A stretch of 64,000 nt of DNA from Cinnamomum chago (lineage: Eukaryota > Streptophyta > Magnoliopsida > Laurales > Lauraceae), in NCBI GenBank assembly GCA_038049695.1, contig CP142452.1, positions 37,374,501-37,438,500 of the forward strand, written 5' to 3'. Of this stretch, positions 1 through 64,000 are shown piece after piece (within the stretch, counting starts at the first letter, position 1; every line of letters begins with the position of its first letter). A program made the position numbers and the translations under genes. The notes below the pieces were generated by a model. The model searched no databases, was not told where the DNA came from, and was given only the letters and a program-made list of their open reading frames with translations.

Positions 1-235
1 GTAAACATATTTAAAAGCATGGATATTTAACAAATCGGGTATTCATTTAAAACATGTGTAAACGTAGGGATCTGGCAAAACAAATGTCATTTGAAACATA
101 TTTAAAAGCATGGATATTTAACAAATCGGGTATTCATTTAAAACATGTGTAAACATAGAGATCTGGCAAAACAAATGTCATTTGAAACATATTTAAAAGC
201 ATGGATATTTAACAAATCGGGTATTCATTTAAAAC
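1..235. repeat. 91-bp tandem repeat inside LTR A
   Basis: Units recur with exact 91-bp spacing: the word GCATGGATATTTAAC starts near 17, 108 and 199. The same array is at 18970, 19061 and 19152 in the other LTR, where degenerate earlier units extend back to about 18780. It lies toward the 3' end of the LTR in element orientation. Confidence 0.9.
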
Positions 236-1288
236 ATGAGCGTGTACGAGGAACGGAAAACAATATAACAATAATTGAATTTACCGTGGAAAATATTAAC
301 ACCTGTTTAAATAATAACTTTCATAAAAGAAATGGATCATTTACCGAAAAACAACTAAGCAATATAAAACATGTAGGGTATCTAAGGAATCGGGAACTAG
401 CAAGATGACAACCACACGAAACTAAGTCCTCTATCACTAAAGTGATAGAGCAATAACTAGGCATTGATCTCAGTCACTCAAGGTGAGGAGAAATAATGGA
501 TCTCATACATACAATAACTAGGCACTGATCTCAGTCACTCGAGGTGAGGAGAAACAGTGGATCTCATAAATAGATATACATATACTATACATGACCACGG
601 TAGCGAGCCGGGCATCGGGAACCACAGTAGCAATCTGCGGTATCGGGACAAGACCACGGTAATAACCGGGTAGCGGGATCCAAACTGAGCTGGTGGGACA
701 AGAGGGGGATCTCCAAGTCGGTGGATCAGACCAACAGGGTTATCCAAGCTTAGTGGTGCCAACTAATAGGTCAAATAACAAATTGAGACATGTGCAAGTA
801 AATCAAGTACAAATAAACAAACGGGCAGGATGGGGGTGCTGAAGGGCACACTGTTATTTCATGTCGAGCAATACGTTTCGGGGCTAGCAATTATTACAAG
901 TACACTTTCAATACTTTCGGGAATAACAAGTCAAAGTAGTGTAAATTCGGGAACAATGAAATACCATAGAACTTTTGAAATCTCAGGACAAGTATCGAGG
1001 TTCAAAACTAGTTCAAGGTGGATAGGGATCCCGTATGTCAATATATTTATAAAACTTGGTACTCCTTGAGGTTGGCGACATTTCGGGGTCCTTATACACT
1101 TTGGGGTTTTCGAGACTTCAAATGAATCTTAGTAATATGGTTTCTTTCTCAAACGGACTCCATGCGCATCTCCAGGTGAACGGTCCCCATCATTCTCTAA
1201 AAGGGTTCACAAATGATTGGGACGGAAATCCTATCCATTTCTCTCCATTTCCCTCCATTTCCATGTTTCTGGTTAATTTCGGTCACTT

Positions 1289-1525
1289 GGCGGTTAGCCG
1301 CCGCTGGGTTCGGCGGCTAGCCGCGGCTGGGTTGGAAAATTGCAGCTTACTGGAAAGCTAACCGCCTAGGGTGCGGTTAGCCGCTGCTGTGTTCGGCGGT
1401 TAGCCGCAGGGTAACCGCGGGGGAGACCGCTGGGTTCAGGGGAAGGAAGTGCTCTCTGGAAAAGTGACCGCGATGGTTCGGTCAGCTGGTGGTTAGCCGC
1501 CAGTCACTAGGCGGCTAGCCGCCAG
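1289..1525. repeat. Palindrome cassette in LTR A (GGCTAGCC type)
   Basis: About ten short GC-rich motifs built on GGCTAGCC/GGTTAGCC cluster here. They include perfect palindromes at 1313-1324 (GCGGCTAGCCGC) and 1510-1523 (GGCGGCTAGCCGCC). The segment is far more GC-rich than its flanks. The same cassette is at 20242-20478. It sits roughly 900 bp downstream of the LTR TATA-like box, so it would be transcribed. Function unknown. Confidence 0.85.
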
Positions 1526-2951
1526 GTGACCGCTGGCTGACCGCCAGGTGCGGGAAAAACCCCCACTGTGTTCAGATTGAGCCCTTTCTCCCTTAAACCA
1601 TTCCTCACATAACTCCCCCTACATTCCTGCAATAAAATGAGTCCAAGACTCCTCCAATTCATCATTAAAATTTCCACAAACTTCCACCACAAACACCTCC
1701 ATTCTCTTCACATTCAATCACCAAAGAGAGAGAGAGAGAAACCACAGTTCATAAGATTCATCCACACTTAGTAACGTAATAGATGCATTCATCAAGATGT
1801 TTAACAGAGAAATCAACTCATAAATATGTATTTCAAAAGTGCTGAAATCAAGACAAGAAGACTATGAAAACATATGTAAAGTCAATAAGAACCATTAATG
1901 CCAAAAACAAGGAATTTCCATGAAACATGTAAGTGTTCAAAACTTATCCATTCATCAACTTGCCTTGGGTCCAAGCTAGCAAACCAAGCTTCTAATCACA
2001 CTCTCAAGCTCAAGATCAACAATCTCTACAAAACCCCCAAAATGAACCATCACAAACCCTAAAATGGGTCAAACAATGAAAGACAAGGAATGAGCTCAAA
2101 GCAAGCTAGGAAATAGAACCTAAGGGAAACCCATAGCTCAACAATAGAAAATGGAAAGAAGTCCTTACCTCTAGGGCCATCAATCAACAAGAAGAAGCTT
2201 GAAATAGGTGCTGCCCACCTTGGTTTTGCACAATAATGGTGTCCATGGGAAGCTAGAAGGATGGAGAAGAAGAAGTTGAGCTCCAAACTCCATTTTGCAA
2301 GGTTTGGAGGTGGGTTTTGTGAAAGGAAGCAAGAAGGAGAAGAAGAAAAGGGCAAAAACCCTATGGAGCTGAAGTTCTCCCCCCTTCAAGTGCTGGAAAG
2401 AATGGGAGAGGAAGAGAGGGGCTGATCCCTTTTATAAAAGGGTGGGTTTGGGCCCCACCATCACTTAAGCTTGTCGGGATTAAAACATCAATTTCTGGGC
2501 CTCGGATGCCATCGACGAAGAAGAGGAAAATGTTTCTCATAAAATCTAGTTTTCAGAAAGTATATATTTGGCATGGTTCTGAAATCTCAAAATTTGGGTC
2601 CAGATTTGGTGTGAAAAGACTGTTTTGCCCCTAACATTAAGAAAGTAGGGTTTCGGGGTTTCGAACGGGGACGAAGTCAACATGAAAGTTGTAGAGATTA
2701 ACAAAATATGTCAAACGAGACTAAAACAAGAATTATCAGAAATTTTGAATAATCTCCCAATCACGCGCAAGGTCACTAAAAGAACTCCCCAAAGGGTCCC
2801 ACTAATCACAAAGCCACTCAAAACTCTCCAAAACTAGTTAAAAACCATTCTAGCTCACAAACTCAACCCAACAAACACTAATCGAACTAAAAGAAACTAA
2901 TCTATAAATAAAACAACACTAATCCAGGAAATTAGGGGTCGGGTTCTCACA

Positions 2952-2972
2952 TCCTCCCCCCCTTAGAACATT
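2952..2972 (-). promoter_or_regulatory. Polypurine tract of element A
   Basis: Read on the minus strand, a G-rich purine run directly precedes the 3' LTR. This is the usual plus-strand primer of LTR retrotransposons. The same arrangement, with the neighbouring words for ATTTGGTCC, is found at 46182-46215 in the related element E. Confidence 0.75.
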
Positions 2973-4841
2973 TGGTCCTCCAAATGAACTAAACAAACCT
3001 AAAAACAAGTGGGGACATTAATCCCACACTTCGAAAACAAAACCTCAAACGACTGATCCAAATTAGTCCTCTCGGAAGCACTTGAACTCACTGGGTCATC
3101 CTCGTTGTAGAACTCTTCGGTCAACTATCAACTATTGTCAGACATTCCACCACTGGCTCGAATCTGTTACTGCTCTACCAATCTGACTACTCAAGGAATT
3201 TGCTATCTCTGACTCCTTCTAAGTTTCCACCAAGTCTCTCGCTTAAAGCCACAATGATACAAATTTTTTTTGGAACAATTCTGTCAACTTCATCACAACT
3301 GTCGAAGCTAGGGTCTCATATCAAACGCACAACCTTCAATGTGAACTCTTTCTGTCCGTTGCTCTTGATCCACTGCACAACAGTCGGTCTCTGACATTAT
3401 CAATATTTGAAGAATCCTTCCGTCAAACCCCTGTCATCCAGCAGATGTTCTTACATAACCTCGAATCTGCTACTCGTCTTTTCCACCAATGTCAGTCCGA
3501 GAAAATGAGGGTTCTGACTCATTCCGATGTACTGTCACTCAGTCTCTGTCGGTCTTGGAATTCCACCACATGCTTTTGAAATATTGCCTTATCCTTCTAT
3601 CTGCCCTTGGCTTTGGAAAAATTGGTGACGCTGAATACTACTGAATATCTCTTTCCTTAGGCAATGTCGTCCAGTCCTCGGTACACTTCTGTCATCTCTG
3701 TCAAAGTTGTTGAAATTAAGTCTCCTGCTAATGCACGATCTTCGAGGTGAATGACTTGGTAATCTGTTACTCCTTCATATGCTAAGCTGATTCAATTAAA
3801 TGTTTGGACGGTCTTCTGAACGCTTCACTCATCTCTATCTGCTCATTGAAAACACACGGTTCACAACTCTGTAGGTTTCCGGCTCTCACTAGACCTGCTA
3901 ACACTTTAACTGTCATGCTACTCCACATGTCCAAACTTCGTGAGGTGTACTTCTATCAAATTCATTCTTCTCTGAGTTTTTCAACTGTCATTGTCCATAA
4001 GTGATGATTCTTCTGCTCGTATCTGTACTCTGCCCAAACTAATGTTCTACAAGTCGGTAAAATCCACAAAATCTTCTCTATCATGTGATCAGGTAACAAT
4101 CAATTCCACATATAACTCTCTACACTGCTGTTGGAAACTAATTTCCTATGCTTTTAACCATCCACTGACACATCCTGCTGAGTCGACTCACTATCATAAC
4201 TGCAATTGTTAAACCTCCTCCAACGATTCTCCGTCACAAGCTCATCAATGCTCGAGAAATTTTTTTAACTTTTCACATCTTCTTGGAGCTGCACCACTGA
4301 AATCACTTCAAACCTCATAAAGTCCACCACTTATTCGGCTTATGGAGTCTTCTGACTTAGGAAAATAATCCAAGTTTATCCAAAAATCCACACTTACTTG
4401 CCTGACGAATCCTCTGACGGTACACGATCAACTGTAATTGGGTCTCGATATGCTGCTCACATTCCTAGTTGACGAACAATTGGTCACAAATTCCTTCTCT
4501 CGCTCCATTTGTGACATCGAAAGCTGAAAATTTTGCCAATGTCCTTCGAGAAACACGTGCGAAGTCCACAAAACTCCGACTCTCTGGCACGAAAATAAGG
4601 AAAATGTACTAAATGTGGGTGCGGAGACATTAAATTCTCCCCCACTAGAAAAGAATTTGGTCCCCCAAATTCTTTAACAACAAGGACAAGAAAATGAGAC
4701 AAAGATAGTCTCCCCCACTAGAAGAAAAACAGACACGAACTCACAGAAACAATGGCTAGCCAAAAGAAAAACTGACACAACTAAACGAGTCCTCACCACA
4801 CGGCTTAAGGTTCCTAGAGTGTTTTATTTCCTAGAAACCTG

Positions 4842-4857
4842 CCCGCTCTGATACCAG
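4842..4857 (-). promoter_or_regulatory. Primer binding site of element A (tRNA-iMet type)
   Basis: On the minus strand the LTR end TGACA is followed by two bases and then CTGGTATCAGAGCGGG, the usual plant initiator-tRNA-Met primer site. It fixes the strand of the element and the inner edge of its 5' LTR at 4860. Confidence 0.9.
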
Positions 4858-4859
4858 TT

Positions 4860-5215
4860 TGTCACGCCCCCAAACCAGAACTTTCGGGCGCGAATGGGAT
4901 TGAGGATAATTATATTTTCTCTCTCCCAAGATCCGCGTGTGTGAAGACAACACATTTCAAAACACTTTGAATATTTTGCGGAAGCTTTCGTGGTGTTACA
5001 ACCCGGAGTCCGTGGCCATCGGATTCCACATCGCACTCAACCTCTAGCATATAGCTATTTTATCAAGAACCATATTAGACTGGAGTAAACCATCACAACA
5101 AACTACAGAGCTGACAGTAACAGGATATTACTTTCCCATACATGTTCAAGTTACAATTATCAATGTACATTAAATAAGAATCCCAAGAAAAGGCTAATAA
5201 AAGCCATACAATAAC
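4860..5215 (-). mobile_element. 5' LTR of element A, 3'-terminal piece
   Basis: This piece begins on the plus strand with TGTCACGCCCCC, the complement of the LTR 3' end, and stops at 5215 where a plus-strand LTR starts. The rest of this LTR resumes at 18454. The last five bases ATAAC (5211-5215) recur at 18449-18453 as the target duplication of the inserted LTR. Without insertions this LTR would be about 3.8 kb. Confidence 0.9.
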
Positions 5216-6837
5216 TGTAAGACCCCGACCCGAGTGAACTCGATTAGTGTTAATTAAGCAGTGTGTTAGTTCTAAGCTTGATTAGTGATTTTGGCTAAGT
5301 TGGGTTTGGAATAGCTTTTGATATAGTTTTGGGGAATTTTGATTGCTTTGTGTTAGTAGGGCCCTTTGGGGGTTCCTTTTTATGTTATTACATGTGTTTG
5401 GGGATTTATCGGAGGTTTTGCATTCATTGTTTTAATCCTGTTTTATTTGCATTGATAATCCCTTCAACTTTCATGTTGATCCCGTCTCCGTTCGAGATCC
5501 CGAAACCCGATTTCATAGCCTTGAGGGCAAAACAGTCATTGCATACAAAATCTGTACCCAAAACTTGATATTCTCGAAACCTGCGAAACATATACTTTTT
5601 GGAAACTAGATATTTCGACGATCATTTCTTCATTCTTCGTCGAATTCATCTGAGGTCCCGAAAGAGATGATTTCAGCCCAATTAGATTTGTTGGTGGTGG
5701 AGCCCACTCCCCACTTGTTTATAAGGGAACCTTTCCCTTCCATTGCCTTTTTCCAGCACAAGAGCGTGAGAACCTAGGGTTTCATTGCCTTCTTCTTCTT
5801 GCTCTTGTTTGCAATCACCAAACTCACCACCAATCTTGCACAACTTGAGTAGTGGAGATCATCACCTCCTTCCTCATCACCCTAGCTCCCTATTGACACC
5901 ATTGCTAGAGAAAACCATTCATCACAAGACTTTCTTTGAGCTCACCATTGCCATTAGAGGACCTTGCAAGTAAGTAATTTTTCCTTCCTTCTAGATTTGT
6001 GTTCCTCTAGCCCTAGAGAAGCTTCACCTTCATTATTGAAAGGTTTCCTTGCCATTTCATTATTTTGACTCTTTTAGGGTTTGTTTGTTTTGAGGGTTTT
6101 TGGTCATAGCTTGGATTCCTTGCTTGGAGGAGTATTAGAGCTTGATTGCATTGTTAGAAGATCTAAGGCAAGTGGAATATATGATCTTTTAAGAGTTTTC
6201 AATGTCCTATGAGAAATGTGGTTGGTTTCATAAATTTTTACTCATGCCTATTTATTGTTGTCTTGCTTTGAAATAAATGCTCATGAAGAGCCTTATTAGT
6301 GCATTTATGGTCATAGAGGAGTGTTGGTTTATAGTAATTAATGTCTTCTTGTTTTGTCTCAAATATGTATATTGTGTGAAATGGTTTCCTTCTCCTTTTC
6401 CCTTGTATTGAATGTGTTGTTGATGGAGGAGAATGGGATGGATGTTGTTGGAGATTGAGGTTGTTGGAATGGAGATTTATACTCCTCAATTGATGTATAA
6501 AAGTGACTAAAAAGGGGTTGTAAAAAGGAAGAGTTATTGTTGTTGACACCAAAAATGTCACTTTGCCTCTTCACACCAAAAGCTACACGGAGCTGCATCC
6601 TACCAAAATAGGCAGGCGCCACTTCAAGCATCAGATCTTGTCAGAATCAAACAAAAACTGCAAAGTCACTCAAAAGAACCAAAAGAGAGGTACACATGAA
6701 GTTTCGGGTCATTTCGATATCATTTGGCCTAGCTTCACTTCTCCAACAGCTAAGCAGCAGCTCCCGGCAGCTGAGCACCCCGGGACCATGGCACCCAATT
6801 CGGAGCTTGTGGATCATCTCAAAATAACTCCAATAGG

Positions 6838-7200
6838 CTCCCCATCAAATTTCAGGTCAATCGGACATCGTTTGACCGAAAGTCAAAGCTCGGCATTTCC
6901 CTCACGGTGAAATAAAGGCGAGCATTTGCATGACCCCAAACGGCTTCAAAACTCAAACGAAAGCTTATGGTTGGTCTTATCTACTGATGAGGAAGCTACC
7001 CATCAAATTTCAGGTCAATCGGACATCGTTTGACCAAAAGTCAAAGCTCGACATTTCCCTCGCAGTGAAATCAAAGGCAAGCATTTGCATGACCCCAAAC
7101 GGCTTCAAAACTCAAAAGAAAGCCCATGGTTGGTCTTATTTAATGCTCAAGAAGCTTCACCTCAAATTTCAGGTCATTCCGACATCGTTTGACCCTGTTT
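6838..7200. repeat. About 160-bp tandem repeat in LTR H
   Basis: The phrase ATCAAATTTCAGGTCAATCG followed by GACATCGTTTGACC occurs near 6843 and 7002, and a diverged third start (CTCAAATTTCAGGTCATTCC) occurs near 7161. The intervening text (GCATGACCCCAAACGGCTTC) is also repeated. There are two full units and one partial unit. The 252-codon open frame across it (6930-7688) reflects the repeat and GC-rich sequence, not a recognisable protein. Confidence 0.85.
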
Positions 7201-7411
7201 CAGCTTCTGGCGGAAAATCAGCAGTTCTGCGCTCGGCTTTTCCCGGAAAATCGGAAACTTTGCAAACCAATTTGCAAGGATTCTCATCATGTTTTTCAGA
7301 GGGAAATCAAGCCAAAAATGTGGAGAAATGTCATAGAAAACAAACAAAAAAAACGGAAGCGAAAAACGACGAAAAACGGCCAGAAACGGGCCCCGGGAAG
7401 CAATTTTCCCC

Positions 7412-7530
7412 CCAGGGTCGCAGAGCCCCGCGACCCTGGGCCAGGCCTGCGACCCTGGGCCATGGTCGCCGGCGACCATGGCCCATGGTCGCCGGAGACC
7501 ATGGGGCCGGCGACCCTGGGAGGTCCGGGG
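7412..7530. repeat. Palindrome cassette in LTR H (CCATGG/GCCGGC type)
   Basis: This very GC-rich block repeats GCGACCCTGGG and CCATGGTCGCCGG. It contains a perfect 28-bp palindrome at 7457-7484 centred on GCCGGC, flanked by partial copies (7481-7505). It is the equivalent, in this LTR family, of the differently worded cassettes in the other LTRs of the window. It lies about 700 bp upstream of the TATA box in LTR coordinates. Confidence 0.85.
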
Positions 7531-7875
7531 CGCCGATTTCGCCCCGGGACCCCCCGTTTCGTCCGTTTTCGCGAGACGAGTTGTTCTGTCCCTGTGATTT
7601 TTCCAGATTCAGACTTTTGAGGCTCCAAATTCGCCGATATTCGCCAAGATCACAGGAATCCTTCCAAGAACTTCAAAAACTTCGTTGATCGCCAGCTGAA
7701 CAACCAAAAAGTGCACTTTCTGCCCGCCCGATCGCGAAATCGACTGGACAGATGCTGCCGGCCCGCTGGTATCAACCAATGTCTGAAACTACATGATCAT
7801 CTGATGTTGATTTACATAAGGATCCATCGATGATCATCGCAAAGGGAATTCCAAGAGACGCAACATGGCCCGCGA

Positions 7876-10090
7876 TGTTAGGAATTTTGTAGATTGCAAT
7901 TTGATGGATGCATTATCATTCTAGCATCATTTGATTCACACACACTTGCATTGTGTTAATTAAACTTGAAATCTTATTTTATTCATGCATTGCTTTTAAG
8001 ATTTGTAAAAGTTTTGTTTTATGCATGATTTGTTTTTTCATCTTGGATGCATTTGTTTTAGAAAAGAGTTTTCAAGAAATCAAGCAAGCCTTTGTTTTAA
8101 AAGTTTTGAAACTTTTTAGGCTTTTTATGTCATGTTTTAAAAACCATTAGAATCTTTAAAACATGTTTTTATAGCTTGATTTAGTAGGCAAAAAGGTCCC
8201 CCAAGCAAAACCTTCATATATGCAAAAGTTGCATTTTTTGCAAGAAGGGGGGAGTCCCGGCAGTGTCGCCGGTCGACCGAGACACAGGTCTCGGTCGACC
8301 GAGACAACTGGAGGTAAAATCTGCAGTTTCTGAACTGAACCTCCAACGGTCAGAAATATGACCGTTATGCCTTCCCGGTCGACCGAGACCTCTTTACCGG
8401 TCGACCGAGGACTAGCCGTTGGACACTTTTTGGCTATAAAATGAGTTCTTTCCCTTACCAAAAGTTGGGAATTTTTAACCCCTCCTTGAGAGGATTTGAG
8501 GCATATCAAAAGGGAAAAGAACCAAGGGATGAAGGGGATGATTAGGAAAGCTAAAGCTTGGATTAATGAAGTTAAACTACCAAGTAGGCTCTTCCTTTCT
8601 TAATCATATGTTTGCATGCTCTTGTTTTATTTTTGGTAAATCATTTCTAGCATGTTAAACTATGTTTGTGTTGTGTCCTTAACATATTTTATGTTTTGAG
8701 TTGATTTATTGTTTTGGATATAACATCACATGATTCAATCCAAGTAGTACTTGAATTGGTAAATCAAAGTAGATCATGTTAATGAAAGAACTTTGGTAAA
8801 TCATATGTAACATGATCCATATACTTGGTTGAATCTTTGGTTGTTGTTTTCCATCATAAGAACATCTCTCTCAAAACTAACTTATGTTTTGGATTCAACT
8901 TCTTTACAAATCATATGTTTTCATGTTTTGTTTTATCATTGGTAAATCTTTGTAACATGTTAATATATGATATGTTGTATCCTTAGCATATTCTATATTT
9001 TGAATAGATCTATTGTTTTGGATACATCACCATTGATTCATCAAAGTAGTACTTTATTGGTAAATCTAAGTAGATCATGTTAATGAAAGATGTAACATGA
9101 TTCATATACTTTGTTGAATCTTTGGGTGTTGTTTTTCCATCATAAGAAAATCTCTCTCAAATGTATCTTATGTTTTGGATTCAACATCATTACAAATCAT
9201 ATGTGTATTATTGTTTTAAAGTTTCACAACTTGCATCACTTTGATAGGTAAATCATTTTCAAGTTGTATTTATAATTACATATGATTTGTCCCCTCTTTT
9301 CAATCAAATCTATTTTTATGTTTTGAGCATCATTGATGATTTGATTGACATCCCTATGCATCACATGTTTAGAGCTAATCCATTTCATACAACTTGTGTA
9401 ACTTTGATATCATTAACAAGTTGTTACTTTTAACATGTGATTGCATTACTTCCTCAATCATAAATGTTTTTGAGCTAAAACTTTCAAAAGCCTTAGGCTT
9501 ACATTTATGAGCTTTCATTTTCTAAATGATTGAGGATCACACACACACACTTCATTTGTTTTCATCTTTGCATCCATAGTGTGAGTGTGTAGTTGTTATT
9601 CACTTCCATATCCGCCTATTTTAGAGGCAAATGTAATGAGCTAAAATGAATCTCCATCTAGTGTATTAAAGACACAACTTAGTGAGATAACCAACCATGT
9701 GGTTGAAGAGGTTATTGCTTAGCCTATAAAAGCATAATGGATAGGTTGATGTTAAGCCTTGAAAAACATCATTGTAAGGTTATTGCTTAGCCTTGGAAAG
9801 CATATTGTAAAGGTTATTGCTTAGCCTATTGAAAAGCATAAATAGTGGAAATCCGGTGGGGTGTTGGTTCACAAGCCGGTAGTGGATGTAGGCATTGAGG
9901 CCGAACCACTATAAATCCTTGTGTGATGGTGCTTGCTTTGTGGTGATTATTTTGTTAGCTTCCGCATCTTGTATGTTTAATCATCACATGTGACTAGTTT
10001 GTTTTAAAGAAGTTAAAATTGTTAAAATTGGTCATAAAAGAAGCTCACCCTATTCACCCCCCCTCTAGGGTTCGGATCCATGGACTTACA
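7876..10090 (+). mobile_element. 5' LTR of element F
   Basis: TG...CA-bounded (TGTTAGG ... GACTTACA). A TATA box (TATAAAA) is at 8435-8441. Immediately upstream, 8270-8411 holds a cassette of GGTCGACC palindromes. Downstream, about 8600-9540 carries several hairpins, some with a GGTAAATC-containing loop, and 9690-9850 holds repeats of GGTTATTGCTTAGCC. Diverged relatives are the minus-strand solo LTR at 53909-56043 and the truncated copy at 26541-27047. The 65-, 69- and 117-codon frames inside it are repeated in the other LTR and are not genes. Confidence 0.93.
8270..8411. repeat. Palindrome cassette upstream of the TATA box, LTR F
   Basis: Arms CGGTCGACCGAGAC (8270-8283) and GTCTCGGTCGACCG (8288-8301) pair perfectly across the 4-base loop ACAG. 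8288-8305 is itself a perfect 18-bp palindrome. AACGGTC/GACCGTT form a further 7-bp hairpin near 8345-8367, and two more GGTCGACC copies lie at about 8378 and 8399. The TATA box follows about 25 bp later. The position suggests a promoter element or a structured region; neither is shown. Confidence 0.88.
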
Positions 10091-10092
10091 AG

Positions 10093-10107
10093 TGGTATCA
10101 GAGCGGG
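10093..10107 (+). promoter_or_regulatory. Primer binding site of element F
   Basis: TGGTATCAGAGCGGG follows the LTR end by two bases. This is the standard tRNA-iMet primer site of plant LTR retrotransposons. Confidence 0.92.
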
Positions 10108-10237
10108 TTACTCCATTTTAGGGCTTAACAACCCGGAGTTGATCCTTGCTAGATTTGAACCCTAGTGTTGTGATTTATTGCATATCTTTTTAAAGATTTC
10201 CACTATGATTGAAATTGAAATTTCCCTAGCCTCATTG

Positions 10238-12420
10238 CACCACTCTAAGACTTTTCCAAGTTATATCTTCTAGAGTTGGTGAGTCCTCAAAGTGATCTTT
10301 CAAGGACAACCTTTTCAAGGCTTTAGGTGAATTTTCAAAGGTAGACTATTTGAGTAACCTTAGGCCTTGATACCCCTAGACCAACCTATGCTTTTTAGTT
10401 ATATCTTTTTGTTGGTCATGTTACATTTGCATTTTGTTTCTTTAAAGTCACATCTTTTAAAATGCAATGTTTCTTTGTGATCATTTGATTTTGTCTTCAT
10501 GATCTTTTAAGTTATATCTCATGGTTTTCAAAATCCTTTGATTGCAATTCTTTCATGATGGATTTGCATATTGTTCTTTTAGTAATATCTCTTGTTGTGC
10601 ATATCTATTCATGATCAATTGATTGTGATTACAAATGCTTTCATAGCTAGTTTTTCATGATCAATTGATGTTGGAAAATCATTTGATGATTGTCATAGTT
10701 ATATCCTTTTTGGAAATCAAATGATTTGAAGCAACCTTAGTTTTCCATTGATTTACAAGTTATATCTTTTGATATGGAAAATTTGTAAGTGTCTATTGTT
10801 TTTACAAATTGAAAACTTTACAATAGTACACTTCTTGTTTTTCAAAATCACTTGCTCTTAATTCTATAAATGATTCTTTGTTGGAATTTCATACATTGAA
10901 GTGATTTGAAAAACTTTGGAAAATGTTCTAAGCTTTATTAGTTATATTTATAGAAGCATTTTCCTTGAATTTATTTCCTTGTGCCTAATTATGATTGTAT
11001 CATTTGAAAGGAAATAATTTTTACAAACAATTTGCATCTTTGCTCATTTAGTTATATTTCTTTATGCAAATTGATTTTGATGTCTTACATTGCTTGGTTG
11101 GATATGGTTTCATTGATTTGCATGTTTGTGCCTAACTTGGTATATTCTCATTAATGCATTTTGATGATTGGTTATGTGCTCTATAGTAAAATCTTTTGTT
11201 TTATTATTATTTGAGCCTAATAAGTACATTTGTGATTTAATGTGCTAAGTTCATTTGATATAAACCTCATATCTTTTTCCATTGCATTGTAAGCTAAGTG
11301 CATTTGCTAAGAGTGGAGATGTTACATGATAGCTTAATGAATCATTTTAGATGAATTGGAATTAAACCATTGTTCTTAATAGGTATATCCATTTTTGTGG
11401 TCCATCTTCATCTTTATGTGATCCATGATGTCTCTCTAACTTCATACCTTCTTGTGCTTACATAGTTATATTCTTTATTGATGATTGGTATGATTTAGAT
11501 CTTGAATGTTGATTAATCCTCTCTATGCAAATGTCAAATCGTTCTATGTATGGTTGTGGTATTGATTACATTTGTTGAAACCATACTAGAACTCAAATCC
11601 ATCCTCTATGCCTTTCTAGTCATATCTTTTTGGATGGTTATGATGTTGATTCATGTATTTTCTCTAAGTGATATCATCCTTATACATGTTTCAACTTCAT
11701 AGTAGTGATCTTGATCATATGAAACTCTTTGAAATCCATTCCTCATATTTCTATGTGTTTGATGGATAACTTAGAGGTTGAATTCATATGATTTAGTCAC
11801 TTTATAAATTGCATGCATCTCAAAGTCATATCCTTGTGCATTGCAATTTATCTTGTTCATCACTATGCTCAATAGTTATATCTTTAAAAGTGATGAATAT
11901 GCATTTATGATGCTTGATGAAATTTTGTCACATTCTTGCTCTTTATCATGTTATCAAATTCAATTGGTTTCAATTGATATATTGTTTGATTGATTTGATT
12001 TCTTGTGAATGTGATAAATCTTGTGTGCATTGGATTGAACTTGATAAGTAATATGATTATTCCATGTCACACACCATTAGCATCATAATGCTCATGTTGC
12101 CACCTCTCTTGCTCATATATGTATATCTCATGACCACCATGTTTATGTGTTCATAATATTGGTTGGTTATTAGTTGAGGTTGGCTTCATGTTTGAATTTC
12201 ATTTCACTCAATTTGCACTTTAATAAGTCATATTTTTTGATTGAATGAAATGATTTTCAAAATCTTACATAGCACATGTTTTTCATAAGTAATATTGATT
12301 GATGCTATGTTTGAGTAAACCCCATATCATGGATAGCTCTAATTTGGATTTCTCATAATAGTTATACTTTTAAATCCATTTTAGAGTGATTGATTTATTA
12401 AGTCATATCCTAAATCTCAA
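10238..12420 (+). other. Hairpin array with constant loop motif, inside element F
   Basis: About 18 consecutive imperfect inverted repeats occupy the internal region. Examples (left arm/right arm): 10238-10247/10271-10281; 10379-10385/10411-10417; 10423-10435/10459-10470; 10676-10687/10716-10727 (12 bp, perfect); 10741-10748/10774-10781; 10918-10930/10951-10964; 11028-11037/11064-11073 (10 bp, perfect); 11804-11817/11837-11851; 11856-11864/11889-11897 (9 bp, perfect); 12267-12274/12303-12310; 12337-12351/12372-12386. The arms share no sequence from one hairpin to the next, but most loops of 25-35 bases carry a motif near AGTTATATC or AGTCATATC followed by T-rich bases. No coding frame crosses the region. 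I do not recognise the arrangement. Confidence 0.8.
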
Positions 12421-13206
12421 TTGGTATTCTTTGTTTGTCCAATTGATATCCATGATTGCTTTTCTCATTGACCTAGCTCTCTTTTGGTAATTTGATCATA
12501 TTGAGCCTTATAGTTATATGAATCTAATCCTTTTCTTGAAGTTGACCCTCAATTGGTTAAACCATCTTCTTCTTGAACCAAATAGTTAAACCTTTGTCAA
12601 GAGTTTGACAAAAGGAGAGAATGGATTGAGGGGGAGTGTAAACCTTCATAGGAAGTATTAGTTTTGATCAAATTGACCATTGGATTGCCTTTGAGCCCTT
12701 AGAGATTACCACCACTCATGATAGCCTGTTATGTATTTCATTTTTGATTTCATTTGTTAACAGGTGCTACTAAAGGTATTTTCCTTATTTCATGTGTGTA
12801 GGTACCTTTGCAATTTAATGGCAAAGGGGGAGAAATTATGCAAGTTCTCAAAAGGGTGAAGAGAAAGTCCAAGCTTCCAAAGGGGAGAGTTGTGTATGAT
12901 CTTCTACAAAGGGAGAGAATGCATACCTTGCCAAAGGGAGAAAGAGGCATGGTCAAAGGGGGAGAGCTAATAGAAGATAGAAAGCTTGGAAGCTAAAGAA
13001 GATGCTTGGATAAAGAAAGAAAGAAGAAAGAAAGCTTGAAGATTGATCAAGCTCCAAGCATCATGAAGATTGAAGCCCAAGAGCCCAAGCTAAGAGAAGA
13101 AGCATCCAAGAAGATTTCAAGACTTGTCCAGCTGAGGGGGAGCTGAAGACCAAGTGTGTAATTTCAGTGGTGAGTGGGTTTGCCATCAAATTGCAAAGGG
13201 GGAGAT
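12421..13206 (+). mobile_element. 3' internal region and polypurine tract of element F
   Basis: This stretch has G-rich purine blocks: CAAAGGGGGAGAAATT near 12824, AAAGGGGAGAG near 12879, AAAGGGGGAGAG near 12956, GAGGGGGAGCTG near 13134, and finally CAAAGGGGGAGAT abutting the 3' LTR at 13206. The last one is the functional-looking polypurine tract; the others are tract-like repeats upstream. Short open frames here (62 and 68 codons) do not resemble known proteins. Confidence 0.75.
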
Positions 13207-15421
13207 TGTTAGGAATTTTGTAGATTGCAATTTGATGGATGCATTATCATTCTAGCATCATTTGATTCACACACACTTGCATTGTGTTAATTAAACTTGA
13301 AATCTTATTTTATTCATGCATTGCTTTTAAGATTTGTAAAAGTTTTGTTTTATGCATGATTTGTTTTTTCATCTTGGATGCATTTGTTTTAGAAAAGAGT
13401 TTTCAAGAAATCAAGCAAGCCTTTGTTTTAAAAGTTTTGAAACTTTTTAGGCTTTTTATGTCATGTTTTAAAAACCATTAGAATCTTTAAAACATGTTTT
13501 TATAGCTTGATTTAGTAGGCAAAAAGGTCCCCCAAGCAAAACCTTCATATATGCAAAAGTTGCATTTTTTGCAAGAAGGGGGGAGTCCCGGCAGTGTCGC
13601 CGGTCGACCGAGACACAGGTCTCGGTCGACCGAGACAACTGGAGGTAAAATCTGCAGTTTCTGAACTGAACCTCCAACGGTCAGAAATATGACCGTTATG
13701 CCTTCCCGGTCGACCGAGACCTCTTTACCGGTCGACCGAGGACTAGCCGTTGGACACTTTTTGGCTATAAAATGAGTTCTTTCCCTTACCAAAAGTTGGG
13801 AATTTTTAACCCCTCCTTGAGAGGATTTGAGGCATATCAAAAGGGAAAAGAACCAAGGGATGAAGGGGATGATTAGGAAAGCTAAAGCTTGGATTAATGA
13901 AGTTAAACTACCAAGTAGGCTCTTCCTTTCTTAATCATATGTTTGCATGCTCTTGTTTTATTTTTGGTAAATCATTTCTAGCATGTTAAACTATGTTTGT
14001 GTTGTGTCCTTAACATATTTTATGTTTTGAGTTGATTTATTGTTTTGGATATAACATCACATGATTCAATCCAAGTAGTACTTGAATTGGTAAATCAAAG
14101 TAGATCATGTTAATGAAAGAACTTTGGTAAATCATATGTAACATGATCCATATACTTGGTTGAATCTTTGGTTGTTGTTTTCCATCATAAGAACATCTCT
14201 CTCAAAACTAACTTATGTTTTGGATTCAACTTCTTTACAAATCATATGTTTTCATGTTTTGTTTTATCATTGGTAAATCTTTGTAACATGTTAATATATG
14301 ATATGTTGTATCCTTAGCATATTCTATATTTTGAATAGATCTATTGTTTTGGATACATCACCATTGATTCATCAAAGTAGTACTTTATTGGTAAATCTAA
14401 GTAGATCATGTTAATGAAAGATGTAACATGATTCATATACTTTGTTGAATCTTTGGGTGTTGTTTTTCCATCATAAGAAAATCTCTCTCAAATGTATCTT
14501 ATGTTTTGGATTCAACATCATTACAAATCATATGTGTATTATTGTTTTAAAGTTTCACAACTTGCATCACTTTGATAGGTAAATCATTTTCAAGTTGTAT
14601 TTATAATTACATATGATTTGTCCCCTCTTTTCAATCAAATCTATTTTTATGTTTTGAGCATCATTGATGATTTGATTGACATCCCTATGCATCACATGTT
14701 TAGAGCTAATCCATTTCATACAACTTGTGTAACTTTGATATCATTAACAAGTTGTTACTTTTAACATGTGATTGCATTACTTCCTCAATCATAAATGTTT
14801 TTGAGCTAAAACTTTCAAAAGCCTTAGGCTTACATTTATGAGCTTTCATTTTCTAAATGATTGAGGATCACACACACACACTTCATTTGTTTTCATCTTT
14901 GCATCCATAGTGTGAGTGTGTAGTTGTTATTCACTTCCATATCCGCCTATTTTAGAGGCAAATGTAATGAGCTAAAATGAATCTCCATCTAGTGTATTAA
15001 AGACACAACTTAGTGAGATAACCAACCATGTGGTTGAAGAGGTTATTGCTTAGCCTATAAAAGCATAATGGATAGGTTGATGTTAAGCCTTGAAAAACAT
15101 CATTGTAAGGTTATTGCTTAGCCTTGGAAAGCATATTGTAAAGGTTATTGCTTAGCCTATTGAAAAGCATAAATAGTGGAAATCCGGTGGGGTGTTGGTT
15201 CACAAGCCGGTAGTGGATGTAGGCATTGAGGCCGAACCACTATAAATCCTTGTGTGATGGTGCTTGCTTTGTGGTGATTATTTTGTTAGCTTCCGCATCT
15301 TGTATGTTTAATCATCACATGTGACTAGTTTGTTTTAAAGAAGTTAAAATTGTTAAAATTGGTCATAAAAGAAGCTCACCCTATTCACCCCCCCTCTAGG
15401 GTTCGGATCCATGGACTTACA
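13207..15421 (+). mobile_element. 3' LTR of element F
   Basis: It has the same length and order as the 5' LTR at a constant offset of 5331. TATA box at 13766-13772 and palindrome cassette at 13601-13742. It is followed by the target duplication CGCGA (15422-15426) and then the resumed LTR H sequence. Confidence 0.93.
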
Positions 15422-16631
15422 CGCGACTCTTCAGCTACCAAGGTGGCCACTTAGTGCAATCAATTGGCCCGTTTATGGCAAGTTAATGCGGTCATTAACC
15501 CATTATCTTGAACGGCCCAATCAGAAGCCTCCGTTCAGGAGTTACAAGTCCAAGCAATCATGGCATTCAAGCCATGAAACTCCTAACATAATGGAGATTA
15601 AAGGCGATTAAATGCCCATGACTCTCCTCCGGCCAATGAAATCCAAGGGTCAGGAGTTACAAAACAAAAAGCAATTAAACTCGTAACTCCTCCCTTAATG
15701 AGCTTTATTACCATAAAGGCTCATAAATCACTCCTAAAGGCTACCAAAAGGCCTATAAATAGGAGTCCTCTCCAAGCATTCCAAAAGGGGGGGACACACA
15801 CAGAAGGATCCGGGAAAATCGCCACAGATCCGGAAAAATCGCCAGAAAATCATTCAAAAATCCTTGGAGAAATCTCTACAACCCTGCTCCTTCAAGAAAA
15901 CTCTGCTGCAACAAGTTCAACAAGGTGATTGAAGCCCCTTGGGGGGCCACCCCCTCAAAGACCACCTATCCTTCTATCCAACATGGCTAGATGCGGCTTT
16001 TCAGCCCGTCTACTCAGCCTTTTACCGGATATAGGACCTTATCTTGGTCCTTATCCTCTAAAAATCTGAGGTTGGAGCCAAGCCAAGAAATCAAGCACTA
16101 TGTTCTCATCTGAAGGACGATGACGGAGCCCATACATGACTCGCGACCATCGATCTGAACGAGCCCTCCCACAATCGCATGAGAAGTTAGATTCCTTTTT
16201 CTTACTTTTCTGTTGTAAATTGTATTTTTTCTAAAGAGACAAAAAATCACATCTCTTGTCTTTCATTATTGATAAGATTTGTAAATCGCCTTTCATGGCA
16301 AAATCGCCTCCAACGGCACCAAACCGCCTTCTACGGCACAAAAACGCCTTTCACGGCATTCAAACAAAACTGTCTCTTTTATTAAAATATGTATGCAATG
16401 GAAAACTAAAAAAAAGTTTCATTTCCCTTTTTACTTGTGAAGGTGGATCTCCGGATCACCATTTCTAAATTCCAAGTATTAAAGAGAAATTGGCATACCC
16501 GTACAAAAAAACTGATGCCCGCTTTTCCTTTTTCCCTCCACCATACCCCGTCAGCCCCGGGGCGGAGGCAGCTTTGGAAAAAGACAAAAGCCGGGACCAT
16601 CAATTGTGAAACTGAACTGATCCGAATTCAG

Positions 16632-16915
16632 TTTCTGGACAGTTCGCTCGAGCGACCATGACACTTCGCTCGAGCGACCTGTCCAGGAGAGGTTCGGAGC
16701 ATTCCAGTAGCTTGGTCGCTCGAGCGGACCCCTGGTCGCTCGAGCGGACATCCCATAACTCATTCCAGAGAGTTGTTCGTTCGAACGCATTTAAATATTC
16801 GCTCGACCCAATGAGTTCGCTCAAGCGACCTCAACTTCGCTCGAGCGAACCCACCTAGACAACCATTCCAGAGAATGACTCGCTCGAGCGAACCCTCCAG
16901 TCCGCTCGAGCGATG
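16632..16915. repeat. Palindrome cassette in solo LTR B (CTCGAG type)
   Basis: About ten copies of (T)CGCTCGAGCG(A) are separated by short AT-richer words that also recur (ATTCCAGAGA). One copy near 16770 reads CGTTCGAACG, in which both halves changed so that it is still a palindrome. The same array, with different decay, is in LTR C at 37783-38035. Confidence 0.88.
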
Positions 16916-18453
16916 GGCCTCGTTGGGGTAGGGCTATGTTGGGACAATGATGAACTATTTTAATGGTTTGAGACTATTCTTTGGGAACCTCTCTACGTCA
17001 AGAGGAATGTTAAGCATTGTATGAGGCCATTTGAGGAAGAAACCATATCACAAAGATTTCAATTGAAGTTTTGAAAATTCAAAGTGTATAAGAAGCCCGG
17101 AATGTCCCCAAACTCAAAGAGTTCCAAATGGTTAATAGATTGACATACGGGGTCCCTATCCACTTTAAACGAATTTTGAACCCGATGCTTTACCGAAATT
17201 CCAATTGTTTATTGTACCTTATCGATCCCGAGATTTATATTACTTGTCTTGTTTTCCCGAAAGCATTGCTGTACACTTGAAATGGTTACTCGACTTGAAG
17301 TGCATTGCACCACATGATTTGACAGTGTGCCCTTGAGCACCCCCGTCTTGCTCGTTTGTTTATGTATTTGTACTTAATTTACTTGCATATGTCTCGATTG
17401 TATTTGACCTATGAGTCGGCACCACTAAGCTTGGATAACCCTGTTGGTCTGATCCACCGACTTAGAGATCTCCCTCTTGTCCAGCTAGCTGCAGTTTGGA
17501 TCCCGCTACCCGGTTATTACCGTGGTCTTGTCCCGATGCCGCAGATTGCTACTGTGGTCCCCGAAGCCCGGCTCGCTACCGTGGTCATGTATAGTATTGT
17601 ATATGTATATGTATTTATATGAGATCCACTGTTTCTCCTCACCTAGAGTGACTGAGATCAGTGCCTAGTTATTGCTCTATCACCTTAGTGATAGAGGACT
17701 TAGCTTCGTGTGGTTGCCATCTTGCTTGTTTCCCCGTTTCCTTGGTCACCTTACATGTTTTACATTGCATTCCCGAAATTGAATAAATGTTTTATCTCGT
17801 TCATAGAAATTCTTATCTAAATAGGTTTACATGTTTTGAAGGTATATTCTTTTATTATCATATTGTCGTTGTATTTTCCTCCATTTGCCAAACCGTCGTG
17901 TTTGACCTACTCTTTGGTACTCAGGTCCCGTTGTTGGATATCCCGAGGAGGAGCTTGAGGAGGTGGTCGTAGAACCGCAGCAGTTGGTTGAGTGGCGTGC
18001 CGATGACGTCATGTAGATGTTCGGTTGCTATGAGAGACTTTACATTTTGGGAAACTTTTAACCATTCTTTTGATTGGTATTTGTTATATTGGCCTGGTTG
18101 GCCTCTATTTTTGGGGAAATGTAATCAAATGATATTTGTATAAACTTTAACTTACTTTGAGTAACATGTTAATGTTCATTGCTCATTCTGATACAGTATA
18201 TTAGACTTGTGTTATTGTCTTGATGACCAAGGATAGTTTGACTATTTGATTTGCTACACACTTCCGCACTTAAAAGAAATATTCATTTATGGTTGTGATA
18301 TCCTCACCGCGGACACCTGTGGGAAATTAAATAAATGTATGTTATTATCATTTAAACAGATGTTGTGGCTATCTATTCACCATCATTTCAGATGTAATTG
18401 TCCCGATCCCGGATCCGTCCTTCGGATTCCCGGTCCGGGGTCGCGACAATAAC

Positions 18454-21400
18454 AAGCTAATAACCACTACCCATATGTGACGCAACTCCAATGTCAAGCT
18501 CAATGTCTACATGACATAGCCGACAAAACAACCTACAACTCATGGCTCCACAGCCAGCAAAAGCACTCATCTCGGGATGAAAAAGTCTGGACCCGAGTAC
18601 CAAAAGTAGTAGGTCAGACACGACGGTCTGGCAGGTGGATGAAAAGATAAAAAGTATGCTGAGAATTAAAACATATGATAAATCATGCTATTTGATCAAA
18701 TGCTGCATATAATTAAACGGGTGCAAAATCGGGGATCTCTGACAAAACATGTATTCATTTCAAGCATGGGTAAAACATGGAGATCTAACAAAACATATGT
18801 TCATTTACATCATCTATAAAAGTATAGATATTTGACAATTGGGTGTTCGTTTAAAACATGTACAAATATAGAGGTCTGGCAAAACAAACGTTCATTTGAA
18901 ACATATGTAAAAGCATGAGTATTCGACAAAGCGGGTATTTATTTAAAACATGTGTAAACATATTTAAAAGCATGGATATTTAACAAATCGGGTATTCATT
19001 TAAAACATGTGTAAACGTAGGGATCTGGCAAAACAAATGTCATTTGAAACATATTTAAAAGCATGGATATTTAACAAATCGGGTATTCATTTAAAACATG
19101 TGTAAACATAGAGATCTGGCAAAACAAATGTCATTTGAAACATATTTAAAAGCATGGATATTTAACAAATCGGGTATTCATTTAAAACATGAGCGTGTAC
19201 GAGGAACGGAAAACAATATAACAATAATTGAATTTACCGTGGAAAATATTAACACCTGTTTAAATAATAACTTTCATAAAAGAAATGGATCATTTACCGA
19301 AAAACAACTAAGCAATATAAAACATGTAGGGTATCTAAGGAATCGGGAACTAGCAAGATGACAACCACACGAAACTAAGTCCTCTATCACTAAAGTGATA
19401 GAGCAATAACTAGGCATTGATCTCAGTCACTCAAGGTGAGGAGAAATAATGGATCTCATACATACAATAACTAGGCACTGATCTCAGTCACTCGAGGTGA
19501 GGAGAAACAGTGGATCTCATAAATAGATATACATATACTATACATGACCACGGTAGCGAGCCGGGCATCGGGAACCACAGTAGCAATCTGCGGTATCGGG
19601 ACAAGACCACGGTAATAACCGGGTAGCGGGATCCAAACTGAGCTGGTGGGACAAGAGGGGGATCTCCAAGTCGGTGGATCAGACCAACAGGGTTATCCAA
19701 GCTTAGTGGTGCCAACTAATAGGTCAAATAACAAATTGAGACATGTGCAAGTAAATCAAGTACAAATAAACAAACGGGCAGGATGGGGGTGCTGAAGGGC
19801 ACACTGTTATTTCATGTCGAGCAATACGTTTCGGGGCTAGCAATTATTACAAGTACACTTTCAATACTTTCGGGAATAACAAGTCAAAGTAGTGTAAATT
19901 CGGGAACAATGAAATACCATAGAACTTTTGAAATCTCAGGACAAGTATCGAGGTTCAAAACTAGTTCAAGGTGGATAGGGATCCCGTATGTCAATATATT
20001 TATAAAACTTGGTACTCCTTGAGGTTGGCGACATTTCGGGGTCCTTATACACTTTGGGGTTTTCGAGACTTCAAATGAATCTTAGTAATATGGTTTCTTT
20101 CTCAAACGGACTCCATGCGCATCTCCAGGTGAACGGTCCCCATCATTCTCTAAAAGGGTTCACAAATGATTGGGACGGAAATCCTATCCATTTCTCTCCA
20201 TTTCCCTCCATTTCCATGTTTCTGGTTAATTTCGGTCACTTGGCGGTTAGCCGCCGCTGGGTTCGGCGGCTAGCCGCGGCTGGGTTGGAAAATTGCAGCT
20301 TACTGGAAAGCTAACCGCCTAGGGTGCGGTTAGCCGCTGCTGTGTTCGGCGGTTAGCCGCAGGGTAACCGCGGGGGAGACCGCTGGGTTCAGGGGAAGGA
20401 AGTGCTCTCTGGAAAAGTGACCGCGATGGTTCGGTCAGCTGGTGGTTAGCCGCCAGTCACTAGGCGGCTAGCCGCCAGGTGACCGCTGGCTGACCGCCAG
20501 GTGCGGGAAAAACCCCCACTGTGTTCAGATTGAGCCCTTTCTCCCTTAAACCATTCCTCACATAACTCCCCCTACATTCCTGCAATAAAATGAGTCCAAG
20601 ACTCCTCCAATTCATCATTAAAATTTCCACAAACTTCCACCACAAACACCTCCATTCTCTTCACATTCAATCACCAAAGAGAGAGAGAGAGAAACCACAG
20701 TTCATAAGATTCATCCACACTTAGTAACGTAATAGATGCATTCATCAAGATGTTTAACAGAGAAATCAACTCATAAATATGTATTTCAAAAGTGCTGAAA
20801 TCAAGACAAGAAGACTATGAAAACATATGTAAAGTCAATAAGAACCATTAATGCCAAAAACAAGGAATTTCCATGAAACATGTAAGTGTTCAAAACTTAT
20901 CCATTCATCAACTTGCCTTGGGTCCAAGCTAGCAAACCAAGCTTCTAATCACACTCTCAAGCTCAAGATCAACAATCTCTACAAAACCCCCAAAATGAAC
21001 CATCACAAACCCTAAAATGGGTCAAACAATGAAAGACAAGGAATGAGCTCAAAGCAAGCTAGGAAATAGAACCTAAGGGAAACCCATAGCTCAACAATAG
21101 AAAATGGAAAGAAGTCCTTACCTCTAGGGCCATCAATCAACAAGAAGAAGCTTGAAATAGGTGCTGCCCACCTTGGTTTTGCACAATAATGGTGTCCATG
21201 GGAAGCTAGAAGGATGGAGAAGAAGAAGTTGAGCTCCAAACTCCATTTTGCAAGGTTTGGAGGTGGGTTTTTGTGAAAGGAAGCAAGAAGGAGAAGAAGA
21301 AAAGGGCAAAAACCCTATGGAGCTGAAGTTCTCCCCCCTTCAAGTGCTGGAAAGAATGGGAGAGGAAGAGAGGGGCTGATCCCTTTTATAAAAGGGTGGG

Positions 21401-21906
21401 TTTGGGCCCCACCATCACTTAAGCTTGTCGGGATTAAAACATCAATTTCTGGGCCTCGGATGCCATCGACGAAGAAGAGGAAAATGTTTCTCATAAAATC
21501 TAGTTTTCAGAATGTATATATTTGGCATGGTTCTGAAATCTCAAAATTTGGGTCCAGATTTGGTGTGAAAAGACTGTTTTGCCCCTAACATTAAGAAAGT
21601 AGGGTTTCGGGGTTTCGAACGGGGACGAAGTCAACATGAAAGTTGTAGAGATTAACAAAAATAAGTCAAACGAGGCTAAAACAAGAATTATCAGAAATTT
21701 TGAATAATCTCCCAATCACGCGCAAGGTCACTAAAAGAACTCCCCAAAGGGTCCCACTAATTACAAAGCCACTCAAAACTCCCCAAAACTAGTGAAAAAC
21801 CATTCTAGCTCACAAACTCAACTCAACAAACACTAATCCCACTAAAAGAAACTAATCCACAAATAAAACAACACTAATCCAGGAAATTAGGGGTCGGGTT
21901 CTTACA
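18454..21906 (-). mobile_element. 5' LTR of element A, main piece
   Basis: It continues the LTR broken at 5215 and ends at 21906 with plus-strand TTCTTACA, complement of the LTR start TGTAAGAA. It matches 1-2951 almost base for base except near its 5' end. It holds the 91-bp tandem repeats, the GGCTAGCC cassette at 20242-20478 and a TATA-like box near 21386. The flanking bases CAGTT (21907-21911) should match the element's other flank, which is outside the window. Confidence 0.92.
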
Positions 21907-22580
21907 CAGTTGAAGCCAGCTTTCTAAGGAATCCCTAGTGGTCCCCACGCTAGATATTAGAAAGTTACTAATCTTACTTGAATTCTAAAAGGAAGGAATT
22001 AGGAAGTTACTATTTCTATTTGAAGTGAGACTTCTAATAGTGGTAATAGTAAGTTACTAATTTATGTGGAAGTGAGACTTCTTATTCAATTAGTAAGAGA
22101 AAAAGAATAGGAGATTACTTGAGGGCTTTATATGGGGAAATAACCCCTTGGACGCCCAATATATATCCCCACCTAGGGATTCACGCCCAACCCTTGTTTG
22201 TGCAAGTGTTGCACATCTCTTCCTTCTCCTCTCTCTCTCTTCTAATTCCTTAGAGTTTCTAGTAGGGTTTTCTCTTGGAGATCCCACACATCTTCTTGAG
22301 AAAAGAGATCTGATAGAGGGTCATAGCGTGGAAGACAACAAGGTCTTAGAGATCTCTAATTACTTCAAGAAGAGTTCTTATTCTAGTTGATTGTCTTCTC
22401 CTCGATTAGAGCACTACCAGGCTCCAAAAGTATAATCTGTTTCTCCTCTTGTGGTAGATTATTTTGTTGCATGTAGTTGTTGATTTGTATCTTCTAGATA
22501 GGTTATATTGCTGTACATGATTGATGAGAATGAGGGATTGCATCCTGAATTGAGTTTTGTAGCCTTGTGGATAGTTAATC
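21907..22580 (+). other. Unassigned AT-rich segment, possibly an LTR fragment
   Basis: No gene is visible. The segment has imperfect repeats of AAGTTACTAAT and GAAGTGAGACTTCT, a TATA-like TTTATATGG near 22126 and a TCTC-rich stretch near 22220-22245, as in a promoter plus leader or a copia-type LTR. No matching second copy or target duplication is seen, so its class is open. Confidence 0.35.
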
Positions 22581-24284
22581 CCTGAGTCAAGTGGGTCAAA
22601 AGTTTTGAAAATCAATCCACGAGGCCCAACTACTTCCAACAAGTGGACAGTAGGGAACATAGAAGCAAGGCAGCCATTGGGCGACCAACTGTCAAACCAG
22701 AAGTCTATAGATTTGCCATTTGCTACAGACCACTTGCTACCAGAGTGAATATGGTGAGCCAATTTCCTAATATTTCACCAGATGCAAGATCCTGACTTTC
22801 TAGAAGAAGGACTCCAAATTGTAGAGTTTGAAAAGCACTTATAGGCCATCCATTTGGACTATAGAAAGGTTGAGGACATTACAGTCCATCCTAGCTTGAT
22901 GAAGGAAGTTTGATTTTGCTTGTGGATGCACCTTATCCCCAAACCTTCCTCCTTTGTAGGAAGGGTAACCGTATCCCAGCTAATCTGATGTCTTCTCTTA
23001 TTGGGAGATCCTCCTGACTAGAGGAAGTTTCTCATTAAGGCTTCCATGTGATTTGACATCGACTTAGGGAAGGGAAGAACCAGGGCAATGTGAGTAGGAA
23101 GACTACTTAGAACATGCCTAACCAAGGCTCTGCGACCAGCAATGGAGAGAAGCCTAGATTTTCAGCTGGAGAGCTTGAGGAGAAATCTGTCCAGAATAGG
23201 GGTGAAATGCTGTCTTCTAGGAACGCCAATAATGAGGGCGACTCCAAGGTAGTTGGAGTGGAGGGGTTTCTCTGGGATGTTTGAAATGGCTAAGATCTGG
23301 TTTTGGTTCTCACACTACATTTGCCAATGCAGAGTTTGCTCCTCCAAATTGAAGAATTGGCATGAGTTGGATTGGTAGATAATTAGAACCTCCTTCAGAG
23401 CAATCAGACTTCTTTTGTGGCCTTTGAGGAGGGGCATTATGTCATCTGCTTAGAGAAGGTGGCAAGGGGTATTGGGAATTGATGAAAGGGGAAGGATGGA
23501 TTTGTTAGAGACCAGGTTTTGGATGTTGAGGCTGAGGATCTCTTCAGCAAGGATGAAAAGGTAGGGGATAGGGGTATCCTTGTCTTAAGCCACAAGAGGA
23601 GCTGAAGAAACCAAAAGGAGTTCTATTTATGAGGACCGAACCTTGACTGTGCAAACACATTTTTTGATAAGGTTGACCCATCTTGCCAAGAAGCCAAAAT
23701 AGTGGAGGGATTTGAATAAGAATGGCTGGCTGAGCTTGTCAAAGGCTTTTGAAATATCCAATTGCATACACAGGGAGCCTCCTCTCAATTTAGAGTTAGG
23801 TTTTTTGAAACAGTTCATGGGCTAGGGCTATATGTTGATGAATCGATTTGCCTTGAACAAATGCTGCCTAGTTTGGAGAAATGAGGTGATGGATGATATT
23901 AACCAGTCTTGAAGCCAGGATTTTGGCAATAATTTTATAGGAGAAGTTTAGGAGACTGATAGGCCTGTAATCAAGGAAAGAGCTAAGGGATTGGGATTTT
24001 GTGATCAAGGTTATGAAATAGGCATTTGTAGCTTTGTAGAGCTTTCCTGAGATGAAGAAGTGTCGAATTGCTTTGACCACTGAGGGGCCAATGATCTGCC
24101 AGGAAGTAGTGAAGAAGTAGCCTGAGAAGCCATCTGGGCTAGGGGAGCTGTCCTTCTTGAGAGCAAAGACAGTTGACCTCATCTCATTTGCATCAATGAG
24201 AGTAGTTAGTTGAAGATTCATGTCTGTAGAGACTTTGTTGCTGCCCATACCAAAGAGGAAGTCTGAAGGGTCCATGTGAGTAGT
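22581..24284 (-). pseudogene. L1-type LINE ORF2 fragment (reverse transcriptase and zf-RVT part)
   Basis: Minus-strand frames match plant L1-like non-LTR retrotransposon ORF2. At 24260-23870 the RT region reads DSSPSPDGFSGYFF and later DYRPISLLNFSYKIIAKILASRL; at 23820-23640 it reads QLDISKAFDKLSQPFLFKSL. The region near 22760-22600 (VANGKSIDFWFDSW) belongs to the segment after the RT. The catalytic YADD box near 23450 has its tyrosine codon replaced by a stop (TAA ADD), and several frame changes occur. The fragment is cut at 24284 by an LTR fragment and lacks the endonuclease. It resembles the LINE at 35114-42200 but is more decayed. Confidence 0.82.
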
Positions 24285-25215
24285 TGATGGACCCGACATT
24301 TTTCCTTCCTCTCCTCTCCCATTCGTCCCCGGGGTCACCGAGAGGATCCGAATGGAGGGAAGAAAGGGGGAGAAAGGCGGGCATCTATATTTTTGTACGG
24401 GTATGCCAGATTTTTTATTCTACTTGAAATTTAAAAGTGGTAATTCGGAGATCCACCTTCGCAAGTAAAAAGGAAATCAACCTTTTTCTAACTTTCCATT
24501 GCACATATATTAAAGAAAAGAGACAGTTTTTTTTTAATGCCATTGGAGGCGATTTTGTGCCATGAAAGGCGATTTTGCTTGCCGGAAAAGGCAATTTTGT
24601 GTTGTGAAAGACGATTTACAAATCTGATCAAAATGAAAGACAAGAATTGTGATTTTTTTATCTCTTAAAAAAATACAAAGTACAATAGAAAAGTAAGAAA
24701 GAGAATCTGACTTCTCAAGAGATTGCGGGGACCAGTTCAGATCGACGGTCGCAAGCCATGTATGGACTTCGCCATCGTCCTTCAGATGAGAACGCTTGAT
24801 GCTTTGATTCTTTGGTTGGCTTGGACTTCAGTTTTTTAGAGGATAAGGACCAAGAGAAGGTCCTATACCAGATAAAAAACGAAGAGACGGGCTGAAGAGC
24901 CACGTCTTGGCAATGTTGAATAAGAGAAGAGAAGGTTTTTCTTGGGGGGAGTGCCCCCCAAGGGACTTCAATCACCTTTTGGTGTTTGTTGCAGCAGAGT
25001 TTCTTCAAAGTAGCAGAGCTTCTGGATGGATTTCTGGATCTTGAGTTCGAGATTCCGGGATTCGGACATGTTTCTTCTTGGAATCACCTCCTTTTATAGG
25101 CATTTGGTAGCCTTTGGGTGATTTTATGGGCTTTAATGCATTAAAACCACATAATGAGAGGAGTTACAAGTTTTAATTCCTTTATTTTGTAACTCTTTTC
25201 TTCTTGGCTTCTGAT
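24285..25215 (-). mobile_element. Truncated LTR related to LTR H
   Basis: The reverse complement parallels 15540-16602: the words AGGCGATTTTG/GCGATTT near 24550-24600, the phrase around GATGGCGAAGTCCATAC, the TATAAA-type box near 25093 and the end CCATCA at 24285 all correspond. The 5' half of the LTR is missing, with homology fading near 25215. No target duplication is recognisable. The 97-codon frame at 24715-25008 lies in it and is not a gene. Confidence 0.75.
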
Positions 25216-25312
25216 TGGACTTTACAATTAGCACTTTAAAGTCTTTCTAACAGAAATCGTAATCCTCACCACATCCTATTGTTTTTGTCTATTTTTAATA
25301 TATGAAGATCGT

Positions 25313-25330
25313 GTAGGCTCTGATACCAAC
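25313..25330 (-). promoter_or_regulatory. Primer binding site of a degraded element J
   Basis: Minus strand: the LTR end GGACATGACA is followed by GT and then TGGTATCAGAGCC. This marks the 5' LTR/internal junction of another minus-strand LTR retrotransposon, of which little internal sequence remains. Confidence 0.75.
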
Positions 25331-26540
25331 TGTCATGTCCCCAAAATAAGAATTAGGGAAAAACGTGGAAAATAAATCAAATTCAAATTCCTGTTTTTAA
25401 TACAACACAAGCTTCCAAAAGTGGACCCACATAAAATCACAAACCATGGAGAGTAAAAATAAATTTCATTAAATGCAACGAAAGCTTTATGCAATTGATA
25501 TACAAAGTTCATAAATGAGATCCAATAGGAAAATCAAATAAACATTAATAGTTAAAGTTGCAGAATAAATTAATCAATTACTAAAGGAAGGTTTATCATA
25601 AAAAGAATGTTCATCTAAAAAATTGCTAAGATGACGTTCTCTCTCATGCTGGCTCAGACGGCTCCAAAGCCACCTCTGGCACTCCACTTGGGTTCGTCAA
25701 TTGGCTCAAACGTTTGAAACGTTTGATCCTCCTCTGTCTCCTCGGTAAAGTAGGGCTCGGTATCTATGCACCAAATATTATAAAGTAAATAGCAAGAACA
25801 TGATCATAATCCGAAATTAAAATACAATAATGAGATGAGTAAAGACAAGTGAGATCATATAGAAGTAATGACAAAGATAATAACGAGAACAAACATATGA
25901 CATAAATCCAAACGACACAAGGGAGCAATATATAATTCTCACGGTGACAAGTGTCCCCGTTGTGGGTGGTTGGCCCTACATAAATCGGGAAAGCCCGTCC
26001 ATAAAGTCGGTGGTCATAAACCAATCAAAATATCAAGATAACCTGTCCATAGTTCAAAGCGGATTATAAGTGATTCGGTCACATCGGTGATCAATTATCC
26101 AAATATCGATCTGCAGTCGTCCATAAATGACACACATAAACGTAAACATAAACATATATTCATAATAGACCTGATTAATAATGCTCTGACACAAGAGTCC
26201 TATGTCAAAATGAAGTGCTGACCATTCCACATTCCATATCATAATCAAATCACCATACATAATTTGTCAAGCCACTTCATAGTCCATAACACACAATAGG
26301 GTATGCATCTAAAGTAATACATAATATAAACCAAGATATGCATGCAAAGGTCAAGATATAGTTATGAATCAATCCTAAGGTTAGACGTGTTTTCATATAA
26401 CTTTCAACGTACAACGATAAACGCTGGTGAGTTAGGGATGTTACATCTCTCAACATTCATGGTGCATAGATCCAATGAAGAATTTCCATTAGAGATGTAT
26501 TCATTACAATCATACAGGTGTTTGAATCCTATGTCAATAA
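25331..26540 (-). mobile_element. 5' LTR fragment of element J
   Basis: From plus-strand TGTCATGTCCCC at 25331 (complement of the LTR 3' end) to the start of another LTR at 26541. It has the layout of the gypsy LTRs elsewhere in the window but is diverged. The word CAAACGTTTG and an adjacent AAACGTTT (25709-25730) are short palindromes like those in the cassettes of other LTRs. The LTR 5' end is not visible. No protein is encoded. Confidence 0.6.
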
Positions 26541-27047
26541 TGTTAGGTATTTTGTTTTTGCAATTTGGTGGATGCATTTGCATATTGGCATCATTTGAAT
26601 TCACACACATGCATTGATTTAAAATATCTTGAAATCTAGCTTTATACATGCATTGGTTTTTAGATTTGGAAAAGTTTGTGTTTTATGCATGGTTTGGTTC
26701 TAAACTTGGATGCATTGGTTTTAGAACCCAAAACTCTTTTGAAAACCAAATTCCTTGTGCATTAGATTTGGAAAATCTTCTTGTGAATTTAGGTTTGAGC
26801 TTTGCATACATTCAGCACCTTTAGAATCAGTTTTGTATGCAATTTGATTTGAAAAGAGTTTTTACTAATCAAGCTTGCCTTTGGTTTTAAACCTTTGAAT
26901 CATTTTAGGCTTTGTGTGTTTCATGTTTTTAAATGTTTTAAAACATGTTTTTAAGCTTGGTTTAGTGACCCACAAAATTCCACAAAGAAAATCTTCAAAA
27001 TGCAAAAGTTGGAATTTTTGGGGGGTGTCCCGGCAGTGTCGCCAGAT
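26541..27047 (+). mobile_element. Truncated LTR I of the F family
   Basis: Starts TGTTAGGTATTTTG and follows the first ~500 bp of LTR F (GTGGATGCATTTGCAT, CATGCATTG, TTTTAAGCTTGGTTTAGT) with many changes. Homology stops at about 27047, immediately after GGCAGTGTCGCC, which is where the palindrome cassette begins in LTR F. The rest of the LTR is absent. Confidence 0.8.
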
Positions 27048-29560
27048 TGTTGGGATAAGGTTTCAATGATGATGATCATGATGGATACTAACAGTAACAA
27101 CAAAATACTATAAGGAAGATATTTATTGAGCATCACATTTGGTGTCCATCTCTCTCTAACTGAGATATAAGCAAGATGATTAATACTAACATGATAATAT
27201 ATATTGAGCATCACAATTGTTCGGTCTCTCTTTCTATGATTCACTTGTAAGCAGAAGAATGTAGGAAAGAAGTTCAAGAAAAGATAGGCATCATTTTTCC
27301 ATGTTGGCATCTAAGCAAACTTTGTGCCATATAAGAAATATAGATACAAATACTAATTTATCACATGAACACCAATATACCACAATGATCAGTAGCTTGA
27401 CAAATTAATAGTATGAGACAGATTACTCAAAAGAAAATTTGATCAGTAACACAATGACCACAAATCTAAAATTTTAAAATGAACCTATAGTTCTAGCTCC
27501 AAAACAAATGAACCTATAAATCTAGCTGCAAAACTATCTAAAAGAGTGATCATCAATATAATCACTATCCAATCTCTATAGTAGTCCTGATAAAAAAAAC
27601 CATACCCTCACCAATGCTTCTCAAAATTGCATAGGCTTGAGCTTGTTGGAGATCACCCAGTTCCATGCAAAACATGTTAATGTCCAAGCCAGGTGTTGAA
27701 ATTTCAAATTTTAGTAGTTGCATTTGATGTCATACCTACTCCTTGAATTGTTCTTCCTTCTATGCATAGCTGGACAGAGTTATCAACTCTACCTTCAAAT
27801 TAATAAACATATCCATCAGAAAGGGGGAAAACATAGTGCTCAATTTTGTATAATTGACACTTCAAAGTATCCTACTGAATTCACCCTAAAAAATTCACTA
27901 ACTAGAGTATCCTTGTAAATCAGGGGTGTAGATACTTTATTGCAAATGTATAGCAATGGTCCATCATTATTAATAACAACAACTCACAAAATACAAGAAA
28001 TGCCACTTGACATGTAGAATCAGAAAAAAAAGAAAAATACAGATTCTCATCAGAAATTAATCATCTAATACATCAAGTTAGTTATTTATCTTGATTTTAG
28101 TTTAGCTAGCGAACTCTGTCATTCTTACAGCGCTATGGAGAGAGTTTTTAATCAGAAATTTATGGCTTGGGGTTATTTGAAACGCCTGCTCTTTCTTTTA
28201 AATCCCATATCAAGCTTTTAATTAAACATTTCATGGTCCATCTAAAATTATTTTAGAGAACGGGTTTTACATAGGATGGGGCCCAAAATTGTTAAGATAA
28301 ACTTAAAAGAATAAAACCCCCATTAAAAAAATATTGTCATATGTGGAAATTTGAGGAAAATGAGAATATCTACAAGTGAAAAGGAAGGAAAAGGAAAAAA
28401 AAAAAAAACAATGATCTCATATATATACACATTTATGGGGCAACATTGGAAAAGAAAAGCTTTGAAACAATAATAAATGCCTTGAGGAGAAGTAGAGCAA
28501 ATGCAAATGATTGTAACTACAATTCCACACAATCAATCTATGATTCTATGAAATAATAATTGATCCCAGTTCTACTGTCATTTAGCAAACTTATTTGCAT
28601 CTTTATTATCCTGCCCCAACAGATGGCAAAAAGATGCTTTTACATCCTTAGATAAATATCTAATCGTCCAAATCTGAATTCCAATAAAAAGAAAACATCC
28701 AAACAATCAAACATTGAATGATGACGGTAAAAATACATATAAAATACTTTGTAGAAGAAATAAATAAACATGAAGCCAATAAGTTCCCAACATCCAATTA
28801 ACGAATGAATACCTCTTGACTCAACCGTCAATGCTAAGTTATTCCAAACAGGGGAGCCAGAGTTTGTGGTGAAGAAGGGTGAATTATAAGCACTCGTAAA
28901 ACGGTACTGCATCAACTGAAACTGGTTGAAAAAAAAATCAAAACATAAAAATGCTAATGATTAACAAGATAAACGAAACATAAAAAGGAACTAGTCCTGG
29001 CACTGCATTCGGTCGCATCAACTGAAATGGGTTGAAAAAAGAAACTGAAAACATTAAAACGCTAGTGATTAACAAGATAAGCGAAACATAAAAAGGAACT
29101 GGTCTTGGCACCCCAAAAAACCAACCCGATCGAAACCCTCATAAATAGAATAAGAAAGATGTTACAAATTTTCAACCAGATCCTCAATTCTTTTTTGTTG
29201 ATGTTGGAGAGAATCCAAATTCAAAGAGAAAGGGAGAGAGGGTTACTGAGATAGTGATGGGTTTACAATAACAAGAAAAGAGTTATACAGGGAGGGTTAC
29301 CGAGATAGAGGGAGGGGTCGTTCTACTGGGGAGGATATCCAGGCAACAGAGCTTTAGATCGGAGAGAGAGACAGAGACGAGGCAGAGAGTTTCTTCCCTC
29401 CGAAAAAGAGATAGCCGATTTCTTCCTTTTGAGTTTCAGAGAAAGAGAGACAGCAGAGAACGAGATGGGAAGAGAGAGGTAAGAGACCGAGAGGGTTTTC
29501 TCTCTATTCCTAGAGAAGGAAATCGTTGGTGGGACTAAATGATTTTGCACGGGAGGAATT
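27048..29560. other. Unassigned AT-rich region
   Basis: No recognisable gene, RNA or transposon protein. Near 27130-27200 the words TATTGAGCATCACA recur about 80 bp apart. Near 28940-29100 a phrase built on AACGAAACATAAAAAGGAACT occurs twice about 110 bp apart. 29210-29520 is purine-rich (GAGAGAGAGACAGAGACGAGG and similar), as in plant leader sequences. All open frames are short and unmatched. Confidence 0.4.
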
Positions 29561-30200
29561 TATTTATTGAGTAATGGTAGTTTTGTGACAGTAGGGGACC
29601 AAAATCGCAGTGGACCTAAGTTATTTTTCGAATCAAAATACTTTATCTTTTGGGCCTACTTATAAAAATATAAGGCATTAAAATTAATGCCTCTACTTGA
29701 TATTGGCCCTTAATAAATTTTAATCAAACTAAAATTGGGCCCATCAAATTTATCACTTTTAAGTCATGTGAATAAAAAATATATATTATGGTGGGACCAA
29801 GTCCTTGGAGAATCCCCCTCTTTTATCTAATGGATCCAAGTTGTTTTTTTAATTAAAAGACTTTATAGTGAGCCTACTTATAAAAATATAAGCTATTAAA
29901 AACAAATGCCTGCTCTTTATTTGGGTCCGCAACAAATTTTAATTGAACTAAAATTGGGCTTATCGGATTTGTCACTTATTAAGTAACCTGAATTAAAATA
30001 TAAAAGGTAAAATTCAAATGCTTTATAGTAGTCAATCTAATGATAATTCCATCGGGTATCAAAAAATTTTCTTAACTTACACTCCCATAATAGAACCCAC
30101 TTATAAAAAAACTAAATCACTCATGACTAATGCGTCCCTAATAAGCCCTCAAATAATTTTATTCATATAGGAGTTGGGTTCAATGTCATATTTATTATTT
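29561..30200. repeat. Diverged tandem duplication, about 230-bp unit
   Basis: The string of phrases TACTTATAAAAATATAAG, ATTAAAA...AATGCCT, AATTTTAATCAAACTAAAATTGGGC, ATCAAATTTATCAC appears at about 29658-29765 and again at about 29873-29985. A weaker third copy is near 30105-30200. No coding content. Confidence 0.65.
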
Positions 30201-30830
30201 TTAAGAAAAAGTTCAAGTAGCGTTCTTGTAGTCAATGTGGGCTACATAATTGATCTGTAAATTAAAAAGATGACCAGAAAAATTATAACAAGACAATAAG
30301 CATATTAAATTGATAAAGATTAAACAATGATACCAGATGATATGATTTAGGGGCCAATATTTTACTTTATAGTTGTTACTAATGGAAATCAACATCATTC
30401 TCTGGCATTTTATAATGTTATGGATTACATTGGATATTTTCTCAAAACTTTTTGGGGTAGAAACATTTTACGCCACTACGACTACGCGGATAGGGAACAT
30501 TACGTGGTTGATACTGTTTTGGTGTCATTTATTGGGATCGACCAATACTATTATTATCATCCATGCCTTAGCATAAGAAAGATGGTTGATTCGTAATGGA
30601 GCTCCGCACATATTTCAGTCACACGCTCATCAATATTTTTTTTTAGCTAAAGTCTTAACCCAACTTGATTTTAAGACTCATTAATTATGCTAGAAGACTT
30701 TGTTGACATCTTTGATAGTGTGTCATCAGTCGTGCAGTGCAACCCACCCCATTCAAAGTAAAATTTGACGATGCCCCATAAAAAAGTATAGCTAAAAGTA
30801 AGACACATAAGAAATTAGCTATAAAAAAAA
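30201..30830. other. No feature recognised
   Basis: AT-rich sequence without a convincing gene or repeat. A 67-codon frame at 30373-30576 has no family resemblance that I can name. Confidence 0.3.
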
Positions 30831-30834
30831 GGTT

Positions 30835-31728
30835 GTTGCTACACTCCTAGATTCCTAGACCACATTAGGGGTAAAAGATTAAAACTTGACACTAATTCTC
30901 TTTCCCCTCCAAAATGACCTTTAGTCACACCATATAAGTTGCCACTAAATGTGATCACTATACTACCTTCACTAAAGTGAGTCTTTTGTGGCAAAAATAA
31001 CATTGTGGCTAAAAGTGTCGCCACTAAAAGCTGGCTTTCATATAATATATTTTTAGTGGCAATAGAAAGTCGCCGCAAAAGGTGGCGAAAATAAGACAAC
31101 TAAGCATCTAGCCACGAAAATAAAAAGTTGCCACTAAACTCCTAGACCATTAGTGGCAAAAAAAGAAAACTCGCCACTAAATCTCCTTCCCCTCCAAAAT
31201 GACTTTTAACTACAACATATAAGTTGTCATTAAATGTGATCACATAATACCTTTAGTGTCAACATCAAGCTTCGCCACTAAAGGTGAGTTTTTGGTGGCG
31301 AAAATTAAATTATGGCAAAAAATGTTGCCATTAAAAGTCGACTTTCTTGTGATATATCTTTAGTGGCAATATAAAGTAGTCAGAAAAATAGAATATACAG
31401 TGTCAAAAAATATACCGCATCTAAATGTAAGAATCTAAGAAATTAGTAGCGATTATAAAAAATCGTCACTAAAATTGTACACGATTAGTGGCGATAAATT
31501 AAAACTTGCCACTAAATCTCTTTCCCTCCAAAATCCCATGGCGCCAAAAAATCCCCGCCAACGAATTAGTGGCGAAATTTAGCTGCGACATATAAGTTGC
31601 CACTAAATGTAGGCATTATAATAGCTTCAGTGGCGACATCAAATCTTTGCCACTAAAGGTGGGTTTTTAGTGGCAAAAATTAGACCGCGGCTAAAAAAGT
31701 CGCCACTAAAAGCCAACTTTCTTGTAGT
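30835..31728. repeat. CACTA-type terminal region with tandemly repeated units
   Basis: The right edge reads CTTTCTTGTAGTG, complement of the CACTACAAGAAAG terminus typical of CACTA (En/Spm) transposons. To its left are many GCCACTAAA/TTTAGTGGC words, the usual subterminal transposase-site repeats. The segment consists of three diverged units of about 300-370 bp, each ending with a phrase like TCGCCACTAAAAGnCnACTTTCTTGT (about 31020, 31325 and 31695). No transposase is present; the left terminus was not found. It is a terminal remnant or a non-autonomous derivative. Confidence 0.75.
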
Positions 31729-32214
31729 GACAAAAGGTTGCACCAGTTGCGCTCTTTGGTCAGGTTGATGTCTAGGTAAGTCCCGTCCCTACCAAAAAGG
31801 GTGGCAGTCTCTGTTCTAAGAGTTTGGATCTTAAGCAGGACCCTTGCCAAGTGCATTGTGACCCCACCACTCATCCTGGGGACTTACCTGGTCGATTTGA
31901 CTTCATAAGACCGGATTGGAGGCCTTAGTGCACTCTTCAAACCAGTTAGGAGCTGTCTAGTGATTAGGCTAACCCTAGGATAATTTTTTGTGCTCAATCT
32001 TTGTGCTTGACTGCTTGTGCATCATCTAGTAAGACCATTAGGGTCCCGCATATAGATTAGGCTTGCATTTCTTTAAGGTTGAACCCGATGCATGCGCTCT
32101 AGACCTGAGAGAGAGAAACTTTGGGTACGCAAGAGTAAAAGGTTAGTCAGGATATAGCCCGAATTAGCCTTAACCGTTGTCGGAAAGTCCTCCATTTTTA
32201 AAGAAATTGTTAGG
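31729..32214 (+). mobile_element. Leader upstream of Athila-type gag
   Basis: Non-coding sequence between the CACTA terminus and the gag start codon. It has the length and position of a gypsy 5' leader, but neither primer binding site nor LTR remains; they were presumably cut off at 31728. Confidence 0.45.
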
Positions 32215-33165
32215 ATGGCTGATCAAGTGGACCCACCCATGACTTTGAAGGACTACATGTACCCCACCAGGACAACTCAATCGTCTTGCATCATCCTGCC
32301 TCAGACCAATGCTACATTTGAACTGAAATCTGGCTTGATCCAGATGCTCCCAGTATTCCGTGGGCTAGACCAGGAAAACCCATATCAACATGTTAGGGAA
32401 TTTGAGGACATTTGTGGGACTATAAGAATCAATCACATGACTGAGGAGGCCCTTAAACTTAGATTATTTCTTTTTTCCTTAAAAGAGAAGGCTAAAGCTT
32501 GGCTTTATGCCTTACAGGCCGGGTCCATCACTACATGGGCCAAGCTAGTCGAAGAATTTTACAAAAAATTCTACTCCAAGCAAAAAACCGCTTCGATTAG
32601 GCAGGCCATCAATGGATTCCATCAAATGGAAGGGGAGACACTTTACATTTTTTTGGAACGGTTCAAGGACCTCTTAATCCAGTGTCCCCACCATGGATTT
32701 GAAAAAATCCGATTAGTCCAGATCATGTATGAGGGTTTGGATTACCCTACTAAGCAAATGGTGGAATCTTTCTGTAGTGGGAAGTTTACACAGAAGACAG
32801 CCGATGAAGCATGGACATTCTTGGAAGAAACCGCTGAAAACACAATGCAGTGGGCCCCTAAGCCCATCAAACCCACCATTCCTGAAAAAAGGGGGATGTT
32901 CAAGCTTGAACCCAAAATTGAGGCAGAGGCCAAATTAACCACTCTGGTAAGGAGAATAGAGGCCTTAGAGCTGAACCAAAAGCCCACTCCAAACACTTTG
33001 GAGTCATTAAGATATAATCAGGCTGTGAATGGAGGGATTGACCCAAAAACTTTGGGTCAGACCGAGTCTGTTGAAGAGGTGAATGCGCTATATCAAAACA
33101 TTTGTTTTGATAATCATCAGAGGTATGACCACTGTCCTTTTGAGACAGTGGCAAGTACAGGTTGA
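32215..33165 (+). pseudogene. Ty3/gypsy (Athila/Tat-type) gag, 3'-truncated
   Basis: The frame opens with MADQVDPPMTLKDYMYP, the typical start of Athila-lineage gag proteins. The core Retrotrans_gag domain covers about residues 60-200, including NPYQHVREFEDIC, LRLFLFSLKEKAKAWL, GSITTWAKLVEEFYKKF and CPHHGFEKIRLVQIMYEGL. These proteins build the virus-like particle. Similarity ends about residue 305 (FDNHQRYD), where family members continue; there the sequence changes to a different element and the frame stops at 33165. The zinc knuckle, protease, RT and integrase are absent. The start codon is supported by conserved N-terminal residues. The gag itself is unusually free of lesions for so fragmented an element. 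Confidence 0.85.
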
Positions 33166-35113
33166 ATCCCACAAGGAGCACTACTAAGTTAAAATTTAAA
33201 ATTTGATTGTTTTAATCAAAGATTAATAAGTAATTGAGATCCAAGAAAAAAAAAACTAGAAAAATTCAGAAACACAAACCAATCAAATATATAAAACAGA
33301 ACAGAGCATTCAGAATCCATTAAGCAAGATAATTAATCCACCCATGCAATTATTCTACTATTTGTCTAAAAAATTAACTCAGATCATAAAAAAATCAATA
33401 TTTTGGATCCGGAGGATTTGTCTTTCGCAAAAATCAATTTTTAATAAAAAGAATAAGGTTACAACCCAAGACCTCCTTCACCTCATAAAAGAATGAAAAA
33501 TCATAAGCATGACTCATCAAATTAAGCATAAATTATCAAAGGATCTCAGCCTAAGCATAATCTATCAAAATAAGTATAAATCATCAAACTATTTTCATTA
33601 GAAATCAAAACAGAGGCTGCCTAAGGCATGAAGACAGATCTATTATTCTAATAGAGCATGCATTTAAAAGAGACAAGAAAGTAATAGAAAAATGACATAG
33701 ATTAAATCAAAGATCTACTTAGCTTCATCTGTATGCTCCAATCCAGAAATCTAGCTAGCCATTGAAAAGAACTCCATAAATAATTTCATTGATAGCATCT
33801 CCTTGTACAATGATCTCTCAAAAATCTCTTTTCTAAAAATCCTAATATTTGGAACAGGGCTCCAGAATACCCAAAAATAAAAATTAAATTCTATTATTTA
33901 GAGAAAGAAGAGAAAGAGGAGAGAGAGTGATTATGGACGTCCAAGGGGAGGGAGTTGCTCCCGTATGCTACTTTTTGGTTCCTTTTATTTCTCTGGTTAT
34001 CTATCAGATACATTGAATCTGGACACCTTCTTTGTAGATTTGGTTTATCTTCATTGATAAGGTATATCTCTTATCCTTTTTGAATTTGAATGAGGTGGAA
34101 GTTTCCGGAAACCTCTGGGTGGCTTGGCTAATCTTCAAATGGGGTCCCACAAGGGATGTGCAGCAATTGATTATCAACGGTGTGGATTTAATTTGCAATC
34201 CCGTCTAAAAATAAACATGAAAATCTCTAGACCCATAACTTTGTCAATTCAGCTCTGATTTGCACATTCTTGGACTCCACGAGTATCTACTCTGAATAAG
34301 CTTTCTAACGGTAGGTAAATTTCATCGATCCGACGGTCGGATTGAAAGTTATGGCCATTTAAAGATTAGTTATCCTGAGAAAAACGAGATTAGCTTTTAA
34401 AATTTGATTTGCAATGGAATCTATCTCTGCACAAACTTCCATTTTTGAAAGGACATCAGATGTGGATGATTCAAACTCTTCTTCTTTTGTTCCAATCAGA
34501 ATGATACTCTTTGAATTATCCATTAATAATTTCAAATTTACAACCACTGTGGACCTTGCCATGTGAGACATTTCATCTGTTTGAATAATAGGCCCTATGA
34601 GAAGTCTTCTATTGTAGTTAGGATTCCTCAAGTGACATGATGAGTGGACACCTCCTTTGATTGATTTGCATATGGCTTGTGTGTGGGGTCCACGTGGTGA
34701 ATTCTTCAATTTTCTTCTTTTCAATCTTCAATTCAGCAATGCAGGGCCCAGGATAACTATGTGTGCTTGAAAGTGGGCTCAGTGACAGAGGTCTACAATT
34801 CTCATTTTCTGCACATTCTAATTTAACACATTAAATAGTGAAGAGCCCATATTGAAGCGGGACCCATCCGGACATAGTTCTACTCCAACTGGGACTCTTC
34901 GGAGAAAATTTGTAAAACATTCTAAGTTAATGTAGAAAATGTATGAAAAGTATGAAAACTCAGGTTTCTAGGTGAAAATGCATGAAATGATGAAATTAGA
35001 TGAATAATGATGCAAATCACCTAATTAAATATCTAATTCATCTTAATATGATGTGTAAATGTGCAAATTGATGAACTCAACAAAATATAATTAGGTGGGA
35101 CCGGGATCTTACA
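33126..35113 (-). mobile_element. Probable LTR or LTR fragment, family unknown
   Basis: On the minus strand it starts TGTAAGATCCCGGTCCC at 35113 and ends near the gag breakpoint with words like CCTTGTGGGATTCAACCTGTACTTGCCACTGTC, a common style at plant LTR ends. The 8-bp hairpin CCACTGTC/GACAGTGG is at 33129-33151. The region is AT-rich and non-coding. I found no target duplication, so the borders and the solo-LTR interpretation are uncertain. Confidence 0.45.
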
Positions 35114-36448
35114 ACTTCCATCTCAACTTATGTTGTCAGATAGTGAGGAGACATCCAACCTACCAGACCATTCTCAGACCCTAGATACCTCTCAACTAGT
35201 TGGAATCTTTTTGGATATAGATCTCACCCCTACTCCAAGAAAAACAAGATAAAAGAAAGGAGCCAAACATGCTCCCTCTTCATCCCGTCCCAAAACTAGG
35301 ATTTCTATTGGAAACCCCTCTCCTTTACCCCGTTCTAAATTATCAGAGTCCTCTTCTGGGACTGCAAGGGAATTACCAACTCACCAAACCCTTAGAACCC
35401 TGCACCACTTAATTTCTTCTCACTCCCTTGATATTATCTTCCTTTCTGAGCTGATGACTTTTTCTCCTCCCTCCTCCTTGTTGTCTTCTCTGTGTTTTGA
35501 TTGGTTCCTTTCAAATAACCCTCTATCCACTGCTTCCATTTGGTGCCTGTTCAGAACTAACTATAACCACGGTAAATCCCTTATATAATCCTCCACTCAA
35601 TTTGTGACTATATCCTTTATTAACCGAGCAAATGCCTTCTCACTGGTATTTATGGCTCACGAAATTATGTCAAGAGAATGGACCTATGTGATTATATATA
35701 TCTACAAATGCATCCACCAACCTTCCCTGGTGCATTTTGGGCAACTTCAATTCCATTTTCTCCGCTTTTGAAAAACTGAACTTTAGGCCGTCCCGCTTGG
35801 TTCCGAATTTCCAGCAGATGATCCTCTCCTTAGGTTTGCAAGATATGGGTTTCATAGGCAACAAATTTATGTGGTCTAACAATCGAAGGGGTTCTCCTTA
35901 TGTTGTAGCAAGACTGGATAGAGCTCTAGGCAACCTTTAGTGGCACTCTACTTGTAGTGATCCTCTGCTATCTCACTTGCCAAAGTATTCATCAGATCAC
36001 TACCCCTGCTCTCTCTCACAACCAGTGGCTCTCTCCTACAAATGTGCCATTCAAGTTTGAAGTAATGCGGATCCAGCATCTGAAGTTTCTCAGAATTGTT
36101 GAAGACAATTGGAACCCAGGCCTCACTGGAAACTCCCAATATCTCTTAGCCCAAAACCTAAAATCAATGAAACAGGCTCTCAAGGTATGGTACAAGAATG
36201 TTTTTGGTGACATTAGGCTCAAAGTGGAATTAGCTGAATCAGAGGTCCAAAACCTTCAGGAGCTTCTTGATGCTAATTTGATGGATAAACTCCACCAAGA
36301 CTTCTCAGAGGCAAAGACTTCTCTTCATTATTGGTTTCAAATCAAGAAGACTCATTGGTGCTAGAAATCCAGAATTGGATGGCCGAACGAAGGTGATAGA
36401 AACACAGCTTTCTTCCATGCATATGAGAAATCTAGAGGTGTTGTTAAT
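35114..36448 (+). pseudogene. L1-type LINE ORF2, 5' part (endonuclease end and linker)
   Basis: Plant L1-like ORF2 in several frames. 35640-35735 and 35737-35940 give the C-terminal half of the apurinic endonuclease domain (TGIYGSRNYVKRMDLCDYI; then GNFNSIFSAFEKLNFRPSR and MGFIGNKFMWSNNRRGSPY with VARLDRALGNL). 36030-36430 gives the linker before RT (PFKFEVMRIQHLKFLRIVEDNW, LKVWYKNVFGDI, GDRNTAFFHAYEKSRG). Frameshifts and a stop at 36362 break it. Upstream, 35114-35640 is diverged ORF text. It is interrupted at 36448 by solo LTR C and resumes in frame at 39568. Confidence 0.82.
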
Positions 36449-39400
36449 TGTAAGACCCCGACCCGAGTGAACCCGATTAGTGTTAATTAAGTTGTGTGTT
36501 AGCCTTAAGCTTGATTAATGATTTTGGCTAAGTTGGGTTTGGAATAACTTTTGATATAGTTTTGGGGATTTTGATTGCTTTGTGTCAGTGGGACCCTTTG
36601 GGGGTTCCTTCTTTATGCATTGCATGTGTTTGAGGATTTATCGGAGATTTTTGCATTCATGGTTTTAATCCCGTTTGCATTGTATTGTTAATCCCTACAA
36701 CTTTTATGTTGATCCCGTCCCCGTTCGAGATCCCGAAACCCGATTTCATAGCCTCGAGGGCAAAACAGTTATTGCACACAAAATCTGTACCCAAAACTTG
36801 ATATTCCCGAAACCCGCGAAATATATACTTTTTGGAAACTAGATATTTCGACGATCACTTTTCTCTTCTTCGTCGAATTCATTAGAAGCCCCGAAAGCCA
36901 TGATTTCAGCCCAATTATATTATTAGTAGTGGAGCCCACTCCCCACCTGTTTATACGGAAGCACTTCCCCTTTCATTTCCCTTTTTCCAGCACAAGAGAG
37001 AGAACCTAGGGTTTCCATTGCCTTCCTTCTTGCTCTTGCCTTCCATCACCAAATCCACCACCAACCTTGCACAAATTGAGAGGTGGAGATCATCATCTTC
37101 TTCCTCATCACTATAGCTCTCTATTGATACCATTGCTAGAGAAAACCCTCCATTCCAAGACTTTCTTTGAGTTCACTTTGCCTTTTGAAGAACCCTCATG
37201 TAAGTAATCCTTCCCTTCTTCTAGATTTGTGTTCTCCTAGCCTAAGGGAATCTCTATCCCTATTGTTGAAGCTTCTTCCTCCCCATGCTATGTTTTGACT
37301 CTTTTAGGGTTTTATTTTGGGTTTTTGCTTGTAGCTTGGACCATTGACTTGGAGGATTTGTTAGATCTTGATTTGCTTGAGTAGAGACGTAAGGCAAGTG
37401 GATGATTTGAATTTTATAAGTTTTCAATGGTTTTGGTATTTCCACTCATGCCTATGTATTGCCTATTTATTGCTTTGTTTTGAAATAAATGTTCTTGGTA
37501 GTATTAATGGTGCATTTATGGGCATAAAGATGTGTTGGTTCATAGCATTTAATTTCCTCTTGTTTTGTCACAAATACACTCTTATGTGAAATGGTTTCCT
37601 TCTTTCTTCCTTGTATTGAATGTGATGATGATGGAGGAGAATGGGATGGATGTTGTGAGAGATTTGATGTTGTTTGAATGAAGTTTTAGACTCCTCATTG
37701 GATGTATAAAAGTGGCTAGAAAGAGGTTGTAGAAGGAAGAGTTAGAGAGGAGCTGAACTGCCCCGAATTCAGTTTCTGGACAGTTCGCTCGAGCGAACAT
37801 GGCACTTCGCTCGAGCGAAGTTTCCAGAAAAGGGTTCGGAGCATTCCAGTAGCTTGGTCGCTCGAGCGGACATCCCAGGACTTGTTCCAGAGAGTCGTTA
37901 GTTCGAGCGCACTAAAACTTCGCTCGAGCTGATGAGTTCGCTCGAGCGACCTAAACTTCGGTCGAGCAAACCCACCCAGACAACCATTCCAGAGAGCTCC
38001 TCGCTCAAGCGAGCTCTCCGATTCGCTCAAGCGATGGGGTTTGTCTGTCATGGGCTATGTTTGGGATAAAGATGAGTTGTTTAAATGTTTTGGGACTATC
38101 CATTGAGAACCCCTCTATGTCAAGAGGATTTATTAAGCATTGTATGAGGCCATTTGAGGAAGAAACCATATCACAAAGATTTCAATTGAAGTTTTGAAAA
38201 TTCAGAGTGTATAAGGAGCCCGGAATGTCCCCAAACTCAAAGAGTACCAAATTGTTATTAGATTGACGTACGAGGTCCCTATCCACTTTAAATAAATTTT
38301 GAACCCGATACTTTACCTGTAATTCCAATTGCTTATTGTACTTTATCGATCCTAAGATTTATACTACACACCTTGTTTTCCCGAAAGCATTGAATTACAC
38401 TTGAAATAGTTACTTGTCTTGAAGTGCATTGCACCACATGAAACGACAGTGTGCCCTTGAGCACCCCCGTCCTGCCCGTTTATTTATTTGTACTTGATTT
38501 ACTTGCACATGTCTCGATTTGTTATTTGACCCATGAGTCGGCACCACTAAGCTTGGATAACCCTGTTGGTCTGATCCACCGACTTGGAGATCCCCCTCTT
38601 GTCCCGCCAGCTGCAGTTTGGATCCCGCTACCCGGTTATTATTGTGGTCTTGTCCCGATGCCGCAGATTGCTACTGTGGTTCCCAATGCCCGGCTCGCTA
38701 CCGTGGTCATGTATAGTATATGTATATGTATATGTATTTATAAGATCTACTGTTTCTCCTCACCTCGAGTGACTGAGATTAGTGCCTAGTTATTGCTCTA
38801 CCACTTTAGTGGTAGAGGACTTGGCTTCGTGTGGTTGCCATCTTGCTTGTTTCCCGTTTCCTTGGTTACCTTATATGTTTTACAATGTCTACTTGCATTT
38901 GAATAAATGTTTTATCTCATTCATAGAAATTGTTATTTAAACAGGTTTGCATGTTTTGAAGGTAAATTCATTTATTACCATATTGTCATGATATTTTACC
39001 ATTTGCCAAACCGTCGTGTTTGACCCACTTTTTGGTACTCAGGTCCCGTTGTTGGTTATCCCGAGGAGGAGCACGAGGAGGCGGTCGGAGAACCGGAACA
39101 GTTAGTTGAGTGGCATGCTGATGACGTCATTTAGACGTTTGGTTGCTATGAGAGACTTAATATTTTGGGAAAACTGTTTAACCATTCTTTGGATTGGTAT
39201 TTTGTCTATATTGGCCTTTGTTGGCCTCTATTTTTGGGAAATGTAATTAAATGATTTTTGTATGAACTTTAACTTACTTTTGGGTAACATGCTAATGATC
39301 ATTGCTAATTCTGATACGGTATTATACTTGTGTTATTGTCTTTACGACTAGAGATGGTTTAAATGTTTGATTTGCTACACGCTTCCGCACTTAATAGAAA

Positions 39401-39562
39401 TGTTCAAATATGGTTGTAATAATCCTCACCGCGGACACCTGTGGGAAATTAAATAAGTGTATGCATGTTGTTGACACACTCTACATATTAACCATTCACT
39501 TAACACCACCATAGTCCCAATCCCGGATTGGCTCGGTAGGGGCCCGGTCCGGGGTAACGACA
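36449..39562 (+). mobile_element. Solo LTR C
   Basis: TGTAAGACCCCGACCC at 36449 to GGGGTAACGACA at 39562, 3114 bp, flanked by TTAAT at 36444-36448 and 39563-39567. It is a close relative of solo LTR B and served to delimit the insertions there. TATA-like box near 36950, splice-donor-like ATGTAAGT near 37198, CTCGAG-type palindrome cassette at 37783-38035. No internal sequence, primer site or polypurine tract adjoins, so it arose by LTR recombination. Removing it and one TTAAT leaves the LINE frame unshifted. Confidence 0.94.
37783..38035. repeat. Palindrome cassette in solo LTR C (CTCGAG type)
   Basis: Repeated TTCGCTCGAGCGA words alternate with CATTCCAG-type spacers. Several copies have lost one base of the palindrome (TTCGGTCGAGCAA, CGCTCAAGCG). 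Compare 16632-16915. Confidence 0.85.
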
Positions 39563-39567
39563 TTAAT

Positions 39568-42200
39568 CGCATTGAAAAGATCCATTCTGACGGTACCTGG
39601 GTAGAGGACCCCACCCAAATAAAGTTCCTTACGATCAACCATTTCTCAAAACTAGCTCAGTCTCCCACTCAAACCATGCATAAATCCTATTTGATCTTGA
39701 CATCAACAAAGTCTCCATGGATCAGAATCTTCAATTGATCAAATGCCCAGATGTAGAAGAGATTAAAAGTGCATTTTTTGCACTAAAAAATGACAGCTCC
39801 ATAGGCCCAGATGGCTTCTCAGGCTCCTTCTTCACAGCAACTTGGTACATCACGGGTCCCTCTATGGTTAAAGCAGTGCAACACTTCTTCTCCTCAGGTA
39901 AGCTCTACAAAGCCTCAAATACATATTTTATCACGTTCATTCGCAAAACCCAATCCTCCATTTCATTTTTTGACTACAGTCCAATAAGCCTCCTCAACTT
40001 CTCCTTCAAAATTATTTCAAAAATTTTGGCTTCTAGATTATCCCAGATCCTCCCCTTTCATATCTCCAAATTAGGCTGCTTTTGTTAAAGGCACATCCAT
40101 TCACCAACACATTGCCTTAGCCCATGAACTCTTTCAAAAACTCCACTCCCAAATTAGTGGAGGTTCTCTGTATATGCAACTGGACATCTCAAAGGCTTTT
40201 GACACGATTAGCTGGCCTTTTCTTTTCAAGTCTCTAGCCTTCTTTAGCTTATCTGAGAAATGGATTCACCTAATTAACCAATGTGTTAGTTCATCCAAAG
40301 GTTCGGTTCTCATTAATAGAACTCCATGTGGCTTTTTTTTTTTAATTAAATTGTGGGCTAAGGCAAGGGGACTTCTATCCCCTTACCTATTCATTCTCGC
40401 GGAAGAAATCCTAAGCCTAAACATCCAAAACTTGATTGCTAAGAGCCACATCTTCCCTATCTCCAAAGTTCACAACACCCCATTCCACTTATTCTAGCAG
40501 ATGAAATCCTTATGTTTCTCAAAGGTCATAAGAAAAAAAAAAGCTTGCTTGCTTCGAAAAATGTTTTAGCCAAATACCAAAACAACTCGGGCCAATCTAT
40601 CAACTCGGGGAAAAGTAAACTCTTCATTGGCAAATGCAGTCTGAGGACAAAAATACAGATTTTGGCTTTAGCTAAGCTCCAAGAGAATCCCCTTTCTTCC
40701 AAATAGCTTGGAGCCCCTCTCATCATCGGCACCCCCAAGAGGCAGCACTTTTACCAATTGCTGGGCAGATTCCTTGCAAACATTTTGGGTGGATATTTAG
40801 GCCGCTCTCCTTTGTAAGTCACAGAATCCTTGTCAGGCATGTGTTGAGCAGCCTGGCAACCCATATTGCTATGGTTTTTCCTCTCCCAAAGTCGGTCATG
40901 ACAAATCACATGGAACGCCTAATGAGGAATTTCCTTTGGTCAGCATAGACAACACGATCCAGAAGGAATCAGATTCGCTGGGATATCGTCATATGTCTCC
41001 TCACTAAGGAAGGAGGTCTGGGTATTAGGCGCATTCATGAGCAAAATGAGGCCTCTTTTCTAAAATTGGGTTGGATTGCTGCTTTTTCTAGATCTCTCAG
41101 CGGATTGGATAACTTGTAGATACTTTCCAAAATTAGCTATTTGGAGCTCCTCTACCCCTAAATCAGGCTCTTGCATTTGGTGCAAAATCAGAAAATCAAC
41201 CCATCAGATCTAGTCCGGCAGTAGGTGGATTATTGGTAATGGGAAGCTTGCTGACATCTGGTTTGATATTTGGGTTGAGGATGCTTGCATTACTTCAAAA
41301 TTTCTCTCTTTCTCCTTCCCCCTTAATCAGAAGTTAAGCTCTCTTAGGGAAGGTGATAACTGAGTTATCCCTTTAGACATTCCTTTTGGATCCAACTGAG
41401 ATTTTGAGGAGTGTTATTCAGAAGATCTTCTTAGATCCGATTAGAGAGGATTTAGAAAACCCATCCTGCCCACGATCTCACTTTCATGGAGGCTTGGTAG
41501 CTCATTCGATCAAGAAGAGCGACATTTGAGTGGGCCCCTTTGGTATGGAACTCCTTGATGCTGCCTAGGGTGTCCTTCTTTGCTTGGAAATTGATGCACC
41601 TCAAGACCCCAACCCATGATTGGGCTCAATTAGTTGGTATTAGCCTTGCTCCCATGTGCTGTCTTTGTAACAACAACTTGGAAAAAGATCTTCATATTCT
41701 TTTCTACTGTATCTTTGCTACTTCTCTTTGGATATGGATTCTCCAAGTGGCTGGCGTTGGGACTGTTACTCCCATATCCCCCTCCGAGATTTGGCAAGTT
41801 CTCTCTCTCAACTGTGATAAGTTGGCTCATAAAGGAGCTTCCTCTATTTTTTTCACCGCGACTTTTGTAATTTAGAAATGTAGAAATGATCTTACTCTTA
41901 GAAAATCTAAAGCCTCTCATATGAAGGTAAAGATCTACCTGACAGAGCTTCTCTCTTCCTCTCTCAGGCGTTTAGACAAACCTTTTTCTGGCAGGCCTCT
42001 TTAAACGTTTTGTCGTTTTCTGTTAGTTCCTATTAGAACGTATGTTCTTTAGTCTGGTGGTCTTCTCCTTTCTCATTTCTTTCTTTTTTGATTCCCCTCC
42101 CTTTACTTGTAAAGTTACCTTTATGGCTTTCTTCTTTTGGGGCTTTTAGCCTTTGTTCTTTCCCTCTTTTCTAATACAATTGCCTTTTAGCAAAATAAAA
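39568..42200 (+). pseudogene. L1-type LINE ORF2, 3' part (RT, zf-RVT, 3' tail)
   Basis: 39717-40088 begins the RT (NDSSIGPDGFSGSFF; KIISKILASRLSQIL). 40174-40497 has QLDISKAFDTISWPFLFKSL. The catalytic YADD box is changed to LADE near 40492-40503 (ATTCTAGCAGATGAA). 40512-41500 is the later RT and connection part in broken frames (SGSRWIIGNGKLADIWFD near 41212). 41540-41875 is the zf-RVT region (WNSLMLPRVSFFAWKLMHLKTPTHDW; CCLCNNNLEKDLHILFYC). The 3' end has TAATACAATTGCC and an A-rich tail at about 42175-42204. It is inactive: the frame is broken and the catalytic aspartate pair altered. Confidence 0.85.
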
Positions 42201-42204
42201 AAGT

Positions 42205-42759
42205 ATCAATTCATTTTGTATATTATGTCCAAGGTAATGATAATGAATTTCATCATGTTGAATACGTCAAATATGTTCTTGCATTACAGGATCAAATTCT
42301 GCTATCATTTCAATTAAACTTAAAAAATTTCCATTATTTTCTTGATAAATCTTTTCATTTTTTCCTCGAAATGCCAAATTATTTTTACCAAGATTCTTTA
42401 CGACAACAGTAATTCTTAATAATACTTTTTTTCCAATGATCTTTCTCTTTGTTAATTTGTTCTTGGATATTTCTATCAATTGTTTTATTTTTTTAACAAT
42501 TTTATTTCTAAATCAATCCAAGTATTCATGTTAGTAATATGCTCATTAGTTGTCTCATGACTCTTAAGCTTTACACCAAGATTTCTCTAGTCTTTATTTA
42601 GTTCATTCATTAGCTAGTTTACTTGTAGTACAATTCGAATTAAATAACTTACAACAAAAGCAAAATACTCTATCCAAATCTTTTGAATACACTAGCCATT
42701 TTCTATCATACTTCTCCCCATTTGGTAACTTTCAAATATAATATGTAGTAGAAAAATGT
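42205..42759 (-). pseudogene. hAT-type transposase fragment (TTF zinc finger / DUF4371 region)
   Basis: Minus-strand frames read [26 protein letters not shown], then (42479-42267) [22 protein letters not shown] and [21 protein letters not shown], then IHYHYLGHN. This is the N-terminal half of the plant hAT transposases usually annotated as zinc finger MYM-type 1-like. Stops (for example after KLANE) and a frame change break it; the DDE domain and the dimerisation domain are absent. Its left edge meets the LINE tail and its right edge meets a CACTA terminus. The LINE probably inserted into it, but the other half of the hAT gene is not found left of the LINE. Confidence 0.8.
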
Positions 42760-43299
42760 CACTACAACAAAACACAGTTTTGCCAACGCAGTCACTGTGT
42801 CTGGAAAGGTGGGTTTTGTGTCGGCAAACGATTTCCCAATGCATTTCAGCGCGTCGGCAATCACATGTAGCCAAATCCATATCCGACGCTATTTAACTGC
42901 GTCGGCATATCCCTGTACAATTGCCAACGCACTGCAGCGTCGGCCAATACGTCGGCAAAGAGATGTGCGTCGGCAAAAACTCCAGGCAAAAACTCCAACT
43001 TTTCTGATTCGAAAACTATATTTGCCAACGCTGGTAGTGCGTTGGGAGTTCCTAGTAATGGCCGACGCTGGCAGCGCGTTGGGAATTTATAGTAATAGCC
43101 AACGCTTGTAGTGCGTTGGGAATTCGTAGTAATATTCGACGATGATTAAGCGTTGGGAATTCATGAAATAGCCGACGCTATCAAAGCGTTGGGAATGCAT
43201 GAAATAGCCGACGCTACCAATGCTGGGAATTCATGAAATAACTGACGCTACTAATGCATTGGGAATATATGAAATAGCCGATGCTACCAATGCATTGGG
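42760..43299 (+). mobile_element. CACTA terminus with subterminal repeats, truncated
   Basis: It begins CACTACAACAAAACACAG at 42760, the terminal inverted repeat style of CACTA elements. It is followed by about ten copies of the palindrome-like pair GCCGACGCT ... AGCGTTGGGAAT in repeated 40-50-bp units (42930-43299). Such subterminal arrays bind the accessory transposon protein. The element is cut at 43300 by LTR E and the opposite end is not in the window. Confidence 0.85.
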
Positions 43300-46181
43300 T
43301 GTCGCGACCCCAGAATGAACCCCGGACCCGCGACGATTGTTTTGTTTGTTTTCCCACAGGTTCCCGCGGTGAGGATTCCCGAGACACGCGGAATCTGTCA
43401 CACATGATTAAGTTTGTGGAAGCGTGTAGCAAATCACATCACGATAAGCATCAATAAATTTTTAAGTGCTATGACAAATAATATAAAGACATTGTATCAA
43501 AAGAAAGGAGTTAACATGGCGTTCCCATCATAATTCAAGTTATGAGACTAACACAAAAGTAAGTTAAGTTTAATTACATCCATAAGAGGCCAATAAAGGC
43601 CAATACAATCCTCAAAATAATAAAAGAACCCAATAACAAAATGTAGCGAAACTCAAGAACCCGCCCGACGTCTAGTTGACATCGTCGGGTTACCACTCTC
43701 TGACTGGGGGTGGCTCAAGAGGCTCCTCCGAGCACTCTTCCTCAAAGGCAACATTACCTGCACCTGGGCACCGACATACAAGGGTCAAACACAATGGTTT
43801 GGCAGGTAATCAATTTAGGCATGAGCATATAAGTAGTAGATGTTTAAGGAAACTTATAAAGACATTTTGCTGAATTGTAAACAGTTACATGACTAAGGTA
43901 CATTTCAAAATACGAGTAAAACTGACATGAATACTTATAATATCATGAATAGTTACATTCCACAATGAGCCCATCCTTTCTCTATCATTTATAATGAGAA
44001 GAGCAAGCACGCATGACAAACACGATATACATAATATAATCACGACACGATTCCCACATATACGGGGATTCTGGCCGCGGAACCGGACACGCACGATGTG
44101 TAATAAAATACATGACCAGTCTGCAGGCAGTCCACATGTTTAAGGACCCCCAGACAGTGGATCAGACTGAAATGACAGTCCAAGCTCAGTGGTGTTCACT
44201 TAAATTCATGAATGCACAAAACACGCGAAACACTGTCTAAACATGTCGAGATAAAAGGGGAAAATTACTTATCAAAACACGACAAACACGACTAGCAAAA
44301 GGCATAATTAATATGTATAAGATGCTTAGGAAGTGGTCCCTTTTTTTCTTGAAACAAATCTTCAAAATGAGCTTGTACTTAAACTTCAAAACGAGTACAC
44401 AATGATATTCATTGTATCAAAACCAAAGTACGAACACAAAGCCTATCAAGCACATGTAAGGACCTTTGGTTGATCTTTGTGTAAACGAAGCCCAAATGTT
44501 GGAATTTAAAAGAGAATTGGTGCCCCGGAAGTTCTAAGACATCTCAGGTTTCGAGTGCACAATATCAGGCTAAAGGTCACTTAACATGTTCTAGTTTTCA
44601 TTCTTACAAATATTCTTCAAAATGGCAATGGTGTCAAATTCGGTCAGCTCGCAGTCAGATGTCGGCTAGCCGAACTAGGATCTGGCGGCTAGCCGCCAGA
44701 TGACCGACAGGCTGACTGCTGGAAACCCAGGTCCGAACGCAGCTCTCTGGAAAAGAAACTGAACTGACTTCGGTTGGCTTACGGTTAGCTGAAATGGGAC
44801 CTGACGGCTAGCCACAAGCTGACCGTAGGGCTGACCGCTGAACCCTGATGCACATGCCAGCTTCTGGAAAAGGAACTGCCGAGCTCGGTCAGCTTGCGGT
44901 TAACCGAAATGGGGATTTCGGCTAGCTGCCAGCTGACCAGCGGCTGGCCGGAACTGCACAGGAAGTGCAGTTCAATTCAAATTTTCACCTGTTCTTTTTC
45001 TTTTCTTCTTGTTTCTCATTCAACCTGCACCTCCCTCAGCCTACATGCTCTCTAAGGGATAAAACACACATTTCACAACACAAATTGAGACATTACATTC
45101 CCATTCTCCAATCTAAAACAAAATCCCCAAATTTTCCATTCAAGATATAAATTTCCACTGAAATGAGAAGAATGAAAAGAAAACAAATCAAATGCACACA
45201 TGCTATCATCCATCCTAGATTGGTTACTTGCCTTAGTCAAAGATGTCACAAACTTTCTCCAAGCACTTCCACTCAAGCTAATCCAAAGACTACAAAACCC
45301 ATGAAAACCAAACAACTCACTCAATCTTGAAAACAAATGACTCATTTTCACAAAAAGGGTTTGCAATATGAAAAACAAGATCTTAAGGAACCAAAAAGGC
45401 TCCATTAAAATGGATGGGTTGGAGCTCTTACCTAGAAGTACATAAACAAGAGAGAAGGAAGAAAATGGAGCTCTTGCCCAACTAGAACTTCAAGAAATTT
45501 GCATCAATGGAAAGCTTAGGATGAGAGGAAGAAAATGATGGTCTTGGGATTCCATTTGTAGTCTTTTAGCTTGATCACTCAAGAGAAATAAAGTGGAGAG
45601 AAAAGGCTTTCTCTTCTTGGCTGCTCTTGGGTTAGGGTTTGAGAGTGAAAGAGGGAAAGAAGGAAAGAGTTGACTTAAAACCTTAGCAAATGGGGCCCAA
45701 TGGCCAAATTTTGCATCAATGAAAACATGATCTTGCAGGCCTCGAATGAACTCGTCGAAGAAAGATAAAATGATCCTCGAAATATCTAGTTTCTGAAAAG
45801 TATATTTTTGACATGGTTTTGAGATTTTAAAATTTGTGTCCAGATTTGTGTATAAAAGACAACTTTACCCTTTTTGGGCCAGAACTTGTGTTTTTGGGCT
45901 TCAAACATGAATGGGCTGAAAACGAGAGTTGTAACACATAGTAAAATTATTCAAATGAAATCAAAGTCACAATTAAAAACGGAAACCGATACGATCCTCC
46001 CAAGCTTACACGTGCGCTCAGGCCTTCCTAAGCATGTCTGACTAATACTAAACGTTCTCAAAATTCGCAAATCTATGTCCAAGACTAAAACTAATTATTT
46101 CTAACCCAGCGAAAACTAAACCCACTTAGTCACACACACTAATTGCACACTAATCGAATTAGTCTGGGTCGGGGTCTAACG
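43300..46181 (-). mobile_element. 3' LTR of gypsy chromovirus E
   Basis: Plus-strand TGTCGCGACCCC at 43300 is the complement of the LTR 3' end. The 5' end at 46181 reads (minus) CGTTAGACCCCGACCC, the expected TGTTAG with its first base changed. At 2882 bp it is a relative of LTR D (61580-63886), with several identical phrases (CGAAACCTGAGATGTCTT, GAACTTCCGGGGCACCAATT). It has a palindrome-type cassette at 44640-44960 that D lacks. A splice-donor-like CTAGGTAAGAGC (minus) is near 45430. Confidence 0.85.
44640..44960. repeat. Decayed palindrome cassette in LTR E
   Basis: Words of the GGCTAGCC / GGTTAGC / GACCG type repeat through about 320 bp (for example TCTGGCGGCTAGCCGCCAGATGACC near 44673, here broken by mutations elsewhere). 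It corresponds to the cassette in LTR A. LTR D lacks this block together with some flanking sequence. Confidence 0.75.
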
Positions 46182-47545
46182 TCCTCCACCCCTTTGGATA
46201 TTTGGTCCACCAAATAAAACAAACATTTACCTCTGGTAAACGATGTGGATACTTCCTCTGCACTTGATCTCTCAATTCCCATGTTCCCTCCTCTGGCTCG
46301 TGATTTTCCCAAAGTACCTTGACCCAATGAATAGTCTGATTTCTTAATTCTTGCTCTTTGGTGTCATTGATCTTGATCGGCTTTTCCACATACGAGGCAT
46401 CTTCCCGAATCTTCAAAGGTTCGTGCTGTAGTATATGTGAAGGACTAGAAACATATTTCTTGAGCATAGAAACATGAAATACATTGTGCACCCCGGAGAG
46501 TTCCGACGGTAACGCAAGTCTATAAGCGACAGCCCCAATCTTGCCCAAAATTTCATACAGACCAATAAACCTTCTAGATCATTTGCCCTTCTGTCCGAAT
46601 CTCAAAGTCCCTCTAACTGGTGAGATCTTCAAGAACACTTTGTCACCCACTTAAAACTGCAATTCTCTTCGGCGAGTGTCTGCATAACTCTTCTGCCTAC
46701 TTCGGACGATCTTCAAACGTTCCTGAATCAGTTTGACCTTGTCACTTGTCTCTCCAACTATTGTCGGTCCATGAAAACTACGCTCACCGCCTTCTTCCCA
46801 GCAAACCGGAGTTCTACATCTTCTGCCATAGAGTGCCTCGAAAGGTTCCATACTGATGCTAGAGTGGTAGCTATTGTTATAAGTAAATTCACAAAGCGGT
46901 AAGCACTCATCCCACTGAACCTTGAAATCTAATACGCAAGCACGCAACATGTCTTCGAGAGTCTGTATCATCCTTTCTGACTGACCATCTGTCTGAGGAT
47001 GATATGCCGTGATGAACTGGAGTTTGGTACCCATAGACTCATGAAGAGTTTTCCAAAACTTTGAAACGAACCTGCCGTCTCTGTCTGAAGTGATGGAGAC
47101 GGGCTGACCATGTTTACTAACAATTTCATCAGCAAAAAACTTTGCAAGTGGTGCCATGTGCATCATGTTCCCTGTCTTCATCGGAATGAAATGAGCAGAC
47201 TTTGTCAGACGATCTACAATAATCCAAATTGCATTATTTCCCTTCTTGGTATTCGGCAAACCAGAAACGAAATCCATGGTGATGTGCTCCCATTTCCACT
47301 CCGGAATTTCCAACGGTTGTAACAAACCTGGGGGCTTCTATGCTCTGCTTTAATCAACTGACAAGTCAGACAACGGGACACAAAAGCTGCTATCTCTCTC
47401 TTCATGTTGTTCCACCAAAATCTATTGTTCAAATTGTGGTACATCTTCATGCTACCCGGATGCATAGAATACCTCGTGCTTAGCAATAAACTAGCAGAAT
47501 ACAAGTAGTAATAAACTAGCAACAACGCCCCGTACTTAGCCTGGG
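46182..47545 (-). pseudogene. Gypsy chromovirus pol 3' end (integrase and chromodomain)
   Basis: Minus strand. 47549-47340 holds the integrase zinc-binding region (MHPGSMKMYHNL, WWNNMKREIAAFVSRCLTCQ). 47325-46651 holds the DDE core (ITMDFVSGLPNTKKGNNAIWIIVDRL; ITSDRDGRF; AYHPQTDGQSERMIQTLEDML) and the post-core region. 46548-46230 holds the junction and chromodomain (VHNVFHVSMLKKYV; HWVKVLWENHEPEEGTWEL). This matches the Tekay/Del chromoviruses. Lesions: a one-base deletion near 47333 between zinc finger and core, a stop near 46651 (LQF stop VGDKVFLK) and a stop near 46598 (QKGK stop). RT and RNase H are missing to the right of 47545. A purine tract at 46182-46205 adjoins LTR E. Confidence 0.9.
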
Positions 47546-47815
47546 GCAAAAAGTAAGATATTACATTTTGAATTTATGAGATACCAAAATTAGTTATAAA
47601 CATATAAACATATATTCATACATATTTATATAAAAACAGTCAACACATCTTCAATCTTTGAAAAACAAAAGCACTACCATAGTGTTTTAGCATGCGCAAT
47701 GCAGTGAGATTGTGTACTGTCTATTATATGAAGTATCAATTTCATGTATTGCATCCATTTCAAAGTGTCAAGATACCATGATTTCTATCATTGTTGACAT
47801 TGTTTCTTTCATCAG

Positions 47816-49498
47816 AGAGGCATGTATTGAGTACGCTCGTGGGGTGGACAAGCTAGCATACAAGTTGCCTGAACTTATCTCATTGAGCTTGAATCTGCCA
47901 GCAAATCGGTTGAAAGGATTCTTCAAGGGCCAAACCAGCTTTGTTCGTCTCAACCACTACACTCCTTGCCTAGAACCACATCTTGCTCTTGGTGTTGGTC
48001 GTCACAAAGATGCTGGAGCGCTTACCGTCCTTGCTCAGGATGATGTTGGTGGACTTGAGGTAAAGCGAAGGGCTGATGGTGAGTGGGTCACGGTCAAACC
48101 AATCCCAAATTCTTACATCATCAATGTTGGAGACATCATTCAAGTACCAGCTAACTAGATCTTGCTCAATCTATGACTTGTACATAAATACGCTTGTCTA
48201 CTACCTTCGCCTGATATCGAAAGGATATTTGCATGAAGATGGTCTTTACATGAAGTTTTCATATGAGAAAATTCAGATTTCTTCACTAGTTTGAGATTTC
48301 CACATATCACTGTCTATAATTGCTAAATGAAAATGGACACCGATCATTTCAATAGTTTCATCCATCCGATGTAAGTGTTTTATGGCTAGGCTTTTTCACT
48401 CAATCTTCTTGAATTCCATATTTTCAATATGACTACAAATCCACCATTTCTTTCCTCTGCTAAAAATTATCTCTATCATAACTCCACAGTGTATTATTTA
48501 GTATTATTCAGTAATCATAGATTAACTTATGATTTACCTCTTATTTTCCATAGTTTATTTCTTGAACACTCTTTCATTGCCATTACATACTCAAATTATG
48601 GCATCTCGCTAGAGGTGACGGGGCAGTCGAAGAACCATGACATGACCATCTCCAATCTACTAAAATCTCTGCTAATCCTACAGATTTAGCGAGATGTCCA
48701 AAAGAAAATTACAGAGCCTAAACCCGTCACAACTCAGAAAGCAAGCCAAAGTTTCAATGCACACACCAAGAAGGAGATATGTGACTCCTAGCATAGCTTG
48801 AAAGAAACCCCTTCTAACAAAACTAAAATTCTAGCTCTAATAAAGCTCAAAACACATTGATGATTTACACCAAGATTCCTACAACATTAAGCAACTCAAC
48901 AAAAGGAATGACAGACTCAATAGGGGCTTCACCATGAAATGCACAGGGACCAGGTCCCACATATTTTACAACCAATATGACTCTTGACACTGCTCCAATA
49001 ACAATTGCAAGTGGTCCTAATTGAAAGAGTGAAGATAGTCTATCGCAACATTTCCCTTCTTTTGGACTGCCACTATTGATGATAGTATTTAGGTACTGCT
49101 AAGTACTGCAATGTTGGGCTTTCCCAAATGCATTGTTGTTTAGGAATCTGTCATAACCATAATTTTCAGAAATCTTAAAATAATGGAAGAATATTCGAAA
49201 AGGGCTCTAAAACATCAATTAACCAATGTGTTTTTACAGGTTGGGAGTAACGACAAGTATGAGAGCGTCGAGAGTAGGGTGGTGGTAAACTCACAAAAAG
49301 AGAGGTTGTCAATCCCTTTTTCCTCAACCCTGCCTACTTAGTGATGGTAAAGCCACTGGAGGAGCTGCTACAGAGCATGATCCCCCCAAGTACAAGGAAT
49401 ACAACTGGGGCAGGTTCTTTAACTCAAGGAAAGACGACAATTTAAAGAAGCTAGCTGTTGAGAATGTTCATATATACTACTTCAAGGTAGCTGAATAA
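47816..49498 (+). pseudogene. 2-oxoglutarate/Fe(II)-dependent dioxygenase, broken, first exon missing
   Basis: Two exons of a plant DOXC-type dioxygenase. Exon 2 (47816-48143, acceptor TTTCATCAG, donor GTACCA) encodes YARGVDKLAYKLPELISLSL, LNHYTPCLEPHLALGVGRHKD and INVGDIIQ. The iron ligands H and D of HKD are codons 48003-48011. Exon 3 (49240-49498, acceptor TTTTTACAG) encodes VGSNDKYESVESRVVVNS and, in shifted frames, FFLNPAYLVMVKPLEEL and PPKYKEYNWGRFF ... KVAE stop. Lesions: a one-base loss in the T-run near 49316, a second shift near 49368, and the distal iron ligand usually found in YESVEHR replaced by serine (49273-49275), although the RLS of the oxoglutarate site remains. Exon 1 is absent; upstream lies retroelement E. 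It is the only host-type gene in the window and is not functional. Confidence 0.88.
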
Positions 49499-51801
49499 TC
49501 ACTCTCATGCTGTATCTTGGTTATAGTTGTTTTTATGGTGGTGTGTATTGGTGGTAAGTATGGAGTTAATAAATGTGAATGCACCTAATCCACATGGATT
49601 TTAGGGTGTGAATAATGATATATGTTATTTGGGAACTTCTACAAACAATTATTGAGCAATATGATTTTCTAATACAATCACTAAGCAATGCTTATGGGAA
49701 TATGCAGCCAAATCAACAAACATCAAATCACCATGAAAGTAAAGACAAGAAAACATCATAAAAAAAAGCATCAAGACTTAAGATATATGTGATTCAGTCA
49801 CAATATCTGACCTACATTGAGAGGAGAAAATGCAAAGCTTTTCTTACTCTTTATAGAGAGTATGAGCTTGCAAAGTGAAGCTCCTTACTTTTTAGAGGAC
49901 CCTATTACAAAACACAAGCTTGTTACAATGCTTCTCTCCTCCCATTTCTTTGGGAGCTCCACAACCTTTGGTTTAGAGTCAATCTACTGGAATACATAAA
50001 AGTCAAAGGGGAGAAAGAAAATTTTGACTTCACAAATATGTTGTGTTCACACACAATCATTTAACAATATAAGCTTATGCCAAATCAATTTTGTCACACT
50101 TAAGAATCAAATTATGAGAGATGAGATATATTAAATTTGAATGATATAATAATGCCCACAAAATCCACTTCATTATCCAATAATTTTATTGCTCTCCCCC
50201 TTGTTCTACTTGAACCTGTACCATTCAATTTGTATTATGGGGCCTCAATTTATACATATCCAGACTATCTCAAACAACATTGCTTCTTTTTTTCTGTTGA
50301 TCCTTTTTTTTTTTAAAAATAAATCTTAGGCATTACTTCTTCCTTGATAGTTTCCCCTGGTGATCATTATCTAACCAATAGAATGATATGTGATTGCCTG
50401 CTAGCAGATTGTGTGGCCCACCAAGCAATAATCATCCAACCAATCATATGATGGGGGGTGCTCTGCTTAGATGATTGCATGGCCTATCAAGCTATCATTC
50501 TCCAACCAATCAAATGATGGGGCCCACTTTTCTTGAGGTTTTATATAATGGCCTGAGGAAGTGGGAGTTTCTCTTTCATTTATTTAATGATTTTTTTTAT
50601 TACCTAGCCAAGGGGTGGGAGTCTGTACCGATGAGAGTCCACTGCACATATCCAGCAGTCCATATCGTGTAACACTTTTCTGCAACTGCAACTCCATTGT
50701 GGGTCCCACTTAAAGAAAATCTAGACCGCTCAAGATGGGTAAAACCTCCAATGGTGATATAACATCAAGTTTCAGTTCAAATAGAGTGAGTCCCACTGTA
50801 CAATAGAAACCTACCAGACGCTTAAGTGGCATAGTTATGAACATTGTGCTAATCACGTTTCCGTCATGGTGCTCTATCCTACGATGAGATCTACTCCTTT
50901 TGAGCTAAAGCTTGAGTCATATCATTGGCAGGGATGTAATTCATGGGCCCCATGATGGAGTTCCATAAAAGTGTTACACAGTTCTTGTAATAACTGCAAC
51001 AGAGGATCCGACACCTATCAACATCAAATCTAATAATATCTATTACAATCTCATCTATCACAGTATTATATGCAAATGGTGCCTGCATATCCCATTTTGC
51101 ATCCTTTCCATCTTCCTCACCCAAGAATCGATAATGACGTTTTCATTGTGGGTCATACTTTCTTGATAATTTCTTGTGATTTGCCTTGGTTTGGTGCAAA
51201 AAACCTTGTGGTCCATCACTCCATTGTCATTAATGTATCCATCATATTTTTTTTAATCAATACTTTATCTTTTTTGTTTTTTCACCACTTTCTCACACTC
51301 TGCCAAAGATACACCTGGCATTTTTGGGCCAACATCTCTATATTAACCAAAAGATTCTTCAAGTTAGTGGGGGAACTGATTGTTTCTGTTCCCCATAAAC
51401 TATGAAGATGAACCCTCTAAACTCAAGGACTTTAACCAACCTCAGTATCCATGCTTCACTAATCTTAGGCTAATTAACTGAGAAAAATATCCAAAGAGAC
51501 ATAAAATATAAGAAATCCAACAAACAAAAGAGAAGATAGTATGTGATTTAACCTAATTAATTACGAAATAAACTGTGATTTAAAACTTTGCTCTGGAACA
51601 TAGGAGCTCCCGCACTCAGATGTAAAACCTGAAATCAGATGAAACTAAGCAGAAACACAATTTTAATTGAAACATTTTTGGGACATAAGCATTCCCATAC
51701 TCGGATGTAAAAACCGAAATCAGATGAAACTAGGAAGCAATGCAGTTCTAAAAGTGAAATAACAAGTATAACTGTGCAATTGTACTCACCTCAACAAATC
51801 T
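49499..51801. other. Non-coding stretch with a MITE-like element
   Basis: No gene. 50381-50520 contains two diverged copies of a phrase (GCCCACCAAGC...ATCATCCAACCAATCATATGATGG / GGCCTATCAAGC...TCTCCAACCAATCAAATGATGG) about 85 bp apart. 50667-50979 is an inverted-repeat element, listed separately. The first part (49500-50300) is AT-rich and may be the 3' flank of the dioxygenase gene. The 3' end of the CACTA element probably lies here, but I could not find a clear TAGTG/CACTA terminus. Confidence 0.5.
50667..50979. mobile_element. MITE-like element with terminal inverted repeats
   Basis: The ends GTGTAACACTTTT (50667-50679) and its exact complement (50967-50979) are extended by AACTCCATTGTGGGTCCCA against the complement of TGGGCCCCATGATGGAGTT, giving arms of about 40 bp with a small gap. 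It is 313 bp and non-coding. No clear target duplication was found, so the superfamily is unknown. Confidence 0.65.
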
Positions 51802-53908
51802 CTAGCTGCTCGTGGAGCCCAAACCGCCTAAGCCGACTCGCTGGAGCAGCATTTGAATTTGACTTGCCTGTGTAGCTGCCTGATCTTGCATCACATCCTG
51901 TTGTCGCCGCAAATCCTCTTGTCCCTTCTGCGCCTTGTCACACTGTCGCCGCAAATACTCTTGTGCCTTCTGCGACTCTTCATACTTTTGCCACAACTCC
52001 TCTTGTACTCTCCGCGACTCGGATAGCTGCCGCCATAAGCTACTCACCTCAGTCGCTACCACAGTACTACTAGATATTGATGCTGGGCCCCTCGAGCGAT
52101 ACCCTTGCCTCCTCGCGACCCTTTTCCCTAGCACCTCCTTTATCAATTGCTGTTGCGCCATTGGGGAGCCGCTCACCTCAAACTGCGACAGTCCTAACTC
52201 CAACCTTTGCTGCATTCTCAAAGAATATATATAAACTTATAATATATGTAAATACCACTATATAAAGTATGACATACTAATGAATTTTCAATAACTCACA
52301 TATGTCGCTTCAGCATGAGGTGTGATCCATTTGTTCTGCTTCTTGCTCCAGTGTTGTTGCCGGTATAATTCTGCTTGGGAGGAAGGAGCTTCCTCAACAG
52401 GCATGATTGACAACCGCTGTGCAAATGATTGAGAGCGAGAATAATGAGTCGTCTGCACTTGACTTCGGCTCATTGAATTCCTTTGTGACTGAAGCTGCAA
52501 ATTACAAGTTAAAAAGAATGTAGTTAGCTTATTTAGAAAAAGCACGAGGGAACATAGCAATGGATTTAGTTACCTTCCACTCAGGTGTCTCCCAGTTATG
52601 CTCTATCATCCATATCCACTGGTCCCCCTTTGCGGATCTAGTGGGTACTGCCTCGAATCATGTCCCTCTCCCAATAACTTCTTATACTTCATGTGAAGCT
52701 CCGACCTGAACTCCCTATATATATGCATGGCAAGTTTTTGGATGGCCATTTTCACTACCTGGTCGGTCTTCCAGTCGCCGAAGTCAAACTTTTGCTGTCA
52801 TTTGAAACTCCATAAGTTGAGTAATAAACAATGATGCATTTAAAAGGCAAAAAAATAAAAATAAATCAAATTCTACATCCATCAAATAATTTCAAGTAAT
52901 TATCTACATTGAGTGCCAAAAGGGAAGCAACCAAAAAAACACTTCCTACCATCACTAGATTCAGAAGCATGATTGACTGGATTCAATGCTGCACAATTCA
53001 AAGCATACGGAATAGTAAGTCAAAGTTCATTTTATTACCTCAGCTGCCATGTAGACTGCCTCCCTGGTCCCTTCATCAACCTTGATCCATGTTGGTTTGT
53101 CATATGGTGCAATCCTCTGGATATGACTGCCAAGCTCAACCGCAAATGTGGAGGCATTTGCACCCTCGAATGCCCCCGACACTTTGCCCAACGGAACATT
53201 CAACTTAACACCAAGAGCCTTCAACCTCTTCTCCGACGCCAAGCCCACCACCTTGCCCCGCACACGTCGAGAGGTTGATGCTACAACCATTAAAAAAGAA
53301 AGTAAAGTGTTACCTTAAACATAAACAAATGAAGTTTGGAATATAATAGGGTCCAATATTACTTACCAACGCTACTATTCGTAGACTGACTGGTGGCATG
53401 CTCTGGGACCGTAGACTGACTGGCAGCACGCTCTAGGACCGTAGACTGACTGGGAGCATTCTCTGGGACCGTAGACTGACTGGCAGCACGCTCTAGGACC
53501 GTAGACTGACTGGGAGCATTCTCTGGGACCGTAGACTGACTGGCAGCACGCTCTAGGACTGTAGACTGACTGGCAACACGCTGCGAGTGACTGATTGCAC
53601 TGCAGTGTCTCTATCTCCCTTGACCAGCCATGTTTGCGAATTGAATAACACAATCAATGAGCATATATAAAACAACAATAAGTCACATAATTGAAAGATG
53701 TTTGATGACCCATATAATAACATGTAACATTAATGATCTACCTCACTCACAGTATTATTACCTCATCTTCCAAGTCATCTTCACCCGAGGAACTCGACTC
53801 TTCCTCACTCTTGGATGGCCTGTACTCCATGTTTACATCATCATCTTCTTCTTCAGGTGAGACCCGGCGTCGAGCTGGACCTTCAAGTGCTCGTTCCAAT
53901 GGCCGTAC
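51802..53908 (-). pseudogene. CACTA accessory gene (Transposase_24/TNP1-like), 3' exons
   Basis: Minus-strand exons read in order: 53908-53763 (acidic serine-rich, RRRVSPEEEDDDVN; donor GAG/GTAATA); about 53603-53370 (10-residue repeats); 53278-53037 (STSRRVRGKVVGLASEKRLKALG ... WIKVDEGTREAVYMAAEV); 52796-52576 (KFDFGDWKTDQVVKMAIQKL; YREFRSELHMKYKKLLGEG; IEHNWETPEWK); 52499-52304 (RSQSFAQRLS; ELYRQQHWSKKQNKWITPHAEATY); 52221-51802 (coiled-coil tail, GGLGSTSS stop). This is the layout of plant Transposase_24 proteins, whose family binds the subterminal repeats of CACTA elements. A frameshift lies near 52640 (PQRG then DQWIWMIEHN in the next frame). The first exon continues beyond the solo LTR at 53909-56043. 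Confidence 0.82.
53375..53590 (-). repeat. 30-bp tandem repeat encoding a 10-residue repeat
   Basis: Seven 30-bp units (CGTAGACTGACTGG + variable 16 bp) alternate between two types, GCAGCACGCTCTAGGAC and GAGCATTCTCTGGGAC, giving a 60-bp higher-order period. In the minus-strand coding frame each unit encodes V-L/P-E-R/N-A-A/P-S-Q-S-T. There are no spacers, so it is not a CRISPR array. Confidence 0.9.
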
Positions 53909-56043
53909 TGAAAGTCCGTGGATCCGAACCCTAGAGGGGGGGGGGGGTTGAATAGGGTGAGCTTCATTTATGACCAATTTTAATCAATTTTAACTTCTTT
54001 AAAACAAACTAGTCACAAGTGATGATTATCAAACAAAATGCGGAAGCTTAATGAAAACAATCACCACAAAGCAAGCACCATCACACAAGGATTTATAGTG
54101 GTTCGGCCTCAATGCCTACATCCACTACCGGCTTGTGATCCAACACCCCACCGGATTTTCACTATTTATGCTTTTCAATAGGCTAAGCAATAACCTTTAC
54201 AATGATGTTTTTCAAGGCTTAACATCAACCTATACATTATGCTTTTCTTAGGCTAAGCAATAACCTCTTCAACCATAGGTTGGTTATCTCTCTAATTAGT
54301 GTCTAAATCACACTTGATGGAGATACAATTAAGCTCATTACATTTGCCTCTAAAATAGGCGGATATGAAAATTAAAATCTAACTCACACAAACACTAAAT
54401 GAATGCAAAGATGTATGCTCATGATGTGTGTGTGTGTGATGTCCTCAATCATTTTGAAAATGAAAGCTCATAAATGTATGCCTAAGGCTTTTGAAAGTTT
54501 TAGCTCATAAAAACATTTATGATTGAGGAAATGCTAATCACATGTTAAAACTAACTTGTAAAAGATATACATTTGTATCCTTAACAAGTTTTGAAAAATC
54601 AACGACCAAAACATGTGAAGCATAGGGATGTCAATCAAATCAACAATGTAGCTCAAAACATAAAAATAGATTTGATTGAAATAAGGGGACAAATCATATG
54701 TAATTATAAATACAACTTGAATATGATATACCAATCAATGCAAAGCAAGTTGTGAAACTTTAAAACAAATTTACATATGATTTGTAAAGATGTTGAATCC
54801 ACAACATAAGATATATTTTGAAAGAGATTTTCTTATGATGAAAAACAACAACCAAAGATTCAACCAAGTATATGAATCATGTTACATATAATTTCAAAGA
54901 TTCTTTCATTAACATGATCTACTTAGATTTACCAAATAAAGTACTACTTGGATTGAATCAATGGTGATGCAACCAAAACAATAGATCAATTCAAAATATA
55001 AAACATGCTAAGGACACAACACATCATAGTTTAACATGCTCCTAAAGATTTACCAAAGATAAAACAAAACATGAAAACATATGATTTGTAAAGATGTTGA
55101 ATCCAAAACATAAGATAGTTTTGAAAGTGATTTTCTTATGTTGAAAAACAACGACCATAGATTCAACCAAGTATAGGAATCATGTTACATATAATTTCAA
55201 AGGTTCTTTCATTAACATGATCGACTTAGATTTACCAAAGATAAAGTACTACTTGGATTGAATCAATGGTGATGTATCCAAAACAATAAATCAATTCAAA
55301 ACATAAAACATGTTAAGGATACAACAAAACATAGTATATCATGCTACAAAAGATTTACCAAAAATAAAACAAAGCATGACAACATATGGTTAAGGAAAGT
55401 AGAGCTTACTTGGTGGTTTAACTCATTAATCCAAGCTTTAGCTTTCCTAATGATCCCCTTCATCCCTTAGTTCATTTCCCTTTTATTTGCCTCAAAACCC
55501 CTCAAGGAGGGCCTTAAAATTTCCAACTTTTGGCAAAGGAAAGAACTCATATTTATAGCCAAAACAGCCCAACGGCTAGTCCCAGGTCGACCTGGTACTC
55601 ACAACGGCTAGAAATCAGACCGTTGGAGCTCCAGGACCCAGTCGACCTGCCACACAGGCAGGTTGACCTTCTGGGACCAAAAATTCCCAAAAGAGCATAT
55701 TTGAAGGTTTTTCTTGAGGGAACTTTTTGGGCCATTAAATCAAGCTTGAATACATGTTTTAAATCATTGTAAGGGTTTTTAAAACATGAAACATAGAAAG
55801 CCTAAAATTATTCAAAACTTTAAAACCAAAGGCTTGCTTGATTTCTAAAACTTCTTTTTAAAAAATCAAATGCATCCAAGATTAAAAACAAAACATGCAT
55901 AAATCAATATTTCTTCAAGTCTAAAAACCAATGCATGTATAAAACAAGATTTCAAGTTTTTATAAATCAATGCACATGTGTAAATCAAATGATGCTAGAA
56001 TGATAATGCATCCATCAAATTGCAACCTACAAAATTCCTAACA
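53909..56043 (-). mobile_element. Solo LTR G of the F family, inside the CACTA gene
   Basis: On the minus strand it starts TGTTAGGAATTTTG at 56043 and ends CGGACTTTCA at 53909, 2135 bp. Flanks CGTAC (53904-53908) and CGTGC (56044-56048) are a 5-bp target duplication with one change. It matches LTR F along its length, including the TATA box (55551-55557 complement), a palindrome cassette of different wording at 55582-55672, and hairpins such as CCTCAATCAT/ATGATTGAGG around 54443-54530. It lies in coding sequence; removing it and one duplication restores the reading frame. Confidence 0.93.
55582..55672. repeat. Palindrome cassette in LTR G (AGGTCGACCT type)
   Basis: 55582-55595 is a perfect 14-bp palindrome (CCAGGTCGACCTGG). 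GTCGACCTGCC and GGCAGGTTGAC pair across the loop ACACA at about 55642-55668. The cassette lies just upstream of the LTR TATA box, as in LTR F, but with different arm sequences. Confidence 0.85.
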
Positions 56044-56168
56044 CGTGCGCCCAGCTCATTTAATCTGGGGATTTTCCTTTGAATGTTACTATTTCGATTT
56101 GCCCCATAAGAAATTTTCTCCTGGGTCAATGCTCCGGGCTTGGCATAAAGTTTTCTTTTGGGAGGCAT
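56044..56168 (-). pseudogene. CACTA accessory gene, first coding exon (5' part)
   Basis: Minus strand from ATG at 56168: MPPKRKLYAKPGALTQEK and on to NELGA, a basic N-terminus. The exon is cut by solo LTR G and its continuation is at 53908. The upstream neighbour on the same strand is the TNP2 transposase gene, whose stop is only about 170 bp away, as is usual for the two genes of plant CACTA elements. Confidence 0.7.
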
Positions 56169-56338
56169 TTTTGGCTGCTATGATTAATAAATTGACATAA
56201 AATAAAACATATATGCTTAGAACACACATGCGGGAGGAACAAGTTACATATAAATGAACACATTAAAAGGCGGACTGAAAGGTAAAATAATGAATTCATA
56301 GCATTGCAATACTTGTCCACACACATGAAAAAAAAAGT

Positions 56339-59300
56339 TTACATATCATATTCCATATCATAATCAATATCTACATCGGACTGATCAGTTTCATCTTTAT
56401 TTACGTATTCTTCCAATGTATCATCCTCATTATCACTATTATCGGCAATGGGTTCATCATGGCCGGTTGTTGGTTCATTATCCTCAAGAATGATCTCTGG
56501 TTCAATGTCATCCCTAGTGTAAGGAAAGGAAAAATCCTCTTGAGCAGGGACTAAGACACTTTCATTTGTTTCTTCCTGTTGGTAAGGCTCATTTGTCACA
56601 TTTTGTCCACTATCTTCATCTCGCTTTGGCACATCCCAAATTCCTCGATGCTTGACACGTTCCACCACTTTTCAATTTGCCCCTAATTTGGTATCATTGA
56701 CACAGTTGACCTGAATTACCTGATTTGGCAAGGCAAATGGATCCTCCTCATACCACCGACCCCTAACGTCAACGCTTGTGACATGTGCATCGATATGTAT
56801 TCTATCTTTACGCCCAGTATTATACCACTCACATTTAAACAAAACCACTTTAGAACCATTAATGTATGACAATTCAAATATGTTGGACACGTAACCAAAA
56901 AAGTCAATTATTTTGCCATTGTGTTCCCCCTCAACAACCAACCCACTATTCTGGCTCTTGTGACAGTTGTCGCGATCTCTAGTGAGGAAACGAACACCAT
57001 TGACCATACAACCCGAATATTGATGCACTAGACAATTTGGACCATTTGCCAATGCCCATAGTTCATCGGTTGCATATCGAGACCGTTGAGATCTCAGTTG
57101 ATTCATCTGCATTAATTAATAGAGCATGAAACAAATAAATTAGGTTACACAATAGCTTAATGTTTCCGATTGACAAAATTTATTGTGAATTTATCGTACG
57201 TACATGATTTTTGAACCATCCAGAGAACTCTTCCCGTTGTATATCATTGATGTTGCGTCCCCTAGGCACGTGCACTTGCCTCTTGTGCTCCCTTCTCAGG
57301 GAATTAATGACAAAAAGTGATTTTAGCGACACAGAGGGAGATAAAGAAATTTACATGTTATGTTTAGTTAAACTGAACCACTTGCTCTAAATAAGGTACG
57401 ACCTCAGGAGTATTATACAACACAAACCAATGGGCCAGGTTGCGTTCCCTATGTGACACGTTGGGAGCCCTCGTGATAGGTGCAAAGGGACGAACGCGTT
57501 GGGTGAAGACGTCCAACCCTGGGCCTCGTTTGCCCCCATCGTCATTCCGTTCTTCAAGAACTTCTCCCTTTAGGTACCTCTTGATAAAATTAACAGTCTC
57601 TTTGGCAATGTATGCCTTGGCGATCAAACCTTCTGGCCTAGCTCGATTGGTTACGTATCGCTTAAGGGTTCCAAGAAACCTGTAGACATAGCGATCAACA
57701 ATTAAGATTAAAAAACTAAAATACTGTTACACTAATCAACAATATAAAGATGGGTAATGCAATCACCTCTCAATTGGATACATCCATCGATATTGCACCG
57801 GTCCGGCAAGCATGGCCTCGTGCGGCAAGTGAACTGCCAAATGGACCATCACATCAAAAAATGCAGGAGGAAAAATCCTCTCCAACTTACACAATATGAG
57901 TACTATCTTTTTCTCAAGTACTTCCAAGTTGCTCCGTCTTAATGTCTTCGAGCAAATGTCCTCGAAGAAGCTGCCCAGCTCAAATAGTGTTGTGCATATC
58001 TCTTTGTTCACATACCCACGCATGCCGATCGGAAGAACACGTTGCAAAAGAATGTGGCAATCATGGCTTTTCAGGCCTGCTAATTTCCTGTTTTTCGAGG
58101 TCACACACCTCGATAGATTCGCAGCATACCCATCTGGGTACTTGATCGATTTCAGATATTCATAAAAACCATTTCTCTCCTTTGGGGCTAATGTGTATGA
58201 AGCAGGGGACTTCTCACTTCCCCGTCCATTACTTCTACTCCGTAAATGCAATTCTGGCCTAATATTCATATCTGCCAAATCCAGACAGTCATACTCGGTG
58301 TCGTTGTTCCCCTTGTCCATGCCAAACATTGTGCCAAGGTGACTTTCACATATATTCTTCTCTATGTGCATGACATCAATGTTGTGTCGAACCTTTAGTT
58401 TCTTAAAATACGGAAGCTCATAAAAAATGCTTTTCTTCTTCCAATTCAAGTCTTCAGGATCGCGAGGTCTCTTCTTGTTGCTAGAGTGCTTCCCAAACCT
58501 TGTATCCGGCAACCGATCCAATTGTGCGTGTACCTTTTCCATCGACGGTAACTCCAATGACTTCACCCGATTCTCATTCTTACCGTTAAAGTCCTTACGG
58601 CGTCGCCAGGTGTGGTTCTTTGGCAAGTAAGCTCGATGGCCCGTGTAACCAACCTTTCTTTTCAACTTAACCGCTAAGAATTCGTCATTACAAGGGGGAC
58701 AAGCCATGTAACCTTTCGTGGTCCACCCAGACAAGTTACCATATGCTGGAAAGTCGTTTATGGTCCACAACAGAGCCACACGCATATTGAACGTCTGTTT
58801 GCTGTAGGCATCGTAAGTTTCAACCTTTCTCCCACAGCTCCTTCAACTCATCAATCATGGGTCGGAGATAAACATCGATATCATTCCCAGGTTGACGCGG
58901 CCCAGGGATAAGCAATGACATCGGGAAGAATGGCTCCTTCATGCACATCCAGGGTGGCAAGTTGTACGACATAAGTATGACATGCCACATACTGTAGGAA
59001 GCGCTCATGTCCCCGAAAGGGTTGAACCCATCAGAGGCTAGCCCCAGCCTTATGTTACGAGTCTCTATGGCAAAATCCGGATTCTCCTTGTCAAAATCCT
59101 TCCATTCATCACAATCGGCCGGATGCCTACATATCCCGTCATCTCTCCGTTTGTCACTATGCTATCTCATGTGCTCAGCAGTCTTTCGGGACATGTACAG
59201 TCTCCGTAACCTCGGTATCAATGGGAAGTACCGCAACACTTTATGAGGTATCTTCTTGCCCTTCCCAACATTGACTTTATATCTAGACTCCCTACATACT

Positions 59301-60001
59301 GGGCATTTATCTAGACTTGCATTCTCCTTCCAAAATAGGGTGCAATCATTCTCACAAGCATAAATGTGCTCGTATCCCAATCCCAAGTCACGCAGTATCT
59401 TCTTCGCAGCATAAATAGACTCAGAAACCAAGTTATCGTCTGGCAGAATGGCCCTCTATATTTGCATCAAATTGTTGAACGACTTGTTGCTCCACTTTCC
59501 CTCAACCTTCTGCTCTATCATCTTAACAACAAAGTCTAACAGAGTGTTATCTGGAAAGCAGCCAGGGTACAGAGGGAGCTGAGAAGCATCCACAATCCTT
59601 TCGAAGTGACGTATAGCGTTACTGTGGATGGTCTCAGACTCAGTGTAAGTTCCCATGTAATGGTCATGCATCATTTCTGGATATTCATCTCGATCCGCAA
59701 AGTCACTATCAATATCCTGTTGTCCCGGTTCGACTACTTCATTTACTAGAGGTGTTGTTTCTCCATGGTAGATCCAGGTCTTGTAGGACTCTTGCATACC
59801 CTTATCGAGAATATGAAATTTCACAGTAGCAAAGTCATGCCTACAACTGTTCAACCAAACCCTACACGGGCAATAAATCTGAGTAGCATCCCCTGTATTT
59901 GCCTTTGCAAAATCAATAAATGACTTCACCCCTCTCTGATATTCTTGACCAAGTCTTGCCATCTTATTTTTACTATCCAATGTTGTCCAAGTCTTGTCCA
60001 T
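56339..60001 (-). pseudogene. CACTA transposase (TNP2-like), decayed
   Basis: Minus strand from ATG at 60001. Transposase-associated N-terminal domain 59999-59459 (MDKTWTTLDSKNKMARLG; YCPCRVWLNSCRH). TNP2 domain from about 59450 to 58280 (YEHIYACENDCTLFWKE; CPVCRESRY; IRLGLASDGFNPFGDMSASYS; IPGPRQPGNDIDVYLRPMIDEL; MRVALLWTINDFPAYGNLSGW; KGYMACPPCN; IDVMHIEKNICES). DUF4218 to 57768 (DCHILLQRVLPIGMRG; LPHEAMLAGPVQYRWMYPIER). Then exons near 57680-57364, 57296-57204 and 57106-56672 (DUF4216: DELWALANGPN; WYNTGRKDRIHIDAHVTSV), with GT-AG introns, and an acidic tail to 56339. Lesions: in-frame TAG at 59456 and 59162 (the second at the conserved W of MRWHSDKR), a frameshift near 58822 and TGA at 56672. 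The enzyme cuts and moves CACTA ends; this copy cannot be made intact. Confidence 0.9.
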
Positions 60002-61579
60002 ATTTAGTCTTTTTAACAGAGAAATCTAAACAAGCGATCCACACAAATTAAAAGCATGCTTTCATCAAACCGATAGAAGAAAAAAAATCATAAACAAAGG
60101 TTTTTATGGATGACTCAGATTGGCTAATGGGATTATTAATTTTATGGGTATTCCTATTGGTGCAAGGACCACCAACCCCCTCAAAGTATTATATCTTCTT
60201 TTAGGGTCGGCTACGAGTCCTGACTTTCTATGGAAATCTATTTTTTTGTGTAGAATCTGATATGATTAACTAATATTACATGATATTACTAAAATTAACA
60301 TTTAGTTATTTTACTTCATTTTTCTCATATATATTATGATACATATAATTTTAAGAGTGATAAATAATACATTTTTTTTCTTTTAGACTTTTCTTTCTAA
60401 CAATATGTTTTAAACCCGGGCCTTTGTTGCTAGTTTGTAAGTTAACTAAATATGATAGAAAAATAGACTTTATTATCAAAGAAAGTAAATAAAAGGACAA
60501 GTCAGTAACCATGAAAACAATGAAGACCAAATTCAATTAAATAAAAAGACCAGATCTTCCAATTCGCCCCGGTCCCATCACCAGTAGGGGCTACACAGTA
60601 GGTCGAGCACAGTCTGATCCTCTTGCACTGGATTAGGAAACAACCCCCAGGAAAAAAATGATCAGTTAATGTCCCCCGCCACCCACCCACCCACCCACCC
60701 TTAAGAACCCCAGGAAAAAAATGATCAGTTAATGTTCTTTGTTTTCTTGTGAATTTTTTTTTTAAATTCAGTCAGAAAAAGTGAATGAAATGGACCGATA
60801 CAATGGTTGGGACCATTATATTAGCTTTTACAGTGCTTGAAACAAAAGATCATTATTGATCATGGTCCTTGTTTTTGCTTGACTCCTATGCCTAACCTGT
60901 GCTTGTTCCTTGGTTTTCTCAGACCTACCTATCCATCCTAATGGTGGGTCTTTATGTCATGTATGAAGAATACATGTATGATGGGGGTTCCTATAATCCT
61001 ACTTCCTTTAGTCCTATTGGTTTTTATCTTATCCCCCTGTAGCATCTCAAAGCTTGTAAAAGGAAAGTTTCTATAGTTATCTACTTCTTTACCGGCCTCA
61101 TTAGAAAAAGCAATACATAGGAAAGACATCTAGAAGGTTCATCTCATCCTCTGCCATAATCTGGTGTGTAGTCTGTCTTACTTATATTTGGGATATCTTG
61201 ATTTAATCGAAAGGATTATTTACTTTAATTTTGCTTTACAAGCTCATATGACATGAAAATGAATCGTCAATTCCCTCTGTAAAACTCCCATGTTCGCATA
61301 AAATATTAGGAAAACGTTTAAAAAAAGACACTAATTTGATATCTAATTTTCAACTTCAACATTTGATCAAACAAAATAGTACCTATGGTTACAATTCTAT
61401 CAAATCTGATCGCAGTTTTCTAGATCGTCTTCCTTTTTTTTGGGTATTCTTGGAGGGTTCATTATGTGGAACATGAGTTCTTGCATCTTTGAAACTCACT
61501 CTAGTGTGGATGAGCTCTGCTCTGTCTCTACTTCATCCTATTTATGCAAATGTCAATATTGTTTGAAGTGTTTGCTTGT
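60002..61579. other. Non-coding region, 5' side of the CACTA element
   Basis: No gene. AT-rich with poly-A/T runs. The phrase CCCAGGAAAAAAATGATCAG + TTAATGT occurs at about 60647 and again at 60709, on either side of a (CCCA)n run (60678-60699). The CACTA 5' terminus should lie here, but no convincing TAGTG end was found. The LTR beginning at 61580 is preceded by CTTGT. Confidence 0.4.
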
Positions 61580-63886
61580 TGTTAGACTCCGACCCAGACC
61601 AATTCGATTAATGTGCGATTAGCATGTGTTTAGTCCTAAGTGGGTTTAGTTGTTGTTGGGTTAGAAATGATTTGTTTTAGTCTTGGACATAGCTTTGGGA
61701 ATTTTGAGAACGTTTAGTATTAGTCAGACACACTCAGGAAGGCCTGAGTGCACGCGTAAGCTTGGAAGGATCGCATCGGGTTCCATGTAATTGTGGTTTT
61801 GATTTCATTTGAATGATTTTACTATGTGTTACAACTTTCGTTTTCAGCCCATTCGTGTTTGAAGCCCAAAAAACCCAAGTTCTGGCCCAAGAAGGGTAAA
61901 ATTGTCTTTTATGCACAAATCTGGACACAATTTTTGAGATCTCAAAATCATGTCAAAAGTATACTTTTTGGAAACTAGATATTTCGAGGATCGTTTTATC
62001 CTTCTTCGTCGAAGTCATCCGAGGTCCACAAGATCATGTTTTTTTCATTTCAAGGTTCAAGTCATTGGGCCCCATTTGCTAGGGTTTAAGTCAATCTTCT
62101 TCCTCCTTTACTCTTTTCATTCTAAAGCCAAACCCTAGAGCAGCCAAAGGAGAGAAAACCCTCTTTTCTTCCACTTCATTCCTCTTGCATTCCAAGCTAG
62201 AGTTCTCCAAATAAAATTCTAAGGCTATCATCTTCTTCCTCTCATCCTAAGCTTTCCATTGATGCAAATTTCTTGAAGTTCCAAGTTGGGCAAGAGATCC
62301 ATTTCCTTCCTTCTCTCTTGTTTGACCATTTCTAGGTAAGAGCTTCAACCCATGTTTTTCATGAAGTCTTTTTAGTTCTTAAAAATCTTGTTTTCCATGT
62401 TTACAAACCCTTTTGTGGAAATGGGTTCTTTGTCTTCATTTTTGTTGAGTTTGAGCGGATTGTTCCTTGGGATTCTTGTAGTGTTGGAATAGCTTGAGTG
62501 AAGTGCTTGAGGAGGATTGTTTAGCATTTGGACAAGGCAAGTAATCTCTATAGGATCATTGTTGCATGTATATTTTGATTACATTGTAGTTCTAGAAATT
62601 TTGCATATGAACATGTTAAGTGACCTTTAGCCCGATATTGTGTACTCGAAACCTGAGATGTCTTTGAACTTCCGGGGCACCAATTCTATCTTTAATTCCA
62701 ACATTTGGGCTTCGAATACACAAAGATCAATCAAGGGTCTTTACATGTGCTTGATAGGCTTTGTGTTCGTACTTTGGTTTTGATACAATGAATATCTTTA
62801 TGTACTTGTTTTGAAGTTTAAGTACAAGCTTGTTTAGCAGATTTGTTTCAAGAAAAAGGGGTCACTTCCTAAGTGTGTTATGCATATTTATTATGCCTTT
62901 TGCTAGTCGTGCTTGTCGTGTTTTGTTAAGTGACTTTCCCCTTTTTACCTCAACATGTTTTGATAGTGTTTCGCGTGTTTTGTGCATTCATGAACTAAGT
63001 GAACACCACTGAGCTTGGATTGCCCTTTCAGTTTGATCCACTGTCTGGGGGTCCTTAAACATGTGGACTATCTGCAGACTGGACGTGTATTTTATTACAC
63101 ATCGTGCGTGTCCGGTTCCGCGGCCGGAAATCCCCGTATATGTGGGAATCGTGTCGTGATTATATTATGTTTATCGTGCTTGTCGTGCGTGCTTGCTCTT
63201 TTCATTATAAATGATAGAGAAATGATGGGCTCTTTGTGGATTGTAACTATTCATGATATAATAAGTAATCATGGTAGCTTTGCTTGTATTTTGTTATATA
63301 ACTGTTTACACTTCAGCAAAACGTCTTTACATGTTTCTTAAGCACTTACTATTTTATGCTCATGCTTAAATTGATTACCTGCCAAACCGTTGTGTTTGAC
63401 CCTTGTTGTTGGTGCCCAGGTGCAGGTGACGTTGCCTTTGAGGAGGAGCGTCCAGAGGAGGCTTTTGAGCCAACCCCTGTTAGAGAGTGGCAGCCCGACG
63501 ATGTCAACTAGACGTCGGGCGGGTTCTTGAGTTTCGCCATTTTTGTCATGGGGTTTCTTTTATTATTTTGGAGGAGTGTATTGGCCTCTGTTGGCCTCTT
63601 ATGGGATGTAACTAAACTTAACTTACTTTGTGTAGTCTCATAACTTGAATTCTGATGGGAATGCCATGTTAACTCTTGTCTCTTGATACTATGTCTTGTT
63701 ATTATTTATCATAGCACTTAAAGATTTATTGGTGCTTATCTTGATGTGATTTGCTACACGCTTCCGCATACTTGATCGTGTGAGACAGATTCCGCGTGTT
63801 TTGGGAATCCTCACCGCGGGAACCTGTGGGGAAAACAACGAAATCGACACCGTCGCGGGCCCGGGATCCGTTCCGGGGTCGCGACA
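61580..63886 (+). mobile_element. 5' LTR D of a gypsy element running off the right edge
   Basis: TGTTAGACTCCGACCC at 61580 to CCGGGGTCGCGACA at 63886, 2307 bp. It shares many phrases with LTR E (reverse strand) but lacks about 590 bp there, including the palindrome cassette; the jump is near 62560-62620. A splice-donor-like CTAGGTAAGAGC lies near 62332. The 108-codon frame at 63015-63341 is also found in reverse in LTR E (69 codons at 43885-44094) and is LTR sequence, not a gene. Confidence 0.9.
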
Positions 63887-64000
63887 GGATTGGTATCAGA
63901 GCGGGACATGTTTCAGGCACTTAAAAGAAACTAGAAAGGTCTTAGGAATGTGGCGAGGATTCGTGAGTTCGATAGATTTGTTCGTATAGGACCTTAGAAA
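63887..64000 (+). mobile_element. Primer binding site and start of internal region, element D
   Basis: After the LTR end and the bases GGAT comes TGGTATCAGAGCGGGAC (63891-63907), the tRNA-iMet primer site. It shows that 61580-63886 is a 5' LTR and that the body of the element lies beyond the window. The remaining bases are leader sequence. Confidence 0.9.

Follow-up and report, generated by a model that had tools for sequence, protein, structure and literature searches.

A hairpin chain with a recurrent loop word in the gene-less interior of an LTR retrotransposon bearing Sirevirus signals

What purpose is served by the non-coding interior of a gene-less LTR element, and how such an interior is recognised by the proteins of other elements, is a question raised here by element F, an LTR retrotransposon on the + strand at positions 7876-15421 (7546 bp) of the window (the whole 64,000-nucleotide stretch of Cinnamomum chago DNA that was analysed), the interior of which had been described in an initial annotation as a series of inverted repeats. 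We ask whether these repeats are real, how they evolve, and what they might do.

A gene-less element and its hairpins

The two LTRs of element F (5' LTR 7876-10090, 3' LTR 13207-15421, + strand; 2215 bp each) are identical throughout, and the element is flanked by a perfect 5-bp target-site duplication, CGCGA (7871-7875 and 15422-15426, no strand assigned): the insertion is therefore recent, as initially proposed. The interior of 3116 nt (3.1 kb) begins with AGTGG and the primer binding site TATCAGAGC (10091-10104, + strand), a published Sirevirus variant with G in second place, and its longest stop-to-stop frame is 80 aa. Pfam returned no match for the four frames scanned of the five interior frames of at least 60 aa. 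With frames this short and no match in those scanned, a degraded gag-pol region is ruled out as the source of the interior, and the earlier statement that gag-pol is missing is borne out. A search of 7800-15500 against Rfam (E up to 1) gave five weak matches, all under the gathering score (that to MIR395 reached 21.8 bits against a gathering score of 56); identity with a known RNA family, miRNAs included, was thus ruled out at the Rfam gathering score.

Element F is enclosed by direct repeats of 2.95 kb (1-2951 and 18954-21906; 99.5% identical), so that F may lie nested inside a larger element with these as its LTRs, or between the halves of a duplication. The window further contains fragments that are 77-82% like the start of the F LTR (26540-27043) and a tandem repeat of 36-37 bp in about seven copies (43024-43299).

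Analysis shows that short hairpins, some 20 to 30 in number, make up the interior, lined up head to tail. The array (10238-12535, + strand) was evaluated over 10200-12560, where 17 non-overlapping hairpins are found at score 18 (shuffle mean 4.6, maximum 8, 40 shuffles), nine at score 22 (shuffle mean 0.8, maximum 3) and 23 at score 16. Two control stretches gave three hairpins (shuffles 2.2, maximum 7) and four (2.0, maximum 5) at score 18, and two each at score 22 (shuffles 0.3 and 0.2; maxima 2 and 1). The hairpin series is real, and there are more inverted repeats than composition gives. Three of the arm pairs first named are exact: 10676-10687 with 10716-10727 (hairpin 10676-10727, + strand, word at 10697), 11856-11864 with 11889-11897 (hairpin 11856-11897, + strand, word at 11874; arms unchanged in a distant copy, L091) and 12337-12351 with 12372-12386. 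A fourth, 11028-11037 with 11064-11073, lies within the longer pair 11025-11037/11064-11077. Further examples on the + strand are the hairpin at 10918-10964 (arms 10918-10930/10951-10964, word at 10940), a unit of about 93 bp at 11338-11431 with one hairpin (arms 11349-11360/11401-11413, word at 11381), and the longest-armed hairpin at 12191-12261 (arms 12191-12212/12240-12261, word at 12226).

Folding energy had been suggested as a check. The mean folding energy of the array per 100 nt lies far below that of shuffled sequence (z -7.0 on the + strand and -5.2 on the - strand, 30 shuffles each), and a comparison stretch at 4000-6800 does not (z +1.1 and +2.1). However, a second stretch (30000-32200), which has local repeats of its own, is also far below shuffles (-6.2 on + and -3.6 on -), so that folding energy alone is not special and the case is carried by the word and arm tests.

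Loop words near AGTTATATC number 23 in the array, at positions ranging from 10259 to 12512. The own-arm score at these words is 17.9, compared to 13.3 (sd 0.55, maximum 15.8) for arms swapped between sites, and none of 20,000 derangements reaches 17.9. Taken singly, eight of the 23 sites score above the 95th percentile for swapped pairs and two above the 99th; at 11185, 12120 and 12512 the arms are weak or far. When random positions inside the array are used as a control – positions that are often in hairpins themselves – 12 of 20,000 sets reach the own-arm score of the words. Words fall inside loops in 16 of 20 cases, with loops occupying 33% of the array, and are closer to the 3' arm at 20 of 23 sites: both the enrichment between arms and the offset toward the 3' arm were thus described correctly. 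Among the 23 hairpins at score 16, 15 contain the word and eight are without it. Shuffles and arm derangements together rule out chance or AT-rich composition as the source of the hairpins. Tandem duplication of one ancestral hairpin was likewise rejected (similarity among the 23 units with the word masked 13.4, against 14.1 when shuffled), by a rough test in which shuffled units retain fewer masked letters.

Hairpins of similar layout occur in the LTRs. The F LTR holds 11, compared to 3.0 in shuffles, with a different loop word, GGTAAATC, which at four of six sites stands 13-14 nt past the 5' arm and 5-6 nt ahead of the 3' arm. Own arms at LTR words are better than those at positions drawn at random from the LTR, where 95 sets in 20,000 reach the score of the words; swapped LTR arms score up to 26, because LTR hairpins have arm sequence in common. 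The region of the polypurine tract (PPT; 12561-13206) has one hairpin against 0.3 in shuffles and thus no excess. Since the LTRs are built similarly with another loop word, the array is part of a hairpin layout running through element F. The initial annotation had placed arms of 6-15 bp in 10238-12420; hairpins are indeed found there, but arms reach at least 22 nt and, with the LTRs also filled by similar hairpins, the feature extends beyond that interval.

Sirevirus signals and relatives in the host genome

Seven published Sirevirus non-coding signals were compared with element F, and all were found. Five polypurine octamers AGGGGGAG begin at 12629, 12825, 12957, 13135 and 13197 (12629-13204, + strand), the last 10 bp upstream of the 3' LTR. 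The attachment site reads AGGGGGAG-AT-TG, with the AT/TG of Sireviruses, and the junction reads CA/AGTGG-TATCAGAGC, where Sireviruses have CA/ATTGG or AGTGG followed by TATCAGAGC. A perfect 14-nt inverted repeat surrounds the junction of PPT and 3' LTR (13183-13238, + strand; arms 13183-13196/13225-13238); in the part of the Sirevirus description drawn on here, the mean arm is 28 and the left arm borders the terminal octamer (PMC2829016). Four exact CGGTCGACCG palindromes of the CGG-CCG kind (Sirevirus RM boxes) stand 0.39-0.53 kb into the LTR (13601-13738, + strand) and are followed by a TATA box (13766, + strand), and a poly-C tract, the Sirevirus integrase signal, lies near the LTR end (15388-15394, + strand). 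According to the same part of that source, RM boxes lie in the upper half of the LTR, Sireviruses with RMs have at least eight copies in all, the Vitis element is listed with CGGTCGACCG as its box, and palindromes form clusters in Sirevirus LTRs, with one consensus box given per element (PMC2829016). Having no pol, element F is placed by these non-coding signals, which make this young, non-autonomous, LARD-like element a probable Sirevirus (Copia).

A second locus of the same genome (L094) carries what we take to be a pol end of Copia type, although Pfam gave no match for the two pieces of it that were scanned. Its junction is identical to that of element F over 27 of 27 nt, its linker contains three AGGGGGAG octamers, and its LTR pieces are 81-85% like the F LTR; the word is absent from the linker, which has no clear hairpin excess. 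With the RNase H piece of this locus as query, 150 places of 11,664 candidates were scored, and dozens lie in open frames of 1608-1620 aa. The host genome thus contains gene-bearing relatives that could supply Gag and Pol, and these may mobilise F. By eye, none of 51 array places lies within 10 kb of the 150 RNase H places, a weak comparison in which both lists are partial. Coding relatives recur at a spacing of about 6.9-7.0 kb, for example on contig C9 (15.002-15.030 Mb).

Copies of element F itself were sought in the surrounding genome, which comprises 14 contigs and 1.06 Gb. Searching with a 601-nt array piece gave 2587 candidates – not a copy number – of which 40 were scored, all of them 98-100% identical. 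A pattern of two words 30-60 nt apart gave 51 places, compared to one for the reversed control, and these include subfamilies down to 73% like F in 10310-10785. The window itself contains a solo LTR of a related subfamily (53909-56043, - strand; 88% like the F LTR, flanks GCACG and GTACG), and four of 20 LTRs retrieved with it then show a primer binding site plus two to four words within 1.5 kb. Some copies follow one another in tandem LTR-interior arrays, at intervals of 5.02-5.06, 5.32 and about 5.24 kb. Array-bearing copies are repeated in tandem on contigs C1 (75.937-75.978 Mb), C4 (43.918-43.955 Mb) and C8 (6.300-6.311 Mb), at 5.0-5.3 kb and with up to nine listed units. In a distant relative (L090, 2624-3848; about 71%), some 1.2 kb of other DNA separates the LTR end from the array-like part. 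Among viral contigs, the PPT/LTR pattern had no match; the word pair had 11, none with the LTR word, and these were taken as chance.

Hairpins are not peculiar to the copy in the window: found independently in L047, L093, L042 and L044, they number 12, 16, 12 and 16 (shuffles 4.0-4.5), with 10, 12, 12 and 11 of 14 words in loops. The unit of about 93 bp at 11338-11431 is present in F and five of 20 copies and absent from 15: whole hairpins come and go between copies.

Evolution of arms, loops and pairing

The initial annotation had proposed a conserved loop with freely changing arms. This holds between different hairpins of one array, but between copies the reverse is seen. In an alignment of 20 other insertions (93.5-96.0% like F), variable sites make up 9.2% of stem positions, compared to 24.6% of loops, 22.1% of words and 19.9% of spacers. 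The stem deficit is present for each of the four bases, and it is matched by none of 2331 rotations in which the annotation is shifted along the alignment. With hairpins defined in L047, L064 or L069 (the other subfamily) and variation taken from the F group, the values are 11-13% for stems, 27-29% for loops and 18-20% for spacers. Fixed differences between the two groups in 10310-10785 number 9 of 158 stem sites, 26 of 145 loop sites and 13 of 57 spacer sites; in 11524-12090 they number 5 of 167, 12 of 117 and 5 of 171, with spacers no faster than stems, and in 12080-12600, 0 of 121, 0 of 55 and 2 of 216. Changes per site, by parsimony on trees of three regions, were 0.27 for stems, 0.75 for loops and 0.43 for spacers on inner branches, and 0.45, 0.95 and 0.76 on terminal branches. 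In the distant copies L091 and L090, stem identity is 0.75-0.84 compared to 0.59-0.74 for loops (hairpins defined in F). Array arms thus change at about a half to a third of the rate of loops, and it is well supported that they are under constraint, mostly kept as they are, at the level of RNA or DNA.

Compensatory arm changes among copies had been expected if pairing matters, and this expectation largely fails. Changes are mostly one-sided: the pair types in the array include 13 that are compensated against 107 mismatches, with 48 A-C and 43 G-U. Among the 1735 cells of 43 pairs in which both sides vary, 1210 are Watson-Crick, compared to 1166 (sd 6.8) with one side shuffled (0 of 500 reach it), an excess that related rows inflate. 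Inner branches show 48 pair-restoring and 53 breaking changes – with pairs defined in F, a bias toward restoring – and terminal branches 39 restoring and 153 breaking, about fourfold. Between the F LTR and the solo LTR, one or three compensated pairs stand against 26 or 37 broken ones, depending on which LTR defines the hairpins; several hairpins with 25-nt loops are unchanged.

Wobble pairs tell a similar story in the array. Changes to G-U and A-C number 14 and 10 on inner branches and 45 and 44 on terminal branches, and the wobble test on the F array (G-U 13, A-C 7; shuffles 333, 161) gives no signal. The same test would favour RNA in the F LTR (G-U 26, A-C 6; shuffles 276, 197), and gives G-U 19 and A-C 10 in the solo LTR (shuffles 289, 199), each being one of several tests. 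With G-U no commoner than A-C in the array, these counts do not support an RNA level.

The low number of two-sided changes also bears on the proposal that the hairpins arose without function, by fold-back copying by reverse transcriptase: both arms should then change together. Although arms are unrelated between hairpins (by a rough test), and a homologous hairpin (F 10676, L091 4934) has wholly different arms in the two copies, such a mutational process predicts neither slow stems nor a recurring loop word, and we regard it as very improbable.

What the hairpins might do

Our tentative reading, to which we give somewhat less than an even chance, is that the hairpins are putative sites, repeated along the genomic RNA of element F, for Gag binding or packaging. 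They would be individually dispensable and would draw F RNA into the Gag/Pol particles of coding Sirevirus-like relatives. Many weak stem-loop sites, with differing stems and a common loop feature, could provide a high total affinity, and an element without genes might thereby compete well for proteins made by others; the similar LTR hairpins may extend the same putative system. Selection would act on hairpins in genomic RNA of the + strand for as long as a lineage continues to be copied, with decay in dead copies. Because the spread of gene-less F depends on packing by foreign Gag, the most economical view is that of a multivalent RNA tag.

This reading is favoured by hairpins and a word beyond chance, slow stems, hairpins found independently in relatives, inner branches on which restoring and breaking changes are about equal, Sirevirus signals, coding relatives and a layout like that of dispersed packaging signals. 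As far as the part of the source used here describes them, the latter are, in RNA viruses, many stem-loops of varying sequence with a common recognition motif (PMC6281560). The likeness is in layout only (many stem-loops, a loop motif in common): element F is a retroelement known here from its sequence, and its word drifts between copies. Slow stems, presence and absence of units, and word-less hairpins fit many weak, partly redundant sites. Against packaging stand the rarity of compensation, the lack of a G-U preference, and a word – the proposed recognition feature – whose drift keeps pace with that of spacers. The slowness of stems extends to terminal branches, and between groups spacers in 11524-12090 are no faster than stems. 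About one third of hairpins lack the word, as does the linker of L094; in L091 only one of four words is in a loop, and its stems are only slightly better kept. A fuller version, in which the whole interior has turned into a row of over 20 packaging sites in the RNA and the element out-competes coding Sireviruses for Gag, with arms selected and whole sites added or lost like beads, is doubtful.

Two alternatives deserve weight. The hairpins could act as DNA, as a cis-region dense in palindromes that has spread from LTR palindromes into the interior and that serves to bind factors or to influence transcription or chromatin. The shared layout of LTR and interior agrees with this, as do the Sirevirus RM palindromes (a DNA role has already been proposed for LTR palindrome clusters), the excess folding on both strands, and the equal frequency of G-U and A-C, as expected if wobble pairs give no help. 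But the word, in the form counted on both strands, occurs 20 times on the + strand and once on the - strand (shuffles 0.66 and 0.99), which favours a single-stranded form, and double-stranded DNA sites need no orientation; loops of 20-30 nt with differing arms are also unlike repeats of one palindromic box. We consider a DNA role rather unlikely. The hairpins could instead act in RNA without packaging, by making a long non-coding transcript more compact or more stable, by keeping it from being translated or degraded, or by aiding dimerisation or reverse transcription. The same arm constraint speaks for such roles, and with word-less hairpins common and the word drifting, pairing itself may count; what they leave unexplained is a one-strand word near the 3' arm at 20 of 23 sites, and we hold them, too, to be on the unlikely side. 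That small RNAs arise from the array, as they do from palindromic Sirevirus LTR regions in maize – small-RNA hotspots in the parts of PMC5311732 and PMC10760457 used here – is most improbable, given short arms, Rfam matches below gathering, and silencing being a cost that offers no reason to keep arms.

The initial interpretation of the array is thus partly supported. Its statement that no retroelement of this type had been described was too strong, because LARDs and Sirevirus LTR palindrome clusters are known. LARDs (for example Sukkula of the Triticeae) are gene-less LTR elements whose interior of about 3 kb reportedly specifies conserved RNA structure, as Kalendar and co-workers are said to have described in 2004. 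Element F resembles them in its long LTRs with priming sites, its large frame-less, non-coding interior of about 3 kb, its high copy number and its structured interior, conserved among 20 copies and structured in four relatives. LARDs are Gypsy-like; element F differs in its Sirevirus (Copia) signals and in a chain of short hairpins with a common loop word that continues into the LTRs. The TRIM class is defined by miniature size, which element F, at 7546 bp with 2215-bp LTRs, does not have. It shares with TRIMs and Cassandra a non-autonomous LTR organisation and tandem LTR-interior arrays, but on the part of the source used here these are much smaller and the Cassandra LTR carries 5S sequence, for which F has no Rfam match (PMC7215508). 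Unlike Sireviruses, F is without gag and pol, and where the Sirevirus repeated motif is one palindromic box per element, in the part of the description drawn on, F has an array of differing hairpins (PMC2829016). In the literature searched, with most subscription papers outside its coverage, such a hairpin array is not described. As a kind, element F is a LARD, set apart by its Sirevirus signals and by a hairpin chain with a recurring loop word.

The slow arms suggest that element F contributes to its own spread through the shape of its RNA or DNA and not through a protein. The family is a natural experiment: it has young copies, its subfamilies differ from one another by whole hairpins, coding relatives abound in the same genome, and the layout of arm, word and arm is simple. 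If the hairpins bind Gag, the idea of packaging signals would be extended from viruses to plant retrotransposons, and the family would show selection on a parasite of a parasite.
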